A stretch of 64,000 nt of DNA. Source: Carex sylvatica. Taxonomy: Eukaryota > Streptophyta > Magnoliopsida > Poales > Cyperaceae. Below are positions 1 through 64,000 of the stretch, one piece after another. Position 1 is the first letter of the stretch. Each line of letters opens with the position of its first letter. Made by a program: the position numbers and the translations under genes. The stretch spans positions 62,001 through 126,000 of the forward strand of contig CAXKVR010000220.1 of NCBI GenBank assembly GCA_964058845.1, read 5' to 3'. The notes under the pieces are model-generated. The model saw nothing but the letters and a program-made list of their open reading frames with translations. It did not search any database and was not told the DNA's origin.

Positions 1-1200
1 ATCTTCTTCCTAAAATACCATACATACTAAATATCAAAAAAATTCTCCTCAAGATAAATATGTGAATTATGAGCATGTCATTCATAAGGGCGCGGTGCTA
101 GTTTCAGATCTCAAAACACTATATTCAGTGCTAAGAAATGTATTTTTATCTTAATACCAATTTTATCCTCAATATCTATCTTCTGTCTTTGCTTCGTATT
201 GTAATAAACATAGCCAATTAATTTGTAATAATGAATTAAAAGAAATACCATGAACAATAAAGAAAGTTAATTAATTTGTAATAATGCATTAAATGAAATT
301 AATACCATGCACAGTACCTGATTCTTATCAAATATATCATTTCTTTCCATATTCACATATGATTCTAGCTGCATCCGTTTTAGAAGACATGACAAGAGTT
401 ACTTGAACTCAATATTAAAACAAATAAGCTACGATATTTTGTTTTCTAGTTTTGAGTAAATCAAAGATTTTTAATTGTTACTATTCCTATATAATTTTTT
501 AGGACAAATTAGGAGGTTATATTTAGGAGCCTAGGAGGTTGCTATTTTAAACATCCAATTTGTAATATTTTAGGAGGCTCTCATTTTAAATTAAAGAATT
601 AAAATCATTTTGATATTTGAGTCAGTTTGAAATCAATTAGGAATTTAACATAAAATCATTAAAATTACACTGTTAAAATTTTTAAAACATTTGATCAAAA
701 AATTAGTTTTCTAGTTTATTAGTGCTTGATATTTTTGAAATATCAATTAATGTATTTTAGAAGGAAAAATCATATTACACAAGTGCTAATTAAGTAGGCT
801 ATGTTTTAAATTTAGGTTCAGTTATTGACTTGGTTCAACTTTAATTAGTTTTCAATTTTTTAACATGATGCATTACAAGTTTTTCTTATAAGTTTAAGAT
901 TTATACTTATCAACATCATGTGAATGTGAGTCATTGAAGATAAAATTTGTCCATACCAATTTATTTACTTCTATAAACAAAGAAGCCTAAATTTGACAGC
1001 TATTTCTTTCACCTTATTAAACAGTTTTCCTTGTATAGAATAATTAAGTTTAGAACATTAAAAATTTAGAAAATCAATGATTAGGGACAAAAATGATATA
1101 AAAATAGAAAAAATGAATTATGCACTCAATATTCGAAAGTGAGCTCTCAAAATAGCGCTATCCTATTCATAATTATCAAATATGCTGTAAATATATAGTG
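1..1200. other. AT-rich non-coding DNA, no gene seen
   Basis: No open reading frame, RNA gene or clear transposon end is visible. The first ~90 bases resemble parts of the AT-rich repeat seen again near 3150-3240 and 9355-9440, so a repeat copy probably begins left of the window. Confidence 0.5.
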
Positions 1201-1430
1201 AGATGAGAGTCTTACACAATAATTTTTAATTTCTTTTGTATTCATTTAGCTTCCTCCAATGATTTATAATATATTTATTTCGAACTTTATTACTTATTAA
1301 ATGCCAACTATATATGTCAATACCCGCATAACTATAATTTATACTTTCTTTTATAGAATTTGAGTCCCTTGTTATTAATTTATAATGTGAACCTCACATT
1401 TTAAGCATGTTGAAACTACTATATATGGTC

Positions 1431-1992
1431 TAGTGGTTTGCAAATACCCATCGGGGGCGGACCCGACCCGTACCCGTCCGTGCCCGGTACCCGGGTTACC
1501 CGTGCCCGAGTCCGGGTATGGGTCGGATAAACGGGTACACGGGTACAGGTAAAAAACGGGTAGGGTACGGTTATTTGGTTCAAAACCCGAGCAAACCCGG
1601 TCCGATTTACTCCCGATCCGACCCGACCCGACCCGACCGACCCGACCCGGACCCGTACCCGACCTGGACCCGACCCCGAACCCGTTAAAAAATTCAAAAA
1701 AATTCAAAAAAAATTCAAAAAAATTCAAAAAAATTCAAATTTTTTTGAAATTTCGAATTTGCCGCCTAAAAAAACAGGAAAAAAAAATGGGTACCCGACC
1801 CGGACCGCCCTACCCGTGCCGGGTACCACGGGCACGGATATAACTCGGGTAGGGTACGGGTTTTGAAAAATATACCCGAGCAAACCCAGCCCGAGATATC
1901 CGTATACCCGAGATACCCGTACCCGACCCATACCCGTACCCGACCCCGGGTACGCTCGGTCCGCCCGAACCCGGTCCGAGAGCAAACCCCTA
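1431..1992. mobile_element. Non-autonomous hAT-type element, 562 bp, with 8-bp TSD
   Basis: The element starts TAGTGGTTTGC and ends GCAAACCCCTA, an imperfect inverted pair. A perfect 8-bp duplication ATATGGTC flanks it at 1423-1430 and 1993-2000. Subterminal DNA is dense in ACCCG/CGGGT repeats, so GC content is far above the surroundings, as in many plant hAT derivatives. Related repeat copies read ..CTACTATGGTCAC.. without the insert, giving paralogous empty sites near 3470, 3895 and 9710. There is no transposase; the open frames here come from the low-complexity CCCGAC repeats and are not genes. Confidence 0.88.
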
Positions 1993-2195
1993 ATATGGTC
2001 ACAATTTATTTCATTTCATTAACAATTTTCTCGTGAGTCGTGACTAATAACTACTCATCTCTAGACTCTAGCTTAACCAATCCTACAATAATTTAATAAT
2101 AAGACAATTAATTAAAAGAATCTAGTTCGGTATTTAATAGAATCTTTTTCTTTATCTAGTAATTTTGAAACCACGTCCCGGGTGTGGATCAGGTC

Positions 2196-2732
2196 CAAGG
2201 ATGCAAACGGTTAGATACAGATCGGATAGTAGTCTTACCATATTTTTATCTGTTATAATTTTACAGATTCAGTTACGTATACGGATAATGTCGGACATGG
2301 ATACGGATCAGATATTAAACGTTACAGATATGGATCGGATATCGGACGGAAACATATATTTTTCATAATTAGTTTATTTGTTACAAAACATCTATTATAT
2401 TATTAAAATATTAGTCACTAATTATATCTTAGTGTTATATTGTTCATCAAAATATATATCTATATATAATTTAATATGTAATTTAATAAATCATTGGTAC
2501 AATATGCAATTTAATAAATTAATTTAAGAACATATAGTACATTTGTTGTGGTTTAAAAGTGTAAATGGTCAGATATGGATAGTTAAAAGTTTTACTGTAT
2601 CCTTATTCGTTATAATTTTTCAGATACAGATACAGATAGTATCGAATACAAATACAGATCGAATAATTTAGATAATTTTCCGGATTTGGATCCAGATGAA
2701 ATCAGAAAATATTCGATCCGTTTACATCCCTC
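2196..2732. mobile_element. Second hAT-like non-autonomous element (~537 bp)
   Basis: The left end has GGATGCAAACGGTTAG and the right end, reversed, has GGGATGTAAACGGATCG, a degenerate terminal inverted repeat typical of plant hAT relatives. Subterminal DNA is rich in GATACGGATCGGATAT-like motifs on both sides. Compared with the related site near 9960, about 17 bases of target (from AGTTTGAATC) seem to be missing, so no clean target duplication can be called. No coding capacity. Confidence 0.6.
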
Positions 2733-2859
2733 GGGCAATAATGAAATAAAAGCTGCAATTTTATTCATATTCTGCACATTAAAGGAATTGTGAACTCAAT
2801 TGAAATATTTGAATTTTATCATTGATTATTGCATTGATATTTTTGGCACTACGTCATCA

Positions 2860-4430
2860 TTTCTTTATTATTATAATTTATTATTATTTAAGTTTGATGA
2901 CTAAAATTTTAGTTATGATACTTTATTATTATTTAAGTAGAATTTAAAGGGACTATATTTTAAGAAAATAAAATATCACAATTGATTGTTATTAGATTTT
3001 TAAGGAGAGGCCATAATTAAAAGAAAAATAAGAGAGAAAATTTTGTAAAGAAAGTTAATTGTATTTTTTGACTTAATATTATGTAGTACAAATTATTTAT
3101 TTATAACAAAATAAAATATCTAAAACAAAAATATATAAATAATTTTATCTTAAAATACCTCACATATTAAATATATACAAACTTACTCATATATTTTGTC
3201 TGTCAAACATGAGTCTACTATTCATTACACCCGATAAATCAAGTCTGCTATAAATGTATAATGAGATAAGAATCATGCACAAATTTTTTTTTTCCTTTTA
3301 TTCATTTAGCTTCCTCCAGTGATTTATGTATAAAATATTTATTTCAAAGTTTATTACTTATTAAATGTCAACTATGTCATAACTATAATTTATACTTTCT
3401 TTTAAAAATATTGAGTCTTTTGTTATTAATTTATAATGTGAGTCCTCACATTTTAAGTCTGTTGAAACTACTATGTCACAATTTATTTGCTTTTATTGAA
3501 CATTTTCTCGTAACTAATAACTACTCATCTCTAACTTAACCAATTCTACAATAATTTGATATAATACAAATATAATAATCTAGGTCAGAATTTAATATAA
3601 TCGTTTTATTTATATAGTAATTTGGAAATGACGTCCTACTCATTTTAACAAATTAGTATCCTACAATAAGTTGACATGAGAGTCCTACATGAAAATTTCA
3701 TTTTTTTTATTTTTCTTTTTATTTAGTTTCCTCCAATAATTTATAAATATTTATTTCAAACTTTCTTGCTTATTAAATGACAACTATGTCAATATCTGCA
3801 TGACTATAAATTATATTTTCTTTAAAAAAAAAATGAGTCGTTTGTTATTAATTTATAATGTGAGCTATCACATTTTATACATGTTGAAACTTCTATGGTC
3901 ACAATTTTTTTCTCTCTTTTTTTAACAATGTTCACGTGACTAATAACTACTCATCTCTAGCTCAACCAATCCTACAATAATTTAATAATAAGACAATTAA
4001 AAGAATCTAGTTTGGGATTTAATAGACTTTTTCTTTATATTGTAATTTTGAAACCACGTCCTACCCGATTTACCGGAGTCCGTGTCCTCCTAGGTACCTG
4101 AGGTACAATTTTAAAAAATGGACGGTCTAAATTAATTTCAGTTGGACCAAACTCAATCCGGAGCCAGTTGGGGCTATGAGGGGTCTGCTTTGAGATTCGT
4201 GCCACATGAGAAGAACGGTCCAGATTTATGACTTGCACCTCAGTTAGCTGGGGTGATACGGATTCATTTTACCGGGTATAGATTAGGTCCAATTTGAATG
4301 TAGGTAGGGTTATAATGAAATAAAAGCTGCAATTTTATTCATATTCTGCACATTAAAGGAATTGTGAACTCAATTGAAATATGTGAATTTTATCCTTGAT
4401 TATTGCACTTTGTTCAATGGACCCTCTTAG
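2860..4430 (+). repeat. AT-rich dispersed repeat, copy 2
   Basis: It matches copy 1 and the copy at 8870-10040 in the same block order. The TTCCTCCA...TGTTGAAAC block occurs twice (about 3300-3520 and 3715-3920), so there is also an internal tandem duplication. The AATGAAATAAAAGCTGCAA block recurs at 4314. A small MITE sits at 4077-4265. No gene. Confidence 0.6.
4077..4265. mobile_element. Small MITE (~189 bp) with 9-10 bp target duplication
   Basis: The left end AGTCCGTGTCCTCC..TACCTGAGG pairs with the reversed right end GAATCCGTATCACCCC..CTGAGG. Flanks read ATTTACCGG (4068-4076) and ATTTTACCGG (4266-4275), consistent with a 9-bp Mutator-type duplication that has drifted. A relative appears at about 42712-42895. 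Confidence 0.6.
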
Positions 4431-4558
4431 ATTGCATTGATATTTTGGCGGCACTACGTAGTCATCATTTCTTTGAACACCTTATGGCGCCAGTCATCGA
4501 ATTTTTTTCTATATGGTATCAATTATATATATGTTGCCATGAAATGAGACATTAGCAG

Positions 4559-4935
4559 TCTGGGACGAATTCAGAATTTTTATCAGGAGTAGCAAGAAAA
4601 TAATGAATTGGATTTGAATTGTTAAATGGATTCAAACTTATTAACTAATTGAGTATTGAATAAAAAATAATGCTCTAATTTTTATTTTTCAATACTTTGA
4701 CTTCTATTTTTAACACTCTGATTTCTAATCCTAATTACTAATTAGAATTCAAGAAATTTATTGTAATTTTAACCGTAAATTTAACATTAAATTAAATACC
4801 AAAAATCCAGAGGGAGACAAATAAAATTTCAGAGGAGGACAAAGTCGAACCGAACCAATAAATTTGTATAAAACTTCAAATTTCAGGGAGAGGCAGTTCC
4901 ACCCCTCCGAAATACACTGGGTCCGCCCCCTAAGC
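4559..4935. mobile_element. Possible degenerate DNA transposon
   Basis: The left end GGGACGAATTCAG and the reversed right end GGGGGCGGACCCAG are weakly inverted and resemble ends seen on many plant DNA transposons (a TGGGTCCGCCCC terminus). Internal sequence is AT-rich without a coding frame. Boundaries and class are uncertain. Confidence 0.35.
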
Positions 4936-4939
4936 AAAG

Positions 4940-6330
4940 TTTGAGTCTGATACATGTGTCATGTGGTAGCCCCTGCCCGATTTAAAAAAAATATAAGAGT
5001 CTGATACCTGTGTGAAAAATGGATACGTATCCAACGTGTCTAGACACTGGATAAGATTAGTTCGTTGACACGCATTAGACACAGTTAAGATACTATTTGA
5101 AAGAAACGTGTTACAATCGCGTCGTAGAAACTAACATTTGAATCCTATTTTCATATTTCTGAAATTCACTTCTTATTTTCATGATTCAATTTTTTATTAT
5201 TATTCAATTCTATATTTTCATTGCATTGCCTAGCAGATGAACCTCCAATTTGTGTTATAAAATTTGTTGAATTTCATCTGAAACGTTTAAAAATAACAAT
5301 TGACTGATTTCAGTTTTGGTGCATTATTTAATCTTGCTAAACAAAATCACTATAAAGGTGAGAAAGAAAAACATAAATGAAGAAATTAAAAATAATCAAA
5401 TCATGCAAACATGATTTATATTTATTGACTCCCAGTTAGCTCATGGCAGCTAAGATGTTGGTGTCTGCAAACCTTTCTTATCACTTTTGAGGGGAAGTGA
5501 ATCTGCTGAAATTTTCATTCGTGAACAGTGTTTCTGAATTTCTGCTTTTCTGAATTCAACCGTCAAGCTGTTTCGAGATACGTGCACATATAATTCAGCT
5601 GTTTCGATATGCGTGTATAGAAAAAGTTAGACATCTAGATTCGGAATTTCAGGAATTTTAGAAATAATGTTCATTAATGAGGGATTGCAGCAAATTTTAA
5701 TTCCTTTTGAGGCCAAATTGCTTGCTTTCGTTTGCGTGGAAGATTACTGAAGGTGACAACTAAAAAAGATCTTTTAGACTTACTAATTATGGCCAGTTTT
5801 GATTTTCTTCCAAAGAGATGTGGTTATTTGCATCAACTCGGATCTTAAATTTTTACTAAAGCTTGCATGTTGAATATTTGAGTTTTGTCAAAGTATTTTT
5901 CAATAAATTTTTTATGGTGCTTTGTTATTACATGCATTGTTTTTTATTACTAAAATCAACACCGTTAAGTTTTTAGTTATATATAATTGGACAATCAGAT
6001 TATGAGCTAATCTAACTCCTCTCGTCTGATATTAGCTATTTCTTTTATTTTCTTTTTACACAAATTGCATGATTAATTGAGATTTAAGAATGGGATACAT
6101 TAGTTTACCATAAGTTTTACCTTGATTTATTCTCTTTAATAAGATATTAATAAGAATTTTATGTTTGCATAATTATTGAAAATTCAAATTTGAAATAAAT
6201 GTATGAAACATAATATTGCTTTAACTCACAAGTGATATAAAAATAAAATCCAAAATTATAAAATTTAGAACTTATTTTATACATATCAAACCTTAGTTTT
6301 TTTAAAAAAATGATTCTCTTATTATTAATA
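4940..6330. other. Intergenic DNA, nothing recognised
   Basis: No gene, RNA or transposon boundary can be supported in this AT-rich stretch. Confidence 0.45.
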
Positions 6331-6900
6331 GTTAAGAAATACTTGATTTTTCATTTATGAAATTAAGAGCTAATTGCAAACTAATGATGGTATGTGAGAA
6401 CATAAAAAGTATGCGAATAAGTAATTGTGTAAATTGGTTTTAAAGATCACAAATTTGTTGATAAATTAGTTAATCAAATTTTCATTATTTTTTACTTCTG
6501 TCGAATTTAATAATAAAAAAATTCAAATTTATTATTCGGTTGTGCTACGTTTGATGACACAATTTTATCTATTGATATTTTATTATTGTTTTAACTAAAA
6601 GAAAAATAAATATTTTCTTATTTCTTTTCCATTCATTTAGTTTCCTCCAACGGTTTGTGAAATATTTATTTCAAAATTTTGTTATTTATTAAATGCCAAA
6701 CTATTTCAAATATCATTTATAACTTCAATTTGTATTTTTTTTCTAAATAAATTTGAGTCACTTGGTATTAATTTATAATGTGAGCTCTCACATTATAAGC
6801 ATGTTTATACTACCAAGTCACAAGTTTTTCTTTTCATTGACAAATTTCTTGTGACTAATTTAACTACTCTAACATAATCATTCATGCAATTATTTGATTA
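6330..6900 (+). repeat. AT-rich dispersed repeat, copy 3 (partial)
   Basis: It begins with an AATTAAGAGCTAATTG block also found at 8902 and continues with the TTTCCTCCAA and TATAATGTGAGC blocks of the other copies. It stops near the CTAACATAATC motif and lacks the downstream ACGTCC and AAAAGCTGC blocks. No gene. Confidence 0.5.
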
Positions 6901-8180
6901 TAAGATGCCTAAAATTAATAAGAGCTACACATATGTGCACATATTGATAATTCTAGTACATAATCTCACCCTACTATTTAATAAACGATTAAATGTGGTC
7001 ATTTATTTGAGTGGAAGCATTAATTTGTATCAATGTAAATTATTTGATTTATTTGCTAAGGGAAGTGAGACAACATTATATATATTTCTTTTTCATATCC
7101 AATGATAAATAATTAAGATAAGTATCAGAAAAAAATATATTAAACTTCAATAAATTTAAGAAATCATACTTTGGATTACTGATTAAAGTAATAATAGAGT
7201 CAATAAATTTGATATGATTTGTTATAGTATTTCAAAACATGGTCCATTGAATATTATGTTTGCCATGACAATAAATCAATTTATATCCCCTTAATAGTTC
7301 AATTGTGGAGTATGTATCCTCCCAGGTGCTTGACCGAGTCCAAATATTGGCTCCTATTACCTTACAGCCGAGCGATTGAAATTTGATGCCTATTTTGTTG
7401 AGATTTCGAGTAGCTAGGTTATAGTGTAACAATTTAAATCAGTTCAAGATTTGTTCAATATCCGAAAATCAGAATTCATGTATAAAATTAATTCCAAGAT
7501 TTAAAAGGAGTTTACCACTAGACGTGCAGCGAAAGCTTCAAGTCTAGCAGTACTCTTCTTCTCCTTTCCTTCTCGTGTCAGATCCACGCAACAGCACAAC
7601 AGTCATGTCTTTATCAGTATCCACACGAACAAGTTGACAAACAGCTACAAGTCGAAGTGCTAGCGCCAACTTGCAGTCCCCTTCTTGTCTTTTTGTTTTT
7701 CTTTTTCGGTTTCTGACTTAGTACAAATTCATACATATCTGATTTTCGTTTTTCATTCAATAAAACCGAAAATACCATTTTTTCTATTTTCTGTTACACT
7801 TTCTCTTTTGATTTCTATCCGAAAATATATCTTATTTTCGGTTTTCTGTACGTTTCTCTTCTGTCCGAAATTTGAACAGTTCAGAGAGAGAGAGAGAGAT
7901 TGTTTTGAAATTCGTGCAAAGTTAAAACTGACAAATCAGATCTAACTGTACTCAGTCGGGTATTGCACTGGATCTGAATTCGATGGTCTGTGCAGAGAGA
8001 ATAATCTTGTAGGTTTTAGGGACAAATACGGGCCATGCCACATATTTTGTTCAATTTGGGCCAATTCAGAAGAAAACGCGTCTAGACGTCTAGTACCTTT
8101 TTTTTCAACTTGTTTTCAGTTTTTCTGTGATGCAACCCATGAGGTAAACTATGTTGCTTCTTTATCTTTCAGCCTGTATT
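6900..8180. other. Intergenic DNA; GA microsatellite at 7881-7901
   Basis: Mostly AT-rich with no supported gene. A less AT-rich block (7540-8000) contains a short (GA)n run and pyrimidine-rich DNA that could be a remnant promoter or leader, but no coding region follows it. Confidence 0.4.
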
Positions 8181-8184
8181 ATCA

Positions 8185-8500
8185 TAGTCACAACATTCGC
8201 GAATTATTTGCGAACTAAATTTAAAAAAATCTTTTTTGGTGATGTCGAATCAAATGCCGAATTATTTGGTTGACCAAATTAAACCCGAATAATTCACGAA
8301 TTTTACGAACTTTTTCTAAATTTTACGAATTATTCTCGAATTTTTTGCTAGAACATTTTTTTTTGCTCTCTTGCAAGACTGAGATCTCTGTTCCGAATAA
8401 TTCTGAATCATTTCTGAATTATACCCGAATTATTTTCGAATCACAAACTTTTAACCTCGCCGATCTGAACCTGAATAATTTATTTGTCACTGTGTGTATT
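8185..8500. repeat. GAATTATTCG-rich repeat, possible hAT-like remnant
   Basis: Many short GAATTATT/AATAATTC words with CGAA spacers occur in both orientations, from CGCGAATTATTTGCG near 8198 to TGAATAATTTATTTG near 8472. Such subterminal repetition resembles AT-rich hAT derivatives. No terminal repeats or target duplication could be fixed. Confidence 0.35.
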
Positions 8501-8869
8501 ATGATTATTGTAAAATGTATCATACTCACTTTCTTTATTTTATTTTCTTTACTTTGTTGTGACTGATCTCGTATGATGAAACGTGTTGCTTCATTACTTA
8601 TTTTATTTGGTTGTTTTATTCTGGCATGCTTAAAATTGTTTACAAAGTAGGAACATAGAAGTCATATGGATTATTTGTATTTTACTGTAGTAACTAATAC
8701 AAAATGTATATACTTATATGACAACAATTAAGTTATTAAAAATATCACAATTAATTTTTTTTCAAGAATATCTCCCCTATAACATAACACAACAATAGCA
8801 ATTGAGCATTGTCATAATTGTTTGCCCATATTTTATGATATTTTTTATAATGATTCTTTATCAGGAATA

Positions 8870-10040
8870 GATGAGCTCAGTATTTGTTTTTCATGTATAG
8901 AATTAAGAGCTAATTGGAAACTAATAATGGTAGGTGAAATCCACAAAAATCATTTACAAAAATAATTTTGCATGTGAACTACAAAAGATATATGAGAAAT
9001 TATCTTCAATTGAATACTATTTAATAAGTACTCATTATTTTTGCTCCTTGTCAAGTTTAATTATCAAAAACTCATTTTTTAGTTGTGCCATGTTTTATAA
9101 CTAAATTTTAGTTATCAATATTTATTATTATTTTAATTAAAATTTAAAGGTACAATATTTTAGGTAAATAAAATAACACAATTGATTTTTGTTAGGTTAT
9201 TTAAGGGTATGCCATAATTAAAAGAGAAACATAAGACAAAATTTTATGAAGAAGATTAATTGTATTTCTTAACTTCATATTACATTGTAATATAGTGTAA
9301 ATTATTTATTCATAACAATATAAAATCTCTAAAACAAAAACATATAAATAATTCCATCCTAAAATACCTTACTAACTACAAAATAAATTTTTCATAAACA
9401 TAATCTGTCAATTATGAGTCTGCTATTCATTACACCAGCAGAAATCAAGTCTGCTATAAATAAAAAGTGACATGAGAATGCTATAAATAAATACATAGTC
9501 ATATGAGAGTCCGGTTGATAAATTTCCTTTTTCTTTTTATTTAGTTTTCTCCAATAATTTATAAATATTTATTTCAAATTTTCTTACTTATTAAATACCA
9601 ACTATGTCAATATTCGCATAACTATAAATTACACTTTTTTTAAAAAAAATGAGTCATTTGTTATTTATTTATAATGTGAGCCCTCACATTTTAAGCATGT
9701 TGAAACTACTATGGTCACATACAATTTGGTTCCTTTCATTAACAATTTTCTCGTGACTAATATAACTACTCATCTCAAGCCTAACCAATCCTACAATAAT
9801 TCGAGATTTAATATAATCGTTTTCTTTATCTAGTAATTTTGAAACGACGTCCTATCCGTTTTTAATACTTCGTTTAAAATCAAACGGTTGAGATTCATTA
9901 ACGCAAAAGATTATTTTTTGAGTTAATGCAAAGGATACGCATTCCATTTTTACCAGGTGCGGATCAGGTCCAGTTTGAATCTAGGTAGGACAATAATGAA
10001 ATAAAAGTTGCAATTTTATTCATATTCTACACATTGAGGT
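8870..10040 (+). repeat. AT-rich dispersed repeat, copy 4 (most complete)
   Basis: All blocks of the family occur here in order: AATTAAGAGCTAATTG, the TTAGTTATC..TTATTATTTTAA block, TAAAATACCTTAC, the TTTAGTTTTCTCCAA block, TGTTGAAACTACTATGGTC, GAAACGACGTCC, GGATCAGGTCCAGTTTG, and AATGAAATAAAAGTTGCAA. It lacks both hAT inserts and so serves as the empty-site reference for them. Confidence 0.6.
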
Positions 10041-10139
10041 ACGTTCGGATGAAACAAAGAATAGAGCAAGAATAAAACTAATTTTAAGTTTGAGAATAGT
10101 AGCTAACTCAACTTTTGGTTGGGTTAGGAGTGTGTTTGC

Positions 10140-10290
10140 TAGATGAAGACTTGGGTTAGTGAGAATAATGAGCTAACCCAAATTTGAGATAGTGAGCTAA
10201 TCCAACTTTTAGTTGAGTTAGTAGAATAGCATGCTAATCTAACTTTTAGTTGAGTTAGTAGAATAGCATCCAAATTTGAGATAGTGAGTT
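10140..10290 (+). repeat. Short tandem duplication (about 38-40 bp unit)
   Basis: A unit containing AACTTTTAGTTGAGTTAG and AGAATAGCAT occurs twice in a row (about 10192-10270), with a related third piece upstream. No coding content. Confidence 0.5.
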
Positions 10291-10681
10291 AATTAATGTT
10301 TTGATGAAGTTTACAAATCTCATCAAAGCAAATTTATATTAAAGTGATTAGGTAACAGTACGGAGAAAGTACTAACAAGTGAACGGTACGGCGATAGTAT
10401 TGACAAATTAAGAAATAAAATATGAATGATGAGATGATCAGTGGAGCAAAACAAACACAATACAATAACAATTTATGTGTGAAATTATTGAAATAAAGTG
10501 TACATCCCCTTATAATTAAATAATCAAGCAACAATATCATACATGGTTAGACCCTTACCATTATCCATACATGTACACAATAAAGTTCATACTATGCAAT
10601 ACAAAAAAAATAATGAAATTATCAGAAGATAAATGATCCCAAAAGCATGGCAAAATTGCATCATCTCCTCTTGAAAATGCC

Positions 10682-12538
10682 CTATGACTGATTGGATGTC
10701 TCACTAGCATTACCACTTTGATTATGCTCATCCTTCTGCTTAATCCTATGACTCCCACCCTCGGGGAAGTTCTCAAGATTGGGACAATCAACACATTCCA
10801 CATACTTTAAATTCTCAAATGAGCTCCTCAGCTCAACCCAGTTGGTTTTCAAATCTTTCAAGAACTTGAGGCGCAATATCTCCACACTCCATTTTACATC
10901 GTCTTTAATTTTGGTAAGCTTTCCACCTCTAATATATAATCTCTTCAAAATTTTTAGCTTTGCAGGGTTTAGCAACTCTGATGCCTCAGTTTGTGGATAA
11001 CATCTTATATCCAACTTTTCTAGTCCCTCTGGAAAAGAGTAGGTCGTGTTCGTATAATTGTCCTTAGTTCCTCCCCATGTAATGGTTAATATTAAGAGAC
11101 TGTCCAGATCTTTTAAAGCACTGAAATCTTCGGAAACAGAACACCCGATGGCAATTCTAATGCTGAGCTTCCAAAGCTTTCTCAATTTGTAGAGATCACC
11201 TAGTTGACAGGATTGGCTTTTATTTCCCATGCTGCCAACCACGAAACCCTTCAACACCTCTAAATTAGAGAGTTCACATACCCATTTTGGCATATGGTCT
11301 AACAAGTAGCACTCTGAAATATCTAAAACCATCAGGTTTTTGAACCATCTTTTTTGTGGTAATGCCCATCTTATTAATTTTGGTTTGAATTTGGAGCTTG
11401 GTTTCTGTGGTAATATTTCCAAATTATGACAAGCCCTGAGGTCTAGTATTTTCAGGTTTTCTAGATTTCCGATTGATTCAGGAAGCTCATCAATCCTTGA
11501 AATGCCTCGCAGGCTAAGGTAGGTCACCCCTTCTCCTAACTTCTTTAAGAAATGGGTTTCGTCGACCTCGATGTGGTCTTTTGACTTTGCTTCTTCAGAC
11601 CCAGTTTCCTCCACACTGTTATGAAACTCTGTCTCTGTGTAATGCCAAGTACCAAGTTGAATCACCCTCAAATCGATCTCCTTGTTAATGGCATTTATGT
11701 CCTCGTAACTGAGGTACCTCTGGTATAGATTTAGTAGTACATTCATATTGCACTTGTTCTCATATATGTGCCAAGTACCATCTCTTTCCTCAGATATAAG
11801 CTCGCCATCCCTCTTACAGGCAAAGATCAACTGCTCATGAATTGTAGGTTTGATAGTGTATGTGTCAATTACTTGATTATGCTCTCTGACATTTACTGGT
11901 GTGAGGACACCATTGCTCACCAGAAAAGAAAAGAAGAATTCACCCTGCTCACCAGATAAAAACCCCATAGCCATCCACCAGTAAATCACTAATCTCTTCT
12001 TTATTTCTGTGTTTCCCGGGAAAATGCCAAGGCAATACAGGCACCTCATGATCTGGGGGTCGTCAAACGACTCTATAATTTTCAGAGTCATGGAGACTGT
12101 GTTCTCATCATAACTTCTATTGGATGATTCACTGTCTTCAGCTATTTTGGCTTTCTGATGCAAATCAGATGCCTTTTCACGAGCAGCCTTCGGAGGATTC
12201 GCTCCCCAATTCTGTGATAGCTGATTAATAATAACCTCTAGATCAGTTAGAGTGTGTTCATCCCATTCAGTCTTTGTATTGTTATGATCAACTAAGTAAT
12301 CAATTTGCCTTTCTATCTTCCCTAAGTAACCAATTAGCTCCATGTCTCCATTTTTTCTAATATGAAGATTATCTTTTGTATTTTGAACCTTTGTGCAAAT
12401 TTCATCGATGATTTTTTCCGTTTGTGTGTCCTTACGAACTTTCTCCCTGGCTTCGTTGAGGCGTTTCAGTAGTGGTCCAACAAGCTCATCAGCACTGGTC
12501 TTTAACTGTGCTTCCTTTTTATTGTTGCTCATAGCCAT
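10682..12538 (-). CDS. NB-ARC-lacking CNL-like resistance protein (618 aa), RPP13-like-4-type
   Basis: A single uninterrupted 618-codon frame. Residues 1-160 are charged and helical, without the Rx-N signature or EDVID. Residues about 166-195 (CLYCLGIFPGNTEI..YWWMAMGFL) match the RNBS-D/winged-helix segment of CC-NB-LRR proteins. From about residue 335, leucine-rich repeats follow (LSLRGISRIDELPESIGNL and similar) to a short hydrophilic tail. P-loop, kinase-2 and GLPL motifs are absent, so it should not bind nucleotide as a classical NLR does. The start is an ATG in good context (ACCATGG). It lies in the same orientation as the CNL gene 3.7 kb upstream. Monocot genomes encode similar proteins annotated 'RPP13-like protein 4'. 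A decoy, helper or modulator role would be inference; a decayed NLR is the alternative, but the long intact frame argues for a maintained gene. Confidence 0.82.
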   Translation of the reverse strand: MAMSNNKKEAQLKTSADELVGPLLKRLNEAREKVRKDTQTEKIIDEICTKVQNTKDNLHIRKNGDMELIGYLGKIERQIDYLVDHNNTKTEWDEHTLTDLEVIINQLSQNWGANPPKAAREKASDLHQKAKIAEDSESSNRSYDENTVSMTLKIIESFDDPQIMRCLYCLGIFPGNTEIKKRLVIYWWMAMGFLSGEQGEFFFSFLVSNGVLTPVNVREHNQVIDTYTIKPTIHEQLIFACKRDGELISEERDGTWHIYENKCNMNVLLNLYQRYLSYEDINAINKEIDLRVIQLGTWHYTETEFHNSVEETGSEEAKSKDHIEVDETHFLKKLGEGVTYLSLRGISRIDELPESIGNLENLKILDLRACHNLEILPQKPSSKFKPKLIRWALPQKRWFKNLMVLDISECYLLDHMPKWVCELSNLEVLKGFVVGSMGNKSQSCQLGDLYKLRKLWKLSIRIAIGCSVSEDFSALKDLDSLLILTITWGGTKDNYTNTTYSFPEGLEKLDIRCYPQTEASELLNPAKLKILKRLYIRGGKLTKIKDDVKWSVEILRLKFLKDLKTNWVELRSSFENLKYVECVDCPNLENFPEGGSHRIKQKDEHNQSGNASETSNQS

Positions 12539-12550
12539 GGTTTCTCAGAC

Positions 12551-13354
12551 CTAAGAAACAACAATGTTATCCATTGAGGTTAGAGGACGAACATATTATA
12601 ACATAGATAATAAAAAAAAGCTGAAATTAATATGCTTTGTTAATATCTATACTTTTAGAGAACCAGTCTTTGGTATAGTGGCTAAGGCAATGCCCTTTGT
12701 GTTGGAGGACAGGTTCGAAACCCGAATTGGAGATCCCTTGTGGATATTAATCTAGTTGGGTGGCTGGACCTCCAACTTTAATATTTGTACTTTTTTGTCA
12801 GTATTTGTGTTGTATTGATTTAAAAGAATGATATTTTAGCTAGTACATAATGAGATTATTTAGATAATATCAATATAACATCTGTCAAATTTAACAATTT
12901 TCTTAATTCAGTTGAAATTCCCAATCGAGGTTAAAATGTTTTTTTCATTTGCTTTTAATATACTACTGTTTAAAAAAATAAAATTTATCATGAATTTGAA
13001 TTTCAATATAATGGAAAATGTGATGCATAATATTTCTAGATGAAGTCAATCCATTTTGACATCTAACTTTGATTGGTTGGGTGACTATATTTCTATTAAT
13101 TAGTCATAATATTCTGATTGTCTGACGAATTTCCTTAAATAGGAAATTATGATAGATTTGAACCGTTCGGTTTAAGAAAATACTCCTACATTAATCCTCC
13201 AAATTAATTTAATAATACTATATTACATAATAGGATCCCAAATTAAAACAAACAAAAACCTTAAAATTGGCTCTGATGAGATCTAAGTACTGAATAGAGA
13301 AAGGTAATCATAAAATTAACAACGGATAGACAAAAAATGAAAGAAAATCTTTAC
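12551..13354 (-). other. Probable 5'UTR intron of the NB-less CNL-like gene
   Basis: On the minus strand a donor AATTCAG|GTAAAGA at 13354 and an acceptor TTTCTTAG|GTCTGAG at 12551 would remove 804 nt and join a leader exon (upstream to about 13560) to the exon with the ATG at 12538. This is inferred from splice consensus only. The intron contains a SINE. Confidence 0.45.
12657..12779 (+). mobile_element. tRNA-derived SINE (~123 bp) with target duplication
   Basis: It contains a Pol III A box (TGGTATAGTGG, from 12671) and B box (GGTTCGAAACCC, 12712-12723) spaced as in a tRNA-derived promoter, followed by a tRNA-unrelated body. Imperfect ~15-bp direct repeats flank it: AATATCTATACTTTT (12642-12656) and AATATTTGTACTTTT (12780-12794). 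There is no acceptor-stem pairing or anticodon arm, so it is not a tRNA gene. Confidence 0.72.
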
Positions 13355-13759
13355 CTGAATTGTATGAGATTAGTTCGCTCTCTTGTATTCAAGAATTTCC
13401 AAGTTGGTGCTCTACCATTCCGTGATTAGGTCCTTGTTCTGATTATGTAATTCTACGTTCACACCTGGGACTAAAAGTCGTGCTCGAATTCAGCTGTAGG
13501 CAAGTTCCAAGATAAGATGTTCCTCTGCATCACCAACATCAATACTGGTAAATTATTTTAGGAAAATTATTTCAATGAAATTACTAAACTTGCAAGTTTG
13601 GAGATTGAGGAAGGGAGGAAAGTAGGGAGAGAGGAAGGAATAAGAGAGAGAGATAGAGATCTTGCTCTATTTCAAAGAAATGCAAGGAAAAAAAAAAAAA
13701 GTGAGAAAGAGATCTTGCTCAAGAGAGATCCAATGATGACCTCGGGGTAGCCTGGTCAT

Positions 13760-16267
13760 TTTAATCGTGCCCTTCCCATTCGCTTCCATTTGTTAAGCAC
13801 CTATCACCAAAACAAGTTTCCTCCCAAGTACAACATAGCTGATATATTTTGTTTTATTTTTGAATAAAGATGAAGATCTAGCCTACTAACTTTTATTTAA
13901 AATTCATAAAAAATTCCATCCGAATTTCCAAACCATGAAATTATCGATGTTTTATTTCAATTGTTTAAATGATACTTGTTTTAGAGGATGAAACATTAAT
14001 TGTTATATAATGTTAACATTGTTTATCTAAAACTGAAATGCGATGAAACATTGTTATATATCACTGAAATCATTTCTCTATAAGTGAAATAATATCAATT
14101 AATTAATTTCAAAGACTATAATAAACATTGTTATAAATTTTCTGCTGACGTAAAACGTTATCTCACGCAGCGTTTTCAAGTGAACTTCAGAAACTGTTTT
14201 GCTTTAGAGAAAATTAAGTACTTTTTAAGAAAGTATTTGTGCTATAATTAAAGTTAGGGTGGAGTGAAAAATATATCGACAGAAAATCGGAAATTATTTG
14301 GCTTAAGTTTATTCCACCTTAAAGATTAAGGTCATGTTTGGTTGTAGACTAAACAGTGCAATAAGGATTTTAGACCTCACTTATTTCATTAAACGTGGTT
14401 TAATTGAGCCGGATTAAAACGGAATAAGCCGATCTTTAGGCCGGACTAAATTGGCCTAAACTAAACCATCTCTCTACGTGGTTTAATTTTAATTGAGTGT
14501 GAGGCCTAACTTTTCATTATTTTTATTATTTTTAATTACTTTTTAAGAAATATAAAATCAACAATTAATTTTATTCATTTACGTATAAGGAAACTTATAA
14601 CTTTATCAATTATAGAATCAACATTTTTTTTAAATAACATAACTTTTTAAATCAACAAAATATGCAATATAGAAAATAATTAAATAAAATATTTTTTAAA
14701 TTGTACTACAAAATAATAAAATTTTTGTTCATCAACCTAACATATTTTTGACAAATAAATTAGTACACATATAACTTTAATTAAATAATATTCATTAATT
14801 AAATACAATGTGCTTCTCTAAGATATATAATTAATTTATACATAATTCATTTTCTGGTACAATTTCGTTCAATCAAAATGAAAAGAACAAAAATACAAAG
14901 AATAGTTTTATTATTGTTATTACAAATTTTGTAGGACAAAATAATTTGTAATATCAAATCATGCCTTAAGCCATCAAATTCTTACCAAACAAGAAATAAT
15001 TTTAAGTTAAGGTATAAATACTTTAGATATCAATCAAACATAAAATAATTTAAATTGACCTAAGTTGGAATAACAAAGTTAGACCTCATTAACTTCAGTC
15101 CACTAAGTTAGGCCAGCCTAACTTTAGAAATACACCTATTAGATTAGCCATAATTGGTGGTATAAATATTTAATTTTTTTTTATAAATATGGTACTTTGG
15201 TATTGTCAATGCACTAATCAAGTCATACTATGGATTTAGTTCTGCATTTTCGAAGTTTAAACATCGATCTCAACTATTCAACATAATCTCCATATGAAAG
15301 TGTACTTGAAAATCAAATTTTAAATTTTGTTTTTTTTTAAGAAAATTTTCTATTTTTTAGATAAATAAAATCACTACTTTTGAATGGGTCAAAATCTTTA
15401 AATCAAGTGATATTCTACGTACCTACTTAAAAAGAGTATTTTTTTTTTTTTTTTGGAAATGTAAAATTTGGTTTGAAGTTCATTTCATATGAAGATCATG
15501 CTGATTGGTTTGAATCAATTGATTAAACTTTAATCTCATTTCTGTCAGAATTCTTTTTAAGAAAAACGCAAACACAAAATTCAAATTAATGATCATTTAT
15601 TATTGTTTGGTAAATGGTTAAAAGGGTATCATTGACACCCCTACATGCGTATGAGTGATTCATGTGAAATTTCATTTTGTCCAACATCTTTTCTTCATCT
15701 ATTGGTTCTTTTTTTTTATAATTTATTATGCTTTTCTTCCATCCTCTTTCGGATAATTATATACTTGGAGTCTAAATTAACAGTAATAATTATATTTTGT
15801 CTAACTATGAACATTTAAAAAAAAAAATAGAGTATTGAATATTACAACCAAAAATATATTCACAACAATGATTAAAAAAACCATACATAATGTTACATAA
15901 ATAAAAATAAGTAACAACAACCAATGCAAAATAAAATAGTACAATTAAAAATAAATAAAAAATGAAAAGTACGGACTATAGAAAATTAAACATAACAAAC
16001 AAGAAAGTAGGAAAATTTGAACAACCTCAGGACAACAAATTGAAAAGGGGAACACTCAATCATTGAGACTCAAAATCTAACCGTTCGTCTTTACTAATTA
16101 CATTCTTTTGTCTAGTCTCCTTTTATTGCTTTGCGTACTGACATCATCTTAATCCATGCAATAATTAAGAGTAGAACAATTAATTACAATGAAAATAATA
16201 GCAAGGTATATATGAGCAGCAATCAAGTAAAGAATTATTAATTACAACCAAAGAAGAGCATGAGGTC
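13760..16267. other. AT-rich spacer between the two resistance-type genes
   Basis: No gene. Around 14335-15130, GTTTGGTTGTAGACTAAA and inverted GGCCTAA-type words suggest a decayed DNA transposon, but ends cannot be fixed. 16000-16260 is the 3' flank of the CNL gene. Confidence 0.4.
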
Positions 16268-19200
16268 TCACCTTCCTATACGAACAAATGGGATATACTT
16301 AATTTTGTGTAGATCTTTATCTCCTTGCATAGATTCGTGTAGCTCACGCGAGGGGTGAGTTACTACTAACTCTTGAAGACTCGGCACCTTTTGTAGTTCG
16401 GGAAGTGCGTTCAGCCTCTTACATGCATCAATTATGAGGTGACGAAGGATGGGCATAGCTCCCTCTTCGATGTCCCAATGACATAGATTTGGCAGTTGAA
16501 TGAGCTTCAGTTTTTCGAGGTTAGGAAACCCTCCGGTTGAACAAATCAGCTTAGTTCCCAAATATGAGTAACAGCCTAAATGAAGTATCCTGAGGCTCAA
16601 CAGTTTCTCCCATATCAGCATTGGATCTTCCTCAAGGTTTGACCATATGAGCGTCAATTTGGTTAGGTTTGTTGGGAACATCTCAACACTTGGAACACAT
16701 ATATCTCTTACCCACTTTCCTTTGAGATTTAGATTTTGTATCATCCCATGACAAGGTAAGTCTGTTGTACCACCAAATGGTAGCAACCCAAATCCCGCAA
16801 AAATACCTAAGTAGACCAACTGTTCTGTCCTCCTCAGCACACCCTTGAGGTCTTGCCACATTTGTAGAACCCTTTTACTATAGGTACTTAGATAAATCAC
16901 TAACGTACGCAAGTTGATACAACATGCTAAATCCAGCATTTCAGTCTTTATATGCACATGATTAAGTGTTTGTAGTTTTGTATGCCGATCCCATTTTAAA
17001 CGGAAATAGAAATCCCGGGCACCATATAAATGTTTTAGAGTTGGGATTACGACATCCAAAACAATCTCGCCTGGCTCATGTAAATCTGACCCCTTTAAAT
17101 CAATGGTTTCTAGATTATTGAAGGAAAACTTCTTAAATAAATCCTTTGGAATCCGACAGTCTCTTAAACCCAAATACCTCAACTGTATCAAGTTCTTCGG
17201 CCACCGTCTCTTGGTAAATTTAGTCATATCTACACTCTGCAAGACCAAAACTCTAAGTCGAGTAAATCGACTATAATTTAATTTGCTAAAGCCACAATCC
17301 TTTGATGAAAATTGGCCAAAACCAAAACAGAGTAAAGAACGAGTGTTTACTGAATAAACACCATCATGTGTGAGAGTGCAAAATTGCAGTGCCGCACGGC
17401 GCGGTTTTATAGCATGTAGCTGGTTAACATTTTCGTGTTCATTTGAAAATACGGTGAAGAAGTTATTCTCTTTGGCTTTGGTGATAGCCAAATCCCGTAG
17501 AAGATTGTGCATATTGCAGTATTTACAATAACCGTTCCATGATTTTTTAGTAACTTGAATCAAGCACCTACAACAATATTTTTCATACAAATTGACATCA
17601 AAGAAGTAGGAAAATATTTGTTTATGAATAAGTTGGTATTTCTTTAAGTCAAATTAAAATAAAAAATGATGAACGCTTGGCTATATCTTACGTCCAAAGA
17701 AAGTTTTTATAAATGATGAATGCTCAGATGTATATATAAGTAGGTATTCCTTACGGAGGTCCCACCGATATGCGGTGATCGATAGAAATATAAAATATAT
17801 TTAGGAAAGTGCAAATGCTGAAATTATTATTATAAAAATTCTTACTCAGCTAATATATAAGTTACATATAAATTTTGTTTGAGTTAGATATATTATGTTC
17901 CATTATATATTTTTCTATATGGATAAAATTAAAAATATTGGTATTGTTTAACGGTGAAGCGATAAATTAAGAATATGGCTGTCCTCTTTTATTTAGGTCT
18001 AAAAACTACATCTAATACTCATAGTATATATATATTAATTTGTTATTTAGATAGTAGTATGAAAATATTTATCAATAACGCACTCTCAACTTCTAGCTAA
18101 TATACCAATAAAAATGTGTTTTTTCTATTAACGACGGGAGTATCTACACATGTGGAGGGTTTCAGATATCTACAGCAATATTCTGAACATTTCAAACTTT
18201 TTTATGCACGAATCTCAAAGGACAATATTATGAACAGGCATTGAAAAATTTTTGATCCAGCTTTATAATAACTGAAAGTTTGAGGTATGAAAGCCTACGG
18301 GCATCCACTTCAAAAAAAAAAAAAATTGGAGGTATGTCAGATGATACGGACTACGTTGAGGTGAGAGAAATTTCTGAAGAGAGCAATAGTAAGGAGCATC
18401 TCCAACGGAAATTGTTTTACAATTGCTTATTCTGACGTGGTTATTGTTATTTCAATTGCAGGAATGTACGCCAATTTCTTAAAAAGCAAATTTGCTTATA
18501 AAGCAAACGTTTCTTATTGACAGCGCGTGGCCAAAACAACTATTTCTATTCGCTGTCTGTTTTCCTCCCTGACTACGGAACCCAAAGAAAAGAAGAAGAA
18601 GAAAATGCTTTTTCTTTTTTTCTTTTTTTACTACAATTTGCTCCTCTGATCGTTTTTTGTCCAACCGATCTCTCATATTGATTCGTATTTTTATCCTCTA
18701 CATTTTAAGATCTCAATTACTTGGGTTTTCTTTTATTTTATCTCTGACGAGAATTTCAGAACGTCGCCTCCTTGGCCTACTGCAGAATTTTAGATCTCTG
18801 ACGAGAATTTCAGATCTAAATAGCTAGCGTTTTGAGAAAAAAAAATCCAAATCGTTTCTAAAATACTTGGCCTACTTGCAGAATTTTTTTTTAATTTAAT
18901 TATCTTTTTTCTGATTTGTTTATTAAGTGTACAGGGTATAACTTTCAAAAACTTTAGTCAAGTTTGAGGCTTTTGTCAGTAAAGATGTTTAAGTAAAGTG
19001 TTGTTCAAAGCTTGAATTTGGCACTATTTCCACTCCTTTTGTCAGTAGTAAAAAACAAAAAAAACAAAAAAAAACCAAAAACAAAAAAACAAAGAAAAAA
19101 AACCTAGTCATTACCAGTTTACTAAGTAAATGGTCAAAAGAACCTATGAAAAAACCCAATAATTACAACATCTAGACAATCTAAAAAACATGTATATAGA

Positions 19201-22200
19201 AGCCAACCCATCTGTTAGAAATGATTTTTTTTAATTTATAAAAAATATTATAAAATAAGAGAGAAAGATCGAGGAGCAAAGTTAGGGTGTTATGTGCTCA
19301 CCAAGAGAGTTTATTGGTGAGCACAACTCCAAAAGTAAATCAGATCGACTTCAAATGCTAAATCAAAACTGTTAAAATCCATGTGCTTCATGAGTGATGC
19401 ATGTACATGTAAAATTTGGAAGTTTCGAGTTTATTTTCTACAAAATCAAGTGGTCAAAGAAACAAATATTTTATAAGTTAATTTATAAGTTGTTTTATAT
19501 ATTCAATTTTTATCATTTATTTGATCGCTTGGCTTTGTACATAGCAAATAAACTTGAATCTTTCAAAATTTTGCATGTATATGCATTACTCATGCATGAA
19601 GTACATGAATTTCAACGGTTTGAATACGGCATTTGAAGTCGATCCGATATACTTTCGAAGTTGTGCTCAACAAATTAACCGCTTGGTGAGCACATCACAC
19701 CCTCACTTTGCCCAAGATCAAGAGTTTCTCAAATTTTTTATGTATAGAAGGATGAAATTTTACCCATCAAAATTTTAGATTGATAAAAATTTCATCGATC
19801 CAAAGTTCTTCATTTTTGGACCATTGGTTTGAGTTACAAACGAGAAGAGTGAATATAATTTTTATTTTTAGAAATTATTATTAAATAATATAAAAAATAG
19901 ATGGAATACCTTAAAATTTTGATGTACTAGAAGAATCGAGACCAATTCCAGATCCAAAGTTTGGACCGAGATTAATAGCTTGGGTCCCAAGTTTGTACCG
20001 GATTTAATGGACCGGAATTTTTAAACAGTTTTATTATCTGAACATGTTTTTCTTTGCTTCAAAATTTCTCCATATTAGAATGCGCTTGGGGACCAAATTT
20101 TACATCGTTTGAAAAAAATTTACTATTTATTTAGAATTGTTCAAAACAGGGTTTTAACATGGTAACAAAAATCTAAAAAAATAATTAGAAGTTTTCAAAA
20201 ACACTGTTTCAAAAAATTCTTAAAAAATAGTAAAAAAAAGTTACAAAAAATATAAATATTGGTCTCCAAACACATTCTAATATGGAGAACATGTTGAGCG
20301 CTTCAAATTGATAATTTGGATATTCAAAATGCAAAAATGACTTATAAGCATATACTATCATATACTTATATAAGTAGAGTAACCAACTTATATATATAGA
20401 GAGAGAGGGGTATCTTAATTAGTGCTTCACTCTTTTAAAATAAACTTTTGTCGGTAATGGATTTCTAGATCTACTATTATGTCTTGTTTAATTGGATGAA
20501 AGGCAGAGGAAAATGTTATAGTGCCGCTATTTAGAACACTGCTAAGGACCAATAAATAACATTTGTACTTGCAACTTGCAAGAGAAACAAAAATTGAAAA
20601 TGGTTTAATATCGAATTATTTTCCTGTTCAATCTGCACGCTAATAATTGTATAATATCTAGCAAGCTAAATGTTAATAATATCTAACTATGTATTAAGAG
20701 ATACCAACTAATTGCTTACACCAACATATATAACAGAAAGAATTTCTAACAAATTAATAGGTATTTGTATGAGGTACAATCCTTGACCTTTATGCATTAG
20801 AAGATACTAAATTTGATCTCCAAACACTTGATCCGCAAACCGTTCAATTTGATATCCATATTAAAATGTATTTGAGGACCAAATTTTACATATTTTGAAA
20901 ATTATTTGTTATTTTTTTAGAATTTTTTAAAATCGTTGTTTTTCTATGATCTAGAAATTTCTAAAAAATAGTGATTTTCAAAAATTCTAAATAAATAGTA
21001 TAAAAATTTCAAAAAAAATATGAAATTTGGTCTCCAAGCACATTTTAATATGGAGAATATGTTGAGCTCTTTAAATCGACTGTTTGAACTTCGAATTCGA
21101 CGGCTTACAATCTAATGTTCAAGATACATTGCAATGCACCATAGCCTATATATATATATATATAGGAATATGCTAGCATACTATGCATAGAATAGAGGAT
21201 CTCCGTGCAACGGCTCAATATTTAACTATTCAAAATTCTAACGGTCGATCCGAACCGTTCATCTTGTTCTACATATTAATATGTGTTTGGAGACCAAATT
21301 TTACATTTTTTTGAATTTTGTTACTATTTTTTAGATTTATTGAAAATCGTTGTTTTCAGCAAATCTGGACCATAAAAAAACAGCTATTTTCAATAAATCT
21401 AAAAAAATAGTAAAAAAATTCCAAAAAATATAAAATTTGGTCTCCAAACACATATTAATATGGAGAACAAGATGAACGGTTCGGATTGACCGTTAGAATT
21501 TTGAAAAGTCAAATATTGAGCCGTTGCACGGAGGCCCTCTATGCTACGCATAATATGCTAGCATGTTCCTATGCTTACAGAGGTTGGTTACTATGCTTAT
21601 ATATATAGAGGTTAGCTACTATGCTTATATAAGCATATCCCCACATATGCTTATAACTCATTATTGTGTTTCCAATGTCCAAATGGTTGATCTGAACCGT
21701 TAGATGTGATCTCTATATTGAAATATGCTTGGAGACCAAATTTTACATTTTTCTGAATTTTTTTACTATTTATTAAGCCACTTTGAAAATCGCTGATCCA
21801 ACGGTGGCTTGCAATTAGTTGGTATCCATATTAATATGTGTTTGGAGACCAAATTTTATATTTTTTGGAAATTTTTTACTATTTTTTTAGATTTATTGAA
21901 AATCGCTGTTTTTTTATGGTCCAGATTTGCTGAATCGTTGCACGGAGGCCCTCTATGCTACGGATAGTATGCTAGCATGTTCCTATGCTTATAGAGGTTG
22001 GCTACTATACTTATATATATAGAGGTCAGCTACTATGCTTATATAAGCATATCCCCACATATGCTTATAACTCATTTTTGTGTTTCCAATGTCCAAATGG
22101 TCGATCTGAACCATTCGATGTGATCTCTATATTGAAATGTGCTTGGAGACCAAATTTTACATTTTTCTGATTTTTTTTACTATTTATTAAGCCACTTTGA

Positions 22201-22443
22201 AAATCGCTGATCCAACGGTGGCTTAACAAAACAGTAAAATTAGAAGCCACCGTTGGATCAGCGATTTTCAAAGTGGCTTAATAAATAGTAAACAAATTCA
22301 GAAAAATGTAAAATTTGGTCTCCAAGCATATTTCAATATAGAGATCACATCTAACGGTTCAGATCGACCATTTGGACATTGGAAACACAAAAATGAGTTA
22401 TAAGCATATGTGGGGATATGCTTATATAAGCATAGTAGCCAAC

Positions 22444-22489
<46 letters not shown>

Positions 22490-22900
22490 AGTCTACCATA
22501 CATTGCAATGCATAGGCACCTCTGTGCATTGGACTATAAATCACCATATTCAAAGTCCAAATGACCGATCCAAATCGTTCATCTTGTTCTCCATATTAAT
22601 ATGTGCTTGGAGACCAAATTTTACATTTTTTGGAATTTTTTTACTATTTATTAAGCCACATTGAAAATCGCTGATCCAACAGTTACAGTAAAATCAAAAG
22701 GCACCGTTGGATCAGTGATTTTCAAAGTGACTTAATAAATAGTAAACAAATTCCAAAAAATATAAAATTTGGTCTCCAAGCACATATTAATATGGGGAAC
22801 AAGATGAACGGTTTGGATCGGTTATTTGAACTTTGAATCCGTGATTTATAGTCCAATGCACAAAGGTGCCTATGCATTGCAATGTATGGTAGCCGTACTC

Positions 22901-22941
<41 letters not shown>

Positions 22942-25082
22942 AATCAATTTAGTCTAATTAAAAATATATATTTATTAATTCGATTATTGGAATGTTTTTT
23001 GTAAAATAACTTGTACTCTAACTCTATTCTTATTTCTTTTGCTTCAGTTGGCAAGGTATGTTAACGAGTCGTGGATGCATACGAAAATTATTGTTTAGTC
23101 GCACTCTTATCGAAAGATTTTCTAACAAAGTATTTCTATGAGGTACAATCCTTGACATTTATGCATTAAAAGATAATAAATTTCATGCAAATATTCTGAT
23201 ATATATAAAAAGTAAATTTGTTTGGTATTATCTTTGATCATTTGTGTACGGGACAATGATTGAATTTAGAGGAGTCCTTAGAAAGGAAAAATGTTGGATG
23301 AGATCTACTGATAAGTAGCTTAAAAAATTGAACTGAAAAAGGATGTACCTTTCTACTAGCTCTTCAAGCCATTTTTTAGCTCGGTCCTCGGTTGTTCTAG
23401 CACTATCTTTCGGTACGAACCCTTCAGCCATCCACATTCTTGTAACGTGCTCTCCCGAAATCTCATAATCTTCTGGAAAAGAAGCAAAATAATGAAAACA
23501 TGGTTTGAGTTCATAAGGCAAGTCTTCATAACTCATGACTAGGACCTGCGAGCACGTCTTCCCATGTTCATCGTGCCAGTCCATGGTCTCCTCAATTGTT
23601 TTCCAGGCAGTGTAGTTGCGCTCTTTCCTTGAGAGGATACCGCTTAGCACAACTAATGTCAAAGGTAGCCCACCACATTTTTTTATTAATCTTTTGGCAA
23701 CAGTTAAGAGATCGTGAGGGTAATTCTCAGGTAGTATATGTTGTTGGAAAGCCTTTCGGAAGAGGAGAGCTATACTCTCATCGTCATTTAGGTAACGGGG
23801 TTTATATGGTTTTGTATTGCGATCTGCCACGAGAGCAACATCAACTGATCTGCTAGTAATTATCACGCGGCTGGCATTTTTTGGATCGGGTAATGCTTGT
23901 TGCAATTGCTCCCAATCACTAACCCTCCATACATCATCAAGGATAATTAAGTACCTCTTAGAGGTCAAGGATTTCTCAAGCTCGGCCTGTAAATTCTCAT
24001 CAGCTACCTCTTGGGGGTCAAGGATTGAGTAAAGAATTTTTCTGAAGATATCATTTATATTGAACTTTTGAGAAATGGTTATCCATATGCGACAATCGAA
24101 ATGTTGTTCCAATACCGCACTGTGGTTAGAAAAATGAATGGTTAGAAATGGACATCCATGTGCAACAATCGATATAAGTTTTTGTTGAATGAAAATACTG
24201 GATTTTGTTCACAATTAAAAAAATACGTGGCAGGTTGCTCTTGGTATAACGATTACAAGCAAGGTAAATGATTGCTAATAGGAATGAATAATTGAAGTCT
24301 TTCATCATTTCTTGAGAGAGGAAAAATGAAAATCTAAACGAAGGATTAAATTTGGACAGTTGACTTCCTAAACAACTAGTTGGTTTCGGATTTAGCAATT
24401 TTCTTGTTGTAGATTTTTCCACACAAAAAAAAAAAAAGACATGACTTTAGAAGAGAGATTGTGCACCTTTTGAATACTTCTAGGGCCAAGGTTGTCTTCC
24501 CGAGGCCGCCAGGACCCACAATTAAGACCACCATCCGCCTTAATATGTTTGGATCGAGCAGCAGGTTGATAATGTTCCACTTGCCATCCTCAAGGCCCAC
24601 AACTTCTGAATCATCAACATCAGTAGGATTTGTTGGCCTAGAAGGTACCGGACCAATTTGTTCATTATCAGCACCCCGAATCGTAATTCCCAAGTTGATT
24701 CGAAGCTGATAAATCTTTTTCAGATCCTGTGTGATTTCTTTCAGGTCGCCACTCAGCTTGTAAATTTTACAGGGTTTTTTTAACACATACAAATTTTACG
24801 GTACCAGGGAGGACATTGTGGATGGTTTTCTTCAATCTCAACCAGGAAGGTGTCAATCACATCTTCTATTCTGTGGGCAATGTCTCTGACTTGGTTAACC
24901 CACTCTTTTACCGATTCATTTCTGTTACTCTTGGATTCGGCATCTCTTAGATAAGGTTTGATCAAGAGAAGCTGCCAGTGCATCTGCTCCATCTGCCCAT
25001 TCACAGCTTGCAGTTTCTGAGCTTTCTTCAGCAAGGCATCAGCAAGCATTTCCAACACATAGCCCACAGCTGACTCTGCCAT
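16268..25082 (-). CDS. CC-NB-ARC-LRR (CNL) disease resistance gene, three coding blocks, one apparent frameshift
   Basis: Intracellular NLR immune receptor of the RPP8/RPP13 type. Coding blocks on the minus strand: 25082-24467, 24119-23349, 17567-16268 (stop). All junctions fit GT-AG, and the reading frame is restored across both (EVFK|S..., VE|RCLIQ). The spliced product is about 895 aa if one missing base near 24783 is allowed for. Visible motifs: Rx-type CC with EDVID (residues 73-77), P-loop GPGGLGKTT (about 190-198), kinase-2 LIILDDVW (about 263-270), RNBS-B SRVIITSR, GLPL (about 357), RNBS-D CFHYFASFPEDYEI (about 413), then an MHN variant of MHD (about 482-484) and LRRs to the end. The start ATG gives the usual MAESAV-type CC start. 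At the frameshift, ..RKICMC is followed by TAA in a TTAAAAAAA run, and the frame continues at LKKPCKIYKLSGD. This may be a real lesion or a homopolymer sequencing error; if real, the product is a 100-aa CC fragment. Confidence 0.85.
18392..18700. other. Possible transposon end (GAGCATCTCCAACGG)
   Basis: The motif GAGCATCTCCAAC occurs at the ends of several plant MITE/MULE families. No partner terminus was found, so the element is undefined. It lies in CNL intron 2. Confidence 0.25.
19274..19713. mobile_element. Foldback MITE (440 bp), 9-bp TSD, Mutator-like
   Basis: Ends GAGCAAAGTTAGGGTG and (reversed) GGGCAAAGTGAGGGTG start a long inverted repeat continuing through ATGTGCTCACCAAG and well into the element. 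Flanks AAGATCGAG (19265-19273) and AAGATCAAG (19714-19722) form a 9-bp duplication with one mismatch, as expected of Mutator-type transposition. No coding region. Confidence 0.8.
20040..20400. mobile_element. Core-family palindromic MITE, degenerate copy
   Basis: It shows the shared core (GGGGACCAAATTTTAC ... ATTGGTCTCCAAACAC ... TATGGAGAACATGTTGAGCG) and an ending like that of the TATGCTTATATAAG subfamily. Left boundary unclear. Confidence 0.55.
20810..21115. mobile_element. Core-family palindromic MITE, degenerate copy
   Basis: Inverted halves around about 20955: CAAACCGTTCAATTTGATA..GGACCAAATTTTACA on the left and TTTGGTCTCCAAGCACA..AATATGTTGAGCTC on the right. Termini are lost or not recognised. 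Confidence 0.55.
21162..21572. mobile_element. Core-family palindromic MITE, GGAATATGCTAGCAT subfamily
   Basis: A near-complete palindrome. The left end ATAGGAATATGCTAGCATA pairs with the right end ATGCTAGCATGTTCCTAT, then CTCCGTGCAACGGCTCAATATTT on both sides, then the shared core (TCGATCCGAACCGTTCATC, GTGTTTGGAGACCAAATTTT). The TA-rich flank hides the target duplication. Confidence 0.75.
21573..22020. mobile_element. Mosaic of two core-family MITE fragments
   Basis: 21590-21800 is the left half of the GGTTGGCTACTATGC subfamily, and 21825-21995 is the right half of the CTAGCATGTTCCTAT subfamily, joined inside the core near 21800-21840. This looks like recombination or nested insertion between relatives. 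Confidence 0.55.
22021..22447. mobile_element. Core-family MITE, subfamily A (complete, 427 bp)
   Basis: An almost perfect full-length hairpin. AGAGGTCAGCTACTATGC.. at the left mirrors ..GCATAGTAGCCAACCTCT at the right, the core is present in both orientations, and the centre lies near 22228 (CCAACGGTGGCTT / AAGCCACCGTTGG). TA repeats flank both sides. Relatives at 43062-43476 and 52921-53333. Confidence 0.85.
22448..22485. repeat. (TA)n microsatellite between two MITEs
   Basis: An uninterrupted TA run joins subfamily A (left) to subfamily B (right). The same A-(TA)n-B arrangement recurs at 43477-43492. Confidence 0.9.
22486..22899. mobile_element. Core-family MITE, subfamily B (complete)
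   Basis: Ends AGTAAGTCTACCATACATTG and the mirrored CAATGTATGGTAGCCGTACT, then GCATAGGCACCT on both sides, then the same core as subfamily A. It is a hairpin over its full length with no coding capacity. Confidence 0.82.
22906..22941 (+). repeat. (TG)n microsatellite
   Basis: A TATATATG run passes into an uninterrupted TG repeat directly after MITE B, within CNL intron 2. Confidence 0.9.
24120..24466 (-). other. CNL intron 1 (347 bp), with a partial copy of exon 2
   Basis: Donor AAAAG|GTGCAC at 24466 and acceptor CCACAG|TGCGG at 24120. The intron carries an imperfect copy of the exon 2 start: about 24140-24175 reads like the exon stretch at 24070-24110 (ATCCATATGCGACAATCGA versus ATCCATGTGCAACAATCGA), a local duplication next to the acceptor. 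Confidence 0.7.
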
Positions 25083-25260
25083 GTGTTTCCGATTGTGGGG
25101 AGTATCTTTCTCCTTTTTTTTTTTTGGCTGTGTGTGTGTGTTGCCCGGGGGGGGGGGGGGGGGGAGAGCTGATTAAAAGTGAATTAGCTGTGTGCTTGAG
25201 GATGCTTGGTAGATTTGCCTGAGATGGTTATATATAAAACTTTGTTGAAGTTTAAATTAG
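25081..25260 (-). promoter_or_regulatory. CNL 5' leader and likely promoter, with poly-G run
   Basis: Directly upstream of the CNL ATG are a (GT)n tract and an 18-base homopolymer of G (25147-25164, plus-strand view). A TATA-like TTTTATATATA lies on the minus strand at about 25230-25240. Assignment is by position only. Confidence 0.4.
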
Positions 25261-25265
25261 AAAAA

Positions 25266-25650
25266 AAGAAAAGGAAAAGATAAAGAATAAGCTAGTGAAC
25301 TGGCTCCGGGGCATTGTATAGTAATTTTATCTTTGAAAAAGGAATGAAAAGATAGGCATCATTCTTTGCTTTTTTTTTTTTTCTTTGATTGATGAGTCGA
25401 TACTGGGATGACAGATATTGTTATGTGAAGAGCACAGGTTCTTTTCTTCCAAACTTGGGACTTGTATAAAGGTAAAAAGATAAAGAATAAACTAGCGTAT
25501 TGACTCCGTTGCACTGTAGTTAGTGTATCTATGAAAGAGGAATAAAGAGACAGGCCTCTTTCTTTGCTTTTTTTTTCTTTTTCTTTTCTTTTTCTTTTTT
25601 TTTTTGCCTTTTGAAGAGCACAGGTTCTTTTCTTCCAGGCTTGGCTCAGG
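25266..25650 (+). repeat. ~200 bp tandem duplication upstream of the CNL gene
   Basis: Two adjacent units share AAAGATAAAGAATAA (25278, 25478), GACTCCG/GGCTCCG..GCA, a T-rich tract, and GAGCACAGGTTCTTTTCTTCC (near 25430 and 25615). The second copy is moderately diverged. Confidence 0.6.
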
Positions 25651-25839
25651 GTGATTAAGCCAAGTTCAATATTAATCTCAGAATGGCTACCAAGATGAAT
25701 GTTTGGCTTAGGTTGCAGATTTTCTCTGCAAAAAGTGTGATACTTAGCTTGAGAACTAACAAAGCAAACTTGTAGGGTAACCTAAGGGTTCCTTTTAAAA
25801 AAAATTATATCAAAAAGGTACAAGTTGAATAACACATGA

Positions 25840-26030
25840 CCCAATGATGGCTTAATCAAACTGTAAAACCAGACTGGACCATTAGATCAGCGATTTTCAA
25901 TGTAGCTTAATGAATTGTAAAAAAATTCAAAAAAAATACAAAATTTGGTCTCCAATCACTTTTTAATATAGATATCACATCTACCGATTTGGATCGATTT
26001 CTTAGACTTTGAAAATTGAAAAACGACTTA
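25840..26030. mobile_element. Core-family MITE, right half only
   Basis: It starts near the palindrome centre (GATGGCTTAATCAAACTG..) and runs through AATTTGGTCTCCAATCAC and GATTTGGATCGATT. The left half is missing, so the element is truncated. Confidence 0.55.
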
Positions 26031-26738
26031 GTTGCACGGGACCTCAGAAACAACCGATTTGATATTAGCCACTTGATTTAAATTCAGATCTACAACTTGA
26101 TTTCAATTTAGATCTAGGATTTCATTTGATTTTTTTTTTTTTTTTTTTTTTTTTGAATTGTACACGGTTCACTTTAAAAACCGCGTAGGATTAAGATTTT
26201 ACACATGGATTTACTTCAAAAACCGTATATGATGTGTTTGGCGAAAACAATTGGTGAAAAAAAATGTGAAATGTACACGGCTTTTTTATTAAAATAAAAA
26301 AATGTTATTTTTTATTTTGGTTGAAAGCTTAAAACCGTAGGATTTTCTTGGTACTGAGCTCAAATTCTTGCTATACCGATGCATAGCTATTTGCTTCCTT
26401 GTTAATTACCTTTGTGTTATTATGTAAAATTAGTATTGAATTTCTGTAACCCTCTCACATAATGATACCAGTTGGTTGTTCTAGGGACTTGCGTCCAACA
26501 AAAGGAATACAAGGGTGAGAGTTGCAAATTTATTAGCTCGTAATTAAATTATGTCAGAAAGACTAAATTGCATAATAGTAACATTTTATTCAAAGCCTAT
26601 TTATTCCTTTAAAAAAAAATGTCAGAATCCCATTTTTTTTATATTGGATTCTATCTTTGTGCGATTATTGTAACTGCAACACCATTTTATACTAGTAACT
26701 AATTTTTTTTTTAATTATATATATATATATATATATAT

Positions 26739-26964
26739 GAGGAGGGATCCACTTACATCATTTTTTGGTGACACCGGATTACAACCTATATTTTCAAAGT
26801 TCAAACAGTCGATCCAAACCGTTCAACATGATAGATATATTAAAACGTGCTTGCAGATCAAATTTTATATATTTTTTAATTTATGTACTATTTATTAGGA
26901 TGGGTACAAAAATTCAATGGTATGGAAATAACGATTTTATAAAATACTTAATAAATAGTAAAAA
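26739..26964. mobile_element. Core-family MITE, subfamily C, truncated by inverted duplication
   Basis: It starts GAGGAGGGATCC and contains the core left half (TCGATCCAAACCGTTCAACATG, CAGATCAAATTTTATA). It stops abruptly at AATAAATAGTAAAA, where the NF-YC inverted-repeat arm begins at 26965. The complete relative at 52552-52920 continues past this point, so the right half was lost at the junction. Confidence 0.75.
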
Positions 26965-27917
26965 GCATATCGATGACGAGATCATATGAGGAGTTGTGGT
27001 TGCAATCAGTGGCTCGGGGGACTATCGGCAACTGGCAAAACTCTGTGTTATGTTTGTGTGTGTGTGTGTTTATTTTTAATCAGGCTCTGTTAATTTGTTT
27101 TCTGGAACATTTGCTTATTTTGTTTAGATCAGCGGAGTTTATTTGTGCTTAATTAGTTTGTCAATTTTAAGGTATTTTAAGTCTGGATATATGAAGTAAC
27201 TCTTTGAAATGCAAAAGAAGGGTTTGCTTTCGTTTTTCATTGATATCTGATACTGAGAAAAAAATTATTTAGTATAAAGTTAAGCGGTTAAAAAATATAC
27301 ACACATTAGTTAGATATTTTGATAATATTTTTTTTCTGCTCAATTTTGTACTGAATTAATTCAAAAAATTTAAAATTTTGCATGTACAAACATTATCTGG
27401 AAAGTATATCAGTTTGAATTTGTCGATTAAAATCAGTTCAATATATCTTGGAATTCTGTTCACCAAGCTCTTTTGGTTAGTAGAGCACACGTTCCAGCGT
27501 ATATTCGGTGTATTCATTTTTATTTTTCGAGTTAAAGTTTTATAATATATTAGAATTTCAAATTACAATTATACGTATTTTATTGCTGTTAGATAAACTT
27601 TCAAACTCAGACAGTCAGAATTTAAAAATATATATATATATAAAGCATAATTTCAAATTTAAACTTATAGATCAGTTTAAAATTGATTCAGTTTCGAATC
27701 CTAAAATTTGGTTATGTTTTGATCTGATCTGATTGAAAAATGCTATTAAGACCGTAGATTTTATTGTGAAATTTTAATATGTCTAACGCTAATACACTTC
27801 CCTCTGATTACATCATTTTTCTTATTGCTTTGTTTAAAAAAAAAAATTAATTTATACTAACTAATAAAATATGTAGTTTAAAGAAAAAAAATTAAATTAA
27901 TACACCAATCTTGAGAA
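26965..27917. repeat. Left arm of large inverted repeat (NF-YC 3' end copy)
   Basis: This 953-bp arm is the reverse complement of 28253-29212. In the stretches compared by eye identity exceeds 95%, with small indels in homopolymers. It starts with the last codons of the NF-YC frame (HIDDEII and stop) and their 3' flank. A 335-bp spacer separates the arms. Confidence 0.92.
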
Positions 27918-28252
27918 TAGATTGTTTAAACGATGAAAAGGAATTTTATTAATTTATCCAAATTTCTCTTTTTTTAGGAAAAATAGATTTTAAAGATGTT
28001 CAAGATGTCAGTTATTGAGATACCAACAAATTTACCGAATATATGCCAATATTTGCCTATTCAGGCTTTTGCAGTAAGTTCTTTTAGTTCTCTGCACATA
28101 TTTTTTGCCATTTTTTGCCATTTTTCATGAAATTAAATCAAATTTAGATTTCTCAAGTTGGTTATTATCAACTAGTAATTCTCCTCCAATCCACACAAAT
28201 TCCTCAAGAATAAATAATTCTTCAGTTTTCAGAGAATAATTCAGTTTTAGAT
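27918..28252. other. Spacer of the NF-YC inverted repeat
   Basis: A 335-bp unpaired centre between the arms, which would be the loop of a hairpin transcript. It has small local repeats (CTCAAGAATAAATAATTC, TTCAGTTTT) and no gene. Confidence 0.8.
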
Positions 28253-29212
28253 TTCTCAAGATTGGTGTATTAATTTAATTTTTTTTCTTTAAACTACATA
28301 TTTTATTAGTTAGTAAAAATTAATTATTATTTTTAAACAAAGCAATAAGAAAAATGATGTAATCAGAGGGAAGTGTATTAGTGTTAGACATATTAAAATT
28401 TCACAATAAAATCTACGGTCTTAATAGCATTTTTCAATCAGATCAGATCAAAACATAACAAAATTTTAGGATTCGAAACTGAATCAATTTTAAACTGATC
28501 TATAAGTTTAAATTTGAAATTATGCTTTATATATATATATATTTTTTTTAAAATTCTGACTGTCTGAGTTTGAAAGTTTATCTAACAGCAATAAAATACG
28601 TATAATTGTAATTTGAAGCTCTAATATATTATAAAACTTTAACTCGAAAAATAAAAATGAATACACCGATTATACGCTGGAACGTGTGCTCTACTAACCA
28701 AAAGAGCTTGGTGAACAGAATTCCAAGATATATTGAACTAATTTTAATCGACAAATTCAAACCGATATACTTTCCAGATAATGTTTGTACAAGCAAAATT
28801 TTGAAAATTTTGAATTAATTCAGTACAAAATTGAGCAGAAAAAAAAATATTATCAAAATATCTAACTAATGTGTGTATATTTTTCAACCGCTTAACTTTA
28901 TACTAAATAATTTTTTTCTCAGTATCAGATATCAATGAAAAACGAAAGCAAACCCTTCTTTTGCATTTCAAAGAGTTACTTCATATATCCAAACTTAAAA
29001 TACCTTTAAATTGACAAACTAATTAAGCACAAATAAACTCCGCTGATCTAAACAAAATAAGCAAATGTTCCAGAAAACAAATTAACAGAGCCTGATTAAA
29101 AAAAAACACACACACACACACAAACATAACACAGAGTTTTGCCAGTTGCCGGTAGTCCCCCGAGCCACTGATTGCAACCACAACTCCTCATATGATCTCG
29201 TCATCGATATGC
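28253..29212. repeat. Right arm of large inverted repeat
   Basis: The original partner of 26965-27917, continuous with the NF-YC gene: its outer edge (29212) lies inside the coding frame, eight codons (including the stop) from the end. The inner edge ends at TTCTCAAG (28253). It includes a (CA)n tract at about 29106-29122 that mirrors the (GT)n tract at 27055-27071. Confidence 0.92.
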
Positions 29213-29754
29213 GTTCCCAGATTGACCCCAAACAGCTGTTCCTCTTCTGTCATCGTAACACCTGGATTTGTTTCTCCGACAAAAGAATCGTGACTTTGGC
29301 CTCTTACCTCAGAGGAATTGCTTCCGGCACCACCATTGGAACTACTAGGCAAAATTAGGAACTTGTAATTGTCGACATGACAGATTGCATCGTAGATGTT
29401 GATGGTTTCTATGGTGCACTCATGATTCTCCATCGCATCGAGCCACGCGCGTAAAATGAGATCATGTATGAACATCTCACAGGCCTTTGAGAGCACAACA
29501 GGCGCTTCTGACGAGACCAACTTCACGTCCCAGTTGGCTTTCATCATCCTCTTCATGCGCGTTAGAGGTAGCTGGTGGTATTTGAAATCTCTCATCTGTT
29601 CCACCTCCTGGTTATGGTTCTTCCAAAGTATGTCAATTTGATATTGCTGATGTGGCGATAGCCCAGTGCGCGATGGTGGTGGGTATCTTGGAGACAACTC
29701 TGGTAACTGTTGTTGTTGCTGCTGTTCTGGTTGATTCTGTGATTGGTTCTCCAT
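29188..29754 (-). CDS. NF-YC-like histone-fold transcription factor subunit (188 aa)
   Basis: A subunit of the CCAAT-binding NF-Y complex; it would pair with NF-YB through a histone fold and recruit NF-YA in the nucleus. Single exon, start ATG at 29754. Residues 1-16 are Q-rich (five Qs in a row plus neighbours). Residues about 60-134 match the NF-YC core: QLPLTRMKRMMKANWDV, then SSEAPVVLSKACEMFI, then LRAWLDAMENH and the helix around IYDAICHVDNYKFLI. Compared with the family consensus (LPLARIKKIMKADEDV, LAKACEMFILELT), several changes mark a diverged, lineage-specific NF-YC. The acidic tail ends HIDDEII. The last eight codons, stop included, and the 3' flank lie in a giant inverted repeat, so read-through transcripts could fold back. 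It could be a recent retro- or tandem copy; expression is unknown. Confidence 0.85.
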   Translation of the reverse strand: MENQSQNQPEQQQQQQLPELSPRYPPPSRTGLSPHQQYQIDILWKNHNQEVEQMRDFKYHQLPLTRMKRMMKANWDVKLVSSEAPVVLSKACEMFIHDLILRAWLDAMENHECTIETINIYDAICHVDNYKFLILPSSSNGGAGSNSSEVRGQSHDSFVGETNPGVTMTEEEQLFGVNLGTHIDDEII

Positions 29755-29864
29755 TGGCTTTGTAATTTCTGTAGCCTACTTTTCCTACAAGGATTTGTTA
29801 GAATTTAATTAAGAAAAAAAAAAAAATCTAGTGTAACCAATATATATAAGCACCTTAACTGAAC

Positions 29865-30024
29865 AGGGTTCTAAATAGCTAGCTATAGTTGCACAATAGC
29901 TGCATTATAATTTTTTCGAACCTTAAAACTATAGCACAATCAGCTGTTTTCTATGCTATAACTAGCTATAGCTTTTTTTTTTAAAGGTTTTCCGCAATGA
30001 TCATAATAACTATTTAGAACCTTG
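29865..30024. mobile_element. Small hAT-like MITE candidate
   Basis: Left GGGTTCTAAATAGCTA and reversed right AAGGTTCTAAATAGTTA form a terminal inverted repeat, with internal AGCTATAG-type repeats. A target duplication was not identified. It lies about 110 bp upstream of the NF-YC start codon. Confidence 0.45.
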
Positions 30025-30414
30025 AAGTATTTGTAATTGTAAAAGCTATGACCATAATAACGATAACGATGTAATTAACATCGATCTTAGGTTAACAACC
30101 ATGCACAAGATGGCATGGCAATGACTAGGACATGTACTGTGTCATAATTTCTTTTTTGAGATAGAGCGATAGAGATCTAGCTAACTAATTTTTATTTAAT
30201 TCTTCATTACTATTAATATTTTGAACCCACAACTTCCCAATCTCTCATAAATAATATTTTTTTTTTCTTATCCATATTTTTAACCGATAAATAAATAAAT
30301 AAACTCTTATCATACTATCTCATCAAGTATGATAAACGGATTTCATTGACGTCATTTTAAATGATTATGTGCTCCAATATATCTTTAACTCGATCTAAAG
30401 AGCTATGTCTATAT

Positions 30415-31740
30415 GAACACAAGCTGGTACATTAATTTGGACAATCTTTTGTGGAAATGAAATTTGAACAAATGTAGATCAAACTTTCTGATTTTTTATT
30501 TAACAATTTAAAATTCTTAATTAAATTTTAAAATCATTCAGACCAAAGGGTTAGAAATAGAAGAGTCACAACAAAAATTTCGGGTTGCCTATGCCACACG
30601 AAAACATTAATTTAGACAATTGTAGATCAAATTTTTACCTTAAAATAGAAGATGCTTACTTTATTTATTTTATTTTATATATGTGTGTGAGCGCACACAA
30701 TCTGGTACATTAATTAATTTGGACAATTGTCATAAAATAAATTGCACAACTATATATATCAAACTTTCTGATTTCAATACAGCATTTTAAAAATCTTAAA
30801 TTTTTTTAAAAAAAATTCGGACTACAATTTTAGAAATAGAAGAATCACATTTAAAAAAAAATTGCATCACCTATGCCACACGAAAAACATTAATTCAAAA
30901 TTTTACTATAAAATTGAAGATGCTTAATTACTTCCTTTTCTTTTATTATATATTTGAGAGCGCACACACAATTAGGTACAATAATTTGGACAAATTTTCA
31001 TAAAAAAAATTGCACAATTGTAGATGAAACTTTTTAATTTCCATTTAGCAATTTAATTAAAAAAAATTATTAAATTTTTATAAAGTTCTTACCAATTTAG
31101 AAATGGAAGAATTGCAAAAAATATTTGTGCGTCACCTTTCCACACAAATAATATTAATTTAGAGGATTTGTAGATTAAAATTTTCTTTTATTATATATTT
31201 GAGAGTACGCAGACACAATTAGGTACATTAATTTGGACAAATTTTCATAAAAAAGTTACACAATTGTAGATGAAACTTTCTGATTTTCATTTAGCAATAT
31301 AAAATTTTTTGTTAAATTTTTATAAAATTCTTACCAATTTAGAAATGGAAGAATTGCAAAAATTATTTGTGCGTCGCCTTTCCACACAAATAATATTAAT
31401 TTAGAGAATTTGTAGATTAAATTTTTACCTAAAAATGAAAGATGCCTACTTCTTTTTCTTTTCTTTTTATATGTGCACACGCACACACACAATCTCGTAT
31501 AATAATTTTAACAACTTTTCATAAAAAAAATAAAAAAATCACGACTGTAGATCAAACTTTCTAAATTCCATTTAACAAGTTAAAAATCTTAATAAAATTT
31601 TCAGAAAATTCAGATCAAGAATTAATAATAGGAGAATCGCAAAACAAATATGCGCATCGCCGTGCCACACAAAAAACGTAAATTCGGAGATCTATAGATC
31701 AAATATTTACCTTAAAATGAAATATGCTCACTTCCTTTTC
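30415..31740 (+). repeat. Tandem array, five units of ~250-277 bp
   Basis: The anchor TACATTAATTTGGACAA (with variants) recurs at about 30430, 30707, 30977, 31224 and 31477. Each unit also holds a GCGCACACA-type block, ATCAAACTTTCTGATTT and CACACGAAAA..CATTAATTT. Units are diverged but in the same order, so this is an old local tandem amplification. No coding content. Confidence 0.75.
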
Positions 31741-32016
31741 TTTTCTTCTTGATGAAATACAACAGAGAGCAGTTTCTTGCCAATTGATTTACTCTCCACT
31801 CCTAGAGAGGTTTCTTTAGGGTTTGCTCCAAATTTATGAAATTAGAAGAATAGAGGAGGAAAGGTGAGAGGAGAAATAAAGGTGAATGAAAGATAATTAG
31901 AGAGTAGAAAAACTATTCATTTCTCCTCATTTTTTCCCCTTTTCTTCCTCTTATTTTTTTTTTCTCTTCAAAGAGGTGAATGAAAGATAACTGTGTGTGT
32001 GTGTGGGTGGGTGGGT

Positions 32017-32032
32017 GGGGGGGGGGGGGGGG
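32017..32032 (+). repeat. Poly-G tract after (GTGG)n
   Basis: A (GT)n-(GTGG)n simple repeat ends in 16 consecutive G. Similar G homopolymers occur at 25147-25164 and 50432-50457. Confidence 0.85.
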
Positions 32033-32529
32033 TATTTTTTTTATTTTGTAACTGAAAGTAATATTTGATAAAGCCAATTGCTTATAGAATAAGCTTCAAA
32101 ATACAAACAATATCTCACAATTTATCAGTGGACCAATGCACAACGGATACAAAATTCATTTGTGGGTTTTGCTAGCCGTTGGATTGTCACATATTTAATA
32201 ATAGCACATTTGATATAAAGAAATTGTAAATCAACAATTGAGTGGAACATCGGACGGCTAAAAAATTATCCAACCCATTAAGTGGTCAAGGAGGTTTCTT
32301 TTCTTATTTAATACTACATAATTAATGGCATTAAATAAACTAATTCATAACATTTATATTTGTTCAAAATTTGAAATAGGCATCATTGACTACGACACTA
32401 AATAAATATGCTCAGTGGATGTGTTAATTAAAAAGATATTTATTTTGGAATTTTCCACTTCAAGATTTTGTAATTGACTTAAAATATATGGGCTTTACAC
32501 TTTTAACGGGTCTGGTAGCGGCCCAATAA

Positions 32530-32690
32530 AAGTTGAGCGGCCCAAAAAGAGGAACCCAAGTAGTCTCCTGACAACAGCAGCATCCGGACCTTAATGTACG
32601 ACTCCCGGCTGGTTAGTCCCACAACAAGCTAGAAAAGCGCTGGAACATCAGAAGAGGCTATAAAAGAAGCGGGAGGTGCAGCGTTTGAAA
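32530..32690 (+). promoter_or_regulatory. U1 snRNA promoter: USE plus TATA with Pol II spacing
   Basis: The USE-like AGTCCCACAAC lies at 32615-32625 (plant consensus RTCCCACATCG). The TATA element CTATAAAAG lies at 32658-32666, about 33 bases further on, and transcription would start about 32 bases after that. The four-turn USE-TATA spacing is the one plant snRNA genes use for RNA polymerase II; U6-type Pol III genes have about ten bases less. Two GCGGCCCAA (site II-like) motifs lie upstream, near 32520 and 32540. Confidence 0.78.
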
Positions 32691-32852
32691 GCACTTACCT
32701 GGACGGGGTCTATGAACGAACAAGAAGGTTCATGGCCTAGATCAGTGACCTCCATTGCACTTTGGAGGAGTGCTGGTCTACCATCTCCCCAAGAGGGAGA
32801 GTGGACGTCGTAATTTGTGTTAGAGGGGGTACGCGTTCGCGCGGCCCCTGCC
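32691..32852 (+). ncRNA. U1 spliceosomal snRNA gene
   Basis: The RNA pairs with pre-mRNA 5' splice sites in the U1 snRNP. Near the 5' end is ACTTACCTG, the splice-site-pairing segment. Stem-loop I has ATGAAC / GTTCAT as a perfect stem with the U1-70K-type loop GAACAAGAAG. Stem-loop II carries ATTGCACTT (U1A-type loop). Stem III is CTCCC / GGGAG, the Sm site AATTTGT lies near 32812, and a GC-rich terminal stem (ACGCG TTCG CGCG) ends at CCCCTGCC. Length 162 nt is normal for plants. Oddities: the 5' end reads GC rather than AT before ACTTACC, and the 70K loop has A where T is usual. The stem-I bases differ from common plant U1 but remain paired. With an intact promoter and 3' signal, a functional variant copy is likely; a young pseudogene is the alternative. 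Confidence 0.9.
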
Positions 32853-32872
32853 AACTTTTAATCTAAACTTTT
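32853..32872 (+). terminator. snRNA 3'-end element
   Basis: Immediately after U1, CAACTTTTAATCTAA resembles the plant snRNA 3' processing consensus CA(N)3-10AGTNNAA with one difference (AATCTAA). Confidence 0.5.
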
Positions 32873-33120
32873 TTAATATTCTATAAATATAAATATATAA
32901 ATGTAAAATACGTCTCTTTAATCTAAACTCTTATAAGAGTTTACATCTCTAGAAATTAAAATAGGAACGATATATATTTTGTTCATAATCTACAGTCATT
33001 AATATATGTAATTACTTGATGAGAGCTATCAAATATAGAAAAAGAAAGAATAAAATAATGAAACAAAAAGTTGTAATTACTTAAATGCAGGTTGTTTTTT
33101 TTATATTGATTTCTTTTCAA

Positions 33121-33252
33121 AATAAGATCTTCACTGTTTCTGAGAAATGAAAGATTTGAGAAGATAATTGAGATTTCCATTTATTTAATAAGATCTTCAC
33201 TGTTTCTGAGAAATGAAAGATTTGAGAAGATAATTGAGATTTCCATTTATTA
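33121..33252 (+). repeat. Perfect 66-bp tandem duplication
   Basis: The unit starting AATAAGATCTTCACTGTTTC occurs twice, at 33121 and 33187, with no visible difference until the end of the second unit (TTTATT|AAATAA). The identity implies a recent slip or repair event. Confidence 0.9.
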
Positions 33253-33519
33253 AATAAATAGAGATTTTAAACAATGTGTTGTGAGTTGGGTTCCAACGTT
33301 ATTATTCGAATATTTTTTTCCTTATCTTCGAAATAGTATTTTAATGAAAATTCATTGATGTAACGAACCATCTGCGCTGGAGATAGTTGTCAGCGGTGTC
33401 AATAATATTTTTTATTTTTTTAGCGTGCATCCTATGGGATATAAAACCTTTTTCAAATAATGGATAAAAAAAAATCCTCATTAACTTATCAAATAAGACT
33501 ATAAATAATAATTATTTTG

Positions 33520-33887
33520 AAGTCGGACTACTATGATATTGATTTTATATGACACTAACTTTAAAATTTATCGAATATATTTCAAACGACAAATTCAAAC
33601 CGTTCAAACCAATTTACTATATGAGTGATACGTTTACATGCCAATTTTATATATTTTTGAGTTATTTTAGTATCAAATCAAGCGGTCAAAAATATTGAAA
33701 AATAAATGCATTAAAATTGAATTAAAAACTCTCACATTTGACCGCTTGACTTGATACAAAAAAAAACTATAAATTTTGCATGTAAACGCACAACTAATGA
33801 AGTAGATCGGTTTGAATTCGATTTAATAGATTTTGGAGTTAGTATTATATAGGCTGAAATGACATTGATTTCATACTAGCCGGACTC
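33520..33887. mobile_element. Foldback MITE (368 bp), 9-bp TSD, Mutator-like
   Basis: Ends AAGTCGGACTACTATG and (reversed) GAGTCCGGCTAGTATG begin a hairpin through most of the element, with CCGTTCAAACCAATTTAC-type core and CAAGCGGTCAAA/TTTGACCGCTTG near the centre. Flanks ATTATTTTG (33511-33519) and ATTATTTTT (33888-33896) form a near-perfect 9-bp duplication. Confidence 0.75.
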
Positions 33888-33896
33888 ATTATTTTT

Positions 33897-35400
33897 TATA
33901 TGTTATTTTATAAAATAAATGATTGATAAATATAAAATCATTGATAATAATATTTTACTTACAATTATAACTTTATGATTTTTATCATTACACATGATAT
34001 TGATTTGTACAATATTTTTATATAAAATTTTCAGTTAGTAATTTATGACAAGATTAATTATACAATGTTTTATATAGTCTTATTTATTAATAATTTAAAG
34101 TAATATACTTTTTATTATATTTTTGAGTTAGATATAGATTATATAAACATTCATTTTATTTGATAATTATCAATTATTTATCCATTGTAATTTTAATAAT
34201 AAAACTTATGCTCAAATAAGAATATGAATTAAATTTATTTTAAACATATAAAGTTACAACAGTATCTCTACTTGATCCATATCGTTGACGCCTCTAACTT
34301 AGGATAATTGAACCTCCATAATATTAACCTTTTTATTTTTACAATTTCGTAGTTAATTTGGGAGAAAAATACAAGAATAAAAAAAATATATATTCTGGTG
34401 AAAACAAAATTGTCCGATCTAAATCGGATGGATATCTGATGTCACCGCACTGCTTACTGAGAGAATTCAGATCCAGTGCACTACTTGACATAGCAGTATG
34501 AGATCTGACTCGTCGGTTTTAATCTAGTACGAATCTCAAAACGGACCCAATTCCAATCACTCGGCGTTGGACCTACTCTGAATTCGAATGAGATAGGAGT
34601 AGGTCCGATGGACATTGGACCTGCTTTTACCAACACCGTATGATTAGCATTAAGATCTGTGTGTATGAAAATTAATACGGACACACATATAGTTTGTGAT
34701 TTGATTCGAAATAAATCAAATCTAGTTCGGCTCAAATCTTATTCAAATCAAATTCAAACTGAGTATAATTCGTTCGAAATTGATTCGTGAACTATTTAAG
34801 TTTGAATCTTAAATAATACAATTAATGGATTCAACCATTAATTTTAATAATGCAGGAACCATACTTGTATCACAATTAAAAATTATTAATATAATGATAA
34901 CTTATAATAAAAAAATATTTTAGCAACGTAACAAATTAATAATTGAATAAGTTTAATTTGACTAGGTCCATACCGTGATTCAATCCAACAGCATAAAATA
35001 TAATAAAATCTTGACTAGATGAATTCGTAAAAAGTAAAAGAAAACTCTGTGAATTTTATATCGTGAGAAAAAAAACTAATGCATAAACTACTAGTATAAT
35101 TAGAGCTGCTAAAAAAATTTGTAGTTTGTAATTCGATTGACTTAGATTCAAAAAAATATGTAATTCGCAATTAATTCGATTTAAAATAAATTAAATTCAG
35201 TTTGGTTTAAATCTTATTCTAATTTAAACTTAGTTCAAACTAAGGTAAGTTGTATTCGATTTAATTCGTTGCCACACCGTAATGTTAGCGGATTGAGCTT
35301 GAGCTACCCTACCTGATCTGAGTCCGAATCCTATGCATTAAGGAACAGTTCGAATTTAGATCTGGACCGTCCAATTAGAATCCGGGCTAATCCAGCCAAC
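33897..35400. other. Spacer between U1 and ADH genes
   Basis: AT-rich, no gene. Islands around 34430-34760 and 35280-35480 are less AT-rich and hold GGATCCAGATC/GAATTCG-type words, perhaps from decayed hAT-like elements. No ends could be fixed. Confidence 0.4.
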
Positions 35401-35413
35401 ACCTGTAATGCAC

Positions 35414-35592
35414 GGGGCTATAAAATATTCGTGCGGATTTGAATCGGACGGACCAGATCTAAACTCAAAATTTGAGTTAGCTCAGAGGATTCGAATTCGC
35501 CTGATCTCCATTATTACAGTTCGATAGATCAGCTGTCTATTTATCTTCTCTTGATCCGTATCCTATCCATCCATTCATCTCTCCTTCCTCTA
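35414..35592 (+). promoter_or_regulatory. ADH class III core promoter and 5'UTR
   Basis: A TATA box GGCTATAAAATA lies at about 35418-35429, about 165 bases before the ATG at 35593. The stretch between is pyrimidine-rich (TCTCTCCTTCCTCTA just before the ATG), typical of a plant leader. Position-based inference. Confidence 0.55.
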
Positions 35593-40652
<5,060 letters not shown>

Positions 40653-41712
40653 AATAGTCTGTAGTAAGCTGTTTTTTTATGTGGTGTGTTTTTCTTATTG
40701 TGTGTGTCCTTTTTTTACTTTTTTTTTTTTCCTCGTCTTGGAGAAAAGGGCTTCAATAAAGCCATTTTGTGCTATCCTACTCTTGGTCTTCTTGTTTTGT
40801 TGTGGTACTGTTAAAAGCCAGTTGAGTATTTGCTAGATATATCGATGGTTGCTGGATGCAATGCATTGTTCAGAAGCTATTTTATTGATTGTTAGGGTAA
40901 AGTAGTAAACATATTAAAGGAAACCCTTCGATAGTGATACAGGATACCGTTTGTCTGGTACGCACTTGCCAATCAGAAAGGACCATATTTGTTTCCGAAT
41001 TTTTTATTAATAGAAATAATAAAAACAAATTTTTTTTTTAAAAAGCTGCACTTTTAGAATATCATTTTTCATAGGAAGATGCTGCGGTTTATAAAACATT
41101 TTTCAGAAAACAAACAAAAATAAAAAATGGACGTTGTTAACCGTAGTCCCGGGTCTTGAAGCTGTTCATGATAAACTCCTGCTTGCATGACATTTGGGAA
41201 AAGGAAATAAGAAAGAGAAAAATGTACCACAAAAATGATTATTGGAAAATTTTAGGAAAAAATTAAAACATTTTAAGATAATAAAATTCCCCCTTTAAGA
41301 AAATTATGAAAACAACAATACTTGGAATTTTTTGGACCATTCATTTGTTGATGATCGGAAATTCTATGTTAAATTTAACGGAACATTTTTATTGGAAGGT
41401 AGAATAAACAAATAACATCGAAATGATATTTCTCTTTTCGCTGTTCTCTATCAGGCAACTTATATTTACAAGATCGTATCAGATAACACTTCTGATAAAT
41501 ATAAAAAATGACAACACAACCAAAAGGCAAACAAAATATGCTGAAGTTGTTTCGGCTGAAAATGATTTTGTTTTATTTTTCTTTCTTATTTCATACCAAA
41601 TGGTAATTGTGTAATTAACTCGGAGATATGTAAGAGAGAAAGATGTATGTTGAGAATTCTGTTGAATTATTTTTTAAAACTCCATTTCTATATTTGTATT
41701 ATTCTATAATCA
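40653..41712. other. ADH 3'UTR and downstream spacer
   Basis: A possible poly(A) signal AATAAA lies at about 40756-40761, just over 100 bases after the stop. The rest is AT-rich with no supported gene. Confidence 0.45.
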
Positions 41713-41721
41713 GTCTTTTCT

Positions 41722-42190
41722 AAAAAAAAATTATTCATAGAAATTATTAAAATATGACATAGAAAATATGAAAGAGTACTTCGATTGTTATATTTGTAGA
41801 AAGATCGTAACCAATGGTAACGATCCAAAATACATTTTATCTTCCGCTCCAGTTTTTCTTTTTGTGTATGGACCCACTTCTTCTCTTTTCTCTATCTCTT
41901 ATTTACACAAATTTTTTACATCAAAATACAATAATTTTTCTATGTTTCTCCACGTCAATCCGAGGCAAAATCCTTTAGGTACATAATTGCATTTGTTTTT
42001 ACTTTGCGTAGCATGTGGGTCCCACTCCAAAGATGTGGAGCCCAACAGAGAATAAGATAAACTGGAGAAAAAAAAAGTTGTGTTTTGGATTGGAATCAAT
42101 GCATCTGATCTTTCTACAAATATAAGAATTGAAGTACTATTTTATTTTATCTATATCAGTTTTTAATAATTTCTATGGAAAAAAATTCTT
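41722..42190. mobile_element. Mutator-like MITE (469 bp) with perfect 9-bp TSD
   Basis: Terminal inverted repeats of about 90 bp share CATAGAAATTATTAAAA and TATTTGTAGAAAGATC. The 9-bp sequence GTCTTTTCT directly flanks both ends (41713-41721 and 42191-42199). No coding capacity. Confidence 0.85.
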
Positions 42191-42711
42191 GTCTTTTCTC
42201 ATTATTTTTCTGCACCAACAAAAATTCAACACAAAATCTCCATTCTTTTTCATTTGCAGCTTTGTACTATTTTTGTTGAATATATAAATTTGATCAGCTA
42301 TTTGTATTTATCTGGCAAATCCAAGTTATCAGGATTCAGAAGATCATGCGCATACGCATTGGACTTGTTAATAATTGAACTGCAACAATTGCGTATTAAA
42401 TGAAGGAAGGAGGTGCCCTCTCTTGAAACAATTAAATGTAAAAATGATTAATACTCTAACATAGATAGAGGAGAGAGAAACAGAGAGGGAGAGGAAGAGT
42501 GGTAGAGAAAAGAAGGACAAATCCGATTTCAAAATAAAACATCAAATCTCTTCATTTATTCTTACCTATAATGCCAACTATGGTGCGAAAGCGAGCTAAA
42601 ATCATAGTGCGCCACGGAGAGAAAAAAAGACGAAGAAGATGAATGAGTAGAGAAGAGAAGCTAAGTAGTGCAAAAAGAGTGACGGAAGGATTCGAATGCA
42701 TGGCTTTGAAG

Positions 42712-42895
42712 AAATTCAAATCCCCTCAGTTACCTGACTGATTACAATTAAATCGGACGGATGAAGATTGTAATTTTTAACTTGGCACAAATCTCAAAGC
42801 ACAAATAATACTGTCCCCCTCCATCATCCCGAAGATATTAAATCTGGACCGTCCGCTGCTTCAATTTCGTTTAGTCAGGTACCTGGGAGGATACA
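42712..42895. mobile_element. Small MITE related to that at 4077
   Basis: Left CCCCTCAGTTACCTGACTGA and reversed right GTATCCTCCCAGGTACCTGACTAA form the terminal repeat. The inner GGACCGTCC/GATTTAATCT motifs also occur in the 4077-4265 element. Target duplication not resolved. Confidence 0.5.
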
Positions 42896-43061
42896 GATCC
42901 GCTCTGTAGCGCTGCAGACTGAAATAAATTTGTTGTTATTCATTGGATATAACAGGAACCTGCTATTCCAATCTCAACCTGTTCATTGGACTTGTTAATA
43001 ATTGGACCGCAACAATTGCTTTTAGCGCATCTAATTTCAATTCGAAGGTAAACTTGCATCT

Positions 43062-43476
43062 CAGTAGCCAATATAAGCATATTCTCACATATGCTTATAA
43101 CTCATTTTTGTGTTTTCAATGTCCAAATGATCGATCCGAACCGTTCATCTTGTTATCCATATTAATATGTGCTTGGAGATCAAATTTTATATTTTTCTAA
43201 ATTTTTTTACTATTTATTAAGCCACTTTGTAATCGCTGATCCAACGGTGGCTTAACAAAACAGTAAAATCAGAAGCCACCGTTAGATTAGCGATTTTCAA
43301 AGTGGCATAATAAATAGTAAAAAAATTCATAAAAATGTAAAATTTGGTCTCCAAGCACATATTAATATGGATAACAAGATGAACGGTTCGGATCAACCAT
43401 TTGGACATTGGAAACACAAAAATGAGTTATAAGCATATGTGGAGATATGCTTATATAAGCATAGTAGCCAACCTCT
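43062..43476. mobile_element. Core-family MITE, subfamily A, second copy
   Basis: Same body as 22021-22447, with centre CCAACGGTGGCTT / AAGCCACCGTT. Its left tip is shortened or rearranged (GTAGCCAATATAAGC instead of GGCTACTATGCTTATATAAGC); the right tip GCATAGTAGCCAACCTCT is intact. Confidence 0.8.
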
Positions 43477-43492
43477 ATATATATATATATAT

Positions 43493-43906
43493 AGTAAGTC
43501 TACCATACATTGCAATGCATAGGCACCTTTGTGCATTGGACTATAAATCACGGATTCAAAGTCCAAATAACCGATCCAAACCATTCATCTTGTTCTCCAT
43601 ATTAATATGTGCTTGGAGGCCAAATTTTATATTTTTTGGAATTTGTTTACTATTTATTAAGTCACTTTGAAAATCACTGATCCAATAGTGCCTTTTGATT
43701 TTACTGTAACCGTTGGATCAGCGATTTTCAATGTGGCTTAATAAATAGTAAAAAAATTCCAAAAAATGTAAAATTTGGTCTCCAAGCACATATTAATATG
43801 GAGAACAAGATGAACGGTTTGGATCGGTCATTTGGACTTTGAATATGGTGATTTATAGTTCAATGCACAGAGGTGCCTATGCATTGCAATGTATGGTAGA
43901 CTTACT
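43493..43906. mobile_element. Core-family MITE, subfamily B, second copy
   Basis: AGTAAGTCTACCATACATTG at the left mirrors CAATGTATGGTAGACTTACT at the right. Compared with 22486-22899 it differs by few substitutions; the right end is better preserved here. Confidence 0.85.
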
Positions 43907-43939
43907 CTATATATATATATACATATACATATATATACA

Positions 43940-44035
43940 TAGCCCATGACGCTAGAAATGCAGCAGCGCAAATACGGCATAAATGCGGCGCATGCGGCTG
44001 CCAATGCGGCCGCATTTTAAAACACTGAATATATA
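43940..44035. mobile_element. GC-rich transposon end (ATGCGGCCGCATTTTAAAACACTG)
   Basis: A GC-rich island with repeated ATGCGGC words ends in GCATTTTAAAACACTG, a terminus known from plant hAT-like MITEs. No second end is seen, so it is a fragment inside TA-rich DNA. Confidence 0.4.
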
Positions 44036-44039
44036 TATA

Positions 44040-44215
44040 TGTATATCAAATTTGACACTGCTGATAAATCAGCAAGTATGGATTGATACAGGGACCAAAC
44101 TGCAAAAGTGATTATACCTGCATGTAGAGCATTAAAAAATACACAGAAATAACATAAATTTTAATTTATTTAGATTTTTCTACAGTTAGTTATGAATTTC
44201 CAAATTTTAGCTTTT
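44040..44215. repeat. Fragment of the foldback element family found at 57866-59622
   Basis: TATCAAATTTGACA..CTGATAAATCAG, GACCAAACTGCAAAAGTGATTA, GCATGTAGA and TTTCTACAGTTAGT appear in the same order as in the right arm at about 59130-59280. Only part of one arm is present. Confidence 0.7.
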
Positions 44216-44451
44216 GAAAAAACTTTAAACATCCATAACTTTGGCTAGGAAAGTCGGATTTGGGCGTATGACCACTTTTTGAAAAGGAGGAAATAAGACA
44301 GATCCGTATATCGCCCGGGAGAACTCCCGGGCATTTGAAGCATCAGAATTTCAAAAATAAATATCATTTAGTACCTCAAAAATCCAGTTTAAGTTTTCGT
44401 TCGACGGTAGGCATACAACGATCGGTATTTTGTTTAGTCAAAAGCCTAAGA

Positions 44452-44506
44452 GATTATTCAAGAATTATTCAAGAATTATTCAAGAATTATTCAAGAATTA
44501 TCCATA
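44452..44506 (+). repeat. 11-bp tandem repeat (ATTATTCAAGA)
   Basis: Between four and five consecutive copies of ATTATTCAAGA, then divergence at ATTATCC. Confidence 0.9.
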
Positions 44507-44859
44507 TAATTATTTTAAAATATATTTACTATTTATTGTATTTTTTTTGCCTATCTCCGAGCAAATAGTATATGTTGACAGTTTTCAAATAATCCAATTA
44601 TTCTCTAAAAAAAAAAAGAAGTTGACATCATTGAGGCAATCTAACTATATTTTTTTGTGTATATTTAAATAAAATAATTTTTTTAGAATCAAGGCCAAGT
44701 CCTTAATTAGTGTTATCTTTAAATTTGTGATATCCAACTGATAAATCAAATCAAAGTATATTTTATTTTTTGGCATACACTCTAAAGTCTAAACAAGAAC
44801 ATTTTTAATTTACAAAATTATTTAAATAAAAAATATTAAGATCTAAAAAAAAATCGAAC

Positions 44860-44975
44860 AAACCGCCCGGCGCAGGGGTGGTCTGCTTGAGCAGAGACCA
44901 CACCAAAAAAAAAAAAAAACTGAACAGACCGCCCGGCACAGGGGCGTGCTGAGTTTTTTGGATCGCCCCAGCTTG
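44860..44975 (+). repeat. Duplicated GC-rich motif CCGCCCGGCRCAGGGG
   Basis: Two copies (near 44863 and 44930) separated by a poly-A tract lie in AT-rich DNA. The first is followed by a short hairpin GGTCTGCTTGAGCAGAGACC. Origin unknown; not an RNA gene I recognise. Confidence 0.5.
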
Positions 44976-45049
44976 GTGATTAGGGCATTTTAAAAAAAAA
45001 TCCATATATGAGGACATTTTTAAAATTAACTTTTTTAGGGTATTAATAA

Positions 45050-48000
45050 AAATGACCGTAAAAAGTAGCTAACATGTAATTTATGCTCATAAATCATTTA
45101 TCACAAAGTAAGTTACATAAATAATTCTTAAATTATATTCATTATGCCTCAATTTTGATCCTGAAAATTTAAAGTTTCTTATATTTCTTTATAATTTGTA
45201 GACGCATAGTAAATGAGTTGTACCATTAATAATATGATTTTAGTAAATATATATTAAGGGTTAGGATCTCTTGTCAATGGCATATCTTGACAATTCTGAC
45301 AACGCTTTTCCAAATTGTATAAAAAATATAAATAAAAACAAGTACACATATTGTTTTATTAAGATTGATTGTACGTCAATTTTCATCAATTTAGATATTA
45401 TTTGATATTTCATCAAATGCTGTTTATTATGGACTGTTACAAATTTCATATTTAAATTTGATGAACGATAAAAGATGTGTTGAATATCATCATTTTTCAT
45501 GTATACAATATGTATGAAGGATAAAGTTAATTTATTCTATTTTTGAGAAAAATTCAAGATTATTAAATATTTTGATGATTGTCAAGATTGTTAAACTAAT
45601 TTGTTGTCAATAGATGCAATCCCCTAAAATAATGTGGTTACTTAAAGTAAGTGTTCATATTTTCAATATAAACATTAAATTTGTATGCATATCAACCTGT
45701 TGAGGGATAAACGGAAAGTTTATTATGGGTATCAAATAAATTTTATATCTTATACAGGTGTATGTTTATTAGAAAATAATAAAAAGGTACTCTCAATTTA
45801 GCTATCAAGAATAAACAGAAGTAATTAAGATTCGCATACAAAGCATAAATGTCAACAAAAATTCATATAAGCATAATATGCGACTACAAACTCCGAAGAA
45901 GATAAAAAGAGAAAATACAAAATAAATTGTATTTGGAGAAAAAAATGTATTCGCATGAGATATATATGCAATGAACAAAAAAGGTTATTTATAAATGAGC
46001 TCTTTATTTTCTAAGTGTTTATCGAGTTTTGAGGTTTTGTTCATTGGTGAAATTTTATTTCTTAATTTATATATAATAAATTGTCATTTGTATCATAAAT
46101 TTCATTGTTTTGTAAAAATAAAAAAAAGTTCCACATATTATATGAATCATGATAATATCTCATATAGTTATCAAATTGGATGCTGTACTAAGTCTCAAAT
46201 ACAATTAAGGTTTTGCTCACATGATCATATTGGTTTGTAACTTAACAATATAGTTGGTCAAGTTTTCTTCACTCTCTAAAATCTATTTTAGTACATTTAC
46301 ACTTAATAGAGTGCTTTCTCATATAGTCTTTACACCGATAATGGAATATTTGTCAATATGATATTTGAGGCTGACAATATTCACTATGCAAAAAAATTAT
46401 AATTATTTAGATAACTGATACAGCATAATGCTTTGTTAAAACCCCACCAAAACAAAGCTATAATGTATAAAGATTGTTAATTCTTCATTCAAGCTGTACA
46501 AAGAAAAAAATAGGTGAAACATATTAATTGGTAATGTTCAATCCTTGCTAGATTGACAATACAGTGAGTCTCATGATTAAATCCTCTTCGCACAAACTGG
46601 CAAGTGAAATCATCACTGATGTTCAGATTTACATAATCTCTGTGTAAGCTTGCCAGCAAACCACGACTTAAGTTGGTTAATTTATTACATGTATTTATAG
46701 AGTATGTTTTACATTTGCCTACTTATTAGTTATTATTTCAAAATTTAAATTTAAAAATTAGTAGGAATTTGATCTATCAATTTTTTTATTTTAAAATTTT
46801 CCTCAAATATCTTATGATTTTTTAATTTATCGTTGACATTTCGAAACATAATTCTGAAACATAATTCTACAAGTAATAATCCGAAAAATTTCATTGCCAC
46901 TATAATTCTCCAATCGAAATGAGTTGCATGTATTTATAGCTATTATTAGTTATTAATAAATGTCCTCCATACATAAATACACACATTTCTCATGTTCCGG
47001 GAACATTTGTGTGAAGTTGTGACATGTCAAAAGTAGCTACTCACACATTAATTATCAAAAAGTAAATTACATAATAATTATTAAATTATCATTCTTTCTT
47101 TAAAATTTGTTGACTCATACCAAATTAAATGGTTAATTTGTATCATTACTGATTGGTATGGACGTTGAATGATCAATATATAATATGATTTTAGTAGATA
47201 TAAAATAAGAGTTGGGATCTCTTGACAATGATTTATATATCTTGACAAGTCTGACAACTTCTTCAAATTGTATAAAACAAAAACTTGTACACATTGTTTT
47301 ATATTAATTTTAATCAATTTAGACATCATTTGGTATTTCATCAAATGTCGTTAAATATAGATCATTATAAATTTCATGTTTATTTGATTAACGATGAAAC
47401 TTGCATTAAAATTTACCAATTGTTCTGTACATGACTTTTAGAATTGAACATGCATCTTCTTGAAAAAAAGACAAGGATTGGTGTCATTGCAATAAGTCCA
47501 AGGTTATATATATTTGTATAGAGTGTATAAAGTTTATTTTATTTGTCAGATTTTAATATTATAAAACTATTTTTACGATTGTCAATCAAGATTGTCAAAC
47601 TAATTTATGGTGAATAAATCCAAATTTCTAAAATAATGTGATTGCCAAAAATAAATGTTCATAATTTTCTATTTGAATTTCTATTTGAATGACATGCACA
47701 CATCTATATTACCTACCGACATAGACATTATATAATTTGTACGCATATCAACCAGTTCAGGCAGAAATAAATGCAAAATGATGTATTTTGAGTAACAAAT
47801 ATATTTTGCACATGAAGGAGTATATTTTTTGGAAAAGAACCAAAAGATGCTCTCATTTAGCTATCAAGAATAAACTAAAATAATTAAGATAAAGTTTCTG
47901 TACAATAGAAATACATCTACATGCCTACATGCCATGTGAGTAATTAAGTTTGAATTAATTTGCAAATAGTTCAAAGGAGGATTCTATTTCAAATCATCAA

Positions 48001-48380
48001 ATGAGATTTGGATGGAATACGTATATAATATTTATACTAAGGCTCAGTGGCGGAGCATGACTTTTGAGTTTGAAGTTTGAACTATGGGATTAAATATATA
48101 TGATAATCAATTGTATAAATTTTTTGTATGAATCTTACAGTTTCTTGACATTTTGTTGTAAATATTTAGAAAATCATACATATATATAAAAAATAAAAAT
48201 AAAAATATAGAGGCCAATTGACCACCGTACTCTCTCTTTACCTCCGTCTTTGCTGAGGCTTAATTATCCACTGTGGTTCATTTGAAGAACACAAATTTAT
48301 GTTGAAGAAAAAGGTGTACAATTTTTTTTTTTCAATTTTAAAAAATATCAAAATATTATTGACAAGACCGTATAATTTAT
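45050..48380 (+). repeat. Segmental repeat, left copy (empty-site reference)
   Basis: It shares ordered blocks with 56395-64000: GTAAGTTACATAAATAATTC (45110), TTAGGATCTCTTG..ACAACGCTTTTCC (45260), CATATCAACCTGTTGAGGG (45690), AAGACTTAAGTTGGTTAAT (46665), ACATTTCGAAACATAATTC (46837), CATCATTTGGTATTTCATC (47320) and GTTGAAGAAAAAGGTGTAC (48301). A shorter version of one block recurs within the copy, so it is partly tandem. No gene was found in it. Confidence 0.75.
48044..48260. mobile_element. Possible DNA transposon (CAGTGGCGGAG terminus)
   Basis: CTCAGTGGCGGAGCATG at the left and, reversed, CTCAGCAAAGACGGAGG at the right. The flanks AAGGCT and AGGCTTAA partly agree. It is absent from the paralogous right copy, but that region is also rearranged, so the call is tentative. 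Confidence 0.4.
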
Positions 48381-48779
48381 TCAAAATTTGATTTATTTTT
48401 TTGTCGTAAAGATGAAAGGAACATTTTCAAATAGATGAACTAGATCTAAAATTTAAAATTGAGCATATATACATGCATGAAAAATAGATTTGTGTCATAC
48501 CGAGATTAATTTTTATGACAAATAATGACATTTTCCTGGGCTCAATATGCAAAAGTGCTAAGTTAATTGCAGCACTCGTGAAATTATTGTACATTGTCTG
48601 CGTGACATAGTGCAAGTGCACCATGAATTTGGGAAGAATTTATATTTTTATTCTCTGTGGTATTATTACAATATTATACTAATTTTTTATTATACCATTT
48701 ATCATAAAATTAATGTTTGTTGCATGGATGACACTATGACAGCATCCCAGCGGGGCCATTTTTGAAATCATGGAAATCC

Positions 48780-48870
48780 TGCATAATGTACTCGTGGTCT
48801 TGGCTCATTGGATTACCGATGAACTCCTGCATAATGTACTCGTGAATCCTGCATAATGTACTGTGAACCT
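48780..48870 (+). repeat. Short interspersed repeats of TCCTGCATAATGTACT
   Basis: Three copies of TCCTGCATAATGTACT lie within about 80 bases (48778, 48825, 48847), the first two followed by CGTG. No gene context. Confidence 0.75.
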
Positions 48871-49143
48871 GATCCATGGATCGGGTTAGAAACAAGGATT
48901 CACGTTACATTCTGTCTAGGCCTGATTTTTAGTTGCAAAAAGAAAAAAAAAAATTATTTTTCAGAATGCTTGATAGGAATTACTTAAGATGATCTTCATA
49001 TGAAAATATACAAGGAGATTAAATTATATATTTTTTAGATTTGTTTTACTAATTTTTAAGATAGATAGGAATTACTATCTTTCCGTGGTCTAGAAACTTT
49101 AGATAAGGTGAATTTCTACTATTTAAAATAATATTTTAAACAT

Positions 49144-49549
49144 AAGGAGGGCTCAAATGCCTCATTACTTGATGTCCCAATCGTAACTCAATATCTTTAT
49201 GTTTAATTTCAAAATTCAAACGGATGATTTGAACTGCTTAACATGATAATCATGTTTAAATATGATTGGAGATCAACTTTTCTATTTTTTGAATTTTTTT
49301 ATAATTTTTTAAGATATGTATAAAATCATTGTTTTTAGATGATCCACAATTTCATGAAAAACAATGATTTTTACCTATTTGAAAAAATAGTAAAAATATT
49401 TCAAAAAAATATAAAATTTGGTCTCCGATCATATTTTAATGTAGATATCATGTTGAGTGTTCAGATCGTCTGTTTAAACTTTGAAATTGAAGATAAAAAT
49501 GTTATGGTACTATTGGGGCATGAAGCAATGAGGCATTTGAGCCCTCCTT
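49144..49549. mobile_element. Core-family MITE, AAGGAGGGCTCAAATGCC subfamily, 9-bp TSD
   Basis: AAGGAGGGCTCAAATGCCTC at the left mirrors GAGGCATTTGAGCCCTCCTT at the right. Flanks TTTAAACAT (49135-49143) and ACTAAACAT (49550-49558) agree in 7 of 9 positions. The shared core (TTTGGTCTCCGATCATATT) is present. Confidence 0.82.
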
Positions 49550-50086
49550 ACTAAACATTCTAAAATATATAAATTTAATTTTCAAGTATATTTTTTTCAT
49601 TTGAGATCAACTGTTTAAACTTTGAAAACAAATATACTAAATCCATAGCACGGATGAAATTGCGATTTGCAAATTACCATAGTCTCACTCTTTACATATA
49701 TACTAATTTAAGTATCTATAAAATTAGCAGCTTATACATGGTTTAACGAGTCTCTATAACTTCTATCTCATAATATGCAATCACTATGGCCTTCTATGAG
49801 ATTTAGATAATAAAAAAAATGAAATTATATATTAAAACTGAGTCTTTCAAATTAAATTGCAATTATGATGGTTATTAGATTTTGTTTTTTCCTTTCATTT
49901 AATCATACTCAAACAATTACTGTCATATCTGGCAAACCCAACAAATTACTAGAATTAAATTTCTGTTGCAGCTAGAGTATCCTGCACCTGGTGCACCTGA
50001 TCTTGCCCAGAGGGTGAAAGAGCTTCTCAACAACTCCGGATTTGGACCCATTAAGGAAGATAAAAACCCGTGGCCTTGACTACGGC

Positions 50087-50421
50087 TAGGGGTGATTAAT
50101 GAGCGAGTATGAGCGAGTTAGGGTATGCTCATGCTCGCTTATTTAGTAAATGAGCGAGTTGATAAATAAGTGAGTTTAAGCAAGTTGATAAATGAGCGAG
50201 TTATGAGCGGCTCACGAGTTATGAGTACTAAAATTTAATAAATTATCATAATTCATTTAAATAAAATATAATAAAAATTCAACAAAAATATAATCATATT
50301 ATAAAAATCAACAGTATCATCAATACTTCAACAATGATACTTTCACAGCTATCGTCCAACAAATAACAATATAATATAACAAAAATCAATAGTATCATTT
50401 TAGGTATTGGGGCATCTCATT

Positions 50422-50452
<31 letters not shown>

Positions 50453-50679
50453 GGGGGTCTATTTTCAACTTGTTCTGCTGAATTAAAAAAATAAAATGTA
50501 TGATGAAACTATGAATATTACACATTATTTCATGAGGCAAGACTGATGTGGTAGAAATTTATTTGAGATTGAATGTAGCAGGAATTAGATATGACAAATT
50601 CTAAATGAGCGAGTTGGGGGTATACTCATGCTCGCTCATTTAATAAATGAGCGAGTTATGAGCAATTTACTCACCCCTA
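50087..50679. mobile_element. Non-autonomous hAT element (593 bp) inside the dioxygenase exon
   Basis: Ends TAGGGGTGATTAATGAGCG and (reversed) TAGGGGTGAGTAAATTGC. Subterminal ATGAGCGAGTT repeats occur on both sides. Flanking 8-mers ACTACGGC (50079-50086) and GCCACGGC (50680-50687) agree in 6 of 8 positions, and the right one fits the expected codons of the interrupted gene. A T11-G26 homopolymer pair lies inside. Confidence 0.82.
50432..50457 (+). repeat. 26-base poly-G run after poly-T
   Basis: T11 followed by 26 consecutive G within the hAT element. Long G homopolymers are rare in plant DNA and unreliable in sequencing, so the exact length should be distrusted. Confidence 0.8.
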
Positions 50680-52551
50680 GCCACGGCGCATGGGTGCCAC
50701 TTATGCTAATGTACCCTGAGGCAACCATACCGGTTTGCTAGCTATCGGTACAGCACGAAAAAGAGGCAGAGTACCATTACAAGTTGGGCAAGGCACTAGG
50801 CCCACTTAGAGAGGAGGGTGTGCTCATTATCGGGTCGGGCAATGCCACTCACAATCTGCGTATTATCGGGCAGGAAGGTGGATCCATTCTCGAATGGGCC
50901 TCAGGTTTCGACACATGGCTCCAGGAGTCTCTTATTAATGGAAGGTACATCTTATTTACCATTTAAATTTTCTGAATTTAAAGAAGTTAGTGTCTAAGAA
51001 ATAAAGTCAACACAAAGGTAAATATTAAATCAAGACTCTGAAAATCAGAATCGGATTCGAAATCGTTCATTTGAACATGGAATCGGATAAATAAGTTGGA
51101 TTCATTCATTTGAACATTTAGATCGGAAACTTGATTTTTTTTTTTTTTTACATAAGTATGTTTTGTACTAAAAAAATATAAAAATATTGTTAATAAAATA
51201 ATTTATTACAATTATGTTTTGTACTATAGGACACAAAAAATTTCTTTAGTGATGCCCAAAAAAAAAAAAAAAAACCACTCTGGAGCTCAACTTAGTCCCA
51301 CAAGGAAAACATACATAAACTAGAGGTATTTATATATATACTAGGAACATTTAGTCTTTTGTAGTCAATCACGTGGAACATTCCGGTCTCACTCAGCCCG
51401 ATTCCGAGTTGAATCAATTTGCCGATTTTCGGAACCATGTATTAAACAATTTTAGTTCAATGGAAATATGAATTGAGAATGAAAAGCATAAATGATCCCA
51501 ATATGAAGCTAAACTAAAGTTTTAAAGTATTGCTAATTTAAGGTATGATGATGTGAATAACTATGAGAAGAAGGCCCCAAGTGCAAGTATGGCCCACCCA
51601 TGGCCGGAACACCTATTGCGGAGCTGATACACCACGTACAGCTGGACCAACTGTACCGTCTCATATGCCTCGTACCGATTCACTAGTGCCAAGTGATGAC
51701 TTAATATCTTCTATCATATATATGTTGGTGTATAGAAGGTAGGTACTTTTTGCGAGGGTAAAAAGTGATTTTTTGTGATGGAATACTATCATAAACGTGC
51801 TTTTTTTTATTAGTGACGATACTTTTAGCGACTGAGTACTGTCATAAATGTACTTTTTCTCTCGCAAAAAGTGCTTATCTTGTTGTTGTAAGAGTTTGTT
51901 TCATATAAATAAAACGGGTGCTAGCTCTTCACCATGTTATACTTGTTTTATATCATTTCAGTATACTAAGGTTGTACTCTTTGTTGTATTAATTTCAGTT
52001 TAATTGGTCTTGTGTTTGGTCACATCGTTATCATAATTACCGTACTTATCTTTTCATAATCCTTCGCATTATGTAATAGCATGGATCAAAAAGTTTAATC
52101 CAGTAAATTTATGAAATCATTGTTTTATTACTGCAAAGTTTTTGCAGTAAGTTTTGCCATCAAAACCTTTTTAGGTTGAAGTACGTAGAAGATTAGTATT
52201 AAACTACTTTAAACTACTATTGAAGCTGTGTGATCGATTTTGAACGGTTTGGATGGAAGAATAGTAGGATGCTTCTTTTCTTAATAAAAAGAGCAGATTT
52301 GAATCCATAGAAAAAGCGGTTTCTGGTTTTAGGTCAAGTGAGATTGGTCATATCTTAATCCATGGGCATCAAGGGTGTTCCCTCCCTATATATACCTGTC
52401 CCTTGGGAATATAATGGGAAAATGCAGTAAAAATTATTTGATATTTTTTTTAGAATGAAATCTTTGAATGCACCACAGATAAATGTATCTTAATGGTTTT
52501 TCCAAGGTTTGGAGAGAGAGTTCAAAAACGCTACTTTTACATATATATGAT

Positions 52552-52920
52552 GAGGAGGGATTCAATTACTACAAAATTACCACAACTATTTTTTACATTT
52601 TCAAATTTCAATTCGTCGATCCAAACCGTTCAACATGATCTCCACAATAAAATGTGCTTGCCGATCAAATTTTATATTTTTTTGAATTTGTTTACTATTT
52701 ATTAAGTATTTTACAATAACTAGTTAAATTCAGACCATTGAATTTTGTACCATCTTAATAAATAGTGAAAAAAATTCAAAAAAATATAAAATTTGATCTA
52801 GAAGCACATTTTATTGTGGAGATCATGTTGGACGGTTTGGATCGACAAATTGGAATTCCAAAATATAGAAAATGGTTGTCATAACTTTATAGTATCTCAA
52901 AATTGTGGTAATCGGATCCT
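52552..52920. mobile_element. Core-family MITE, subfamily C (complete)
   Basis: GAGGAGGGATTCAATTACTA at the left, and (reversed) AGGATCCGATTACCACAAT at the right. The core is present in both halves (CTTGCCGATCAAATTTTATA / ATAAAATTTGATCTAGAAGC). It directly abuts the subfamily A copy that begins at 52921. Confidence 0.78.
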
Positions 52921-53333
52921 ACTATGCTTATATAAGCATATCCTCATATATGCTTATAACTCATTTTTGTGTTTCCAAAGTCCAAATGGTCGATCTGAAC
53001 CGTTAGATGTGATCTCTATATTGAAATGTACTTGGAGACCAAATTTTATATTTTTCTGAATTTTTTTACTATTTATTAAGCCACTTTGAAAATCACTGAT
53101 CCAACGGTGGCTTAACAAAACAGTAAAATCAGAAGTCACCGTTGGATCAGCGATTTTCAAAGTGGCTTAATAAATAGTAAACAAATTCAGAAAAATGTAA
53201 AATTTGGTCTCCAAGCACATTTCAATATATAGATCATATCTAACGGTTCAGATCAACCATTTAAACATTGAAAACACAAAAATGAATTATAAGCTTATGT
53301 GGGAATATGCTTATATAAGCATAGTAGCCAACC
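52921..53333. mobile_element. Core-family MITE, subfamily A, third copy
   Basis: Begins ACTATGCTTATATAAGCATA at the junction with MITE C and ends GCATAGTAGCCAACCTC. The centre CCAACGGTGGCTT / GTCACCGTTGG is intact. It lacks the outer GGTTGGCT bases at the left, suggesting truncation at the MITE-MITE junction. Confidence 0.8.
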
Positions 53334-56300
53334 TCCCCTCCACACATATGATATGTGTTCAAGAAAACGGAAGTTTGAATTTAATTCGTTCATCTATAGT
53401 GAAGGAATTTATTATTTTATTTATTAGTTAACTATATTTTATTTATTAATTAACTCTATTTTTTTCCTAGCATCACTCATGCATCAAGTTGCTACATATA
53501 TAGTGAAGGAATAAGTCATGCAAGTTATAGATATGTCACGTTACGTGTGTCAATTACATGATATGTTTCATGTGTTCACGTAAAAGTATCTTCTTTCGAT
53601 CAAAATTAACACATATGTCACGCAAATTAACTCGATTACATCACATGATTAATTTTTCAACATTATTTCTTTATTATAATTATTTTGTAATATTATTTTA
53701 CTATATTTTATTATTGTTTTCTATGAACTAATTTAAAATATGAAGAAAACAGAAAAAAAAAGAGGTAATCATCACGTCAATTTTTCCCTTTACTAATTGT
53801 ACGCAAAAAAATTTATTCATCATTATTCAATATATCTACTTCTAAAATGTTATATTTATAAAATATACGGTTAAATGTGTCACCATTTACAGAAAGACAA
53901 TGTTCAATGTATCTACTTCACAAAATTATATCTTTATACAAAAGATATTCTTAAATTATATCATATAATATTGAATCTATTTCAGAGAGACACCATATAG
54001 CAATGCATGCAACAAAATATTAGTCTTTATTCATTTTAATTTATGAATTAACTATGGAACCAAAAAAATTAGAAGAAAATATTAACCAAAACAAAGAATA
54101 TTAGTCTTTAATGTTGCAATTTATGAATCAACTATTGCGGATGTGCTCTTTTGGTATGTACTCGGATTTAATATATGTAGATCTGATGAAGCAAAATGTC
54201 AGATAAATGAATCATTTTGTTTTCATTTGCTTTTTTTTTATATTGCCTAAAGTCGATAAAAGGATAGATGTCTTGCATACATGGTTTGTGTCATTTGTTG
54301 GTTTTGTAAAAAGAGAACTTGAGAAAGACATTATGCAAAAATGATATGTCTTGCATACAGCATATATGATTAAGCAGAGTCATTTGTTGGTTTGGTAAAT
54401 AAAAAACTTGAGAAGGGCCTATTTGCAATTTTTGCATAATACCCTGACCTACTTTGTTCTCCAGATTGACCAGTTTCGTGGATTATTTACATTCACAATG
54501 GCATTAGAATTTTATACAAAATAAATATAATAGGTGTAGGGGTTCATCATGTTTATTTTCCTATGCATATTTTTTATTTTGTCAAACGAACTTAGACATT
54601 ACAGAATGACTATGAAATCTAGATGCATTTTTATTCCTTTTCTAAGCTTCTTTATCTCTACTATATGTCCAGTCTATTTTTTGTTTCACAAATTTATGAG
54701 TTCTTGATCTACCCCTAATAATATTATTTACTCTTTAATCCAATGTCGTTAATAGGGTTAATTACCCTAAGTAAAAATATGACATTTAAGAAGAATGAAT
54801 ATTCATGAGGTCATGTATGTGAATTGTTGCATTTTTGGCTTGTCAAACCTCTTTATTCAATTCATATTAATTTTGTATGTTGCAGGTTTCTTTACTAAAA
54901 AAGTCTTATAAAAAATCATAGAATATATGATTGTTGTTCGCTGGGTGTACTTTTTAAAAGTCACGGTATTTGTATGTTTCCTACTGAGTCCCTCTCTTGC
55001 ATTTACTGGTTTCATAAATCCTGCACATCTGAAACTATTATTAGAGAAAAACTTACAAGTGAAATACTTTTGCATTCATAAATTTCAGCACTTACAAGGA
55101 CCTACTTGCATTTTTTTGCATTTATGTTATTCTCCTAAGCATATTCACATAATTAAGGTGCATTTTAGTGTTTGAAATCAACTAACATATTCATTTTACA
55201 TTAACTGGTACTGGTAAAAAAATAAAACAGAAAAAAAGAGACAATCTAGAACCGGTATCAGTTTACATACCCTTTGTATGGTTGTACCCCTGCTAAATTA
55301 GCCCAACAGTGAATAATTGAGGGATAATACATTACTTGTATGAAGAGTAAATCAACTCATTTCAAGAAATAGAATAAGTAAATAAGCAAGGGTTAATTTA
55401 TTTGTAGCTATCATGATTGATTGAAAAGAATTGCAGATCTGAGAAGGTCTAATAGATTATATATGTAGACATTAGAAATAAGTTTCCTTGGATGATTAAG
55501 TACCAACTGTGTTCAGAAATGAAAAATAAGATATCCAAGTACTAAGCATGGCTGTATGGCATACGGTATGAATGATACTTGCATATAGATTTCATGTCAT
55601 TAATTATGTTTTGATTTAATATATCTTGTTTTGGATGTGCACACTTCTATTTTGTGGCCTTTTAGAGATACACATAGATTTACCCTATGTTTTGTAAAAC
55701 TGTAGGTTGGGATAGGAATTGCTGAATTAATTGTGTTTGAATATCTCATCAGGTATTTTGGCTTTGTTTCTTTTTGCATTGTTTTAGCATTTTCCTTTTT
55801 TTTATGGACACTTTTAGAAAACAAACTTTATGTTCTAACTATTGTCTTGATTTATACAAATGCTACCGTGGAAGAAGCTCACAGGCTTTCCATTTTACAA
55901 TGTTTCAAGGAAAAGAACGTTGTTTTGATGGTCTTATTTTATTTTATTTTTTATGGTCAAAAGAAGTAAAGAACGTTGTTAAGAGCTTAAATATGGTATA
56001 CGATATGTTCAATCCGTTTAATCAGAAAAATAATTGGAAGTGGTGATTGGAAGAGGGAGGGAGCGAGAGAGAAGACATAGCGATGCTAAGCACGAAGAAA
56101 AGAAAGTAAAATGGGGCAGCAAGAGCCAAATTCTTCATCAGAGAGCCAAATTTTATATTGGTCATGTTAGCAAAAGAAAGAAATTCTAGACTTCGACTAT
56201 GTTCAGCGATAGAGAAAAAAAATGAAAAAACAAAATTAGAGCAACGCACCTTTGGACAGGTCTTATTAAATCCTATTAAATCTGAGCCTTCCAACAAAAA

Positions 56301-56394
56301 GGACGGCAGAGATGTTAAACCCAATTTTTGGATAGCATTAGAGGATTCAGACTCAACGAGGTTACACTTTTTTGAAACTTTATTTTCTAGTTGA
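53334..56394. other. Intergenic DNA, nothing recognised
   Basis: AT-rich with several short open frames (for example near 54927-55175 and 55733-56046) that show no recognisable domain or splice structure. I do not support a gene here. Confidence 0.4.
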
Positions 56395-57002
56395 TTTTCC
56401 TCAAATATCTTATTATTTATTAGTTTATCATTGACATTGCAATAAGCACTAATTAATTCAAAACATTTCCATGACATTATACATAGTTCACCGATGAAAA
56501 TGAGTTAACTATATATATATTTATAGTATTAGTGATTAATAGATGTCCCCACCATACATAAATACATAAATTACTCATGTCCTGTAACTTTTGTGTGAAG
56601 TTGTAACATGTAAAAGGTAGTTAATTAACATGCATTTTATGCTCAGAAATTATCAAAAAGTAAGTTACATAAATAATTCTTAAATTATCATTATGCCTCA
56701 ATTTTCATCTCTTAAATATCTTATGTTTCTTTATAATTTGTAGACGCGTAGTAAATGGGTTGTACCATTAATAGTACCGACGTTGAATGATCAAAAATAT
56801 AATTTTAGTAGATATAAAATAAGGGTTAGGATCTCTTGACAAATCTGACAACGCTTTTCCATATCGTATAAATATATATATAAAAGCATGTACACATATT
56901 GTTTTTCTTAAGATTGATATTTAGATATTATTTTCATCAATTTAGATATTATTTGATATTTCATCAAATGCTGTTTGATATGGATTGTTACAAATTTCAT
57001 AT

Positions 57003-57838
57003 TATTATATACTACAAATAAGATTGATATATGTGAATGTCAACATAGAGCTGATCAAACAAAACAGTCTTGAAATTAAAAAAACTCATGAAAAGAAAAG
57101 AAGCTTTTAAGAACTTGTGTGTGTGCATTCCAATTTTGAGAAACTTTCCGTATGACTCAATGTCTCTCGATGTCATAGACCCTTGTGTAAACTGGGCCAA
57201 AGTGAATGACAAATAGGTTCTTCATTGGCCTTGTGTTTGGTGGCAGTTAATCATGCCCAGTGCCATCATCTCCTTCTTCATCTAACAACAAAATTTTAAA
57301 ATTTCTCCTAAACGTTTACAATCTAAAAATTATCACAAACATATCCAATTTATCTAAGAATTTTGGATTTAAATGTTTGCAAGATATCTGAAATTCTAGG
57401 GTTTCGATCCAGAAAATCCTCAAGCACAGAGACATAGAGAGAGGAAGAGAGAGAGAGAGTTTACATGGTACTCTTTTGATTCCTTGCAGGGAGGAAGAGA
57501 AACAGCGACCGGAACGTGCCAAGGAGAGGCTGACACAAGAGCGATGTCTGATAGGAGAGACAACGGCGAAGTGTTTGTGTGTGATCGACGGAGAGCGTGC
57601 GAGAGAGAGAGAGAGAGAGAGGGGCGAAGGGTGGTCCGAAGGGGAGGGAGGTAGCAGCGAAGGGGATTTCGTTTTTGTTTTTGTTTGGAAAGATGGATCG
57701 CTGAGAGAAAGACGGAACATGAGATGTCTAGTAATAGACGATTAATTTTGGCGTTGATCTGCACTATTTTTGACGTGAATCGAATCGTGCATATCTGGGA
57801 GTATTTGGGAGTAGAAAAAAAAGGGTGCAGTGGACCCT
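57003..57838. other. GA/TC-rich inserted segment, possible captured leader exon
   Basis: Replaces about 230 bases of the left segmental copy. It is much more GC-rich than its surroundings, contains (GA)n at 57600-57620, and on the minus strand looks like a pyrimidine-rich plant 5' leader with a short open frame (57316-57720) of no known domain. Its right edge GTGGACCCTCCTC resembles MITE termini here, so transposon-mediated capture is possible. Confidence 0.4.
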
Positions 57839-58543
57839 CCTCATTTTCAATATAGACATTAAATTCCGATTTTTTTATTTATATTAAAAAAATATATAAA
57901 TTTTAAAAACTAACCAAACCGCGCGTTTAGTTCGAAAACTACTCAAACCGGAAAAAAAATTTCCGGTTTCAACACCAAATTTCCGGAAAAAAAATTCCGG
58001 TTTTGAGTTATTAAAACCGGAAAAGAAATTTCCGGTAATGAATTTTCGGAAAAAAAAATTTCGGTTTTAGAAAAAATTTTCTGAATTTTTATTTTTTTCA
58101 AATTTTTTTTTTCAGATTTTATAATTTATTTATTTTTTGTATTGAAGTATTAGAAATATTTAATATATTTCTTTAAAAATAGATTAAATACTATATAATT
58201 TGATTTATTCGAAAAACTGCTACTAACTGTAGAAAAATTCAAATAAATTGAAATTTGTGTTAATTCTGTGTATTTTTTAATGATCTACATGCTGGTATAA
58301 TCACTTTTGCAGTTTAATCTTTGTATCAGTCCATATTTGCTTATTTACTAGCAGAGGTTAAATTTGATATATATATATGTGATACATATATTATATATAC
58401 ATATATTATATTATATATACATATATATACATATATATCAATATAAATTATATACATATATTATATTATATATACATATATATACATATATTATATTATA
58501 CATACATATATATACATATAATATATATACATATATTATATAT

Positions 58544-58651
58544 AGTGAACAAAATGAACGGTTCGGATCGACGTTTTGAATTTTAAAATTTTAAATTTGG
58601 ACCGTATGCATATCGGGCTATATGCATACGAATGCACATTAGCCACTCTCT
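58544..58651. mobile_element. Half of a core-family MITE, nested in the foldback element
   Basis: The right half only: AACAAAATGAACGGTTCGG, TCGACGTTTTGAATTTT, then a right end ATTAGCCACTCTCT. It follows directly after a TATACATA tract. Confidence 0.65.
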
Positions 58652-58669
58652 ATATATGTATATATATGT

Positions 58670-59086
58670 AGAGAGTGGCTAATATGCTTTCGGAAGCATA
58701 TGGACGAAAGTGCTTATGGTCCAAATTTAAAATTTAAGAACTCAAAAAGTCGATCGGAACCGTTTATCTTGTTCTCCATATTAATATGTTCTTGGAGACC
58801 AAATTTTACATTTTTCTGAATTTTTTTACTATTTATTAAGCCACTTTGAAAATTGCTGATCCAACGGTGGCTTAACCAAACAGTAAAACCGTTGGATCAA
58901 CGATTTTCAAAGTGGCTTAATAAATAGTAAAACAAATCAGAAAAATGTAAAATTTGGTCTCCAAGCACATATTAATATGGAGAACAAGATGAACGGCTCC
59001 AATCAACTTTTTGAGTTTTTAAATTTCAAATTTGGACCGTAAGCACTTCAGTCCATATGCTTCCGAAAGCATATTAGTCACTCTCT
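58670..59086. mobile_element. Core-family MITE, AGAGAGTGGCTAATATGC subfamily
   Basis: AGAGAGTGGCTAATATGCTT at the left mirrors GCATATTAGTCACTCTCT at the right, with the shared core and centre (CCAACGGTGGCTTAACC / AAACCGTTGG) inside. It is nested in the central part of the foldback element. Confidence 0.82.
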
Positions 59087-59987
59087 ATATATGTATATAT
59101 TATAATATATGTATCATATGTGTATATATATCAAATTTGACATCTGCTAGTAAATCAGTAAATCTGGACTGATACAAGAATCAAACTGCAAAAGTGATTA
59201 CACCAGCATGTAGATCATTAAAAAAATACACAGAATTAACACAAATTTCAATTTATTTGAATTTTTCTACAGTTAGTAGCAGTTTTTCGAATAAATCAAA
59301 TTATATAGTATTTCATCTATTTTTAAAGAAATATATTAAATATTTCTAATACTTCAATACTAAAATAAATAAATTATAAAAACTGAAAAAAAAAAATCCG
59401 AAAAAAAAATTTCGGAAAAAAAAATTCCTAAAAAAAAAAAATTCTAAAACCGGAAATTTTTTTTCCGGAAATTCATTACCAGAATTTTTTTTCCGGTTTT
59501 AATAACTCAAAACCGAAAATTGGTGATTTTTTTTTTCGGTTTGGATAGTTTTCGAAATAAACGCGCGATTTGGTTAGTTTTTTAAATTTATGTATTTTTT
59601 TGGATATAAATAAAAAAATCGGCATTAAATTTGTATTCATATCAACCTGTTGAGGGATCAACGGAAAGTTTATTATGCGCATCAAATAAATTTTATATCT
59701 AATACAGGTGTATATTTATTAGAAAATAATAAAAAGGTACTCTCAATTTAGCTACCAAGAATAAACATAAGTATATAAGATGCGCATAAAAAAAACTCCG
59801 AATGAGATAAAAAAGAAAAGAAAATAGAATGTAAATTGTATTTGGAGAACAAATTGTATTCGCATGAGATATGCCAATAAAAAAGAAAAGTTATTTAAAT
59901 CTGAGCTCTTTATTATATAAATGTTTTTAGAGTTTTGAATTTTGAGATTTTGTTCATCGGTAAAAATTTATTTCTTAATTTATATAT

Positions 59988-60238
59988 GAGGAGGATTTCA
60001 ATGCCTCATGTCTTTCATACCTCATCATAGATCATATTTTATATCTTCATCTTTAAAGTTCAAATTGTCGATCTTGACCGTTCAACATTATATATATACT
60101 AAAATATAGTTAGGAATGAAATTTTATAATTTTTGAAAAAAAATTACTATTTTTTTAAGATGGATAGAAAATCACTGTTTTTTTAACGGTTCAAAAACAG
60201 TGATTTTGTACCTATCTTAAAAAAATAGTAAACAAAAG
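59988..60238. mobile_element. Core-related MITE, left part and centre only
   Basis: Starts GAGGAGGATTTCAATGCCTC, contains TCGATCTTGACCGTTCAAC and a central hairpin (AAAATCACTGTTTTTTTAACGG / AACAGTGATTTTG), then stops at ATAGTAAACAAAAG. The left segmental copy near 46065-46085 reads across without it. Confidence 0.6.
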
Positions 60239-61635
60239 TTCATTGTTTCTTTTGTATTATAAATTTCATTGTTTTGTAAAAGAAAAAAAAATTCCACATA
60301 TTATATGAATCATGATAATATTGTAGTTATCAAATTGGACGCTGTAAGCAGTAAGCTACATCTTTACCTTCCTGAGTAGAATATATGCGGCAAAGTTAGT
60401 TTCAAATACAATTGAGGTTTTGCTCACATGATCATATTGGTTTGTACCTTAACAATATAGTTGGTCAAGTTTTATTCACTCTCTAAAATATATTTTAGTA
60501 CATTTACACTTAATATGTTCATATTTAAGTAGAGATAGTAAGCTTTATAATATATATTAGTACATTTACACTTAATAGAGTGATTTCTCATATAATATTT
60601 ACACCAATTATGGAATATGTGTCCATATGATATTCGAGGCGGACAATATCACAAAATTATAATTATTTAGATGATTGATAAATCATAATTGCTTTGATAT
60701 TAACAACTCACAATCAACCACCATCTGTCTTTCAAAAAAAAAAAAGGGACACTAAAAAAATCACACTTCAACATTTTGACGATAAAAAAAAATTAGAAGT
60801 CATTATTTAATTACCAAAAGTTGTATAAACTATTTATGTTAATCTATATTACTATTATTAGTAAAAATAATAAATAATAAATAACAAAAAAATTGAAACT
60901 TCTGTTGCATAATAAAAGAGTAAATCAAAATTTTTAAGTAACAAAACATTTATTTAAGTATGCAGCTGGAAAAATATTGAATATGACAATAAAAAAATAA
61001 AAAATAAATCTAAAAGTTTTTTATCGTATGAGTTCAAACCAAGACTTAAGTTGGTTAATTTATTACATGCATTTATAGAGTATGTTTTACATTTGCCTAC
61101 TTATTAGTTATTATTTCAAAATTAAAATTTCAAAATTAGTAAGAATTTTATTTATCAATTTTGCACAAATATCTTATTATTTATTAATTTATCGTTGACA
61201 TTTCGAAACATAATTCTATAAGCAATAATCCAAAAAATTTAATTGCCACTATAATTCTCCGATCGAAATGAGTTGCCTGTATATATAGCTATTATTAATT
61301 ATTAATAAATGTCCTCCATACATAAATACACACATTTTCTCATGTTCCGTGAATATTTGTGTGAAATTGTGACATGTCAAAAGTAGCTAACATGCAATTT
61401 ATGTTAGACATTGATTATCAAAAAGTAATTACATAATAATTTTTAAACTATCATTCTTTCTTTAAAATTTGTTGACTCATACCAAATTAAATGGGTTGTA
61501 TCATTACTCATTGGTTTGGACGTTGAATAATCAATAATATGGTTTTAGTAGACAATAAGAGTTGGGATCTCTTGACAACTCTGACAACTTTTTCAAATTG
61601 TATAAAATAAGAACTTATTTGATCAATTTATATGA

Positions 61636-63052
61636 CAAACTTACATGTACATGGAAGTAGATTCTTAAACAGAAATATAGTGTAGTTGGTACTTATGGTA
61701 TGTTTTCTCCTTTCTGGAAGGACATTATGAAAACTAAAGACATTATAGAAGTCAGTACTGATTGGCAGGTTGGGTTTTCATTTCTGGAAGGACATTATGA
61801 AAACTAAAGACATTATAAAAGTCAGTACTGATTGGTAGGTTGGGAATGTCCATTCCATCAGATTTTGGCTTGATAGGTGGATTGGTAATTGTGCTTTGCA
61901 CAATGTTTATCCTAACTTATTTGATATTGCTTATGATAAAGAGATTTTAGTTTCACAAGTGTTTACTTATGACGGTTTATAAATTGCTTTTTGTAGGCAG
62001 TTAGTAAGTATATATCATACTGAGTGGTGTGCCTTATTATCACAATTTCATGATTTTCAGTTGAGTCAAACCAATGACCAAATTGTTATTTGGAGATGGA
62101 CTAGTACTGGTTGATTTAGTGTTCATTCGTTGTATGCATGGTTATTGTTCAGTGGCATATATAATTCTACATTTAGTAGTATTTGGTCTGCTAATATACC
62201 TTTCCTTTGGTTGGCAAAACAAAACTGAATTTTGACTAGAGATAATTTGAGAAAAAGGGGGTGGCAAGGTGACCAAAGTTGTGTCTTTTGTGATTCATAT
62301 GAAACTGTCTCTCATTTATTTCTGACTTGTCCTTTAACTAATCAGATATGGGGTTAGATTGTCCAATTTAATAACTTTAATTTTACTTGTACAACTCTTG
62401 ATGAGTTATGGGACATAGGTACATGCATCCCTGTTAAGGATGCCAATTTAGTTATGGTTATTATAGGTTCTGTTTTATGGATGTTATGGATTGAGATGAA
62501 TACGGTATTATTCAAGGGAGGGCCTGCAAAACAGGCTAGCACTTTAGGGGCCCAAATACTTGTAATTGCTAAATTTTGGTGCTCTAATCAGAAATACAAT
62601 GCACTTGATGACAATCTAATTTATATGTTGCCTCCTGATGTTAAGGGCCTATCAGGAGATTTGCTTACTATCCCTATGATGGATGGGCTGGATATAATCC
62701 CTATACTTGGGATAGATCATTTTCAGGATGATGAGATTGAAGAAGCAGGAAATGATGTTGAAGGTTGCAGCTTTTTGTAGTTTTTACTTGTTGCAGGGTC
62801 TTTTTGCTTAATTAGGATAATTGTCTAGTTTGCTAGGACATGCTGTTAATGTTTTTGATTTGTTAGCTGTAACATATACAAAGTGGGTATTATCTTGATG
62901 CCTCACTTTTACGTGCTAGTTTTTATTTTGTTTTGCTAGCTAATATAGTGGGTACCAGTGTAATGGTATCAAGGTAATCAAAACATTGTAATATGGTTTT
63001 CGTTTAGTAATGAAAATCGGTGAGTCTACCCACTTCTCTCAAAAAAAAAAAA
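61636..63052 (+). pseudogene. 5'-truncated LINE (non-LTR retrotransposon) remnant
   Basis: The frame decayed from the 3' part of a plant LINE-type reverse transcriptase. At about 62220-62350 the zinc-binding RT-associated pattern is visible: TRDNLRKRGW, then CVFCDSYETVSHLFLTCP and IW. A 108-codon open tail (62454-62780) begins IIGSVLWMLWIEMNTVLF. In-frame stops interrupt it (for example at about 62112, 62226 and 62355). A 70-bp direct duplication lies at 61711-61850. It ends in a poly-A tail (63041-63052). Flanks ATCAATTTATAT (from 61622) and ATCAATTTAGAT (from 63054) look like a diverged target duplication, and the left segmental copy (about 47320) shows the unoccupied site. Not functional. 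Confidence 0.78.
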
Positions 63053-63161
63053 TATCAATTTAGATATAATTTGGTATTTCATCAAATTTAGATACACTGT
63101 TTTATTTCAATTTAGATATCATTTGGTATTTTATCAAATGTCGTTAAATATAGATCATGTT

Positions 63162-63905
63162 GGGTAACGGTGCACGCCAAAAGGTATATTTCAAAAAATT
63201 TACTGAGCGTCACACGCGATCTTATCATAACATGCAATTATTTACACGCAGTTTATGGATCATGTCACACACATGATCAAGCAGAGTATTATAGTTCATA
63301 CCTTGTCCTCTCATGAGGTGATGAGCTTGAGTGCCACAAGCTGCTTACTCGCGATTCTCTCACTTCTTCTCATATTTTCAAATTAGGAAATCCGAGTGGG
63401 TGTACACCAGGAGGTAGTCGAATAATCGGCTTGCCTAACTGCTAGATCAGCGCCCCAGTCCCAATCAATATCACGCATGGCTTGATCGATCTCTCCAATA
63501 GTAGGTTTGAATAGATCACCAATACCGAATCCCCAATCAACACACCCAATGGATCTGATCCTCAATCCTCGTGCAAGATCAATCACTTGATCTTACGTCT
63601 CAATCAATCAAGCAAGAAAGAAGAGAAAAAAGGAGAGATCAAAAATTTCAAATCAAGATCGACAAATCAAATCAAGAATGAGAAGTACAAACCTCAACGG
63701 ATCGATCTAGATCTCAACAAGTAGATCAAGATCAAGCTTCAATCGGATCACAAAACCGATCGGGATCAAGAGAGGTGGTGGCCAGCACTAGGTGGAGCTC
63801 GGCTTGGACAGGCAGCGGCTGGATCCGACACAAGGCTAATCGGTGGAGGAGAGGAGGGGCAGCGTCGGCTAGATCCGGCCCTAGACGGATCGGACGAGGC
63901 GGAGC
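63162..63905. mobile_element. LTR-like fragment beginning TGTTGGGTAACGG
   Basis: The block begins TGTTGGG, a start common to plant Copia-type LTRs, and is much less AT-rich than its surroundings, with many GATC/GATCGATC words. No internal retroelement genes, second LTR or matching CA end is visible, so it may be a truncated solo LTR. Short open frames here show no domain. Confidence 0.4.
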
Positions 63906-64000
63906 AATTTTATTCAAAAAATTTTGTTGAAGAAAAAGGTGTACAATTTTTTGTTTTAATTAAAAAATATATCAAAATATTATTGACAAGACTGTATAAT

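Follow-up and report, generated by a model that had tools for sequence, protein, structure and literature searches.

The 3′ end of an NF-YC-like gene in Carex sylvatica is present twice, as two inverted arms on either side of a short spacer. The outer edge of the copied arm lies inside a truncated palindromic MITE, and the spacer is built largely from SecA-derived sequence. The locus is best read as an ordinary, clearly delimited scar of rearrangement that has a latent capacity for hairpin formation. Judged from the sequence, the scar probably formed when a break on the MITE side was healed by backward copying of the NF-YC 3′ end, and it would be mostly silent. The window, in what follows, is the whole 64,000-nucleotide stretch of DNA analysed; genome searches were made in an assembly of 64 Mb in 950 contigs.

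Local alignment pairs positions 26962-27917 with positions 28253-29215 as reverse complements over 963 columns, which include 20 substitutions and 7 gap columns. The resulting identity, ~97% over ~950 bp, is far above chance (BLAST E = 0). The left arm occupies 26965..27917 on the plus strand (~953 bp) and is the inverted copy of the right arm at 28253..29212, which reads on the minus strand. The first-pass annotation had placed two near-identical reverse complements at these coordinates, exact to the base, and its 335-bp spacer is the one delimited by the alignment (27918-28252). It also held the duplication to be young. The arm divergence of 2.1% corresponds to ~1.5 million years at a substitution rate of 7e-9 per site per year, if gene conversion has not acted, and the inverted duplication would on this basis be fairly young; the claim of youth stands as a relative one that assumes no gene conversion. 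The substitutions comprise 9 transitions and 11 transversions, with A/T changes making up 9 of the latter.

The right arm is the original. It contains the last seven codons of NF-YC (HIDDEII) and the TGA at 29188-29190, followed by the 3′ UTR and downstream DNA; the eight codons previously attributed to it are correct if the stop is counted. Also as described earlier, it runs unbroken into the gene, an intact 188-aa frame at 29191-29754 on the minus strand (29188..29754 with the stop) that is a single open frame and the parent of the duplicated 3′ end. Several lines of evidence identify this frame as NF-YC-like: profile search places PF00808 and PF00125 above cut-off; the protein matches solved plant NF-YC chains in the PDB (best E 1.9e-23); and among named relatives the nearest is a protein of Carex littledalei, 83% identical across 91% of the query length. 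The C-terminus is GTHIDDEII here, GTHIDDDII in the 94%-identical relative P0001 and GMCMDDNII in the Carex protein. Because the C-terminus is conserved in relatives, the right arm carries the ancestral coding tail and the left arm was copied from it, the direction that the first-pass annotation had also assigned. A degenerate tandem array at 30417-31771, with four to five copies of ~275 bp, lies upstream of the NF-YC start.

At its left edge, the repeat abuts a broken-off palindromic MITE (26739..26964, plus strand). The ~250 bases to the left of the left arm are a very abundant repeat, with at least 279 matches in the 64 Mb when 40 of 2526 candidates were scored. Comparison of 18 aligned copies identifies it as a palindromic MITE with the terminus GAGGAGGGATC, often lying within TA-rich tracts; the copy in L024 is ~390 bp long. 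In the window, the MITE ends at 26964, ~12-16 bp into its second arm, and the left arm of the inverted repeat starts at the next base. Past the point matching 26964, the complementary second arm extends for at least 120 bp in 16 of the 18 copies and for 45 bp in L034, and is missing in L035. The second arm is likewise absent from the window after 26964 (best match 8 bp), and no opposite MITE terminus occurs in the window at up to 1 mismatch. One other near-match to the terminus is present in the window, at 52552-52562 on the same strand.

The spacer is mostly a rearranged and partly inverted SecA pseudogene fragment. C30 and C801 each cover part of it, with 82-94% identity. The segment at 27943..28106 (plus strand) is a SecA exon and intron fragment 90% identical to C30, and its translation has a stop in the exon frame. 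The segment at 28126..28239 (minus strand) is a SecA-linked intron piece that is 94% identical to C801 and matches C30 over 51 bp at 82%; its orientation is reversed compared with C801 and, for the shorter piece, with C30. On C30, the exon matching the spacer adjoins four SecA_DEAD pieces (PF07517), which lie in order on the minus strand. Compared with the PDB, this exon alone gives weak matches (best E 0.017) to 23 listed sequences, all of them SecA and all aligned in one region of the protein. The C30 copy is possibly not intact either, because one of its SecA_DEAD pieces carries an in-frame TAG. As a whole, the spacer combines SecA-linked pieces of both orientations and includes a local 10-bp duplication. 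Since pieces of it match both strands elsewhere, the spacer was also considered as a second MITE, and this was ruled out by the C30 sequence, which belongs to a SecA gene. A second SecA-linked fragment, at 2927-3145 of L043 (C801), has intron sequence in common with the spacer that is missing from C30, so copying of the SecA fragment may have happened repeatedly.

The inner end of the right arm bears on the order of events. Here, the 15-nt motif TTTAGATTTCTCAAG (28246..28260, plus strand) spans the arm boundary and repeats positions 28143-28157 of the SecA-linked piece; it occurs twice in the window and has no occurrence on the opposite strand of the window. This repetition of SecA-linked sequence suggests that the SecA fragment lay beside NF-YC before the inverted copying. 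The best SecA matches diverge by 6-10%, with poorer matches at 82-84% identity as well, and the arms diverge by 2%; a SecA-first order would fit these values.

In the 64 Mb searched, no second locus with the full arm was found. Since this assembly is probably incomplete, the result holds for the 64 Mb only; for scale, text from PMC7289886 gives ~373.85 Mb for the Kobresia littledalei genome. A whole-arm search with 40 of 155 candidates scored returned at least 53 matches, of which two, the arms themselves, were full-length; no other full-length arm was found in the 64 Mb at this depth. The other 51 are all confined to arm positions 294-529; their identity is 67-85%, apart from C346 (88%, 59 bp) and C164 (94%, 31 bp). 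This part of the arm (27262..27493, arm positions ~298-529, with its mirror in the right arm) is a degenerate, dispersed and partly palindromic repeat. In the same 64 Mb, at BLAST level and with 40 of 155 candidates scored, there was neither a second gene with arm sequence nor, apart from the fold-back itself, a MIRNA-type target complementary to the arms. The NF-Y/histone-fold family occurs at 8 places in the 64 Mb, and the other 7 have no arm match. Protein search detected one distant NF-YC paralogue (43% identity over 76 residues), whose surroundings (3225 bases) yielded only four short matches to the arm, the best of 18 nt (E 0.009). The proposal that the repeat silences the parent family is not borne out: the NF-YC coding sequence within the arm amounts to 25-28 bp only, and no other gene with the arm was found in the 64 Mb.

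Truncation of the MITE, together with the SecA-derived spacer, points to break repair rather than plain gene duplication. Break repair would also fit the combination of a palindromic MITE at the edge, a near-blunt joint, a patchwork spacer and an inverted copy. In the account we consider probable, the sequence of events would involve: landing of a SecA-derived fragment beside the NF-YC 3′ flank; a later break at or near the palindromic MITE to the left of that fragment; healing of the break by reverse copying of the NF-YC 3′ flank, through fold-back or template-switch synthesis; and almost blunt joining of the new end to the broken MITE. The outer joint between MITE and left arm has 0-1 bp of exact microhomology. 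Passages of PMC11724301 describe yeast fold-back inversions that form at breaks and are captured by end joining with 0-5 bp of microhomology, a range that includes this joint. The Carex repeat resembles those events in its inverted local copy, near-blunt joint, patchwork and palindrome at one edge; in contrast to the yeast inversions, which are induced and span 2 to about 150 bp in that source, it is natural, in a plant and ~950 bp long. It is likened to fold-back events and not called one because its length is far above their 2-150 bp. Also in yeast, part of PMC10622511 describes inverted duplication driven by breaks near short inverted repeats. Here, TTCTCAAG at 28253 and its inverse at 27910 have 8 nt in common at the inner edge; these are the arm ends themselves, where cause and product are indistinguishable. 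A counterpoint to the repair account is that the MITE truncation could predate the event.

The same end state could have been reached by another route, in which a larger inverted copy formed and was then trimmed. In this case the repeat would be the remnant of a duplication carrying a whole second NF-YC, with one deletion running from the MITE interior to the last codons of the copy. The trimmed copy is a serious rival and a tentative possibility, as a single deletion would account for both the lost half of the MITE and the abrupt end of the arm; against it, the upstream coding sequence of NF-YC has left no trace elsewhere in the 64 Mb, where its one match is the gene itself. No outlying left NF-YC copy was found in this coding-sequence search. 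An assembly or sequencing artefact, either a palindromic read or a misjoined haplotype, is very unlikely. Inverted joins are a known artefact class, but a copied read would be near identical, whereas these arms differ by 20 substitutions and separate indels; the outer flanks of the two arms also differ from each other, and the spacer is a separate sequence. It is scarcely credible that a transposon or fold-back element supplied the arms as its terminal inverted repeats. Elements of the fold-back type, with long inverted ends, are indeed present here, as at 57852-58406 / 59087-59636, with paired copies elsewhere. The arms, however, are not a transposon's terminal repeats, because the full arm was detected at this locus alone in the 64 Mb rather than in many copies; the right arm also contains conserved NF-YC codons, and the outer ends lack a target-site repeat. 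The flanks ...ATAGTAAAAA (to 26964) and GTTCCCAGAT... (from 29213) have no direct repeat at the joints. A transposon with long terminal repeats was ruled out on the single place of the arm in the 64 Mb and the missing target-site repeat.

Break repair, the preferred reading, leaves a locus that may form a hairpin. The first-pass annotation predicted a hairpin if one transcript spans both arms, and folding agrees: for the minus strand from 29215 to 26962 (2254 nt), the predicted structure has -1529 kcal/mol, 937 inter-arm pairs and a longest unbroken run of 167 bp. The inverted repeat is long and near-perfect and, by this model, should be able to form dsRNA. Transcript ends bear on whether it does so. 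The first AATAAA past the stop on the NF-YC sense strand lies within the right arm (28302..28307, minus strand), ~50 nt before the spacer, in a motif scan of 27918-29187. The same scan shows weaker poly(A) variants in the right arm, among them ATTAAA at 28748 and AATATA at 28881; because there are several, a single NF-YC end site cannot be named. Plant poly(A) signals vary, which makes the AATAAA argument against the hairpin weak. The NF-YC mRNA would usually end within the right arm, and rare read-through RNA could form the long hairpin and possibly give rise to siRNAs acting in cis on the gene's own 3′ end.

An active hairpin-siRNA or proto-MIRNA locus would go further: NF-YC read-through, or plus-strand RNA from the left, would fold, be diced and regulate NF-YC. 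This is doubtful. The 937 predicted inter-arm pairs and the 167-bp run are consistent with it, and passages of PMC4687873 supply precedents, in that Arabidopsis long inverted repeats are substrates processed by DCL2, 3 and 4 and the 3′ UTR hairpin of At3g18145 yields small RNAs. Against it, AATAAA precedes the spacer on the NF-YC sense strand, the arm carries little coding sequence and occurs in no other gene in the 64 Mb, and NF-YC is intact. The arm substitutions also show no excess of transitions as under heavy methylation (9 versus 11), a weak argument with 20 changes; no methylation signature was seen in this weak test. Silencing by the inverted repeat is, on the sequence, little favoured; as a function it is possible but unsupported, and the only obvious effect would be in cis, on the 3′ end of NF-YC. 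It is highly improbable that the MITE break gave NF-YC its own 3′ hairpin with a SecA loop, whose read-through siRNAs would damp NF-YC in cis as a self-limiting feedback.

The inverted-duplication origin of plant MIRNA genes was reportedly put forward by Allen et al. 2004. Two inverted arms made of the gene's own sequence, the starting arrangement for MIRNA birth, are present here. This origin, with MITE involvement, is discussed in text from PMC3237417, and the Carex locus is alike in having an inverted protein-gene copy beside a spacer and a MITE. It differs in that the parent itself forms one of the arms and the copied sequence is nearly all 3′ flank; moreover, a separate target did not turn up in the 64 Mb at BLAST level. 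According to part of PMC13128112, proto-miRNA loci are inverted repeats that have acquired transcription. Arabidopsis IR71 and IR2039 are also long near-perfect inverted repeats that give a long hairpin if transcribed; for these, passages of PMC4687873 report detection of precursor RNA, and siRNAs for IR71, whereas the Carex repeat is known here from DNA alone. The At3g18145 hairpin (miR3440b) resembles it in occupying the 3′ terminal part of the transcript of a protein gene; that hairpin yields small RNAs (same source), whereas here the 3′ UTR would probably stop short of closing the hairpin.

If transcribed, the locus would provide a datable, single-copy start (in 64 Mb) for tracing whether, and how, a gene-derived inverted repeat that is still joined to its parent gene turns into a small-RNA locus. 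A silent locus would be a clear example of an inverted duplication with its edge inside a palindromic MITE; such elements are abundant in the window.

Inverted repeats are common in the window: 19 overlapping stretches are self-complementary with E of 1e-20 or below. Among the inverted pairs listed, the gene-derived NF-YC repeat, with one occurrence found, is the longest and most alike. The second inverted repeat with separate arms (57852-58406 / 59087-59636, 84%) is a multi-copy fold-back element with ~550-bp ends, opposite-facing pairs of which lie at several other places in the 64 Mb. Across 40 loci (219,593 bases) chosen for repeats, and therefore biased, 22 inverted-repeat rows reach at least 300 bp and 85%: 19 are self-palindromes and 3 have separate arms. 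Mutually related, palindromic MITE-like clusters lie at 20816-22909, 43071-43941, 52567-53335 and 58530-59128, and some of their units also match the MITE at 26739-26964. To the left of that MITE, 25270-25644 holds a ~190-bp tandem duplication with parts 82-94% alike, and 10682-25082 (minus strand) holds pieces of NLR-type resistance genes, with NB-ARC in 23231-24112 and LRR in 16271-17590 and 10685-12538. An Rfam scan of the window at the gathering threshold listed only U1 snRNA, a full-length match at 32691-32850 (130.8 bits).
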